DNA of 35,436 nucleotides from a virus, in IMG/VR virus record IMGVR_UViG_3300046454_000075, positions 1 through 35,436 of that record, one strand, 5' to 3'. Of this stretch, positions 1-35,436 are shown in pieces (the stretch's first letter is position 1; each line of letters opens with the position of its first letter). The notes beneath the pieces are model-generated. The model searched no databases. It was given only the letters and a program-made list of their open reading frames with translations, and had not been told where the DNA came from. The position numbers were made by a program, and so were the translations under genes.

Positions 1-2204
1 ACCGTGCCGTCGAGGGCTACCGCAAGGTTACGGCGGCAGTCGACTGCAAGAACTGTCTGAAGATCCTTGCCGCCGAGGCCGAGGTGCCCGCCGTCGAGGC
101 AGCGCCCGAGGCTGCGCCGGTCGAGGTCGAGGCCGACGCCCGTCGCGCCGAGGAACTTGCCGCCCGTAAGTCGGGAGACACCGAGGGGCGCGCCGCATGG
201 GAGGCCGCTTTCGAAAAGGGCCGCGCGCTCGGTAAGGACTACGCCGAGGCGCACGACTACGCCGACGAGGTAATCCGCAACGCGCGCATTCGCGCCGAGG
301 TGCCCGCTGTGGACGACCAGACCGACGCCATGGACAACGGGCTTACCACTATGATGCACGGCCTCTGGGGTGCCGAGGACGCCCTACAGCAGCGCATCGA
401 CGCCCGGGGCGGCACGTGGGACTTGCCCGCCGTGTTCGACCTCGACGGCAAGATGGTTCCCGCCCGGCAGCATTGGGGGGAGTTCGGCGAGTCGTGGCGC
501 ATCCTCGACGAGAACGGGCGGGGCGCCGCATGGTTCAACCCGTCCAAGGCTAAGAAGCCCGAAACCCGCCGCGCGAAGAACGCGGAAAAGGGCTACTACC
601 TCGGCGAGGTTTCCGTTCCGGCAAAGGCGGAATTGAGGGGCGGGAACCTGTTCGCGCTTAACGCGTGCGTTATCCCGCTGGATGAGAACTACAGCACCGA
701 CACGACGGTGACCGTCGTCGACAATGGCATGGGAGAGAACATGACCGAGGCCACTTACACCACGACGCACCCCGCCACGGGCGAGGCCGTTACGTTCGCC
801 CACAAGGGGACCGACACGCCCCTTTGGGCCACGTGGAACGACCAGGGGGAGGGATTCACCCGGGTCGGCGTTTCCCGCGCTGCCACCGAGGCCGCTGCCC
901 TTAAGGCAATTAAGCGCGACGGCCGGAATTCCGTTACCCCGGTAATTCCCGGGAATTCCCCCGAGGTAATTGCCGAATCTGCTATCATCGCCCCCAATGC
1001 CGGAGAAACCGCCCCGGCACCGATCGAAAAGGGAAACGAAATGCCCCCTCGCAAGCGCGCTGCCGCTAAGGCCGAGACTGCCCCCGTCGAGGCGACTGCC
1101 CCCGAGGCGCCCGCCGAGGCTGCCCCCGAGGCGCCCAAGAACGACCACGCCGACGCTATCCAGCGGGTCAAGGATCTGACGGCGCAGGTTCTCGCCATTG
1201 CCGAGGCGGGCGACGACGCCGACGTCGACCGCGCAAAGGAACTCGCCGAGCAGGCGGAAACCGTCATTGGCGAACTTCCCACGGAGTACCGCACGGCGCT
1301 GCGTACGGCCCTGGGAGCGGCTAAGCGGGGCGAGGCACTCACCGAGGGTGGCGCCCCCGCAAAGAAGACTGCGGCCGTAGCTAAGAAGACGACGGCGGCA
1401 GCCGCCACCAAGGAAACGCAGGACTACAAGAAAGCCATTCCCGACGCCGAAAAGGTCGTTGCGGATATCGCCTCCGCGTTCGCCAAGGGTGTTGACGCCG
1501 AAAAGGAGAACTCAAACAGCGCCCGTACGATCGCCGAAAAGGTTCTCGCCGCCCGCCTGTTCCTCAAGGACAAGGACGGGCACCCCGACATTCACGGGAA
1601 GTCGCACGCCGCTAAGACGATCGCCGGTGACTTCTACACGGCGGCGGGTGCCGGGTTCGAGCGCACCGAGGACAATGAGGACGCCCTCGACCGCCTTGTG
1701 AAGTCCGTCAACAACCTGCGGAATGACGTTCTGGTCAAGTACGTCCGCACCATCACGCCCGAGGACGCCGCTAAGTTCTTCCCCCTCGCGCTTAAGGCCG
1801 ACCCTAAGGCCGAGCCTGCCGCAGCAATCCAGAAGTTCTACAGCATTCCGGCGCAGTCGACCTTTGAGATTCAGGCCGAAAAGCGTCGCCTCGAAAGGGC
1901 CGCGCGTAAGGCGCTCGGTGCGGGCGACGAAAAGAAGGCAAAGGAACTCACCGAGGCGATTAAGACCGTCGGCAAGTCCGAGGGCGAGGGCGAGGGCGAG
2001 GGCGAGGCTGCGGCGCCGACCACTGCCGCCGAAAAGCGGAAGGCTAAGCACGCGGGCGCCGTCGAGGCCGCAGGGGAAAAGTTGGCGGGTATTGAGGCCG
2101 ACCTCGAAAAGATCAACAAGGATGAGGCTGCCGCACTCGCCGCCGACCTCGAATCGCTGATTGGCAAGACGTCGGCGCTCGTCGCCATGCTCAAGCAGAA
2201 GTAA
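1..2204 (+). CDS. Long Ala/Glu-rich early phage protein, 5' end missing
   Basis: The frame is open from base 3, so the gene begins before the window. About 733 codons are visible. The N-terminal part carries a C-x2-C pair (DCKNCLKIL, bases 42-68) of the kind seen in small zinc-ribbon phage proteins. A globular stretch with WRILDENGRGAAWF follows, then a short segment beginning MTEATYTTTHPATGE, and then a basic, Ala/Lys/Glu-rich, probably helical half ending in a GEGEGEGEGE run. Two in-frame ATGs have strong ribosome sites: ATG 741 after GGGAGAGAAC, the spacing used by genes at 4676 and 5833, and ATG 1041 after AAAAGGGAAACGAA. The ORF may therefore be a fusion of formerly separate small genes, or may make shorter products from internal starts. 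No function is recognised. A terminator and the first palindrome follow. The reading frame is certain; the product boundaries are not. Confidence 0.75.
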   Translation, partial: RAVEGYRKVTAAVDCKNCLKILAAEAEVPAVEAAPEAAPVEVEADARRAEELAARKSGDTEGRAAWEAAFEKGRALGKDYAEAHDYADEVIRNARIRAEVPAVDDQTDAMDNGLTTMMHGLWGAEDALQQRIDARGGTWDLPAVFDLDGKMVPARQHWGEFGESWRILDENGRGAAWFNPSKAKKPETRRAKNAEKGYYLGEVSVPAKAELRGGNLFALNACVIPLDENYSTDTTVTVVDNGMGENMTEATYTTTHPATGEAVTFAHKGTDTPLWATWNDQGEGFTRVGVSRAATEAAALKAIKRDGRNSVTPVIPGNSPEVIAESAIIAPNAGETAPAPIEKGNEMPPRKRAAAKAETAPVEATAPEAPAEAAPEAPKNDHADAIQRVKDLTAQVLAIAEAGDDADVDRAKELAEQAETVIGELPTEYRTALRTALGAAKRGEALTEGGAPAKKTAAVAKKTTAAAATKETQDYKKAIPDAEKVVADIASAFAKGVDAEKENSNSARTIAEKVLAARLFLKDKDGHPDIHGKSHAAKTIAGDFYTAAGAGFERTEDNEDALDRLVKSVNNLRNDVLVKYVRTITPEDAAKFFPLALKADPKAEPAAAIQKFYSIPAQSTFEIQAEKRRLERAARKALGAGDEKKAKELTEAIKTVGKSEGEGEGEGEAAAPTTAAEKRKAKHAGAVEAAGEKLAGIEADLEKINKDEAAALAADLESLIGKTSALVAMLKQK

Positions 2205-2215
2205 GACCGACTAGG

Positions 2216-2250
2216 GCGGGGGCCTCGGGAAACCGGGGCCCCTTTCCTTT
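2216..2250 (+). terminator. Intrinsic terminator after the long early gene
   Basis: A GC-rich hairpin (GGGGCCTCGG, loop AAA region, CCGGGGCCCC) is followed by the T-rich tract TTTCCTTT. It lies 12 bases past the stop codon and directly abuts the first 23-bp palindrome. Confidence 0.75.
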
Positions 2251-2273
2251 CACCTACTAGTCACTAGTAGGTG
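2251..2273. repeat. 23-bp palindrome, copy 1
   Basis: This copy matches the consensus: left arm CACCTACTAGT, one central C, and the reverse complement of the arm. It lies between a terminator and the next gene, 20 bp before the GTG at 2294. It is a candidate operator or stop-operator. Confidence 0.9.
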
Positions 2274-2293
2274 CCGAGCCCCGAGGGGGAGCA

Positions 2294-2590
2294 GTGAAGA
2301 CAGAAACGGTACTCGTCACCGTGTACGGCGCCGTCGAGGGTGGGTTCACGGCGGTTGCCGATGGGCGGATGGACGTCCGCGCCGACGGCGACCTGATCGA
2401 CCGTCAGACGGCCCTTGAATGCCTCGGGGCGTACCTCGGGCACATCTACCGGGCGACGGTCCCGCAGGGGGAGTACAACGCGCTGCGGCTGGTTGCCGGG
2501 GCGACGTTCGCCGACCTCGGCCCCGTGTACGCGAACGGCCTCGGAACCGAGCAGGAGGTAGACGCCCCCGACCCCCAGGAAGCACCCTAG
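2294..2590 (+). CDS. Small unknown early protein (98 aa)
   Basis: The GTG start is chosen because GAGGGGGA lies 6 bases upstream. The predicted protein is acidic with no signal peptide or membrane segment. It begins MKTETVLVTVYG and ends in a Pro/Asp/Glu-rich tail. It is a single-gene unit: the 23-bp palindrome lies just upstream and a terminator hairpin just downstream (2612-2647). I do not recognise the family. A placement at the head of the early region, under one palindrome, suggests it is controlled on its own. Codon use (GC-rich third positions) supports real coding, and the competing frames on both strands are less convincing. Confidence 0.7.
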   Translation: MKTETVLVTVYGAVEGGFTAVADGRMDVRADGDLIDRQTALECLGAYLGHIYRATVPQGEYNALRLVAGATFADLGPVYANGLGTEQEVDAPDPQEAP

Positions 2591-2611
2591 GCGCCCGCCT
2601 AAGCCCCTCGC

Positions 2612-2647
2612 AGCCCCGTTCGGCCCCCTCGGTCGGGCGGGGCTTTG
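2612..2647 (+). terminator. Terminator hairpin, related to the one at 17840
   Basis: AGCCCCG (2612-2618) pairs with CGGGGCT (2638-2644), followed by a short T run. The surrounding sequence (TAAGCCCCT, AGCCCCG, GCCCCCT, CGGGG, TCGTGCC, CAGACGG in that order) recurs at 17826-17890 after the integrase gene, so the two blocks look duplicated. Confidence 0.6.
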
Positions 2648-2710
2648 TCGTGCCCGCAGACGGGCGTGTGCGGCCTCGGCCCCTACAGCGCGCGGGGTTC
2701 GGGCGTAGCC

Positions 2711-2802
2711 CCTGACAACTGACGGATGAACTACCAATCTTGGAATGCCTATAGAGACTCTTAAGAGATACCTGAACTACCCATAAAAACATCAGTCGTC
2801 AG
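2711..2802 (-). repeat. 92-bp dyad-ended element, copy A (inverted relative to copy B)
   Basis: The reverse complement of this segment aligns without gaps to 18023-18114 at about 70 of 92 positions by my count. Three islands are conserved: an 11-base end (CTGACGACTGA), a central block around TCTTAAGAG and CTCTATAGGCATTC, and a 21-base end containing GTTCATCCG and TCAGTTGTCAG. The two ends are inverted repeats of each other with one mismatch. This copy also holds TGAACTACC twice. It is less GC-rich than its surroundings and ends 13 bp before promoter-like motif A. It may be a regulator-binding region, a replication origin part or a small mobile remnant; nothing settles which. Confidence 0.75.
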
Positions 2803-2815
2803 ACGGCGTTGCCGA

Positions 2816-2832
2816 CGTAAGCCGTTGCGCTC
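2816..2832 (+). promoter_or_regulatory. Phage promoter-like motif A
   Basis: CGTAAGCCGTTGCGCTC, one base different from the three identical copies at 4565, 7287 and 18126. It is 38 bp before the nuclease gene and directly follows the 92-bp element. No sigma-70 type -35/-10 pair is evident here. Confidence 0.6.
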
Positions 2833-2870
2833 CCCCTCGGTTGTAAGCACACACCGAGAAAGGGGCCCAC

Positions 2871-3740
2871 ATGGGCAACGTCCGCACAGTGCACCGTGGT
2901 GGATCACGGTTCTACGTCCACCCCGACGCACCCGAAATCACGGTTCCGGGCGTGACCAGCATCGTAGGCATGCTGCCTAAGCCGTTCCTCGCTTTCTGGA
3001 ACGCGAAGATGGTTGCCGAACTCGCCGTCGATTCGCTGCCGTTCGTCGAGCAGATGGCACAGCGCGACCGACAGGGCGCCGTCGACTACCTCAAGGGTGC
3101 CGCCCGCCGATACACAAAGATTCGCGCTGAAATCGGCTCGCAGGCTCACGACATATTCGAGCGCATGATTCGCGGTGAGGGCGGACTCACCGAGCGCGAT
3201 TTCACCGGCCGTTTTGTGGTGAGCGTTCACCCCGACCTCGAACCGTACCGGGCGCATTTCGCCGAGTTCCTCGACGTCGTGAACCCGGAACTTGTCGGCG
3301 CCGAAGATGTGGCGTGGTCCGACGCGCACGAGTACGCCGGTTCGTTTGATGCCATGTTGCGTGTGTGGCTCGACGACGAGAACCGCCCGACGCCGGATCG
3401 CTCGGGTACTCCGGTCCTGCTAATAGTCGACTGGAAGACGTCTAAGGACACCCACGCCGAGGTCGCCCTACAGATGGCGGCATACGCGTACGCCGACCGG
3501 ATCATTAAGGCCGACGGTTCAACCGTTCCGATGCCGGAATTCGACGGCGCGGCGGTTCTCCACATCACGCCGGAACAGTGGGCGTTCAAGCCCGTGCGCA
3601 TCGAGCGGGAGATCTACGATTTCTTCCTTTCGCTGCGGCACATCTTCAATTGGGACCGGTCCGTTTCCAAGACCGTCATTGGGCGCGCTATCGCTAAGTC
3701 GGCCCGACTGGTGACCGGCACGGAGCGGCGGGCGCGATGA
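2871..3740 (+). CDS. PD-(D/E)XK (RecB/Cas4-like) nuclease
   Basis: The 289-aa protein has the core of the PD-(D/E)XK nuclease fold. An Asp in YAGSFDAM (about residue 162) is followed by the D-x-K motif in LLIVDWKTSK (about residues 184-193), then by the Gln motif in VALQMAAYAYA. Such phage enzymes act as DNA exonucleases in recombination, replication or host DNA breakdown. The ATG start has GAAAGGGG at the right distance. Motif A, 38 bp upstream, is the likely promoter. The stop codon overlaps the next ATG (ATGA), so translation of 3737-3949 is probably coupled. The family is well supported by the motifs; whether it is an exonuclease or endonuclease is not visible. Confidence 0.8.
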   Translation: MGNVRTVHRGGSRFYVHPDAPEITVPGVTSIVGMLPKPFLAFWNAKMVAELAVDSLPFVEQMAQRDRQGAVDYLKGAARRYTKIRAEIGSQAHDIFERMIRGEGGLTERDFTGRFVVSVHPDLEPYRAHFAEFLDVVNPELVGAEDVAWSDAHEYAGSFDAMLRVWLDDENRPTPDRSGTPVLLIVDWKTSKDTHAEVALQMAAYAYADRIIKADGSTVPMPEFDGAAVLHITPEQWAFKPVRIEREIYDFFLSLRHIFNWDRSVSKTVIGRAIAKSARLVTGTERRAR

Positions 3741-3949
3741 CGGCCGTCCGGGTGGTGCAGACGAAAGCGGCGTTCGGCTACCCCGTGGGCAAGGTGTGGG
3801 GGCCGTACAAGCACCTCGCCGACGCCCTAGACCGGGTCAAGCTACTGCGCCGACACAAGGGCGAGGGAAAGATTCAGGCGGGGGAGTGGGCGCCCTGCGT
3901 CATGTCCCGGCCCGAGGTCGAGTTCGAGCTAGGGGAGGACGACGAGTGA
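3737..3949 (+). CDS. Small unknown protein coupled to the nuclease
   Basis: This 70-aa protein starts at an ATG overlapping the upstream TGA and ends overlapping the GTG of the RNA ligase gene, so three genes are chained by 4-base overlaps. It is basic in the middle (a KLLRRHKGEGK stretch) and acidic at the end (EFELGEDDE). It contains no cysteine pairs, membrane segment or motif I can assign. The position suggests a role with the nuclease or ligase, but that is context only. The overlaps at both ends are the main evidence that it is real. Confidence 0.7.
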   Translation: MTAVRVVQTKAAFGYPVGKVWGPYKHLADALDRVKLLRRHKGEGKIQAGEWAPCVMSRPEVEFELGEDDE

Positions 3950-4569
3950 CCGAGTTCAAGGCATGGCCTAAGACATCCCGGCTGTTCCGGGACGTAGTCA
4001 TCACGGAAAAGATCGACGGCACGAACGCCGCTGTTCACATCGAGCCGGGTACGCGCATAGACAACCCGATGGTGTTCGAGGTCTACCCGCTCAAGCCGGG
4101 CGAGGTCTACATAGACGGGCAGATTTGGCGCGTAGCCGCGCAGTCCCGTAACCGGCTCATCACCCCGGGCGCCGACAACTATGGCTTTGCCCGTTGGGTG
4201 TACGACAACGCCGCAATCCTCGTTCCGCTGTTGGGCGAGGGGCTCCATTTCGGCGAGTGGTGGGGGAGGGGCATTCAGCGCGGGTACGGCCTCGACGAAC
4301 GCCGGTTCTCGCTGTTCAACACCGACCGGCATCGGGACGTGTGCGCGCCCGTCGGTGGCGTGACCGTGTCCGCCGTGCCGGTTCTGTATCACGGGGTGTT
4401 CCGTGAGCGCGAGGTGACCGGGTGGCTTCGCTACCTCGCCGAGTTTGGGTCGGTGGCTGCCCGAGGGTTCCCGAACCCCGAGGGCGTGTGTGTCTTCCAT
4501 ACGCAGTCGAGGACGGTCTTTAAGGCGACCCTCGACAACAACGACGCCGGTAAGTGGGAAACCGCGTAA
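3946..4569 (+). CDS. RNA ligase (T4 Rnl2-like nucleotidyltransferase)
   Basis: The 207-aa protein carries the motifs of ATP-dependent RNA ligases: motif I EKIDGTN, with Lys22 as the residue expected to be adenylated; an FGEWWG segment resembling motif III/IIIa; EGVCVF as motif IV; and VFKAT as motif V with its lysine. These enzymes seal nicked RNA, often tRNA cut by host anticodon nucleases. The GTG start overlaps the upstream TGA (GTGA); a longer reading of the same frame back to 3796 would run through the upstream gene and is less likely. The protein is short compared with T4 Rnl2, so the C-terminal domain may be absent. No polynucleotide kinase gene is seen here. The phage carries its own tRNAs at 18.3 kb. 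Confidence 0.8.
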   Translation: MTEFKAWPKTSRLFRDVVITEKIDGTNAAVHIEPGTRIDNPMVFEVYPLKPGEVYIDGQIWRVAAQSRNRLITPGADNYGFARWVYDNAAILVPLLGEGLHFGEWWGRGIQRGYGLDERRFSLFNTDRHRDVCAPVGGVTVSAVPVLYHGVFREREVTGWLRYLAEFGSVAARGFPNPEGVCVFHTQSRTVFKATLDNNDAGKWETA

Positions 4570-4584
4570 ACCGTTGCGCTCTAG
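4565..4584 (+). promoter_or_regulatory. Phage promoter-like motif B
   Basis: CGTAAACCGTTGCGCTCTAG, identical to copies C and E. It overlaps the stop codon of the RNA ligase gene. A strong hairpin and a 23-bp palindrome lie between it and the RDF gene at 4676, so transcripts from here would carry a structured leader. Confidence 0.6.
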
Positions 4585-4595
4585 CGGTACTGAGG

Positions 4596-4627
4596 GGGCG
4601 GGAAAGTGACGAAATCCTTTCCCGCCC
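4596..4627 (+). terminator. Strong hairpin, terminator or attenuator
   Basis: GGGCGGGAAAG (4596-4606) pairs perfectly with CTTTCCCGCCC (4617-4627) around a 10-base loop. No T run follows. Because it lies after promoter-like motif B and before the RDF gene, it could be an attenuator rather than a simple terminator. Confidence 0.55.
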
Positions 4628-4636
4628 TCGACCAAC

Positions 4637-4659
4637 CACCTACTAGTCACTAGTAGTTG
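4637..4659. repeat. 23-bp palindrome, copy 2 (variant)
   Basis: This copy matches the consensus except at position 21 (G to T), which breaks one pair of the dyad. It lies 16 bp before the RDF gene. Copy 4 varies at the partner position, so this base pair is the least constrained one. Confidence 0.85.
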
Positions 4660-4675
4660 CTCGACTGGAGAGAAC

Positions 4676-5374
4676 ATGGCCCTTCGCATTTTCGACACCG
4701 ACCCCGACGCTAAGCCGAAGCCCCGACAGTCGTTCAACGACGATTATGTGGCCCGTTTCTACATGGGTCGGCAGGTGGACAACCAGCCCGAGGCGCTTTC
4801 CGAATGGCGCGTGATGACGGCCGAGCCGGGTACGGCGCAGGCCATTGCGCAACTGTTCGGCGGGCAGCCGGTAGAGACGGATTCCTCGGCTGACAAGTTC
4901 ATCGAGGTTCTGACCACGTCGGCCAAGATTCCCGTGATCCTCGACGGCCCTAAGGCGATTTCCTCGGATATGAAGTTGTGGAACCGGGGCAAGCTGGTCC
5001 ACCACTGTGACGGCGTCGATTTCCTTTCGCACGCCGACGAAAAGCGCATCGGCACCGCGTGCGGCTGCCCGACCCTTTTCGCCGAGCGTAAGCAGGCAGC
5101 GCGCGACTACATGGGCCCTGCGCCCGCGATTAACGTTCGCTTCCGACTCGCCGATGATCCCGACCTCGGTGTCTGCCACTTCCAGACCACGTCATGGACC
5201 CTCGCCGAGGTGCTGCACGAGCACGACGACGCGCTACGCCGTATCGGTGGTGAGGCGCTCGGGGAACTCAGCATCGAACTTGTCGAGTACACCACTAAGA
5301 AGGGTCGCCACGTCGAGTACTTCAAGCCCGTTCTTAAGGTCGTCAAGTCTTGGAACGACGCCGTAGCCGAGTAA
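4676..5374 (+). CDS. phiC31 Gp3-like recombination directionality factor
   Basis: The 232-aa protein starts MALRIFDTDPDAKPKP, and continues with LSEWRV, IAQLFGG, VILDGP, LWNRGKLVHHCDG, CGCP and a late VEYTTKKGR segment. I recognise this as the family of phiC31 Gp3, the accessory protein that makes a large serine integrase carry out excision (attL x attR) instead of integration. The Cys/His residues (HHCDG, CGCP) could bind zinc. The ATG start follows GGAGAGAAC. Upstream lie motif B, a hairpin and a palindrome, fitting tight control of excision. Its partner would be the serine integrase at 16000-17808. The assignment is from memory of the family, not a search. Confidence 0.72.
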   Translation: MALRIFDTDPDAKPKPRQSFNDDYVARFYMGRQVDNQPEALSEWRVMTAEPGTAQAIAQLFGGQPVETDSSADKFIEVLTTSAKIPVILDGPKAISSDMKLWNRGKLVHHCDGVDFLSHADEKRIGTACGCPTLFAERKQAARDYMGPAPAINVRFRLADDPDLGVCHFQTTSWTLAEVLHEHDDALRRIGGEALGELSIELVEYTTKKGRHVEYFKPVLKVVKSWNDAVAE

Positions 5375-5417
5375 GGCGCCCGCACCGCTAACCACCTTTC
5401 TACGAACGGGAGTTCAC

Positions 5418-5633
5418 ATGGCTTTCTATGAGGTTCTTCGCGAGGACGCGACCGGCTACGCCTCGGCGCTGGTCCGGGCGCACGGCACTAAGCAGGCAAT
5501 CGACGCTGTAAAGCACCTCGGTTTTACCGCCGCGAACAGCGTTGCCGAGCGCGTGCCGGACGGCCGTAACGAGCCGAACAAGATTCTCGCGTTCGTCGAG
5601 GAGTCGCACGGCGCCGATTTCCTCGGCGAGTGA
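5418..5633 (+). CDS. Small unknown early protein (71 aa)
   Basis: The ATG start has ACGGGAG 6 bases upstream. The sequence (MAFYEVLREDATGYASALVRAHGT...) looks like a small soluble alpha/beta protein with an acidic end. It has no membrane segment, no cysteines and no motif that I recognise. It is the second gene of the RDF unit, 43 bp downstream of the RDF, and is followed after four bases by the GTG of the next gene. It is probably co-transcribed from motif B. Confidence 0.7.
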   Translation: MAFYEVLREDATGYASALVRAHGTKQAIDAVKHLGFTAANSVAERVPDGRNEPNKILAFVEESHGADFLGE

Positions 5634-5637
5634 TCAC

Positions 5638-5823
5638 GTGACCGAGCACAACGGGGGTCGGGACACCGACGATTCCGACCCCCGCCCCGTGGCGCTAATC
5701 CTCAAGTTTGCAAGCGATGATTTCGTGCGCTTGCCGCTGTGGTACTTCCGCCCCTCTGTAGTCAAGGCAGTCATTCACGAGCGTCGCCGCCGGTTCGGCG
5801 TGTACGACGACGACCAGGCATAG
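5638..5823 (+). CDS. Small unknown early protein (61 aa)
   Basis: GTG 5638 is chosen as the start. A longer reading of the same frame back to 5542 would overlap the upstream gene by 90 bases and has out-of-frame composition there. The protein begins with a polar, Asp-rich segment. It then has a hydrophobic core (PVALILKFASDDFVRLPLWYFRP) and a basic ERRRRF patch before an acidic tail. The function is unknown. It sits four bases after the previous stop and nine before the next ATG, consistent with one operon. Confidence 0.6.
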   Translation: MTEHNGGRDTDDSDPRPVALILKFASDDFVRLPLWYFRPSVVKAVIHERRRRFGVYDDDQA

Positions 5824-5832
5824 GGAGAGAAC

Positions 5833-6165
5833 ATGGCCGAGGCCGCTAAGAAGACTCGCACGATCACCGAAACGTCCATCACGCTTACCCTCACCCTCGC
5901 CGAGGCCGAGGCCGTAGCCGCTGTTCTCGGGAACGTCGGCGGCGATATCAAGGACACCCCGCGCGAGCACTCCGACGCCGTGTTTTGGGCGCTGTCTAAG
6001 GCGGGTATCGACGTCACCCGTTCCACGGGCGACCACGCCGGACGCAAGATTTCCGGAAACATGAGGTTCCACGCGTCGGTTTCCTCGGCGTCTGCCGCAA
6101 AGGGTGGGTCGTTCGCCTCGGGCACCTACACGACCCCCGACTTTCTGCGAAAGCTGGGTTACTGA
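5833..6165 (+). CDS. Unknown early protein (110 aa)
   Basis: The ATG follows GGGAGAGAAC, the same strong ribosome site used for the RDF. The N-terminal half is Thr- and Ala-rich (TITETSITLTLTLAEAEAVAAVLG) and probably forms a strand followed by a helix. The C-terminal half contains basic and Ser/Gly-rich segments and ends FLRKLGY. There are no cysteines or transmembrane helices. It resembles many small actinophage proteins with an 'LTLAEAEAL' start whose role is unknown. The next gene begins after two bases. Confidence 0.7.
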   Translation: MAEAAKKTRTITETSITLTLTLAEAEAVAAVLGNVGGDIKDTPREHSDAVFWALSKAGIDVTRSTGDHAGRKISGNMRFHASVSSASAAKGGSFASGTYTTPDFLRKLGY

Positions 6166-6167
6166 GC

Positions 6168-6440
6168 ATGGGTAAGCGCGGTGTCGTCACCGACTATGCG
6201 GGCGAGGAACTCTACCCGGGCGACCTCATTGTTTACTCGGCCCGACAGGGCAACCGGGTGCGCATGACAGACGCCCTAGTCGAGCGGGTGACTGCCCGGA
6301 ACGTCGGTGGCCGACTGGTCCCGATGTTGAAGGTTCGGCCTACCGGCATCGAGTCGGGGTTCACTGCCCGCCGGAAGATTCGGGCACAGTGGATCGGCGC
6401 TGAACACGCGCGGCTCATACAGCCGGGCGAGGAAGGCTAG
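6168..6440 (+). CDS. Unknown early protein, possibly SH3-like beta barrel
   Basis: This 90-aa basic protein begins MGKRGVVTDYAGEELYPGDLIVYSAR. The V-x-D-Y-x-G-x-x-L-x-P-G-D-x-I pattern is typical of small beta-barrel (SH3/KOW-like) folds found in nucleic-acid-binding phage proteins. This is inference from pattern only. It is the last gene of the RDF unit; a terminator hairpin starts 10 bp after the stop. The start has the weakly placed TGCGAAAGC upstream and is probably coupled to the preceding gene, whose TGA is two bases before it. Confidence 0.65.
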   Translation: MGKRGVVTDYAGEELYPGDLIVYSARQGNRVRMTDALVERVTARNVGGRLVPMLKVRPTGIESGFTARRKIRAQWIGAEHARLIQPGEEG

Positions 6441-6449
6441 ACAGTAGGG

Positions 6450-6486
6450 AAGGGGTCGGAGCGCACTCGCGTTCCGGCCCCTTTTC
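6450..6486 (+). terminator. Intrinsic terminator ending the RDF operon
   Basis: AAGGGGTCGGAGCGC (6450-6464) pairs, with G-T wobbles, with GCGTTCCGGCCCCTT, followed by TTTT. The 23-bp palindrome begins six bases later. Confidence 0.75.
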
Positions 6487-6491
6487 GCGTT

Positions 6492-6514
6492 CACCTACTA
6501 GTCACTAGTAGGTG
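6492..6514. repeat. 23-bp palindrome, copy 3
   Basis: This copy is a perfect match to the consensus and lies 13 bp before the GTG at 6528, between the terminator of one unit and the first gene of the next. Confidence 0.9.
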
Positions 6515-6527
6515 GGAAGGGTTCGGA

Positions 6528-6704
6528 GTGATCCGGCAGATAACAGACAAGGTTGCCCCCGCCATGGGGGACGTGCGGCGTATGCAGACGGGCGACGTGC
6601 TGATACTGCACGACAGTGCCCGTAAGCGCGCCGACTGGTCGAGGTACCAGGATGCGGTGCGTCACGCGACTATGCGCGGCGCTGAGATTAGGTGGGCACA
6701 TTGA
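6528..6704 (+). CDS. Small unknown protein (58 aa)
   Basis: The GTG start has GGAAGGGTTCGGA just upstream. The protein begins MIRQITDKVAPAMGD and is basic throughout, with DVLILHDSARKRADW in the middle and the end RGAEIRWAH. The Asp/His/Arg pattern suggests a soluble protein, but no family is recognised. Its TGA overlaps a TTG start (TTGA) for the membrane peptide that follows, which begins a chain of four coupled genes leading to the HNH protein. It is the first gene after palindrome copy 3. Confidence 0.65.
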   Translation: MIRQITDKVAPAMGDVRRMQTGDVLILHDSARKRADWSRYQDAVRHATMRGAEIRWAH

Positions 6705-6775
6705 TTGGCGAGATTCTCGACGCGCTGTTGTGGTTTCTCTGCGGCGTGTGGGCGGCTGCAAGGTGGCTACGGTGA
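6701..6775 (+). CDS. 24-residue membrane micropeptide
   Basis: This very short frame starts at TTG 6701, overlapping the TGA of the upstream gene, and stops at TGA 6773-6775, overlapping the next GTG. The peptide begins MIGEILDALLWFLCGVWAAA and ends in ARWLR: one hydrophobic helix with a basic end. It has no independent ribosome site and would depend on coupled translation. The case for it rests on exact overlaps at both ends and on a clean transmembrane pattern. It could act as a small membrane effector, but it could also be a chance frame. Confidence 0.45.
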   Translation: MIGEILDALLWFLCGVWAAARWLR

Positions 6776-6852
6776 GAGTTGAATTCATCATCGCCGCAGC
6801 CTATTTCCTAGCGGGTGCGCTGTTCGGCGCGAACGCTAGGCGCAAGAGGTGA
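6772..6852 (+). CDS. 26-residue membrane micropeptide
   Basis: GTG 6772 overlaps the preceding TGA, and the TGA at 6850 overlaps the GTG of the HNH gene. The peptide begins MRVEFIIAAAYFLAGALFGA and ends NARRKR: one transmembrane helix with a positively charged C-terminus. The same arrangement, a tiny one-helix peptide coupled to a larger gene, recurs at 13271. A longer version of this frame reaching back to 6616 is possible, but its N-terminal part overlaps the upstream gene. The function is unknown. Confidence 0.5.
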   Translation: MRVEFIIAAAYFLAGALFGANARRKR

Positions 6853-7283
6853 CCGGTCTACGGGCTTGCCGCCAATGTGGCCGCACTAAGCCCGTCGCTG
6901 AATTCATCGCCGGAAAGGCTAAGCGGAACGCGTCGAATTGCTCGACGTGCCGCCGGAAGAATGCTGCCGACCACCGGCGGAAGTACTACGCGTCGTTGCC
7001 GCCCGACAAGCGGCACGAACTCACGCATCGGCGCAGGGCCGAGGGCTACGGCGTAGAACACGTGGCATACAGCCGCACAGAGATCATGCGTCGGTGGCGG
7101 AACGCGTGCTGTTACTGCAATGGCGTGGCGACGCACCTCGACCACGTGCACCCGCTAGCCAAGGGTGGCGCCGACAAGGAATCCAACATGGTTCCGGCGT
7201 GCGCCCGTTGCAACCTTTCCAAGGGTGCGAAAACCCTCGCGGAGTGGTCCGAGACATTCGGGCCGGAACCTCCGCCGTTCTAG
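6849..7283 (+). CDS. HNH endonuclease with N-terminal zinc finger
   Basis: The 144-aa protein has an N-terminal zinc finger (CRQCG at residues 7-11 and CSTC near 32-35). The HNH domain follows: CCYCN, then HLDHVHPLAKGGADKESNMVPACARCNLSKG. The DH-x-x-P-x-x-K-G-G and C-x-x-C-N-x-x-K-G signatures are typical. HNH proteins cut DNA. In phages they serve as homing endonucleases, packaging accessories or recombination enzymes. Being inside the early region and coupled to membrane peptides, this is not the usual terminase-adjacent HNH. The GTG start overlaps the upstream TGA. It ends four bases before motif C. Confidence 0.8.
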   Translation: MTGLRACRQCGRTKPVAEFIAGKAKRNASNCSTCRRKNAADHRRKYYASLPPDKRHELTHRRRAEGYGVEHVAYSRTEIMRRWRNACCYCNGVATHLDHVHPLAKGGADKESNMVPACARCNLSKGAKTLAEWSETFGPEPPPF

Positions 7284-7286
7284 GCA

Positions 7287-7306
7287 CGTAAACCGTTGCG
7301 CTCTAG
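7287..7306 (+). promoter_or_regulatory. Phage promoter-like motif C
   Basis: CGTAAACCGTTGCGCTCTAG, identical to copies B and E. It ends only 22 bp before the ATG of the primase-helicase gene. The transcription start must therefore lie within or just after the motif if this is its promoter, which means the motif itself would contain the polymerase contacts. Confidence 0.65.
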
Positions 7307-7328
7307 CCGGGCGAGGAAGGGAAAACAC

Positions 7329-9767
7329 ATGAAATTCGTTGATCTACTCGCCCGGTTCGCCGACGTCGATGAACAGTCGGACGGGGGTTACGGCGCGCTG
7401 TGTCCGGCGCACAATGACTCCCGTCCGTCTCTCCGCATTTGGCGGGGTGACGACAACAAGGTTCGGGTTACGTGCCGTGCCGGGTGCGCGTCTGACGACG
7501 TCGTCAAGGCTGCGGGGCTCACGTGGCCGGACATGTTCAACGCGACCGGCGAGGGGCTCACCGTGTCCAAGGAACCGCCCTCCCTGGTCGACGTCGGCCA
7601 CGTCGCCGCCCTCGCGCGGTATGTCGACGAAACGTCGATGATGCTCGGTGACTACGCCCAAGACTGGTCGACGCAAGCGCGCGAATACATCGATGAACGG
7701 TTCGGCCTTTCCGTCGACCTCGCCGCCGAACTCATGCTCGGTGTCGACGCGCCGGATTGGCACTTGCCGTTCAAGCACCGGTCGCAGGGTTTCCGGGCGT
7801 TCCCGCGCCTTACCGTTCCGCTGTGCGGGTTCGATGGCGTGGCCCGTGGTCTACAGGGTCGGGACCTTTCGGGGCGCTGCCCCGGTCGGTGGCTTTCGCT
7901 CAGTAACCCCGAGGGCGCCGTGTGGGCCCCGTACGGCGTCTTTCGCGGGCAAGGTGGCTACGGGGTAACCCTGATCACCGAGGGGCCCGGAGACGCGCTT
8001 ACAGCGGTTGCCGTCGGCTACAACGCGGTAGGGGTTCGGGGCGCGAGTCTCGCCAACAAGCCCGAGTTGATCGCTGAACTTGCCGAGGGGTTGCGCGGCA
8101 CGCAGGTGATCGTGTGCGGCGACAACGACACCGCCGGGCAGGGGTTCACGCGCCGAATGGTCGAGGGGCTCGCAGCGCACGGAATCGAGGTGTTCGCCCT
8201 CGAAATCCCGCATAGCGGCGACGACTTGACGGATTGGCGGAAGCGCGACCCGCACGGGTTCCCCCTCGCGCTGCACCGTGCCGTCAAGGCTGCCCGCCCC
8301 GTGCGTGACAGTGCCGAGGTCGAGGCGGCTGCCATGTCGGCGGAACTCACCGACCGCACCGGCGCCGACACCGTGTCGGGCGACCAGGGGGCCGAGGCCG
8401 CGAAGATTCTCGCCGGTCTTATCGGCCGGTACGGGGAATCCGACGCGATGAACGCTCACGCGCTTGTGTCTTGGACGGACGGCCGGATTAAGTACGCCCC
8501 GGGTCTCGGGTTCTACGTGTGGAACGGGGTCACGTGGGAGCGTTCCGAGGTCAAGGTTCGGCAGGAAGTACACCGCATGGGCGCTGCGCTCATCCTGGCA
8601 AACAAGCTGGCCGAGGCTAAGCCGTTCACCATGACGACGCGTATCGACGCGCTGTTGACGGAATTGCGTAGCGTTCCCTCGGTGCATGTCGACGCTGCGG
8701 CATTCGACGCCCGCCCGGATTTGCTCAGTTTCCGCAACGGTGTGGTCGACCTGCGTACGGGCAAGATGCGCCCGCACGATAAGCGCGACATGTTGACCGT
8801 GTCGCTTCCCCTCGACTACGACCCGAACGCACGCGCCGAGCGGTGGGAACGGTTCATAGACGAAATCATGCCGGGTATGCCAGACATGCCGTCGTACCTG
8901 CGGCGGCTGGTCGGCTACGGCATTACCGGCCACACCTCGGAACAGTGTTTCGCTGTGCTGTGGGGCACGGGCGCTAACGGTAAATCGGTGTTCACGGACA
9001 CGCTTACGGAGGTGTTCGGCAGCATCACTAAGACGACGCCGTTCGCCACGTTCGAGGACAAGGGTTCCGGCGGCATCCCCAACGACATTGCAGCGCTGCG
9101 GGGCGCCCGTCTGGTGATGGCTTCCGAGGGCGAGTCGGGTAAGCCAATGTCCGAGGCCGTCCTCAAGAGGGTGACCGGCAAGGACAAGGTGACCGCGCGG
9201 TTCCTGCGGCAAGAGTTCTTCACGTTCTCGCCGACGTTTCTGATCATGCTTGCCACGAACCACAAGCCTGCCTTTAAGGGGCAGGATGAGGGGCTATGGC
9301 GCCGAGTCAAGATGGTTCCGTTCCGCCGGTACTTTGCCCCCGAGGAACGTGACTACGGCCTCGACGAGACTCTGTTGCGTGAGGCGCCCGGGATCGTGGC
9401 ATGGGCCGTCCGAGGGGCCGTCGAGTGGTACCGGGACGGTCTCGCCGACCCGGGGCCCGTCCGCAACGCGACGCGGGAGTACCGGGAAACCTCGGATGCG
9501 CTGCAAGGGTTCTGCCCGGGTGTGGTCGAGGTGACCGGCGACGACGCTCACTCGATGCTCGGGAATGAGTGCTTTAGCGCGTACCTCGATTGGTGCGAGG
9601 CCGAGAACCTGCCGCAAAAGGAACGTTGGCGCCGGACGACGTTTTACCGCGCCATGGAAGAGCGCAAGGTGAAACGACGCAAGACCGAAAAGGGAATCAC
9701 GCTGTTCGGTCTGCGACTCGCCGACGCGCCTACGGCGGCAACCGGCCCGGGAATCTTCGCTAAGTAG
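7329..9767 (+). CDS. Primase-helicase (TOPRIM plus superfamily 3 helicase)
   Basis: The 812-aa replication protein has three recognisable parts. A CHC2-like zinc finger has CPAH at residues 25-28 and CRAGC at about 48-52. A TOPRIM domain follows (EGPGDALT at about 217, CGDNDTAG at about 262). The C-terminal superfamily 3 helicase of the P4-alpha/D5 type has Walker A GTGANGKS at about 542, followed by a region with RLVMASEGESG and the LATNHKPAF sensor. It would unwind the fork and lay down primers for the phage polymerase. ATG 7329 is chosen because GAGGAAGGG lies 8 bp upstream; an upstream start at 7296 would lie within motif C. The gene is a one-gene unit under motif C and ends 15 bp before palindrome copy 4. 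Confidence 0.92.
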   Translation: MKFVDLLARFADVDEQSDGGYGALCPAHNDSRPSLRIWRGDDNKVRVTCRAGCASDDVVKAAGLTWPDMFNATGEGLTVSKEPPSLVDVGHVAALARYVDETSMMLGDYAQDWSTQAREYIDERFGLSVDLAAELMLGVDAPDWHLPFKHRSQGFRAFPRLTVPLCGFDGVARGLQGRDLSGRCPGRWLSLSNPEGAVWAPYGVFRGQGGYGVTLITEGPGDALTAVAVGYNAVGVRGASLANKPELIAELAEGLRGTQVIVCGDNDTAGQGFTRRMVEGLAAHGIEVFALEIPHSGDDLTDWRKRDPHGFPLALHRAVKAARPVRDSAEVEAAAMSAELTDRTGADTVSGDQGAEAAKILAGLIGRYGESDAMNAHALVSWTDGRIKYAPGLGFYVWNGVTWERSEVKVRQEVHRMGAALILANKLAEAKPFTMTTRIDALLTELRSVPSVHVDAAAFDARPDLLSFRNGVVDLRTGKMRPHDKRDMLTVSLPLDYDPNARAERWERFIDEIMPGMPDMPSYLRRLVGYGITGHTSEQCFAVLWGTGANGKSVFTDTLTEVFGSITKTTPFATFEDKGSGGIPNDIAALRGARLVMASEGESGKPMSEAVLKRVTGKDKVTARFLRQEFFTFSPTFLIMLATNHKPAFKGQDEGLWRRVKMVPFRRYFAPEERDYGLDETLLREAPGIVAWAVRGAVEWYRDGLADPGPVRNATREYRETSDALQGFCPGVVEVTGDDAHSMLGNECFSAYLDWCEAENLPQKERWRRTTFYRAMEERKVKRRKTEKGITLFGLRLADAPTAATGPGIFAK

Positions 9768-9777
9768 CCACCACCCG

Positions 9778-9818
9778 AGGGGCATCTACTAGTCACTAGT
9801 AGGTGCCCCTTTGTGTTT
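9778..9818 (+). terminator. Terminator hairpin built on palindrome copy 4
   Basis: AGGGG before the palindrome and CCCCT after it extend the stem to 16 bp with one G-T pair. TTTGTGTTT follows. The palindrome therefore doubles as the stem of a probable terminator after the primase-helicase gene. Confidence 0.6.
9783..9805. repeat. 23-bp palindrome, copy 4 (variant)
   Basis: This copy matches the consensus except at position 3 (C to T), which in RNA would still pair as U-G. It is 24 bp before the DNA polymerase gene. Confidence 0.85.
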
Positions 9819-9829
9819 CAAGGGGAGAC

Positions 9830-11677
9830 ATGCGCACTTACACGCACAGCATTGCGGGCGACCCGGTACGGGTTCACATTCCCGAGGACGCTGCCGACCT
9901 CGACGAGTTCAAGGCATGGATACGCGCGGCTAACCAGCGCGGGCCGATCGCCCTCGACACCGAAACGACCGGCCTCGACATCTACAGCGATAGCTACCGG
10001 CTGCGAACGGTCCAGTTCGGCGACGCGCACACGGCGTGGGTCATCCATTGGGAACGGGGAGGGCTGTTCCGGCACTACGCGGCGCGTGCGCTGGAATACG
10101 TGACTCGGTTCCTCATTCATAACGGCCCGTTTGATTGGCTGGTCCTCGACCGGCACGCGGGCATACCGCTAGAGCACCTCGCCCCGCGCACCCGTGACAC
10201 GAAGATTCTCGCGACCCTGGTCGACCCCCGGCAGCCGCAGGAAGGGGGCATAGGCACCGGTCTTAAGCCCGTGTCGGGGCATTGGGTCGACCCGTCCTCG
10301 CCGGACACGCAAGGGGACCTAACGGCCGTGTTCCGGTCACTCGGGCTCACTAAGGCAACCGGGTGGGCGGGTATCCCGCTCGACCACCCCACCTACAACC
10401 TTTACGCCGGTCTCGACGTGATTCTCACGGCCCGTGTCGAGCCGAGGCTTACGGCCGAACTTGCGCGCCTCGGGGTGCGTGACGCGCTTGTGCAGTACGA
10501 GCACGAGATAGCCCGTATCTGCTCCCACATGCAGCGCGCTGGAATGGTCCTCGACCAGGATTACACCCGCACCCTGTACGACGCGCTTAGCGAGGAATCG
10601 CAGCGCTACGCCGACAAGGCACGCCGGTACGGGGTCGAGAACGTGAACTCGACCAAACTCATTGCCGAGGCGCTGATAGGCATGGGTGAGGTTCTCACCG
10701 AGCGCACGGCGTCGGGTGCCGTCAAGGTCGATAAGGCCGTGTTGCTTGCCCTCGCCGACCTCGACACCGATTGGAAGCGGGTAGGGGCCCGTACGGCTAA
10801 CCCCCTCGCCGAGGCGGTGCTACGGAGTAAGCGCGCGGGGAAGTGGCGGACGACGTACGCCGAGACATTCCTTTCCGAGGTCGACGGCGCGGGGCGCGTG
10901 CACCCGATGATTAACACGCTGCAAGCCCGTACCGGGCGTATGAGCATTCAGCGTCCGGCGCTGCAAACGTTGCCGTCGAGTGACCAAATGATTCGGCGCT
11001 GCCTTTTGGCCGACGAGGGTCACGTGATGGTGTCGACCGACTTTCAGGCCGTCGAAATGCGGGTGTTGGCTGCCCTCGCCGACGTAATGCGTATGAAGGA
11101 TGCAATTCGAGCGGGCGAGGATCTCCATTCCTTTACCGCCCGACTCGTATTCGGCGAGAACTTCACCCCCAAACACCGGAAACTCTGTAAGGGCGTCGGG
11201 TTCGGAAAGGTGTACGGCGGTGGCGCGGCGACTATTGCCCGGCAGACGGGTGCGCCTATTGCCGACGTTCAGCGCGCCATTTCCGCGTATGACCGGGTGT
11301 ACCCGGAGATTAAGCGGGCGTCGGGCCGTTGGCAGCGCGAGGCACGGGCTACCGGCATGGTGCACGTGTCGGCGACCGGCCGTCGGCTGCCCCTCGACCG
11401 TGACCGGACGTACGCCGTCGTGAACTACGCGTGCCAGTCCGCAGCGCGTGACGTCCTCGGGCAAGCGTTGCTGCACATGGAAGAGGCGGGGTTGCTGCCG
11501 CTGTTGCGGCTGCCGATTCATGACGAGGTGTTGGCGTCGGTTCCGGCCGAGGACGCAAAGGACATTGCGCGCGAGATAGAGCGTTGTATGACGTTCAGCC
11601 TGTATGGGGTGCCGATCGAGGCCGAGGCCGAGATAGGTAAGCGGTCGTGGGGCAGCCTGTACGGCGCCGACATGTGA
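9830..11677 (+). CDS. Family A DNA polymerase with 3'-5' exonuclease
   Basis: The 615-aa protein has an exonuclease domain (ALDTETTGLD at about residue 40, IHNGPFDWLVLD at about 100, and the later LYAGLDVIL). The PolI polymerase domain follows: motif A VSTDFQAVEMRVLAAL (about 400), motif B KHRKLCKGVGFGKVYGG (about 447-463) and motif C PIHDEVLASV (about 563). Motif A has Gln-Ala-Val-Glu where SQIE is common, with the catalytic Asp present. There is no 5' nuclease domain, as is usual for phage enzymes. ATG 9830 is chosen for its AAGGGGAGAC ribosome site; the GTG at 9803 lies inside the palindrome. With the primase-helicase it forms the core of an independent replisome. Confidence 0.93.
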   Translation: MRTYTHSIAGDPVRVHIPEDAADLDEFKAWIRAANQRGPIALDTETTGLDIYSDSYRLRTVQFGDAHTAWVIHWERGGLFRHYAARALEYVTRFLIHNGPFDWLVLDRHAGIPLEHLAPRTRDTKILATLVDPRQPQEGGIGTGLKPVSGHWVDPSSPDTQGDLTAVFRSLGLTKATGWAGIPLDHPTYNLYAGLDVILTARVEPRLTAELARLGVRDALVQYEHEIARICSHMQRAGMVLDQDYTRTLYDALSEESQRYADKARRYGVENVNSTKLIAEALIGMGEVLTERTASGAVKVDKAVLLALADLDTDWKRVGARTANPLAEAVLRSKRAGKWRTTYAETFLSEVDGAGRVHPMINTLQARTGRMSIQRPALQTLPSSDQMIRRCLLADEGHVMVSTDFQAVEMRVLAALADVMRMKDAIRAGEDLHSFTARLVFGENFTPKHRKLCKGVGFGKVYGGGAATIARQTGAPIADVQRAISAYDRVYPEIKRASGRWQREARATGMVHVSATGRRLPLDRDRTYAVVNYACQSAARDVLGQALLHMEEAGLLPLLRLPIHDEVLASVPAEDAKDIAREIERCMTFSLYGVPIEAEAEIGKRSWGSLYGADM

Positions 11678-11693
11678 TGTGGACCACGTCCCT

Positions 11694-11720
11694 CCGGTTA
11701 CGGTACGCGCCGGTAACCGG
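11694..11720 (+). terminator. Hairpin after the polymerase gene
   Basis: CCGGTTAC (11694-11701) pairs with GTAACCGG (11713-11720), 17 bp after the stop codon. No clear T run follows. Palindrome copy 5 begins nine bases later. Confidence 0.5.
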
Positions 11721-11729
11721 GGGGTTCAT

Positions 11730-11752
11730 CACCTACTAGTCACTAGTAGGTG
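11730..11752. repeat. 23-bp palindrome, copy 5
   Basis: A perfect consensus copy. It is one of two copies not followed closely by a coding gene; instead a 390-bp non-coding stretch follows. Confidence 0.9.
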
Positions 11753-12142
11753 GTCGCCGAAAAAAGTTGGCAACCAACTACGCCAACTAGTACGTGACGC
11801 CCCGACCATGATCGAACATTCGATTCCTCGACCCGGGGCCGTGACACGCCGGTGACCACCTTCATTCCCAAGGATGAACCCCGGTAACGCCTTCGATCTT
11901 GCTACAACGTTCCTCGCCGCACGTGGTCTAACCAGCGAAAACGCCCGTTGCGTGTAACCCGCACCGAGACGTACGTTCCACCCACGCCACGACGGCACGG
12001 CCCGATCAACCCCCGTCACAGCGGACCCCGGAACGGGGTTGATTCGTCGTGCCAACTTCCAGACCTGCGCCTTACTACCCCCTTGCCTAAAACAGGTAGT
12101 GGCGCACGTCACACGGTCTAACGACCAGTCGGCCCCGTTCCG
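11753..12142. other. Structured non-coding region between polymerase and sigma-like genes
   Basis: No convincing gene is present on either strand; the minus-strand frame across it has poor codon use. It starts with an A6 run and the dyad AGTTGG-CAA-CCAACT (11766-11780). It then holds a long imperfect dyad: GGCACG (11994-11999) and ATCAACCCC (12005-12013) against GGGGTTGAT (12035-12043) and CGTGCC (12048-12053). A third dyad pairs ACTACC with GGTAGT near 12075-12101. The position beside the replication genes would fit an origin or a regulatory RNA, but neither is demonstrated. Confidence 0.5.
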
Positions 12143-12162
12143 CGTAAGCCCTTGCGCTCAAG
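12143..12162 (+). promoter_or_regulatory. Phage promoter-like motif D (diverged)
   Basis: CGTAAGCCCTTGCGCTCAAG, the most diverged of the five copies, 33 bp before the sigma-like gene. If the sigma factor reads this motif, it would control its own gene. Confidence 0.55.
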
Positions 12163-12195
12163 GCGCAGCAACGCGAAACGAACGGAGCACGACCC

Positions 12196-13017
12196 ATGAT
12201 TGACCTGACCCCCGAGCAGATCGCCGCCGCTAAGGCCCTCGACATTCCGGCGACCGAGGCCGTGTGTAAGGCCACCGAGGAGCGCGTGACGCAACTCGCC
12301 CGGCAGTACGCCACGACCGGCGGGCGCGTGAACGCCGACCTCGCCGAGGAGTTGGCGCAGATAGGCCGTATCGCCGTGTGGGAGTCGCTTAGCCGGTTCG
12401 CCGGTACCTCGGTGGCCCAGTTCTTCACGTTCGTCGACACGACGCTTAAGGGCGTCATGAGCGACGCGCGAAAGGTCGAGACTCGCCCGGGTGTCACCCG
12501 GCAGGCTGCCGCCGATTTCGAGCGGGCGTTGAGCATGGCGGGCGGCGACCCGTACGAGGCCGAAAAGGTCGCGCAGTCGGCGGCGATGGGTGCCCGCAAG
12601 ATGAGCCGGGAAATGGCGTACGCCGCGCGTCTGTCGTGGCAGGGAGTCGAGTACCTCGACGCTCCCATGGGCGGCAACGACGGCGACGAATCGGTAACGC
12701 TGGGCGAGAAAATCGCATCGAGCATCGGCCTTACGGATGACCTCATTGAGGACGCCGACATCGTTTCGTTCCGGAAGCGCGACATTCGCGACCGGGTTCG
12801 GGCGATCGTCGCCCGCATGGGGGAACAGCGCCGGTACGTGCTGGCCGGAACCTACGGACTCCCGTTCGCCCCGTACTACGGCGAGGACCACGACGCCGAA
12901 ATGGCTGCCGACCTCGGGGTTCCGCGTACGCAGATAAAGGCCATTCGGTGGCACGCAAAGGATTCGTTCCGCAAGTCGTGGCTTAAGGGCGCGAGCGCCG
13001 AAGAAATCGCCGCCTAA
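12196..13017 (+). CDS. Phage sigma-70-family-like transcription factor
   Basis: The 273-aa protein has two blocks typical of sigma factors. Residues about 50-95 (DLAEELAQIGRIAVWESLSRF, then FFTFVDTTLKGVMSDARK) match the region 2 core, where the usual form is 'DLxQEGxIGLxxAxxxFD...F..Y....I'. Residues about 190-265 resemble region 4, with RDRVRAIVARMGEQRRYVLAG followed by a helix-turn-helix (DAEMAADLGVPRTQIKAIRWH). It would direct host RNA polymerase to phage promoters. Motif D lies 33 bp upstream. ATG 12196 follows ACGGAGCACGACCC. It could instead be another HTH regulator, but the paired region 2 and 4 signals favour a sigma factor. No search was possible. Confidence 0.65.
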   Translation: MIDLTPEQIAAAKALDIPATEAVCKATEERVTQLARQYATTGGRVNADLAEELAQIGRIAVWESLSRFAGTSVAQFFTFVDTTLKGVMSDARKVETRPGVTRQAAADFERALSMAGGDPYEAEKVAQSAAMGARKMSREMAYAARLSWQGVEYLDAPMGGNDGDESVTLGEKIASSIGLTDDLIEDADIVSFRKRDIRDRVRAIVARMGEQRRYVLAGTYGLPFAPYYGEDHDAEMAADLGVPRTQIKAIRWHAKDSFRKSWLKGASAEEIAA

Positions 13018-13052
13018 GCACCGCACACATTCCGCGAATCGGAGGGGAAACC

Positions 13053-13274
13053 ATGCTCGCCACGTACAAGTTCAACGCTGCCTCGGGCCACACCATCGAG
13101 GCCACCCGCACGGCCACCGGATACGACGTCTACACGATGAACGCCGAGGGCCGCACGATTTCGACCGTCGCCCTTTCCCCGCTCGCCGCTGAAATTCTCT
13201 TCGCTGAACTGGAAGCGGCGCGACCTGCGCCCGCCCCTAAGCGCGCTGCCGCTAAGCGAAAGGCCGTCCGGTGA
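13053..13274 (+). CDS. Small unknown protein with basic Ala/Lys tail
   Basis: The 73-aa protein starts at ATG 13053 after GGAGGGGAAACC, one of the strongest ribosome sites in the window. The N-terminal 50 residues look like a compact beta-rich domain (MLATYKFNAASGHTIEATRT...). The tail is rich in Ala, Pro, Lys and Arg (APAPKRAAAKRKAVR) and may contact nucleic acid. Its TGA overlaps the GTG of a 23-residue membrane peptide. It follows the sigma-like gene by 35 bp and is probably co-transcribed with it. No family is recognised. Confidence 0.7.
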   Translation: MLATYKFNAASGHTIEATRTATGYDVYTMNAEGRTISTVALSPLAAEILFAELEAARPAPAPKRAAAKRKAVR

Positions 13275-13342
13275 CTCGGGCCCTGTCATTCCTCGCGGGG
13301 GTCATCCTCGCCATGCATTTCATGACTCAGTACGCCTACTAG
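13271..13342 (+). CDS. 23-residue membrane micropeptide
   Basis: The GTG start overlaps the upstream TGA (GTGA) and the TAG leads directly into the GGGGAG ribosome site of the next gene. The peptide begins MTRALSFLAGVILAMHF and consists of one hydrophobic helix. It is the third such coupled tiny peptide in the early region (see 6701 and 6772). The length is too short for statistical support; the overlap and the hydrophobic pattern are the only evidence. Confidence 0.45.
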   Translation: MTRALSFLAGVILAMHFMTQYAY

Positions 13343-13353
13343 GGGAGAATTCA

Positions 13354-13710
13354 ATGTTCTACGACTTTCGACAGAACAACAGCGGTGGCGGTTTCGACTT
13401 CAACGCCGAGGACGGCATTTCCTGTCACGTCATCATCGAGGCGAACAGCGCCGAGGACGCGAACGAGCGGGCGGAAAGCCTCGGTCTGTATTTCGACGGC
13501 TGCGACGACGGCCGCGACTGCGAATGCTGCGGCGACCGGTGGTACTCGGCATGGGGCGAGGGTGACGACGTGCCGTCGACGTATGGAACGCCGGTCGGCG
13601 AGGCCGAGGCGTACATGTTGTGGGCGCCCGAGGGCGTGGCAGAGGCGTACGTTCACTACCTCGACGGCCGAATAGAGGCGGTCGACATGCGCAAGCGCAA
13701 GACGCTGTAA
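13354..13710 (+). CDS. Conserved-looking actinophage protein with Cys cluster
   Basis: The 118-aa acidic protein starts at ATG 13354 after GGGGAGAATTCA. The FDFNAEDGISCHVIIEANSAEDANERAE segment and the DCECCGDRWY cluster are familiar from many unnamed Streptomyces phage proteins. The Cys-x-Cys-Cys group, with an earlier Cys, could bind a metal. No function is known to me. It closes the sigma-like gene unit: a 17-bp perfect hairpin with seven Ts, built on palindrome copy 6, starts six bases after the stop. Confidence 0.75.
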   Translation: MFYDFRQNNSGGGFDFNAEDGISCHVIIEANSAEDANERAESLGLYFDGCDDGRDCECCGDRWYSAWGEGDDVPSTYGTPVGEAEAYMLWAPEGVAEAYVHYLDGRIEAVDMRKRKTL

Positions 13711-13715
13711 CGCCC

Positions 13716-13757
13716 GAGGGGCACCTACTAGTCACTAGTAGGTGCCCCTCTTTTTTT
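13716..13757 (+). terminator. Intrinsic terminator built on palindrome copy 6
   Basis: GAGGGG precedes and CCCCTC follows the 23-bp palindrome, giving a perfect 17-bp stem with a single-base centre, then seven Ts (13751-13757). This is the clearest case of the palindrome serving as a terminator stem. Confidence 0.85.
13722..13744. repeat. 23-bp palindrome, copy 6
   Basis: A perfect consensus copy embedded in the terminator hairpin at 13716-13757. It is about 170 bp from the next gene. Confidence 0.9.
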
Positions 13758-13914
13758 ATTGGTAAAGACTTTCGGAGCTAAACTAACCTTTACGCGATCC
13801 ACGCATCCTTACCAAACCCTTTACCGCTGGCCACCTGCCGGAGTATGTGATTCCGCATACTTACGTTGAGAGTTCAAACGTGCCCAATCGGGCACCGGGG
13901 TGCAAGAGGCGCCA
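13758..13914. promoter_or_regulatory. AT-rich intergenic control region
   Basis: This is among the least GC-rich stretches of the window. It contains three dyads: TTGGTAA (from 13760) with TTACCAA near 13810; AGTATG and CATACT around TGATTCCG near 13850; and GTGCCC-AATC-GGGCAC near 13880. It separates the early region from the accessory genes before the integrase and could hold host-type promoters or operators. No consensus is clear enough to name one. Confidence 0.4.
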
Positions 13915-14442
13915 ATGATCATGGAAGTGTGCGGGATACCTGTTCCCGCCGATACCCCCACCGTCGGCCTATGGGTCGAGGTACCCGTCAAGCGGGCGTG
14001 TACCTGCGACCGTCCTACCTGCGACCCGTGGGACTGGAGGCCCGTCGACTGCCCTACAGCGGCCCCCGAGGAGTACGTCTATAACGCGCACGACCTAGAC
14101 CGTGTCCTGCGCTCGTACGGCCATGTGTGGGCGCTCACGGCCGCTCGAACCATGAGCCATAACCGCTTCCGCCTCATTGCCCGGGGGCTGTTCTCGTCAC
14201 GCATCATCGGTACGTACGTGTGGACATGGAACGCGACCTACGGCCGGTACGAGCCCGAGGCCGAACCGTGGAACGTGTGGGACGCCCGATGCGCCGAGCG
14301 CGTTAACGGCCGTGTCCCGTACACCCTTTCGGGCCTCAACCGCCTAGCCCGAGGCGACCAGGGGCCCTATGTGCGCGACAAGGAGGACGTACCGCACGAG
14401 GGGGCGCTAGCCGACTTCTACGGCCTCGGGAGCGCTGCCTAG
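13915..14442 (+). CDS. Unknown accessory protein (175 aa)
   Basis: ATG 13915 is preferred because AAGAGG lies 5 bases upstream; GTG 13900 and ATG 13921 are alternatives. A Cys-rich segment (CTCDRPTCDPWDWRPVDC, residues about 30-47) may bind zinc. The remainder has many Trp, Tyr and Arg residues (TYVWTWNATYGRY) and ends in a short acidic part. No helix-turn-helix is clear, so I do not call it a repressor, although its place between early genes and integrase would suit an immunity gene. A terminator follows the stop. Confidence 0.6.
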   Translation: MIMEVCGIPVPADTPTVGLWVEVPVKRACTCDRPTCDPWDWRPVDCPTAAPEEYVYNAHDLDRVLRSYGHVWALTAARTMSHNRFRLIARGLFSSRIIGTYVWTWNATYGRYEPEAEPWNVWDARCAERVNGRVPYTLSGLNRLARGDQGPYVRDKEDVPHEGALADFYGLGSAA

Positions 14443-14456
14443 GCGCCCTGCGGGGT

Positions 14457-14489
14457 TGCCCCGTCCGGAACCCCCGGGCGGGGCTTTTT
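14457..14489 (+). terminator. Intrinsic terminator
   Basis: GCCCCGTCCGG pairs with CCCGGGCGGGGC (one bulge), followed by TTTTT (14484-14488). It lies 15 bp after the stop of the 13915-14442 gene. Confidence 0.75.
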
Positions 14490-14509
14490 CGTGGGCCTAC
14501 GCTGGAAGT

Positions 14510-14953
14510 ATGACAATTAGTTATCAATGGCGAATACATGGACGAGAACTAGCCGGGGGCGGATGCAACGGCGGTGTAGCCGACTGCGTAGACGACGTGG
14601 CAACGGCCGTCACCGATGCGCTGCGGCTGCACCTCGCGCTTGAGTCGACAGACGTACTTGCCTCGGTCCTCGACGGCGCATGGGCCCCCATGCGTGACGA
14701 AATGCTTACGGTCGGCATCGCCGAGCTGAGGGACAGCGGCAGGTGGACCGGCGACGCACCGGGGCTCACCGTGCGACTCTGGTCGCATGACCGACGAGAC
14801 ACTAGGCGGCATCGTTCCGCCCAAGATCAAGAATTACAGCAACGTCCCCGAGTTGCTCGCCAAATTGGAAGGGCGGGCAGTGCTGTGGGAGCGCAACGCG
14901 CGAGACGCCAAGGAACGCGCGCAAGAGTTCGAGGCTGCCGCGCAAGCGATTAG
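14510..14953 (+). CDS. Unknown protein, 3' part doubtful (possible frameshift)
   Basis: From ATG 14510 the frame gives a plausible soluble protein (MTISYQWRIHGRELAGGGCN ... GIAELRDSGRW) up to about base 14780. After that it becomes Arg-rich (RRDTRRHRSAQDQ...) where it overlaps the better frame at 14787-15008 by about 165 bases. Either the true gene ends near 14790 and a base was lost or gained, or the proteins really overlap. TACGCT ends five bases before the ATG, with no ribosome site, so a leaderless transcript is possible. A GTG further up (14456) would read through the terminator and is unlikely. No function is recognised. Confidence 0.45.
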   Translation: MTISYQWRIHGRELAGGGCNGGVADCVDDVATAVTDALRLHLALESTDVLASVLDGAWAPMRDEMLTVGIAELRDSGRWTGDAPGLTVRLWSHDRRDTRRHRSAQDQELQQRPRVARQIGRAGSAVGAQRARRQGTRARVRGCRASD

Positions 14954-15008
14954 GAACGGCGCATCGAGTGTCACCGTGGGACGCACAACCTACGTGCTAG
15001 GGGAGTAG
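14787..15008 (+). CDS. Small unknown protein, helical (73 aa)
   Basis: The ATG at 14787 begins MTDETLGGIVPPKIKNYSNVPELLAKLEGRAVLWERNARDAKERAQEFEAAAQAIRNG. The central part is a long charged helix, probably a coiled coil, and the end (SSVTVGRTTYVLGE) a short strand pair. It overlaps the 3' part of the previous frame. The composition favours this frame over its neighbour in the overlap. No function is recognised. A 19-bp dyad follows at 15022. Confidence 0.6.
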   Translation: MTDETLGGIVPPKIKNYSNVPELLAKLEGRAVLWERNARDAKERAQEFEAAAQAIRNGASSVTVGRTTYVLGE

Positions 15009-15021
15009 CCTGACTCAACTA

Positions 15022-15040
15022 GTCCGGTAACGGACCGGAC
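15022..15040. promoter_or_regulatory. 19-bp dyad before the 15068 gene
   Basis: GTCCGGT and ACCGGAC are perfect inverted arms around AACGG. It lies 28 bp before the ATG at 15068 and is unrelated in sequence to the 23-bp palindromes. It could be an operator or a weak terminator. Confidence 0.4.
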
Positions 15041-15067
15041 CTGACGCCGAGTTAGGAAAATCGAACA

Positions 15068-15298
15068 ATGACCGCCAGCGGACAACGCACATGCGTTGAG
15101 AATGTCGCTGCATCTGGGCCCACCGGCGCGGAGCAGACGACGACTGTCATGCAACCTCGGGGGGCTCTCTGCATTCTGTGCGGCGGAGAGACTCAAACCC
15201 TCGTGGTAATCGCGATCTTCGAATCAATGTCGAATTCCGGCGTGATCATGGGTTGCGGCTACTGCGCCGATCTACTCGGAAAGCGGGCGTCGGCGTGA
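15068..15298 (+). CDS. Small zinc-finger-like protein
   Basis: The 76-aa protein contains CILCGG and, 32 residues later, CGYC: two C-x2-C knuckles of a zinc ribbon flanking a hydrophobic segment (TLVVIAIFE). ATG 15068 has TAGGAAAATCGAACA upstream. ATG 15148, close to the first knuckle, is an alternative start, since the first 26 residues are low in structure. The TGA overlaps the GTG of the next gene. The role is unknown; small zinc ribbons of this type are common in actinophages. Confidence 0.55.
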   Translation: MTASGQRTCVENVAASGPTGAEQTTTVMQPRGALCILCGGETQTLVVIAIFESMSNSGVIMGCGYCADLLGKRASA

Positions 15299-15507
15299 GC
15301 GAGGGAACGGGGCCGACGGTCCCCCAAACGGGTTACGAGACAGCATGGGCGGCGTACGTCGACCACGTGCACCCCAGGGACGGAGTCACGCCGCCGTGCC
15401 CCGTCTGTGTCAGTTCCAAGGGCCCGAGTCTGGGTTGTGAAGAGGGTCAAAGGCTTCACGGCGCGTACCGGCTCGCGAGGATCGGCAAACCCATAGCGGC
15501 GGAATAG
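15295..15507 (+). CDS. Small Cys-containing protein coupled to the zinc-finger gene
   Basis: GTG 15295 overlaps the previous TGA, and this coupled start is preferred to a much longer reading of the same frame from 15178. The 70-aa product has GYETAWAAYVDHVHP, CPVC and a later Cys in GPSLGCEEG, so it may bind one zinc. It ends ARIGKPIAAE. The function is unknown. GC-rich hairpins (15513-15535 and 15562-15595) follow the stop and face the only minus-strand gene. Confidence 0.6.
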   Translation: MSEGTGPTVPQTGYETAWAAYVDHVHPRDGVTPPCPVCVSSKGPSLGCEEGQRLHGAYRLARIGKPIAAE

Positions 15508-15561
15508 CCGAACGGGCCCCGGGGCATCCATAGCGCCCCGGGACCCGCACCCTCACTCTAA

Positions 15562-15595
15562 GCCCCGTCCGGTGATCAGCCGGGCGGGGCACTTT
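15562..15595. terminator. Terminator between converging genes
   Basis: GCCCCGTCCGG and CCGGGCGGGGC form a stem around TGATCAG, followed on the + strand by ACTTTC. It lies between the + strand gene ending at 15507 and the minus-strand gene ending at 15601, so it could serve both directions. Confidence 0.6.
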
Positions 15596-15600
15596 CATGT

Positions 15601-15807
15601 CTAGTAGGGGCGTGCCGGGCACCTCCACAGCGCCCACCCCGTGCCGAACGGCCGAATGGCCACACGGAACGGCAGCGCGAGGCGCGTATAGAGGCGCGCG
15701 ACCTTATGCCATTCGCGGAATGCGTCCTCGCGGCCGAGGCTGCCGGTTATCTGCACGCTGCCCCGGGGGACGGGCGGGTTCGGGACGTAGGGGGAGGTCG
15801 TTCTCAT
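15601..15807 (-). CDS. Small unknown protein on the minus strand (68 aa)
   Basis: This is the only minus-strand frame that looks coding. It reads MRTTSPYVPNPPVPRGSVQI and ends TGWALWRCPARPY, with GC-rich third codon positions through most of its length. No good + strand frame competes. There is no clear ribosome site, but TAGCGT lies seven bases before the ATG, as in leaderless Streptomyces genes. It is divergent from the integrase and adjoins the attP candidate, so it could be expressed in the lysogen. The function is unknown. Confidence 0.5.
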   Translation of the reverse strand: MRTTSPYVPNPPVPRGSVQITGSLGREDAFREWHKVARLYTRLALPFRVAIRPFGTGWALWRCPARPY

Positions 15808-15913
15808 GGCCCCGACGCTAGGCGCCGACCCGCCGTTACCGGATCGTCCAGCGGGGGGAGTTGCTGGTCACGGTCCGGGTACGCTGCCCCGTGTCGGCAC
15901 CGGTCCGGCTAGG

Positions 15914-15963
15914 GTGTTGGTTAGTTGCTTATGGATCACCTTCCATGGGCAACTAACCATCAC
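15914..15963. other. Candidate attP site
   Basis: Exactly 50 bp form an imperfect inverted repeat. The arms of 15 bases match at 14 positions (left arm GTG-T-TGGTTAGTTGC, right arm GCAACTAACCA-T-CAC). ATGGA then recurs inverted inside the spacer (TCCAT), and the centre falls on the non-palindromic dinucleotide AC at 15938-15939. Size, imperfect symmetry, asymmetric centre and position right before a serine integrase gene are what phiC31-type attP sites show. The crossover dinucleotide is inferred from symmetry only. Confidence 0.65.
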
Positions 15964-15999
15964 AAAGATTCGACCACGAAAGCGCAGGTCAGACCCACC

Positions 16000-17808
16000 A
16001 TGACGCACAATCAAGGCATGTCCCCGTTCTTGAGCCCCGTTGAGGGTCACCGACTGGACGTCGTCCGCGTAGCCATCTACGCCCGGCAGTCCAAGGCACG
16101 CACCGACTCATCCGAAGCTAGCCCCGAGGCGCAGGTGTCGGCGTGCATCGGCGCCGCGCAAGCCCGATCGGGGAACGGGGCCGTGTGGGAGGTCACACCC
16201 GCGCGCACGTTCAAGGACGTCGGTCGGTCCGGGTGGGACCCGAACGCGATTCGCCCCGGGTTCGAGGAACTCATGACCGCAGTACGCGCGGGTGAGGTAG
16301 ACGTGGTGATCGTCAATGAGCTGTCACGGCTCACTCGCAAGGGCGCCCACGATGCGCTGGAAATCGACAAGGAATTCAAGGCGCACGGCGTGCGGTTCGT
16401 GTCGGCGAAAGAGTCGTTCCTCGACACGTCCGACCCGATCGGCGTTGCGATCTTCGCCCTTATCGCTGCCCTCGCTAAGCAGGACAGCGACATTAAGGCC
16501 GAGCGACTCAAGGGCGCGAAAGACGAAATCAGGGCCGTCGGCGGGCGCCACTCGTCCTCGGCGCCGTACGGAATGCGCGCCGTCCGCGAAAAGATCGGGA
16601 ATCTCGTGGTGTCGGTCCTCGAACCCGACGCCGACAACCCCGACCACGTCGAAACCGTCATGCGCATGATCGAAATGTCGTTCAGCGGGCAGACCGACAA
16701 CAGCATTGCCGTAACCCTCGACAAGGACGGCGTACCGGCCCCGGGCAACGCCGCACGACGCGCCACCGCTAAGCGGCTGGAATCGATCAAAGCCCGTCGG
16801 GTGTCCGGCGAGGACGACGCCATCCGATGGCGGGCACAAACCGTCCGCTGGATTCTCAACCACCCCGCCATCGGCGGGTTCGCGAGTGACCGGGTGCTGC
16901 GCGGCAAGGCACACGTGAACGTGATCGCCCGGGACGAGACCGGAAAGCCTCTGACGCCCCATACGGGGCTCATCACCGGCGCTAGGTGGCTGGAGCTGCA
17001 AGAGGCACGCAAAAAGCGTTCACGGCCCGATTTCCGCCCCGGCGGCGAGGAGATCACGCCGACACTGCTTAGCGGATGGCGGTTCACGCGCTGCGGAGTG
17101 TGCCGAGGGTCCATGGGGCAGACGGGCGGCACTAAGGGCCGTAACGGCACGCTAAGCGCAGGGTCGTACATGTGCGCCAACCCCAAGGGTCACGGCGGCC
17201 TCGCCATTCGGCGCGAAATGCTCGACGACTACGTGGCTAACCGGGTGTGGGCACGGCTCACGCACGCCGACATGGACGACCCCGCCGACCGCGTATGGGT
17301 CGAGGCTGCCGCGCTGAGGTTCGCCGCTCAAACCGACCTCGCAGGGGTACAGGAAGACCGGCGGGAAACGGCCGCGCACCTCGACCACGTCCGGCAATCG
17401 ATCACCGAGCTACAGGCGGACCGCAAAGCAGGGCTCTACCGAGGGCGCGAGGAACTCGACATGTGGCGCGCGACCATGCAGCAGTACCGGCAATTCGAGG
17501 ACGAGTGCACGGGCCGACTCGCCACCCTCGACGCGCAGACGGCGGATGCGGTGCGGATTCCGACTGAATGGTTCGTCGAGTCGGCAGACCTAATCGGCCC
17601 GGGGTCGCCCTGGTCCGGGTGGGACGTGTTCAAGCGGCGGGCGTTCCTCGACCTGTTCCTCACGGGTGTGTCCGTCGGCGTAGGGCGCGACCCTGAAACG
17701 AAGAAGTTCGTTCCCATCGAGGAACGCGTGACGCTGGATTGGCGCCCGGTACCCGTCGAGGACGACGACGACGCCGAGGTGACCGAGGCGGAGCTAGCCG
17801 CCCTCTAG
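16000..17808 (+). CDS. int: Large serine integrase
   Basis: The 602-aa protein has the serine recombinase catalytic domain: IYARQS with Ser31 as the expected nucleophile, SPEAQ, RPGFEEL, VVIVNELSRLTR and the long E-helix region IAALAKQDSDIKAERLKGA. A recombinase domain follows (WILNHPAIGGFA). A zinc ribbon starts at RCGVC (about 365), and a coiled coil runs from about 445 to 515, ending in an acidic tail. This is the phiC31/TG1 type, which needs no host factors and is reversed by a Gp3-like RDF such as 4676-5374. ATG 16000 is chosen; ATG 16018 is possible. A TTG at 15925 would lie inside the attP candidate and is rejected. Confidence 0.93.
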   Translation: MTHNQGMSPFLSPVEGHRLDVVRVAIYARQSKARTDSSEASPEAQVSACIGAAQARSGNGAVWEVTPARTFKDVGRSGWDPNAIRPGFEELMTAVRAGEVDVVIVNELSRLTRKGAHDALEIDKEFKAHGVRFVSAKESFLDTSDPIGVAIFALIAALAKQDSDIKAERLKGAKDEIRAVGGRHSSSAPYGMRAVREKIGNLVVSVLEPDADNPDHVETVMRMIEMSFSGQTDNSIAVTLDKDGVPAPGNAARRATAKRLESIKARRVSGEDDAIRWRAQTVRWILNHPAIGGFASDRVLRGKAHVNVIARDETGKPLTPHTGLITGARWLELQEARKKRSRPDFRPGGEEITPTLLSGWRFTRCGVCRGSMGQTGGTKGRNGTLSAGSYMCANPKGHGGLAIRREMLDDYVANRVWARLTHADMDDPADRVWVEAAALRFAAQTDLAGVQEDRRETAAHLDHVRQSITELQADRKAGLYRGREELDMWRATMQQYRQFEDECTGRLATLDAQTADAVRIPTEWFVESADLIGPGSPWSGWDVFKRRAFLDLFLTGVSVGVGRDPETKKFVPIEERVTLDWRPVPVEDDDDAEVTEAELAAL

Positions 17809-17839
17809 GGCCCTAGACGCCGCTGTAAGCCCCTTAGAG

Positions 17840-17876
17840 CCCCGGATAGCCCCCTAGGCCGTCCGGGGTTCTTTCG
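17840..17876 (+). terminator. Terminator after the integrase gene
   Basis: CCCCGGA (17840-17846) pairs with TCCGGGG (17862-17868), followed by TTCTTTC. The block resembles 2602-2660, as noted there, and is followed by the second 92-bp element. Confidence 0.65.
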
Positions 17877-18022
17877 TGCCGTCAGACGGCCGTCTGTGGC
17901 GTTGGGGTGGTCGAGGAAGCGGAGCGTACCGGTCCGGTTACACGGGGTGGCCACACAGCGGGGTGGGTGACTGACGTTTTCGATAATCAGCCTTTTTCAG
18001 CGCACCATCTGAGCTGCACTTA

Positions 18023-18114
18023 CTGACGACTGACATTTCTAGTATCAATCTCGGTATGTCTTAAGAGACTCTATAGGCATTCCCAAACACCACGTTCATC
18101 CGTCAGTTGTCAGG
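18023..18114 (+). repeat. 92-bp dyad-ended element, copy B
   Basis: This copy aligns without gaps to the reverse complement of 2711-2802, with the three conserved islands described there. It ends 11 bp before promoter-like motif E, just as copy A ends 13 bp before motif A. The 140 bp upstream (17880-18022) carry no gene and include an AT-rich part with GACTGACG and repeated CAGC/TCAG words. Confidence 0.75.
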
Positions 18115-18125
18115 GACCACCCCCG

Positions 18126-18145
18126 CGTAAACCGTTGCGCTCTAG
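18126..18145 (+). promoter_or_regulatory. Phage promoter-like motif E
   Basis: CGTAAACCGTTGCGCTCTAG, identical to B and C. The first gene downstream is the tRNA-Trp at 18273. The leader between contains a strong TCCTCGG-CGGA-CCGAGGA hairpin (18186-18203), which may mark the start of tRNA processing. Confidence 0.6.
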
Positions 18146-18272
18146 TACGTACCGAGGGAAGATTCCCGCGCACGAAATACCACACTCCTCGGCGGACCGA
18201 GGACTTCCCCAAAAACCGCCCGGCGGTCGACTCCCGTGACTCTCTCCCACGGTTTGAGCCTGCCGGGCACTT

Positions 18273-18344
18273 ACGGGCTTAGCTCAGTGGCAGAGCGGCG
18301 GATTCCAAACCCGCGTGTCGGTGGTTCGATTCCATCAGCCTGTG
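18273..18344 (+). tRNA. tRNA-Trp (CCA)
   Basis: The acceptor stem ACGGGCT pairs with AGCCTGT (one G-T). The D arm is GCTC...GAGC and the T arm GGTGG-TTCGATT-CCATC. The anticodon loop TTCCAAA gives anticodon CCA. The anticodon stem has one A-C mismatch next to the loop. The discriminator is G and the CCA end is not encoded. Confidence 0.85.
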
Positions 18345-18409
18345 CGGAGCGCAAGACATATGCGGGGCATGCACCCCCCGGGCACTGTGTGACAGTGGCT
18401 CTTGCGCAA

Positions 18410-18479
18410 TTTCGGATAGCTCAATTGGCAGAGCAGGGGCTCGCGACCCTGGTTAGTGGTTCAAATCCACTTCCGAAAG
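18410..18479 (+). tRNA. tRNA, anticodon uncertain (CGC possible)
   Basis: The acceptor stem TTTCGGA/TCCGAAA is perfect, and the D arm GCTC...GAGC and T arm AGTGG-TTCAAAT-CCACT are good. Only 20 bases lie between the D and T stems, two to three fewer than usual. The anticodon arm is therefore irregular: AGGG pairs with CCCT around an eight-base GCTCGCGA loop. Keeping T at position 33 gives CGC (Ala), but the G3-U70 Ala identity pair is missing. It may be degenerate or odd. Its 5' flank is a hairpin joining GCGCAAG (18349) to CTTGCGC (18401). Confidence 0.6.
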
Positions 18480-18600
18480 CTAGGCGCACCCGCCAACGGC
18501 CGTGACTGGTCATCTGACGGGTGCCCCTTGGGTGAAACCGGCCCTTAGTAGCCCAGCTAGTCACTGGTTGCGAAACGGGCGGCGAGTAGCCCTAAAACTT

Positions 18601-18673
18601 TGGCATGTAGCTCAGTCGGCAGAGCGGCGGATTGTTAATCCGTTAGTCGTAGGTTCGAGTCCTACCGTGCCAG
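18601..18673 (+). tRNA. tRNA-Asn (GTT)
   Basis: The acceptor stem TGGCATG/CGTGCCA has one G-T pair. The D arm is GCTC...GAGC, the anticodon stem GCGGA/TCCGT with loop TTGTTAA (anticodon GTT), and the T arm GTAGG-TTCGAGT-CCTAC. The discriminator is G. It is a full, well-formed tRNA. Confidence 0.9.
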
Positions 18674-18677
18674 CCTT

Positions 18678-18753
18678 GCCCACCTAGCCCAACGGCAGAG
18701 GCAACGGTCTTAGGAACCGTGCAGTCTCGGTTCGAATCCGAGGATGGGCACCA
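18678..18753 (+). tRNA. tRNA with anticodon TAG (Leu, CUA codons), short variable loop
   Basis: The acceptor stem GCCCACC/GATGGGC has one mismatch, and discriminator A plus an encoded CCA end follow. The anticodon stem ACGGT/ACCGT is perfect around the loop CTTAGGA (anticodon TAG). The T arm CTCGG-TTCGAAT-CCGAG is perfect. The variable loop is only five bases, whereas bacterial tRNA-Leu normally has a long variable arm, so the amino acid is inferred from the anticodon. The late genes here use CTA often. Confidence 0.85.
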
Positions 18754-18765
18754 TCCGTACCACCC

Positions 18766-18788
18766 CACCTACTAGTCGCTAGTAGGTG
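18766..18788. repeat. 23-bp palindrome, copy 7 (A13G variant)
   Basis: This copy has G instead of A just right of the centre. Copy 8 shares the same change, and the two are neighbours on the map. It is 28 bp before the HNH gene and 12 bp after the tRNA CCA end. Confidence 0.85.
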
Positions 18789-18816
18789 GCTTTGCACGTT
18801 CTGAAAGGTGGCCCCG

Positions 18817-19077
18817 GTGACCATTGCACGATATCGCCGCAGCCGCCGACTCCCCGCGCGTGACGCTGCCGCTAGGGCCCGTCGCGACGTTAACCGCGCT
18901 GCCTACGTCGGCTGTAACCGATGTGGTGGCGCTTTTGCTCCGTCTGACGTCGAGGTCGACCACATTCGGCCTATCGCCCTCGGTGGCGAGGACGTAGCGG
19001 GGAACATCCAAATTCTTTGTATTCCCTGTCACCAGTCCAAGACTCGCGAGGAATTCTCTTATGCCGCAGCCGGGTGA
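18817..19077 (+). CDS. HNH endonuclease, small
   Basis: The 86-aa protein has an N-terminal basic region (RYRRSRRLPARDAAARARR) and a zinc-binding HNH core: CNRCGG, VEVDHIRPIALGGED, NIQILCIPCHQSKT. GTG 18817 is chosen because AAGGTGG lies just upstream; GTG 18808 would overlap that site. HNH proteins near the terminase genes often take part in cos cleavage during packaging. A second HNH gene lies at 19546, closer to the terminase. The 3' end overlaps the next gene by 17 bases. Confidence 0.8.
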   Translation: MTIARYRRSRRLPARDAAARARRDVNRAAYVGCNRCGGAFAPSDVEVDHIRPIALGGEDVAGNIQILCIPCHQSKTREEFSYAAAG

Positions 19078-19546
19078 TTTCGGCGTAGTCCAAATCCATG
19101 GCTACGGCGGAAAGCTGATTTCCCTCGGGCAAGCCCTTATCGGCTGCCCCTCGCGTTTCTCTCACGCGTTCCTCGTTCTCGACAATGGGGAAATCGTTCA
19201 GGGCGAACCCGGCGGAGCGAAGATTTATCCCGCATCCGTGATGCATGGTCGAGGCGCTGTTTACAGCAGTCTCCCGCTCACCGATGCGCAGCGTGCCGAT
19301 ATCGTGGCCGCCGGTCGTGCGCTGGCCGACACCCCGTATTCGTGGGTCGACTATGCGGCTATCGGATTCCAGCGCCTAGGGCTGCCGTCTAAGGCACTCG
19401 CCGATTACGTGGCCGATGGTGGTCACATGATCTGTTCTCAGCTAGTGGCCGAGGCATACAGGCGTGCGGGTGATCCGCTGTTCCCTAATCGCGCGCCCGG
19501 TAATGTGACGCCCGGTGATTTGGCTAGGTTGATTGGGGCTAAGTAA
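19061..19546 (+). CDS. Permuted NlpC/P60 papain-like (YiiX-type) hydrolase
   Basis: The 161-aa protein shows the circularly permuted papain-like order: His first (RFSHAFLVLDNGEIVQGE, near residues 32-50), then Cys in MICSQLVAEAYRRAG (near 127). DFGVVQIHGYGGKLISLGQ at the start matches the usual first strand and helix. Such enzymes cut peptide, amide or ester bonds; in phages they may act on the cell wall or lipids. ATG 19061 has GAGG nine bases upstream, within the HNH gene. The stop overlaps the ATG of the second HNH gene (TAATG). Its position between two HNH genes and before the terminase is unusual for a lysis enzyme. The substrate is unknown. Confidence 0.7.
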   Translation: MPQPGDFGVVQIHGYGGKLISLGQALIGCPSRFSHAFLVLDNGEIVQGEPGGAKIYPASVMHGRGAVYSSLPLTDAQRADIVAAGRALADTPYSWVDYAAIGFQRLGLPSKALADYVADGGHMICSQLVAEAYRRAGDPLFPNRAPGNVTPGDLARLIGAK

Positions 19547-19887
19547 TGCCCCGTAGACCGTGCCTAGATTGTGGTCGCCTTACTAACAACCCTAGCCGCT
19601 GTGATGCCCATGCCGCTGTATGGAATGCCCGCCTAGAACGGCGTAGAGGATCGTCTACGGCCCGAGGCTATGGGGCAGCGTGGCGCAAGGTAGCGCGTGT
19701 GGTCCTCGACCGGCACATAGCCACCTATGGGCACTACTGCCCAGGGTTCGGCATTCCCCCTCATGCTGCTAGTGACCTCACTGTGGACCACATCCAGCCT
19801 CGGTCACTCGGCGGCAGCGACCAGCCGGACAACCTAAGGGTTCTCTGTCGAGGCTGTAACAGTCGCAAGCACAATCGCCCCGGTTGA
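19546..19887 (+). CDS. HNH endonuclease, terminase-adjacent
   Basis: The 113-aa protein has an N-terminal zinc pair (CLDCGRLTNNPSRCDAH), the RGYG-x-x-W-R segment and the HNH core (LTVDHIQPRSLGGSDQPDNLRVLCRGCNSRK). This is the standard form of HNH proteins encoded next to terminases in HK97-like phages, where they help the terminase nick or cut cos. The ATG overlaps the upstream stop. A 193-bp non-coding stretch that may hold cos follows, then palindrome copy 8 and the small terminase gene. Confidence 0.88.
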   Translation: MPRRPCLDCGRLTNNPSRCDAHAAVWNARLERRRGSSTARGYGAAWRKVARVVLDRHIATYGHYCPGFGIPPHAASDLTVDHIQPRSLGGSDQPDNLRVLCRGCNSRKHNRPG

Positions 19888-20080
19888 TTTGCCGGTTAGT
19901 CGTGTTGTGTGCTTCCCACTCGCATTATCACTGTGGGTAGCCCCCAATTCGGACATTATGTGCAGTAGGGGGGCGTACTGAATCTCTGTCCGGAATGTCC
20001 GAATGGACCCAAGCCCAGGGCAGGAACACATGACTGCGAAATTTTGACCCGGGGGGTGTCGACCGAAAGCCCCGATTTTC
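19888..20080. other. Non-coding region before the terminase, candidate cos
   Basis: No gene is visible. ATTCGGACATT (19947-19957) and AATGTCCGAAT (19994-20004) form a perfect 11-base inverted repeat around a 36-base interior with a GGGGGG run. GTCCGGAATGTCCGAATGG also contains two near-direct repeats. A further hairpin-like block (20051-20076, GGGG...CCCC then ATTTT) precedes palindrome copy 8. The position between an HNH gene and the small terminase suits a packaging site, but no cut site can be read from the sequence. Confidence 0.4.
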
Positions 20081-20103
20081 CACCTACTAGTCGCTAGTAG
20101 GTG
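20081..20103. repeat. 23-bp palindrome, copy 8 (A13G variant)
   Basis: This copy is the same variant as copy 7 and lies 18 bp before the small terminase gene. Confidence 0.85.
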
Positions 20104-20121
20104 CTCAGAAAGGGGTGAATC

Positions 20122-20589
20122 GTGGTCGCAGGACGCCCGCCCGTGCCAAATGAGCGCAAACGGAAGCTAGGAAACCCCGGGCAGCGCCCCTTGCCGAACG
20201 TGGCCGAGGTCGCCGACGCCGTGCCGTTCGAAAATCGCGCCCCGCTGCACCTAAAGGCCGAGGGCCGGAAGCTATGGGAGCGCGTAACGACCGGCGCCCA
20301 TTGGCTAGCCGATTCTGACGCGCCCACCCTCACGCTGTTGTGCGAAAAATACGATCGTCGAGCGCAATTCGTCTCCGATCTCGCCAAAAGTGAGCCTGTT
20401 CTTTTCACGGATAAGGGATACGCCTATCCGAACCCTCTGGTCGGCATGCTTTCGACCATTGAGACCGAAATTGCCCGCCTGTTCAGCGCATTGGGCCTCA
20501 CGCCGACCGACCGAACCCGTATGGGTGTCGCCGAGGTCAAGGCCCGTAACGCGTTCGAGGAAATGCTAGCGAGGCGCCAAAACCGATAA
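20122..20589 (+). CDS. terS: Terminase small subunit (P27 family)
   Basis: The 155-aa protein begins VAGRPPVPNERKRKLGNPGQRPLP, the hallmark start of the P27-like small terminases, and continues with helical segments (LWERVTTGAHWLADSDAPTLTLLCEKYDRR). It recognises the packaging site and loads the large subunit on DNA. GTG 20122 has GAAAGGGGTGAATC upstream. The large subunit follows after 11 bases. Palindrome copy 8 is the only control element seen before it. Confidence 0.9.
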   Translation: MVAGRPPVPNERKRKLGNPGQRPLPNVAEVADAVPFENRAPLHLKAEGRKLWERVTTGAHWLADSDAPTLTLLCEKYDRRAQFVSDLAKSEPVLFTDKGYAYPNPLVGMLSTIETEIARLFSALGLTPTDRTRMGVAEVKARNAFEEMLARRQNR

Positions 20590-20600
20590 AGGGGTGACGC

Positions 20601-22115
20601 ATGATTGACCCCCTTTACCTCACGCCGGTTGCCCCCGAGGAAATGGTTTCCGGCGACGGAACCGACTTTGTGGATTTCACACAGTTTCTACGGGTCACTA
20701 AGGATTCCGTCGGCGGAAGTGCGGGCGAGATTCTCGTAATGCGTCCGTGGCAAGTCGAGCTAATGGACCGACTTTACGCCCGACGCGCCGACGGACGACT
20801 AAAGCACCGCACAGCGCTTATCGGAATGCCGCGAAAGAACGGTAAGAGTGCGCTAGCCGCCGGTATCGCGCTGTTCGGCCTCGCATTCGGCCCCCGAGGC
20901 GGCGAGGTGTTCTCTTGCGCTGGCGACAAGGAACAGGCGCGCATTGTTTTCTCGACCACTAAGCAAATGGTCGAAATGGAGCCTCAATTTGGCTCGATGT
21001 TCAAGACTTACCGTGACGCTATCGAGTTTCCGGCGACGGGCAGCGTGTACCGCGTGCTTTCCGCTGAGGCGTACACGAAAGAGGGACTAAACCCGCACCT
21101 CGTGATTTTCGACGAGGTGCACGTTCAGCCGAACCGTGAACTCTGGGACGTTATGGCGCTCGCATCGGGCGCCCGACGTGAACCGATGATGGTCGGCATT
21201 ACCACAGCGGGAGTCAAGACCGATTCCATGGGCGGTGATAGCACGTGCTATCAGCTCTATCAGCATGGAATGCGCGTCGCCTCGGGCGAGGTAGCCGACC
21301 CCGGGTTTTTCATGTCGTGGTGGGGTGCCCCCGAGGGCGCCGACCACACCGACCCCGCTGTCTGGGAAGCCTCGAACCCCGGTTTTGACGACATTGTGTC
21401 GCGCGAGGATTTCGAGTCTGCCGTGTTGCGCACTCCCGAGGCGGAGTTTCGTACTAAGCGCCTTAACCAATGGGTGAGCACCGCGCAAGCGTGGCTGCCC
21501 GGCGGTTCGTGGGAAGCGTGCGAGGACGCCGAGGCGGAGATTCCCGACGGCGCAGAGGTAGTAATCGGGTTCGATGGGTCGTTCAACAACGACTCCACAG
21601 CGATCACGGTTGCTACGTGCCCGCAGGGCGAGGACGACAAGCCCCATATAGCCGTCGTCGCAGCGTGGGAGAAACCGCAGGGCACGGGCAACGATTGGGC
21701 CGTCCCGATTCTCGACGTCGAGGCGGAAATTAGGGCGGCGTGCCGTAAGTGGCAGGTTCGCGAAATCGTCTGTGACCCCTATCGCTGGGCGCGCACATAC
21801 CAGGTTCTTGAAGATGAGGGTTTGCCCGTCGTCGAGTACCCGCAGTCGCCCGCCCGAATGGTTCCGGCGACACAGCGGTTTTACGAGTCGGTCATGAATA
21901 AGACCGTGACGCATTCCGGCGACCAGCGCCTAGCGCGGCACCTCGGCAACTGTGTGATCCGCACGGATAACCGAGGCAGCCGGATCACTAAGGACGCCAA
22001 AAACTCCCCTCGGAAAATCGACCTCGCCGTTTCGGCCGTAATGGCGCTCGATCGTGCTTGCCAGGAACCGGAACCCGAGGCAATTCCGCAGTTCTTTTCC
22101 TGGGCCGACCTATAG
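20601..22115 (+). CDS. terL: Terminase large subunit
   Basis: The 504-aa protein has the packaging ATPase (GMPRKNGKSALAAGIALFGLA as Walker A near residue 75; VIFDEVH as Walker B near 170) and the RNase H-like nuclease domain beginning IGFDGSFNNDSTAI near 322, which carries the first catalytic Asp. It pumps DNA into the prohead and cuts it. ATG 20601 follows AAGGGGTGACGC. Seven leucine codons here are CTA by my reading (for example at 20688, 20760, 20799 and 20853), matching the phage tRNA with anticodon TAG. Confidence 0.95.
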   Translation: MIDPLYLTPVAPEEMVSGDGTDFVDFTQFLRVTKDSVGGSAGEILVMRPWQVELMDRLYARRADGRLKHRTALIGMPRKNGKSALAAGIALFGLAFGPRGGEVFSCAGDKEQARIVFSTTKQMVEMEPQFGSMFKTYRDAIEFPATGSVYRVLSAEAYTKEGLNPHLVIFDEVHVQPNRELWDVMALASGARREPMMVGITTAGVKTDSMGGDSTCYQLYQHGMRVASGEVADPGFFMSWWGAPEGADHTDPAVWEASNPGFDDIVSREDFESAVLRTPEAEFRTKRLNQWVSTAQAWLPGGSWEACEDAEAEIPDGAEVVIGFDGSFNNDSTAITVATCPQGEDDKPHIAVVAAWEKPQGTGNDWAVPILDVEAEIRAACRKWQVREIVCDPYRWARTYQVLEDEGLPVVEYPQSPARMVPATQRFYESVMNKTVTHSGDQRLARHLGNCVIRTDNRGSRITKDAKNSPRKIDLAVSAVMALDRACQEPEPEAIPQFFSWADL

Positions 22116-22122
22116 GAGCGCC

Positions 22123-22323
22123 ATGGACGAAAAGGAAACGCCGACATGGCGAAAGCGACTAAGGGGCATGCGTGCCCGAATACCGCGTAGCGCTACAGCC
22201 GACGCATTCGACGTAAGCGGCCTCGGCTGCCTAGTCGGCGCGGCGTGGTGGTGGCAACCCATTGTCGGTCTTGTCGCCCTCGGCGCTGCGTTGCTGATAG
22301 CCGGGTGGGTGACAAGTGATTAG
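22123..22323 (+). CDS. Small membrane protein between terminase and portal
   Basis: The 66-aa protein has a basic N-terminal half (WRKRLRGMRARIPRSA) and one long hydrophobic segment (residues about 33-62, LGCLVGAAWWWQPIVGLVAL) ending WVTSD. ATG 22123 is preferred for its TAGGAGCGCC site over an earlier GTG in the same frame. It overlaps the portal start by eight bases. Small membrane proteins at this position are common in Streptomyces HK97-like phages; the role is unknown. Confidence 0.75.
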   Translation: MDEKETPTWRKRLRGMRARIPRSATADAFDVSGLGCLVGAAWWWQPIVGLVALGAALLIAGWVTSD

Positions 22324-23554
22324 GCGCGCTGTTCAAAAGCGCATGTACGCGCCGTCGGGTGGCGGCGACCCTTGGGCGATCCCCTCGAACGGGTCGCTAC
22401 AGGCGATTACAGCGGCGGGTGTGCCGGTCACCGACGAAACGGCCATGCAGCTACTCGCGGTGTCGGCGTCGGTCCGCATTCTCTCGGATACGGTCGCCGG
22501 TCTGCCTTTCGACGCTGTCAAGGCCAACGGGACCGTGCGGAACACGATCGAACCCCCGCCGGGCATTGTGGCCGACCCGTTCGGCGGCACGAATGACAGC
22601 AGATTCCCGACACGACGCCTCGGCCTTTCCCAGCTAATGGTTTCGCTGTTGCTGCGCGGTAACGCGTACATGTTGGTCCTGTCCCGTGACCGAATGAACC
22701 GGCCTACTCGACTGCGGGTACTGCACCCCGACCGGGTCCGCTGTGAGTTCAACGACAAGGGCGAGCGCGTCTACGAAATCGACCGACACCCGGTCGACTC
22801 AGAAGACGTCGTGCACATTCTCGGCCTTTCATACCCCGAGGCAGCGACCGGAATTAGCGTGCTGTCGTACGCCCGGAACGCGATTGGCCTCGGCCTCGCC
22901 GCCGAGGAGTTCGGGTCGAGGTTCTTCGGTTCCGGCGCTCACATGACCGGCATCATCGAGGTGCCGGGCGACCTCGACAAAGAACGGGCCCGAGGGCTGA
23001 AAGAGGGGTTCACGTCGTCCCATGCGGGCGTCAAGAACTCTCACACGGTCGGCGTCCTTTCCGGTGGCGCACAGTGGAAGCCAATCAGCGTAAGCCCCGA
23101 GGATGCTCAGTTCCTCGGCACGCGCGCTGCGCAGAACCTCGATATAGCCATGTTGTTCGGGATTCCGCCCCACATGTTGGGCCAGGTTGACAAAACCACG
23201 TCGTGGGGAACCGGCATCGAACAACAGGGTCTCGGGTTCCTTACCTACACCCTCGGCCCATGGCTAGGCAGGTTCGAGGACGCGTTTAGCGCCATGCTGC
23301 CTAAGCCTCAAACGGCCCGGTTCAACGTTGACGGCCTACTCCGCACCGATGCCGCCGGACGATACGCCGTTTACTCCGTCGCCCGATCTGCGGGCATTCT
23401 CACGCCGAACGAAATTCGCGCACTAGAGAACTTCCCCGCTGTGGATGGCGGCGACAACATCGACGCCCCGCTGAACAGCAATGTGAAGCCACTTAAGGAC
23501 ATGCAGGCGGGCAAGTCGGCACCTTCCGCAGACGCACTAGGGGCGGTTTTGTAG
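22316..23554 (+). CDS. Portal protein (HK97 family)
   Basis: The 412-aa protein matches the HK97-type portal family: LLAVSASVRILSDTVAGLPFD near the start, LLRGNAYMLVL, a crown/wing region with DVVHILGLSYPE, and the conserved FGIPPHMLGQ followed by EQQGLGFLTYTLGPWLGRFE. The C-terminus is Gly/Asp-rich. It forms the dodecameric ring through which DNA enters. GTG 22316 overlaps the upstream gene; ATG 22344 is an alternative. The stop overlaps the protease GTG by one base. Confidence 0.95.
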   Translation: MIRRAVQKRMYAPSGGGDPWAIPSNGSLQAITAAGVPVTDETAMQLLAVSASVRILSDTVAGLPFDAVKANGTVRNTIEPPPGIVADPFGGTNDSRFPTRRLGLSQLMVSLLLRGNAYMLVLSRDRMNRPTRLRVLHPDRVRCEFNDKGERVYEIDRHPVDSEDVVHILGLSYPEAATGISVLSYARNAIGLGLAAEEFGSRFFGSGAHMTGIIEVPGDLDKERARGLKEGFTSSHAGVKNSHTVGVLSGGAQWKPISVSPEDAQFLGTRAAQNLDIAMLFGIPPHMLGQVDKTTSWGTGIEQQGLGFLTYTLGPWLGRFEDAFSAMLPKPQTARFNVDGLLRTDAAGRYAVYSVARSAGILTPNEIRALENFPAVDGGDNIDAPLNSNVKPLKDMQAGKSAPSADALGAVL

Positions 23555-24273
23555 TGACAGATTTTTCTACCCGCTCACAGCGGCTAAATGTGGTCGAGAA
23601 CCGGCAGCGCCCTTTCGAGGGAATGGAAATCCGGGCTTTCGACACCGGGACCGGCGGCGAGAACCTTAGGTTCACCGGCTATGCCTCGGTGACTAACGCG
23701 CCCTACGAAATGGAAGATTTCCTAGGGTCGTACACCGAACGGATTATGCCGGGCGCGTTCGCTAAGTCCCTCGCTTCCGGCGCAGATGTGCCGTTCAAGG
23801 TGAACCACGGCGGTATCACTCTGGCCCGAACTAAGTCGGGAACCATGCGCCTCGCCGAGGATTCAACGGGGCTGCATGTTGAGGCCGACCTCGACCCCCG
23901 GTCGCCGGACGTTCAGGCACTCCGCAGCGCAATGGAGCGGGGCGACCTCGACGAAATGAGTTTCGCGTTTCGCGTGAACTCGCAAGAGTGGTCGCCCGAC
24001 TGGTCGCAGCGCGACATTACCGAGGTCGACCTAAACAAGGGGGACGTTAGCGCTGTCAACTATGGCGCGAATCCTGCTACGGCGGGTGCGGTACTGCGCT
24101 CACGTGACATTGCGCTACTGCATGCCCGAGGCGCTATTTCCGCCGAACAGGCCGAGGCGCTAATGCGCATGTTTCGGCAGGGCGAGGACGCCCGTTCCGA
24201 GGCCGAACCCGAGGCAACGCCCGGCGTCGACCTTTCCCTATTCGCGACGCGACTACGCGCGCTGAATTTCTAA
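23554..24273 (+). CDS. Prohead protease (HK97/S78 family)
   Basis: The 239-aa protein has the S78 core: FTGYASVTNAPYEMEDFLGSYTERIMPGAF, VPFKVNHGG with the catalytic His, and DEMSFAFRV with the catalytic Ser, followed by the strand with ITEVDLNKGDVSAVNYGANP. It matures the prohead by cleaving the capsid protein. The C-terminal tail is acidic. The GTG start overlaps the last base of the portal stop (TAGTG). A palindrome (copy 9) separates it from the capsid gene, which suggests separate control of capsid expression. Confidence 0.93.
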   Translation: MTDFSTRSQRLNVVENRQRPFEGMEIRAFDTGTGGENLRFTGYASVTNAPYEMEDFLGSYTERIMPGAFAKSLASGADVPFKVNHGGITLARTKSGTMRLAEDSTGLHVEADLDPRSPDVQALRSAMERGDLDEMSFAFRVNSQEWSPDWSQRDITEVDLNKGDVSAVNYGANPATAGAVLRSRDIALLHARGAISAEQAEALMRMFRQGEDARSEAEPEATPGVDLSLFATRLRALNF

Positions 24274-24277
24274 CCCC

Positions 24278-24300
24278 CACCTACTAGTCACTAGTAGGTG
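24278..24300. repeat. 23-bp palindrome, copy 9
   Basis: A perfect consensus copy between the protease and the major capsid genes, 20 bp before the preferred TTG start. Confidence 0.9.
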
Positions 24301-24320
24301 CCTCCCCTATGGAGCACATT

Positions 24321-25670
24321 TTGAATAAGCGCGAAATGATCGCCGACCTACTGGCGAAGCGTTCCGCCCTTAAGGCCGACCTAGACGGCCTGGTCGACGG
24401 CGCTACCGCCGAAAAGCGTTCTCTTTCCGAGGACGAGTCGGCCCGGTTCGATAAGGGCGAGGCCGAGATTCGGGCTTTCGACGAGCGCGTTAAGGAACTC
24501 GACGCGCAGGTTCAGGCCGACGCCGCAGCCGCCGACATGGCTAAGCGCTACGCCCCTAAGGCGGGCGACGGCGTCAAGTCCGAGCCCGAGATCTACCGTT
24601 CCGGCAACGGTGGCCGTTCCTACTTCCGCGACCTCCACCTAGCCCGTTCCAAGGGTGACCGGGACGCCGCCGACCGACTGATTCGGAACAACCGGGGCCG
24701 TGCGACCGAACAGCGTGCGCCGCTGAGCACCTCTAACGGCACCGGTGGCGAGTTTGTGCCCCCGCTGTGGCTGGAGAACCAGTTCGTCAAGTTCGCCCGT
24801 GCGGGTCGCATTACCGCGAACCTAACGCCGACTTTCCCGCTACCGGCGGGCACGGATTCCATCAACGTGCCTAAGGTCGCGACCGGTACGGCCGTTGCGG
24901 TGCAGTCGACGCAGAACAGCGCGGTGAACGAGACCGACCTCACCACGACCTCGATTTCGTCCAGCGTGACGACCGTTGCGGGTGGCCAGACTGTGAGCCT
25001 CCAGCTCATCGAGCAGTCGCCGCTAAACATCGACGACGTGGTTCTAGGTGACCTCGCCGCCGACTATGCCCGGCAGCTAAACACCCTCGTTCTGAGCGGT
25101 TCCGGCACCTCGGGGCAGCCGACCGGCATTATGACCCTTGCGGGTACTAACGCCATCGATGTTCCGTCCGCCGGTTTCACCGTCGCTAAGTTCTACTCGG
25201 CGGTGGCGAACGCCATTCAGAAGGTTCACACGAACCGGTTCCTCCCGCCGGACACGATCATCATGCACCCGGTTCGCTGGGCGTGGCTTTGCTCGCAGTC
25301 CGACTCCACCGGTCGCCCGCTTGTTGTTCCGGCGGCTAACAGCCCGATGAACGGCCTAGCCAATCAGGGCGAGGTCGCCGCACAGGGTTACGTCGGCACC
25401 ATGCTCGGGCTGCCGGTCTACGTCGACGCGCTCATTCCGACCAACCTGACGGCCGATGCCGGTTCGGGTGAGGACGCGGTTATCGTCGCGCGTATGGCCG
25501 ACCTCATGCTGTGGGAGTCGCACGTTCGGGCCGAGGCGTTCGAGCAGACCTACGCGTCGAACATGAGCGTCTTTATCCGCCTCTACAACTACGTCTCGTT
25601 CCAGCCTGCCCGGTACCCCAAGAGCATCTCTGTTCTGACCGGTAACGGCCTCGCTGCCCCGACGTTCTAA
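24321..25670 (+). CDS. Major capsid protein (HK97 fold)
   Basis: The protein of about 449 aa has an N-terminal coiled-coil scaffold (delta) domain (residues about 1-95, with LLAKRSALKADLDGL and a predicted cleavage zone near GGRSYFRD). The HK97 shell follows (FVPPLWLENQFVKFARAGR, LNTLVLSGSGTSGQPTGIM, the LMLWESHVRAEAFEQ region). TTG 24321 is preferred because GGAG lies six bases upstream; ATG 24309 lies on top of that site and has no site of its own. Nine CTA leucine codons are visible. It is the main head protein, cleaved by the protease at 23554-24273. Confidence 0.93.
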   Translation: MNKREMIADLLAKRSALKADLDGLVDGATAEKRSLSEDESARFDKGEAEIRAFDERVKELDAQVQADAAAADMAKRYAPKAGDGVKSEPEIYRSGNGGRSYFRDLHLARSKGDRDAADRLIRNNRGRATEQRAPLSTSNGTGGEFVPPLWLENQFVKFARAGRITANLTPTFPLPAGTDSINVPKVATGTAVAVQSTQNSAVNETDLTTTSISSSVTTVAGGQTVSLQLIEQSPLNIDDVVLGDLAADYARQLNTLVLSGSGTSGQPTGIMTLAGTNAIDVPSAGFTVAKFYSAVANAIQKVHTNRFLPPDTIIMHPVRWAWLCSQSDSTGRPLVVPAANSPMNGLANQGEVAAQGYVGTMLGLPVYVDALIPTNLTADAGSGEDAVIVARMADLMLWESHVRAEAFEQTYASNMSVFIRLYNYVSFQPARYPKSISVLTGNGLAAPTF

Positions 25671-25688
25671 GCCCTTTAGGTGGTGGCT

Positions 25689-26216
25689 ATGGCTACGCAT
25701 TACGACCATTGGCGGCGCGCTGTTCGCCGGTCTATGGGCCATAGCCACCACCGGGGCCATGCCGTTTCCCGTTTCGTTCATTCGCACCGGCACGGGAAAC
25801 GGCCCACTAAGCCACACGGCCGTAAGGCCCATGCAGCGCACCATAAGAAGCACCACAAGCGGCGGCACTATCACCTAAAGCACCACCGCCACCTAAAGCA
25901 CCACCGGCACCTAAAGCATCACCACCGCCACTACCGCCACCGCACGCACCTTAAGCACCGCCGACACACCCGGCACCTAAGTGCGGCTGCCCGCATGGCG
26001 CGGAAGATTCTTAGGCGGCTGCACAATCACCGGCACTTGCACACGCATCGCAAGCACCGCCGACACACGACGCACCACCACAAGCACCGGCACTTGCACC
26101 GCAAGCACAAGCGGCACGCTGCCCAGCATCGCCGACGGCACTTGCACCACCGCCGACACACGCACCACCACCACCGCCGGGGGTCGCACCACCGCCGACA
26201 CCGCCGTTACCGATAG
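25689..26216 (+). CDS. Histidine/arginine/lysine-rich structural-region protein
   Basis: The 175-aa protein is about one third histidine (59 by my count), and most of the rest is Arg and Lys. Its first 35 residues are more mixed (MATHYDHWRRAVRRSMGHSHHRG). A tandem HLKHHR repeat (18-bp DNA units from 25872) follows. A short helical linker (SAAARMARKILRRL, about 98-111) leads to a second His-rich half ending RRHRRYR. ATG 25689 has AGGTGG five bases upstream, 18 bp after the capsid gene. Leu codons are CTA, as in the neighbouring late genes, which argues for real coding. It could bind packaged DNA, metal ions or the capsid surface; none is shown. I know of no named family. Confidence 0.8.
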   Translation: MATHYDHWRRAVRRSMGHSHHRGHAVSRFVHSHRHGKRPTKPHGRKAHAAHHKKHHKRRHYHLKHHRHLKHHRHLKHHHRHYRHRTHLKHRRHTRHLSAAARMARKILRRLHNHRHLHTHRKHRRHTTHHHKHRHLHRKHKRHAAQHRRRHLHHRRHTHHHHRRGSHHRRHRRYR

Positions 26217-26225
26217 GGGCCAACA

Positions 26226-27128
26226 TTGACCACACAGACGATTTATTTCGTCGGGCAAGACGTCGGCCTCATGTGCACCCCGCTGGATGACCAGGGCAAC
26301 GCCACCACGGGCGCCCTGGTCGCCTCTGTGACCGTCACAAGCCCGTCCGGGGCCATCACCTCGCCCTCGGTGAGTTCGGCCGGTAGCGGGGCGTACAGCG
26401 CCGTTGTGCCGTCTGTCTCGGCCGGTACGTGGCTTGTCCGATGGACGGCGACCGGCACGAATGGCGGGGTTCCCGTCGGGTGGGCGTTTGAAGATCAGTT
26501 CACCGTGCGCCCGCAGGGCGTTGAACAGATGGTCGACCTAATCTCGGTTAAGAAACACCTCAATATCCCGCTGAATGACACTCGGCAGGATGAGGAATTG
26601 CAGGGGTTCATACTCACAGCGGCAGATCAGGCCCGTGACGTGTGCGGCCCGTTCCTGCCCGAGGTGCACACACAATTTTTCGACGGGGGACTGTCGACCA
26701 TTCAGCCGGATTGGTTGCCCCTCGCCTCGGTGCAGTCGGTCACCGAGTACTACGGCCTTTCGGGGTTCGTTCTCACTGAACAGAACCTCGACGCGCAGAT
26801 GAACGCATTTGCCTTCACGGTCGACTACACCACGGGGCAGATAACCCGCCGCACGTTCGGCGGAGGTGCTGCCACGTTCGCACTCGGCGACAAGAACGTA
26901 AAGGTCGTCTACACCGCCGGAACGGGCGGGCAAATCCCGTTCACCATCCGCCTAGGCGCCCTCGAACTGATTCGGCACCTCTGGCAGCAGACGCAGAACG
27001 GCGGACGGCCTAAGTTCGGTAGCGCCGGAATCGACGGCGACTCTATGGGCGTTCCTATGGGGTTTGCGCTGCCAGACCGTGTGATCGAGCTATGGGGCCC
27101 TAAGCGCCGACCCCCGGGAATCGCGTAA
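26226..27128 (+). CDS. Head-tail connector with N-terminal Ig-like domain
   Basis: The 300-aa protein joins two parts. Residues about 1-100 look like a beta-sandwich (Thr/Ser/Val-rich, SVTVTSPSGAITSPSVSSAG). Residues about 105-300 match the gp6-type connector family: DLISVKKHLNIPLNDTRQDEELQGFILTAADQ, DWLPLASVQSVTEYYG, IRLGALELIRHLWQQTQ. It would dock under the portal. TTG 26226 is used because AGGGG lies six bases upstream. The fused Ig-like part might decorate the neck. Confidence 0.78.
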   Translation: MTTQTIYFVGQDVGLMCTPLDDQGNATTGALVASVTVTSPSGAITSPSVSSAGSGAYSAVVPSVSAGTWLVRWTATGTNGGVPVGWAFEDQFTVRPQGVEQMVDLISVKKHLNIPLNDTRQDEELQGFILTAADQARDVCGPFLPEVHTQFFDGGLSTIQPDWLPLASVQSVTEYYGLSGFVLTEQNLDAQMNAFAFTVDYTTGQITRRTFGGGAATFALGDKNVKVVYTAGTGGQIPFTIRLGALELIRHLWQQTQNGGRPKFGSAGIDGDSMGVPMGFALPDRVIELWGPKRRPPGIA

Positions 27129-27595
27129 TGCCCATACCTAGCTCGACCTCGCCCGCCGTACGGGCGTACCTGTTCAACCAACTTACAGCGAACCTCGCGC
27201 CCGACCCGAACGTCACGACTGCCCGCCTGTTGGTGTGCTACGACGAACCGGGACCCGACCAGCCGGACGACATTGTTTCGGTCGGCAAGGTGAGTCGGCA
27301 TATCGGCGTCAATTCCATGGTCGGCGGGGGTGGCGCCGGATGGCTCGACGAGCGGTACACGATTGAGATCGAAATCGACGTGTACCGAGGCAACGACGAT
27401 CCGCAGGCCGTCTATCAGCGCGCAAGCGACCTCGCCGACGCCGTCATTTCGGTTATCCGCACCGACCCGTCCCTAGGTGGCCACGTCCTTACGGCGCGCC
27501 CGCAAACGTCCTCGCATGAGGTCACGTGGGATGACCAGCACATGGGGCGTCACGCAACGGTCGTGATCGAGGTCGAGTGCTTCCAGCGCATCTAG
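27128..27595 (+). CDS. Tail terminator / neck protein (tentative)
   Basis: The 155-aa protein begins MPIPSSTSPAVRAYLFNQLTANL, has a helix-strand pattern, and ends VTWDDQHMGRHATVVIEVEC. Size, order (after the connector, before the tail tube) and the RYTIEIEIDVYRGNDDPQAVYQRASDLADAV segment resemble the tail terminator proteins that cap the tail tube. The ATG overlaps the upstream stop (TAATG). The stop is followed at once by palindrome copy 10. Confidence 0.65.
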   Translation: MPIPSSTSPAVRAYLFNQLTANLAPDPNVTTARLLVCYDEPGPDQPDDIVSVGKVSRHIGVNSMVGGGGAGWLDERYTIEIEIDVYRGNDDPQAVYQRASDLADAVISVIRTDPSLGGHVLTARPQTSSHEVTWDDQHMGRHATVVIEVECFQRI

Positions 27596-27596
27596 T

Positions 27597-27619
27597 CACC
27601 TACTAGTCACTAGTAGGTG
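27597..27619. repeat. 23-bp palindrome, copy 10
   Basis: A perfect consensus copy that begins one base after the stop of the tail terminator gene and lies 19 bp before the TTG at 27639. Confidence 0.9.
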
Positions 27620-27638
27620 CTCGACCCGAGGAACCCCC

Positions 27639-27845
27639 TTGCCTCTTTTCTCGTATTCCGGCACCGATGAACGCTATTACCCGACGCTCGGCGTCGAGGC
27701 TGCCCCGGGTGTTGTGCTCGACCTCGCCGAGGCGCCCGACGACGGCCGATGGGAGTCGGCGGCAACTCCGCAGGATTCTGCGCCTCTGCCGTTGGAGAAC
27801 CCGCAGCCCGAGGCGGCTGCCGACCCCGCACCTACGAATCTGTAA
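27639..27845 (+). CDS. Small unknown tail-region protein
   Basis: The 68-aa acidic protein starts at TTG after GAGGAACCCCC. It begins MPLFSYSGTDERYYPTLGVEAAPGVVLDLAEAPDDGRW and then becomes Pro/Ala/Glu-rich. The 'G-x-x-x-R-Y-Y-P' and 'A-P-G' pattern with a 'DG-R-W' end appears in small proteins encoded just before the tail tube in other siphophages, whose role is not known. The tail tube gene follows nine bases after its stop. Confidence 0.7.
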   Translation: MPLFSYSGTDERYYPTLGVEAAPGVVLDLAEAPDDGRWESAATPQDSAPLPLENPQPEAAADPAPTNL

Positions 27846-27854
27846 GGGCTGCAC

Positions 27855-28820
27855 ATGCCGCATTCTTCAAATCTCTCTTTCCTCGGCATTGCCAAGGAAA
27901 CGATCCTAGGAACGGCGGTCCCTGCGACCGCGTTTATTCCGGTCGACAAGCCGACCCCCAAGGATTCGCTAACCCTTCTTCAGGACAAGGGTCTACGCGG
28001 TTCCATGGTCGAGGTTTACAACGAAATCGCCGGTCCGAAGCATTCAACCTTTGATTTCGGCGGCGACGTTTTCCCGGACACCGTTGGTTGGATGCTCGCG
28101 GGTGTCCTCGGCGACGTGACGACCACGGGCGCTAGTGCCCCGTTCACGCACGCCGTTTCCACGCTGAACAGCGCCGACGGGCAGCCTAAGAGTTACACCC
28201 TCACCGACTACTACGCGACCGGCACACGGCAGTATGCGGGCGCTAAGTTCTCGGAACTTGCGTTCAAGTTCAACGGCGACTCGATGCTTACCTACACGGC
28301 CAAGGCAACGGCGTTCGCCTCGACGACCACGACCGTTCCGACGCCATCGTTTACGGCTGTTGCGCCTGTCGCTGCATGGACCGGTGCTGTAACCATCGGC
28401 GGTGTCGCCTCTACGGCCGTCCTCGACGGCGAGGTCACCATTAAGCGCCCCGTGACCGTGATTCAGCCGGTCGCCGGTTCTCAGAACCCGGGCAACATTT
28501 GGTCGGGCCCCGTGACGGTCGACGGCAAGATAACGCTTGTGATGGAGGACGACACGCAGCTAACCAACTACCTGAACAACACGCAGCCCTCGCTAGACGT
28601 CAATTTCCAGGCGGGTGCGGGTGCGGCGGCGATTCAGGTCAAGCTACACATGACGAACGTCGTTTACTCCGCTGCCGACATCGGGCGCGGTAAGGATTAC
28701 GTCGAAATCGCCGTGTCGTTCAGCGCTCGCGCGAACTCTACGGATATCGGCGCCTCGGGCGGCTACTCGCCTATCAAGGCCACCATTCAGAACGCGATTG
28801 CATCGGGAACTTACGCCTAA
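27855..28820 (+). CDS. Major tail (tube) protein
   Basis: The 321-aa protein opens LSFLGIAKETILGTAVPATAFIPVDKPTPKD, a typical start for phage tail tube proteins, and is beta-rich and low in charge, with repeated TDYYATGTRQYAGAKFSELAFKFN and late DYVEIAVSFSARANS segments. A central Ig-like insertion (TPSFTAVAPVAAWTGAVTIGG) is possible. Hexamers would stack to form the tube. ATG 27855 has AAGG upstream. It stops at the TAATG overlap with the chaperone gene. Confidence 0.88.
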   Translation: MPHSSNLSFLGIAKETILGTAVPATAFIPVDKPTPKDSLTLLQDKGLRGSMVEVYNEIAGPKHSTFDFGGDVFPDTVGWMLAGVLGDVTTTGASAPFTHAVSTLNSADGQPKSYTLTDYYATGTRQYAGAKFSELAFKFNGDSMLTYTAKATAFASTTTTVPTPSFTAVAPVAAWTGAVTIGGVASTAVLDGEVTIKRPVTVIQPVAGSQNPGNIWSGPVTVDGKITLVMEDDTQLTNYLNNTQPSLDVNFQAGAGAAAIQVKLHMTNVVYSAADIGRGKDYVEIAVSFSARANSTDIGASGGYSPIKATIQNAIASGTYA

Positions 28821-29257
28821 TGATTCACATCACTCTGCCCTCGGGCGCTTCCGCCGACCTGCGCCCCGTGTCCGAGGTCACCGAACGGCAGCGTCGGCCT
28901 ATCAAGCGCATTCAGGCCCAGCTAGCCGCGCGCCCCGCGTTCGCCGCCGCTGTGAAGGAAGCGCAGGCCATTGCCAAGGCTGCGGGTACCGTCCTCGACC
29001 CCGAGGCGGAACTACGGATCGCCGCCGGTATGGGCGACGCATTCGACCTTCTAGAGGACCTGAACGACTCCCTAGTGGCCGCGCTGGTCGCCGGTTGGTC
29101 CTATGGCTTTGCCGTGACCGTTGACGGCGTTCAGGACGTGCCCGGGGCCGACCTCGACGCGCTACGCAAGGAATGCGCCCCGTACCTGCCGCAGCTACTC
29201 CCGGACTTTGAGCCGTCGGCGGACGCTGATTCCCCTATCGCTCCCTCTGGCGCCTAA
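28820..29257 (+). CDS. Tail assembly chaperone, short form
   Basis: The 145-aa acidic protein lies between tail tube and tape measure genes, where lambda gpG-like chaperones are always found. It starts MIHITLPSGASADLRPVSEV and is mostly helical. Within its last nine codons the -1 frame is open and continues for 78 codons, so a longer fusion protein can be made by ribosomal frameshifting, as in lambda G/GT. The TAATG start overlap couples it to the tail tube gene. Confidence 0.8.
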   Translation: MIHITLPSGASADLRPVSEVTERQRRPIKRIQAQLAARPAFAAAVKEAQAIAKAAGTVLDPEAELRIAAGMGDAFDLLEDLNDSLVAALVAGWSYGFAVTVDGVQDVPGADLDALRKECAPYLPQLLPDFEPSADADSPIAPSGA

Positions 29258-29463
29258 GCCAGGCTCTAGAGGGGACTTTCGAGTTTCCCGCCGAGGCGCT
29301 GCCTCTTGAGGATTACCGGACGTGGCGGCTATGCACCCTCATGGGTTGCCGCCCGTCCGACCTCGACGACGAATCGGCCGTGAAACTGGATTGGCTACTA
29401 GCCGTAGATGACGCCGTGTCCCGTGCCCGCGCTAACAAGGAAAGGGCGGCGGCGAATGGCTAA
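29230..29463 (+). CDS. Tail assembly chaperone, -1 frameshift extension
   Basis: In the -1 frame relative to 28820-29257, the sequence is open from 29230 (after a stop at 29227) to TAA 29461. It encodes a well-composed segment (ALEGTFEFPAEALPLEDYRTW, CRPSDLDDESAVKLDWLLA). No ATG or GTG lies near its beginning, so a frameshift between 29230 and 29257 is required. TTCCCCT at 29230-29236 is the most likely slip site, though it is not a classic heptamer. The end overlaps the next gene by eight bases. Confidence 0.75.
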   Translation, partial: FPYRSLWRLSQALEGTFEFPAEALPLEDYRTWRLCTLMGCRPSDLDDESAVKLDWLLAVDDAVSRARANKERAAANG

Positions 29464-29956
29464 TGAGGCGTTCGGCGCCCTAATCGAGGGTGCCAAGGCT
29501 GCCGAGGCGGAATTGATCGCCATGGATAAGCGGGTTGACCTCGCGACGGTCGCCGCCATTAAGAAAGTGCAGTCACTCACTCGGGCCCGTGTCCGGTCGA
29601 GGCTGCGAGGTCGCGCCCGCTGGAATCACCGTGGGCAAGGTGTGGCGTTCCCGTTCATTACGAGAGTGGATATCAACGGTGGCGGTTCCGGCCACGTGAA
29701 CCGTTCGGGTGGCCCGGGGCGCTTTACCGGCACGCTGAACGGCGCCGTGCGCGCTAGCCGTAAGCCCCGCCTAGAGGGCAAGGGCACCTATTCCGGCGTC
29801 GTGTTTATGGGCAGCAAAGTTGCCCCCGTCGCGAACGTCTATAAGGCCCGAGAAGAGGCTAATCACCCGTACTTTGCCCCGGGCGTGAATTCGGCCAAAC
29901 CGAAAATGCCCATCGTGTGGGAAAAGGCATGGGCGAAAGCCACCGCAACCAAATAA
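29456..29956 (+). CDS. HK97 gp10-like neck/tail completion protein (tentative)
   Basis: The 166-aa basic protein begins MANEAFGALIEGAKAAEAEL, with an N-terminal helix. The body is Arg/Gly-rich (RGRARWNHRGQGVAFPFITRV), and the end PYFAPGVNSAKPKMPIVWEKAWAKA resembles HK97 gp10-type proteins. The location just before the tape measure gene is not the usual place for gp10, so a minor tail role is possible. ATG 29456 (AAGGAAAGG upstream) is preferred to an earlier start at 29408 in the same frame, which would overlap the chaperone extension more. Confidence 0.6.
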   Translation: MANEAFGALIEGAKAAEAELIAMDKRVDLATVAAIKKVQSLTRARVRSRLRGRARWNHRGQGVAFPFITRVDINGGGSGHVNRSGGPGRFTGTLNGAVRASRKPRLEGKGTYSGVVFMGSKVAPVANVYKAREEANHPYFAPGVNSAKPKMPIVWEKAWAKATATK

Positions 29957-29967
29957 GGGGGTAACCG

Positions 29968-32541
29968 ATGGGTGCGTTGCCCCCGATCTTTATCGAGTTC
30001 CTAGGTAAGAAGACTGGGTTTTCCGCCACCGCAAAGGGTGTCCGCACCGAGCTAGCCGAGGTCGAGGCGCAGGGCGGCGGGCACATGAAGCGCCTTAGCG
30101 GCGTTGCGAGTGCTGCCCTACTCGGAATCGGCGTGGCGGCGGGCGTTACCGCTGTCAAGACAATTCACATGGCTGCCGACTTTCAGACTTCCATGACTCG
30201 TGTTCGCACGGGTGCGGGTGAGTCGGCGCAGAATATGAAACTCGTGTCAGACGGCGTCCTCGCCATGGCGGGGCAAGTCGGCCAGTCGACACAGCAGCTA
30301 ACGCAGGGCCTCTATACGGTCGAGTCTGCCGGTTACCACGGCAGTGCAGCGCTACAGGTACTCAAGACGTCTGCGCAGGGTGCAAAGGTGGGCGCTGCCG
30401 ACCTCGGCACGGTTACCGACGCTGTGACGACGGCGCTAAACGCGTATCACCTAAGCGCCAAGGATGCCGTACCGACCATGAATGCGTTGGTTGCGACCGA
30501 GGCCGAGGGCAAAACCAACATGGAAGCCCTAGCCGGTTCCATGGCCTCGATTCTCCCCGTGGCCTCGGCGGCACATGTCGGCCTTAACGAGGTTCTCGGC
30601 GCCATGGCCACAATGACGTCGCAGGGTACTTCCGCCGACGTGGCAGCGACCTACCTACGGCAGACGATCGGGCAACTCTCGAACGCCACGCCCAAGGCTG
30701 CCGCCACTATGAAGGGGCTAGGGCTCGACGCCAACAAGGTTGCGCTAGAGCTAGGTCACAAGGGCCTCGCCGCCACGCTGGAAACCCTTACGGGCGCCAT
30801 CAAAAACAAGATGGGTCCCGGCGGCACGGTCCTTATCGACACGCTGCAAAAAGCGTCGAAGAATTCCAAGGACTTTAACGGCCAGCTCAACAAGATGAGC
30901 GGTTCCCAAAAGACGTACATCGGCGCCCTCGCGACCATGGTCGGCGGCACCAAATCCATGATGGGTGCGCTACAGCTAACCGGCTCGCATATGAAGACGT
31001 TTAAGGACGACGTCAAGGGCGTTGGCGACCACGTGCGAAAGGGCGGTAAGTCGGTCGAGGGTTGGGCCGACGTACAGAAGACGTTCAATCAGCGCATGGC
31101 CGAGGCCAAGGGTTCCATGCAGTCGCTCGGAATCTCAATCGGCCTCGCGCTGTTGCCCGCAGCGACAAAGCTAATGGCGGGGTTCGCGAAGATAGCGGGG
31201 TTCCTTGCGAGGAATCACACGCTGTTGTTGCTGTTCGCCGCAGGGCTTACCGCAGTCGCAATCGGTCTAGCGGCGGCGAAAATCGCCACGATCGAATGGA
31301 CCACGGCACTAGAGATAAACCCGGTCTTCCTGATAGCTACGGCAATCGCGCTTTTGGTGTTCGGCCTAGTCGAATTGGTCCTCCACTGGAAGCAGGTAGC
31401 GGCGTGGCTTTCCGGCGCGTGGAAGTCAGTCGTTCACGGCGTCGGCGAGGCTTGGCATTGGCTAGCGGGCGAAACGTCGAGTGCCTGGCACGACATTGTG
31501 CATTGGGTAACGTCGGCGTGGAATTCCGTAGCGTCGTTCTTTTCCTCGGCGTGGCACGCTGTGGCCGACCCGATAGTGAATGCCTGGCATTGGGTGTCCC
31601 GGGTCACCTCGACGGTTTGGAACGCAATAGCCGGGTTCTTCAAAAAGTGGTGGCCCCTGCTGTTCGTGATTTTCCTGCCGTTCGTTGCGCTTATCGTCGC
31701 GCTGTGGAATCACTTCCATAAGCAGATCGAGGCGACGGCCAAAACCGTTTGGAACGCCCTAGCCGGGTTTTTCGAGTCCATATGGCACGGCCTAGCGGAC
31801 GCGGCAAAGTTCATATGGGGGCTCATAAAGTCGTACATCGTGCAGCCGGTCGAGGAAGTGTGGCGCTACCTCAAGGCAGGTTGGCACACCTTTGCCGGGT
31901 GGATGTCTACGGCGTGGCACGGCATTAGCTCCGTAGCGTCCTCGATTTGGGGCTCAATCAAACGCAACATGATTCAGCCGATAACCGATACCTGGCACAC
32001 GATCACTCGAATCATGGGCCAGGTAAAGGACGCCATTTCCGGCAAGCTGCATGAGGCGTTCAACGCCGTAAGGGACGTCGGTAAGTGGTTCGAGTCCATC
32101 GGTACGTGGATTGTTCACGGCATCGTTTCCGGCATCGAGGGTGCGGCCGGTTCGCTGTTCGGGTCCCTTAAGGATCTCGCCTCGAACGCGCTGAGTTCGG
32201 CTAAGTCGTTCCTCGGCATCAACTCGCCCTCGCGTGAGTTCGCCGAACAGGTCGGCCACTGGATTCCCCACGGTATCGCCGAGGGTGTCCGCAACTCCGC
32301 GCACGCTGTGAAGGCTGCCGTAAATGAGGCGACCGGCGCGGCCCTCGGGCGCGTCAACGTCGGCGGGCAGATCTCGCTAGGCATGGGCACCTCGGGCGGC
32401 TACGGCGGCACTACGACCGTTATTAACGTGCACGTCGAGGGTTCCGTCATGGCGGAACAAGACCTACGGGACGTGCTACAGCGCGAAATGTTGCGCCTCG
32501 GCGCCCGCAACTCGGGCACGTGGCAGCCGTACCGACGCTAA
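29968..32541 (+). CDS. Tape measure protein
   Basis: The 857-aa protein is the longest complete tail gene. It has the phage tail tape measure signature (AADFQTSMTRVRTGAGESAQNMKLV, TQGLYTVESAGYHGSAALQVLKTSAQGA) and hydrophobic, probably membrane-inserting segments at residues about 395-490. A Trp-rich repeat zone (about 475-670) follows, with AW/TVW at roughly 11-residue intervals. It ends in the usual Gly-rich tail after INSPSREFAEQVGHWIPHGIAEG. Its length sets the length of the tail. ATG 29968 has AAGGGGGTAACCG upstream. CTA leucine codons are frequent. Confidence 0.93.
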   Translation: MGALPPIFIEFLGKKTGFSATAKGVRTELAEVEAQGGGHMKRLSGVASAALLGIGVAAGVTAVKTIHMAADFQTSMTRVRTGAGESAQNMKLVSDGVLAMAGQVGQSTQQLTQGLYTVESAGYHGSAALQVLKTSAQGAKVGAADLGTVTDAVTTALNAYHLSAKDAVPTMNALVATEAEGKTNMEALAGSMASILPVASAAHVGLNEVLGAMATMTSQGTSADVAATYLRQTIGQLSNATPKAAATMKGLGLDANKVALELGHKGLAATLETLTGAIKNKMGPGGTVLIDTLQKASKNSKDFNGQLNKMSGSQKTYIGALATMVGGTKSMMGALQLTGSHMKTFKDDVKGVGDHVRKGGKSVEGWADVQKTFNQRMAEAKGSMQSLGISIGLALLPAATKLMAGFAKIAGFLARNHTLLLLFAAGLTAVAIGLAAAKIATIEWTTALEINPVFLIATAIALLVFGLVELVLHWKQVAAWLSGAWKSVVHGVGEAWHWLAGETSSAWHDIVHWVTSAWNSVASFFSSAWHAVADPIVNAWHWVSRVTSTVWNAIAGFFKKWWPLLFVIFLPFVALIVALWNHFHKQIEATAKTVWNALAGFFESIWHGLADAAKFIWGLIKSYIVQPVEEVWRYLKAGWHTFAGWMSTAWHGISSVASSIWGSIKRNMIQPITDTWHTITRIMGQVKDAISGKLHEAFNAVRDVGKWFESIGTWIVHGIVSGIEGAAGSLFGSLKDLASNALSSAKSFLGINSPSREFAEQVGHWIPHGIAEGVRNSAHAVKAAVNEATGAALGRVNVGGQISLGMGTSGGYGGTTTVINVHVEGSVMAEQDLRDVLQREMLRLGARNSGTWQPYRR

Positions 32542-32549
32542 CCAAGAAA

Positions 32550-32588
32550 GGGGCACCTACTAGTCACTAGTAGGTGCCCCCCTCTTTT
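32550..32588 (+). terminator. Terminator built on palindrome copy 11
   Basis: GGGG before and CCCC after the palindrome extend the stem to 15 bp, followed by CCTCTTTT. It separates the tape measure gene from the minor tail gene. Confidence 0.65.
32554..32576. repeat. 23-bp palindrome, copy 11
   Basis: A perfect consensus copy that forms the core of the 32550-32588 hairpin, 24 bp before the minor tail protein start. Confidence 0.9.
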
Positions 32589-32600
32589 GAAGGTGGAACC

Positions 32601-35436
32601 TTGACTATCTCCGCAGTCGGCGGCCTCGCGCAGAACCACGGCACGGGCATTACAACGGTGGCCGTCGGGTCGCCCGTGGTGGGTCATACGCTGGTCCTGG
32701 TCGTGCGCGTGTCCTCGACGACGATCAACGCCGTTTCCGTCACCGGTGGGCTAGTCAGTTCGTGGGCGACCGTAACGGGCTTCACTGACACGCTTACCGG
32801 CGCACATGTCGACGTGTTTTACGGGACGGTTACCGGTACCGGTTCGTCGACCGCAACCATTACGTTCAGTTCGTCGAATGCGGGCATTTCAACCGAGGTT
32901 GTTTCGCAGGAATTCGCGTCCTCGATTCCGGGTGCGTCGTGGGTAGTTGCCGCCCCGGCTGCCGACATTGACGGCACGGGCACGGCGCTTACGTTCCCCT
33001 CGATTACGGCTGCCGCAGGTGGACAGCTCTATTTCGGCTACGCGTTCGTTGCGGGCACGGCTGCCGCCGGTTCAACGTCCGGGTATACCTACGCGGTTAC
33101 CACGGCCGGAAACCTCGTTACGTTCAACCCTCTAGCCTCGGGGGTGAATGCCCCTACCGCCACGCAAAGCCCCTCGGGCAACTGGTCGGCCGTTGGCTTT
33201 GTGCTGAACGACGACGCCCCTACCGCCCCGCCGACCCTTAACCAGAATTTCCCGCAAATGGAATACGGGTGGGGCGCGCTGTGGAATTGCAATGCGGGTG
33301 ACTCGCCCCTAGACCGGTATGTCGACGTGACGCCCCGCACGCAAGGGACGATCGGCACACAGCGGGGTAGGCAGTACGAACTAGACCTAGTTCAGTCGGG
33401 CACGCTGCGCGCGTCTCTGACGTCCTCTGACGGCGCCCTCGACCCGAACAACGCGGGGGGCCCGTGGGGCGGTCACATATGGCCGTATCAGCCTTTCCGG
33501 GTGCGTGCACAGTGGCCACCGACCGTGAACATTCTTGCCCCGGTCATAGCGAATGGCGGCGACGGGCAGCCGACCGGTGCACTCAATGCCGGAAACAATG
33601 GGCAGGATGTTCTGACGAACACCGACCCCGCTACCGGCAGCATCGTTGCGAGCGCTAGCGCCTACTCGGGCAGCAACGTCTTTCAGTTCTCGGTACCCGC
33701 CTCGACGGCCGTCGGCAAGCGTATTTGCTTCACCCCGCAGCCTGCTGTGTTGCCGAACACCAGCTACACCATGACCATGCGGGTTCGGAATATCACCGAC
33801 TCGACCAGCCTCGACGTACAGCCGTTCATCGGGTGGTATGGGCCCCCGCCCGCCGCTCCGCCGACTGCGTACGTGAGTGGCCCCGTTGCGACCCTCACCG
33901 GTTCCTCGGTGGCCACCGGGTGGACGACCATTACGGTTACGGCCACCGCCCCGGCTAACCCCTATGGCATGGCTGTAGGCGTTTCTGTGGCGACCTCGAA
34001 CAGCGCCACGTGTTCCGTTCAGGTCGACGGGTGGCAACTCGAAAAGGGGACGACGGCTAGCGCGTTCGTGTCGCCCGGCACGTGGTACCCCATGTACGCC
34101 GGATTCATTGAGCGTTGGCCGCAGTCTTGGGCGCTAAACAACACCCTCGGCATGGTCGAGCCGACCGGCGTCGATGCTTTCGCGCTGTTGTCGCAGCGCA
34201 TCTTGCGCGCCCCGTTCACTGAGGAAATCTACCGGCGTAATCCGTCGTTCCTGTTCACCCTCGGCGACCCGTCCGGCGTGCAGTCGTTCGCCGACTCGAC
34301 GGGTAATTTCCCGGCACCTCAGATCAACAGCGGCAAGTTCGGCCCGGGTTCGCTCACGTCGGGCAACTCGATTACCTCGTCGTCCTCGACGGGCGCCTAC
34401 ACGGGGTCGAGCGGCAGCGTCGTGACTATCTCGAACAGCAACCCGGGTTCGCCGACGCCCGGACCGGCGTCGTTCATCTCTCTGTCGGGTGCGGGCATTC
34501 GCGGACCGGTCACCCCGACCACATGGACGCGCATGGTTGCGTTCCGCTACACGGGGCCGACGCCGACCGACCGCGCTGTCATTTGGTCCACCATGGACCG
34601 GCAGCGATCCGGGGGTTTGCCCTCGGGTTCTCAGTTTTGGCTAACGATCGACAGTTCCGGCAAGTTCTACGCGGCGCTAGGCGGTCCGACGGGTAACAAC
34701 GTCACCGGGTATTACCCGCAGGTGGGCGGCTCGACTGTTTCCGTGAATGACGGAAATTGGCATCTAGTCGGCGTGTCGATGAACGCGACGACCGGCGACC
34801 TATGGGTTTCCATCGACGGGAACAGTTCCTATTGGGCCAATGCGGGTGCACATAACCCGACTAAGTGTCTGAGTGACGCCCTCGGCAACTGGATTGATGA
34901 CACGACCGGAAACGGGTCGGTGTGGAATTTCAAGGGCGACATTTCTTACGCAATGGAATTCCCGACGGCGCTAAGCGGTTCGGATTTCACGACCATTTAC
35001 AGCGCGTGGAAGAACTCATTTTCGGGCGACTCGACCGACCAGCGGTATGCGCGCATTCTGACGTATGCCGGTTACAACGGGCCGTCGACCATTCAGACGG
35101 GTCTGACTACGTCTATGGGCCCGATGAACACCGACGGGCAGGATGCACTGAGCGCCCTCGGCGACGTGGTCATTACCGAGAACGGTGAGCATTACGTAGA
35201 CCGGGTGGGATCAATCATCTTCCGGTCGCGTAGCGCACGCTACAACTCGACGACGCCCGCATACGTGTTCGGCGAGAACGTGTCGGCGGGTGAGTACCCG
35301 TACGAAGAAGTAGAGCTAGATTTCGACCCGACGCACCTCGCGAACCTCGTTCAGGTCACGCAGTCGTCGACAAACCAGGTATTCACCGCAGCCGACGCGA
35401 CCTCGCAGACGAACTATTTCCCGCGCACCATGCAGC
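32601..35436 (+). CDS. Minor tail / tail-tip protein with LamG-like domain, 3' end missing
   Basis: The frame is open from TTG 32601 (AAGGTGG four bases upstream) to the window end, 945 codons. It starts with a secreted-looking beta-sandwich region (Thr/Ser/Gly-rich, about 1-205). A tail-tip segment follows (RGRQYELDLVQSGTLRASLTSSDGALDPNN). After a second beta domain comes a concanavalin/LamG-like domain (about 545-790, with ISLSGAGIRGPVTPTTWTRMVAFRY and NDGNWHLVGVSMNATTGDLWVSID). At the end the tail-tip part resumes. LamG-like insertions bind carbohydrate, so this may contact the host surface. It does not begin with ATG, so it is easily missed. Confidence 0.82.
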   Translation, partial: MTISAVGGLAQNHGTGITTVAVGSPVVGHTLVLVVRVSSTTINAVSVTGGLVSSWATVTGFTDTLTGAHVDVFYGTVTGTGSSTATITFSSSNAGISTEVVSQEFASSIPGASWVVAAPAADIDGTGTALTFPSITAAAGGQLYFGYAFVAGTAAAGSTSGYTYAVTTAGNLVTFNPLASGVNAPTATQSPSGNWSAVGFVLNDDAPTAPPTLNQNFPQMEYGWGALWNCNAGDSPLDRYVDVTPRTQGTIGTQRGRQYELDLVQSGTLRASLTSSDGALDPNNAGGPWGGHIWPYQPFRVRAQWPPTVNILAPVIANGGDGQPTGALNAGNNGQDVLTNTDPATGSIVASASAYSGSNVFQFSVPASTAVGKRICFTPQPAVLPNTSYTMTMRVRNITDSTSLDVQPFIGWYGPPPAAPPTAYVSGPVATLTGSSVATGWTTITVTATAPANPYGMAVGVSVATSNSATCSVQVDGWQLEKGTTASAFVSPGTWYPMYAGFIERWPQSWALNNTLGMVEPTGVDAFALLSQRILRAPFTEEIYRRNPSFLFTLGDPSGVQSFADSTGNFPAPQINSGKFGPGSLTSGNSITSSSSTGAYTGSSGSVVTISNSNPGSPTPGPASFISLSGAGIRGPVTPTTWTRMVAFRYTGPTPTDRAVIWSTMDRQRSGGLPSGSQFWLTIDSSGKFYAALGGPTGNNVTGYYPQVGGSTVSVNDGNWHLVGVSMNATTGDLWVSIDGNSSYWANAGAHNPTKCLSDALGNWIDDTTGNGSVWNFKGDISYAMEFPTALSGSDFTTIYSAWKNSFSGDSTDQRYARILTYAGYNGPSTIQTGLTTSMGPMNTDGQDALSALGDVVITENGEHYVDRVGSIIFRSRSARYNSTTPAYVFGENVSAGEYPYEEVELDFDPTHLANLVQVTQSSTNQVFTAADATSQTNYFPRTMQ

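Follow-up and report, generated by a model that had tools for sequence, protein, structure and literature searches.

A gene for a strongly basic, His-rich protein of 175 aa lies directly behind the major capsid protein (MCP) gene of the phage studied here. Sequence comparisons indicate that it is a genuine gene and no low-complexity accident, and that it belongs to a real, new and narrowly distributed family of polycationic proteins with constant place and charge. The polycation start is predicted, with good support, to be locked by an RNA hairpin right behind the stop codon of the upstream gene, and this arrangement is conserved in most members.

The DNA analysed (hereafter the window) comprises 35,436 bases and is filed in IMG/VR as a virus record. 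Besides four tRNA genes and a gene for a serine recombinase, it has a head module that runs from terminase through portal, S78 protease, HK97-type MCP, polycation gene and head-tail adaptor to tail tube. The MCP gene (24309..25670, + strand) is the proposed upstream partner in translational coupling, and the adaptor gene (phrog_442; 26226..27128, + strand) forms the downstream edge of the slot. The nearest MCP from a cultured bacterium was found in Streptomyces sp. SDr-06 (570-kb contig, 82-83% identity), and the window phage is of Streptomyces type. Among 50,697 phage records the best MCP matches reached only ∼42%, so that these records hold no close isolate.

The polycation gene and its protein

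The polycation gene (25689..26216, + strand) begins with ATG at 25689, 18 nt past the MCP stop, and ends with TAG at 26214-26216; the first-pass annotation had placed it right after the MCP gene with correct coordinates, frame, start and stop. The product has a net charge of about +61 at pH 7 and contains 59 His (34%), 42 Arg, 15 Lys, 1 Asp, and no Glu or Cys. The His count agrees with the earlier estimate of about one third. The accompanying remark that nearly all other residues are Arg or Lys was overstated: of the 116 residues other than His, 57 are Arg or Lys, and the last third of the composition consists of Ala, Leu, Thr, Ser, Gly and a small number of other residue types. The tandem HLKHHR units that had been described are real, though few. 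They are encoded by an 18-nt repeat at 25872..25923 (+ strand; 2.9 copies, 94% match), and this stretch is missing from the 128-aa homologs in protein alignments.

AlphaFold modeling gave a short N-terminal helix (residues 2-17 in the window protein) and one long basic helix (residues 83-158, encoded by 25935..26162 on the + strand; residues 42-103 in the L045 homolog), the remainder of the models being unreliable. The pLDDT was ∼87-96 for residues 90-150 of the window protein; the models are weak, with 7-9 sequences behind them, and long basic helices are easily over-predicted. The long helix contains the best-aligned core of the family, HRTxLxHKRHxR...HRKHR. A design of two halves around a helical linker had been proposed. 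The less basic middle, HLSAAARMARKILRRLHN, does exist, but in the model from a nine-sequence alignment it falls within the single long helix and not between two halves.

The family had no match in Pfam, NCBIfam, PHROG, PADLOC or PDB, in line with the earlier statement that no described family was known. PHROG searches with the window protein at E up to 0.001, and with three homologs at E up to 1, gave no match. Searching for features of HK97-type decoration proteins returned no family match and no beta-rich fold, only predicted helices and low-confidence coil, and no His-rich phage head protein was found in the open-licence literature. A tblastn search of the 50,697 phage records with the window protein and the L045 homolog found nothing, a weak result given the low-complexity filter.

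Homologs in the MCP-adaptor slot

Related genes at the same position had been suggested as a check, and they were found. MCP scans gathered some 70 loci. Family members occupy the MCP-adaptor slot in the window, L049, L003/L004, L045/L047, L006, L041, L009, L007 and L016-L018; in L096, L097 and L101 the polycation gene follows a 66-67-aa gene, termed B, and precedes the adaptor. Taken together, viral contigs and Streptomycetaceae genomes with a homolog in the slot number about a dozen distinct cases. A position-blind profile, built from proteins only, was run in six frames over 395 Streptomycetaceae genomes. It matched three genomes, and each match fell within the MCP-adaptor interval: SDr-06 (with the 128-aa homolog L047), L108 (MCP-B-protein-adaptor) and L109 (MCP-protein-adaptor). 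With the same profile, 395 genomes drawn from the whole class yielded SDr-06 and nothing further.

Homology appears to go beyond shared composition and to extend across MCP clades. Against composition and dipeptide shuffles, pairwise z scores were 12.0 and 11.5 for L041-L097, 12.9 and 11.8 for the window protein and L045, and 7.1 and 6.3 for the window protein and L096; some distant pairs, e.g., L003-L016, were not above shuffles. On the MCP tree the family occurs in at least two separate clades, and it alternates with loci whose slot is empty or filled by B, by a 107-aa protein or by a beta-type protein.

The slot also looks like a swap site for small unrelated proteins (L008, L019, L023, L032, L036, L055, L098, and L106). 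The proteins swapped in belong to an NPINYARGL type (B), to an acidic type of 107-119 aa, or to a beta type with similarity to part of phrog_9522. Four other loci (L038, L084, L086, and L087) have a 219-244-aa frame between the MCP and the next structural genes, which is rich in Cys/His motifs and HNH-endonuclease-like by eye.

Near-complete contigs of 39.5-43 kb exist both with the gene (L004, L041, L045, L049, and L101) and without it (L005, L011, L019, L023, L024, L028, L029, L037, L043, and L044). The idea that the protein is needed to fit the genome was rejected on these grounds. Because relatives with the same ∼40-kb genome are without the gene, we regard it as accessory and the protein as not needed for packaging; the DNA compaction suggested in the first-pass annotation is weakened as an essential function.

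Selection on the coding sequence

The 40,367-bp contig L049 carries in the same place a version of 171 aa from the aligned start, 77% identical to the window protein. The dN/dS of this pair was 0.27, and two independent pairs gave 0.28 (L003 vs. L004) and 0.26 (L006 vs. L041), values that point to purifying selection. Neighboring structural genes in the window/L049 pair were somewhat lower, at 0.13-0.22. Indels among the relatives' polycation genes were multiples of three, so the frame was kept; frameshifts in close relatives, which would have spoken against the gene, were looked for and none was seen. Alignments of the window's close relatives show two recurring motifs, THYDxxRRxVRRxM at the N terminus and RRYR at the C terminus, the latter of which reaches more distant homologs too. 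Low complexity and the lack of a database family would suit a spurious open frame, but dN/dS of 0.2-0.3 in several pairs, frame-keeping indels and conserved terminal motifs make that explanation scarcely credible.

Constant charge and variable histidine content

Across the family (128-182 aa) the net charge is +38 to +65 at pH 7. The Arg+Lys fraction was 0.30-0.40 in all twelve members counted, among which Arg, Lys and His together reached up to 73% and acidic residues numbered 0-2, except in L016 with 8. His content, on the other hand, ranged from 12% to 34%. Since Arg+Lys is steady while His varies to this extent, the composition counts mark the polycation as the conserved trait and histidine as the variable one.

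This bears on the earlier proposal of a protein whose charge changes near pH 6-7 and which could bind metal, where the histidines would be the point and would serve Zn/Ni binding or pH-triggered DNA release. The window protein invites such a reading, with 34% His and a calculated charge that rises from about +61 at pH 7 to +110 at pH 5. In the L003/L004/L045 homologs, however, His falls to 12% (16 of 128 residues) with Arg+Lys constant, and the charge moves only from about +39 to +53 over the same pH range. Most of the His expansion falls within the repeat-rich stretch that short homologs miss, the 128-aa members being without most of this His-rich region. We therefore consider the pH- or metal-switch ideas, which rest on His, to be weakened and very unlikely to describe the family.

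A predicted hairpin at the start site

The Shine-Dalgarno sequence AGGTGG (25678-25683) and the ATG (25689-25691) are held by the 5′ arm of a perfect 15-nt inverted repeat (25679..25693, + strand). The 3′ arm (25738..25752, + strand), supported by the inverted repeat, the fold and covariation, lies within the coding sequence, in the codons of GHSHHR. The loop region (25692..25737, + strand) encodes the conserved N-terminal motif, here THYDxxRRAVRRSM, as seen in protein alignments. Folded in a 630-nt context, the stem pairs with a probability of 0.98-1.0. In five related sequences compared, 97% of cells were paired and 4 of the 15 pairs were changed on both sides, compared with 30-74% paired in controls slid by one to three columns; with so few sequences and a coding 3′ arm, this covariation is by itself no proof. 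Locked starts made of different sequence were found in L041, L009, L007, L109, L096, L097, and L101.

Opening the start (-13 to +5) took a median energy of 23.6 kcal/mol among 14 family members, compared with 10.0 kcal/mol for 120 other gene starts taken from these and related phages (Mann-Whitney p = 4e-7, an optimistic value, the members being related). The adaptor was excluded from the control set, as it takes the slot's place where the polycation gene is absent. L006 and L016 are exceptions, with opening energies of 4.7 and 12.2 kcal/mol, and have a strong hairpin between the upstream gene and the polycation gene instead. Among 13 members measured, 11 had a gap of 5-28 nt between the upstream stop and the polycation start, including members with B upstream. 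In L096, L097 and L101 the start lies 13-14 nt past the stop of B and the lock sits at this start; an element serving only the MCP 3′ end was rejected for this reason. No Rfam match was obtained, and no intrinsic-terminator-like site was seen behind the MCP gene in the window.

In two relatives where the gene is absent, L005 and L043, the adaptor start is locked by a very stable hairpin within the first 100 nt after the MCP stop (opening energies 23.7 and 30.2 kcal/mol; z about -7 vs. shuffles). The start lock is thus not unique to the polycation family.

Start-site hairpins that are opened by translation of the upstream gene have been reviewed (PMC12548453), and by analogy the layout suggests the RNA-unfolding model of translational coupling described there. 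According to a study cited in that review, structure directly past a stop can reduce coupling. The first-pass annotation had argued from the ribosome site, codon choice and operon position that the protein is made in quantity. With the Shine-Dalgarno sequence and start codon locked in a 15-bp hairpin, abundant synthesis finds no support, and the locked start argues against uncoupled high-level synthesis of the polycation.

Codon usage and repeated palindromes

Codon choice fared no better as a sign of expression. CTA accounts for 77 of 288 Leu codons (27%) in the late genes (20601-32541) vs. 14 of 238 (6%) in the early genes (84-14442), and the phage encodes a tRNA-Leu(UAG) at 18678-18753. CTA is thus common in all late genes of the phage, and as a mark of high expression of this one gene it was rejected. 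The CTA bias and the tRNA-Leu(UAG) may reflect a link between the tRNA and late expression, or modules of different origin.

A 23-bp palindrome, CACCTACTAGTCACTAGTAGGTG, occurs in eleven near-identical copies across the window (at 2251, 4637, 6492, 9783, 11730, 13722, 18766, 20081, 24278, 27597, and 32554; chance expectation 0), and the copies are intergenic in the places examined. Relatives have repeated palindromes of their own, e.g., CTTCACCCAAATTTGGGTGAAG in L041, GGTCCTCCTCACGTGAGGAGGACC in L029 and AACGTACGAATATTCGTACGTT in L006, often upstream of the MCP gene too, so that the copies in one phage change their sequence together. These repeats could be repressor operators, stoperators, or RNA punctuation.

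Possible function of the polycation

We tentatively favor, as a possibility somewhat short of probable, an accessory gene of the capsid module whose product is a polycationic, largely helical or disordered nucleic-acid binder, coupled to upstream translation and acting on DNA in the head. Ribosomes finishing the upstream structural gene would open the hairpin or re-enter at it. The polycation would then be made only late, together with the capsid protein and in lower amount, and coupling would prevent free production of a protein that binds any nucleic acid. It may enter the prohead or contact packaged DNA, neutralizing part of the DNA charge, and perhaps enters the cell with the DNA, like T4 internal proteins or viral protamine-like proteins; it would be helpful and not essential for packaging the 40-kb genome. 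As arithmetic only, a 40-kb genome has 80,000 phosphates, of which 415 copies at +61 would balance about one third and 60 copies ∼5%; the figure of 415 assumes one copy per MCP in a T=7 shell.

The strongest rival to the head reading is a late nucleic-acid binder that stays out of the virion and has its targets, mRNA, ribosomes or host DNA, inside the cell; it might, for instance, bring about host shut-off, serve as an RNA chaperone or regulate late translation, its own hairpin included. A polycationic composition suits any nucleic acid, an RNA lock would be apt for an effector that is dangerous inside the cell or for an RNA binder under its own control, and T4 internal proteins have themselves been suspected of such a role (PMC6071114). 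A free effector could sit anywhere in the genome, however, and the strict association with the capsid slot across clades makes this rival unlikely in our judgment. The slot itself also speaks for the capsid surface. Genes adjoining the MCP gene often encode decoration proteins, and the unrelated small proteins found in the slot, one of them similar to part of a tail protein, would fit a surface role equally well, which counts against the head role; one slot protein in relatives is of the beta type matching part of phrog_9522. In a decoration or cementing protein the His/Arg surface would bind the shell, the host surface or metal. Yet the polycation has no folded beta domain and no Cys, is of low complexity with a predicted helix, and carries a charge of +40 to +65 that is atypical for a cementing protein, all of which renders a surface role improbable.

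Gene position, small size and the predicted long helix would also be compatible with an assembly helper, scaffold-like or a packaging chaperone, that is gone before maturation. Against this, the MCP seems to have its own N-terminal scaffold-like region, a prohead protease is also present, and relatives assemble without the polycation, so that we hold such a helper to be highly doubtful. The most far-reaching version of the head reading would make these proteins virion-internal, His-tuned polycations of Streptomyces phages that condense or guard the genome in a pH- or metal-dependent manner, with the RNA lock tying synthesis of the toxic polycation to capsid translation, so that capsids would always be there to take it up; we rate it as rather improbable.

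Comparison with known systems

T4 internal proteins are small, highly basic and packaged with the DNA (PMC6071114). The polycation resembles IPI, IPII and IPIII in being a small, highly basic phage protein (128-182 aa and +38 to +65 at pH 7 across the family), and charge balancing of packaged DNA has been proposed for the T4 proteins (PMC6071114). Synthesis of these proteins is reported for both the early and the late phase, and their presence in the head has been shown (PMC6071114). Unlike them, the window polycation is His-rich, lies in the MCP-adaptor slot and has a locked start. No homology to T4 internal proteins was detected in PHROGs, Pfam or NCBIfam. T4 internal proteins have an N-terminal targeting peptide that the prohead protease removes; the polycation family has a conserved N-terminal motif in which no cleavage site could be assigned.

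Eukaryotic dsDNA viruses have protamine-like or small basic proteins that condense DNA (PMC6163548, PMC6669607). The family shares with them an extreme basic, low-complexity composition, with 30-40% Arg+Lys and, L016 excepted, almost no acidic residues, and would likewise condense DNA. It differs in belonging to a tailed phage with motor-driven packaging, in having His as frequent as Arg, and in being dispensable in relatives of equal genome size. On the evidence here the family does not appear to belong to either the T4 internal proteins or the viral protamines.

The start resembles the MS2 coat-lysis coupling (PMC12548453) in having structure over the start and a nearby upstream stop. Here, in contrast, the setting is the capsid operon of a DNA phage, the stem is a perfect 15 bp with its 3′ arm in the gene's own codons, and coupling is inferred; stable structure over the Shine-Dalgarno sequence and start, with compensatory changes, was found in the family with the exceptions of L006 and L016. 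Small, variable post-MCP genes of actinophages, e.g., Typha gp14 and prophiGD43A-5 gp85, occupy the same MCP-adaptor slot. Their products are Ala/Pro/Lys/Glu-rich and unrelated in sequence to the polycation.

Significance

In the polycation family His has expanded fast while the positive charge stayed constant. The RNA lock would clearly exemplify, for a DNA phage, how production of a protein that sticks to nucleic acids can be confined to the period of capsid protein synthesis. If the polycation is in the head, an HK97-type siphophage would add a protamine-like layer to its motor-packed genome, and this layer would be optional, so that its benefit would be directly testable by deletion.
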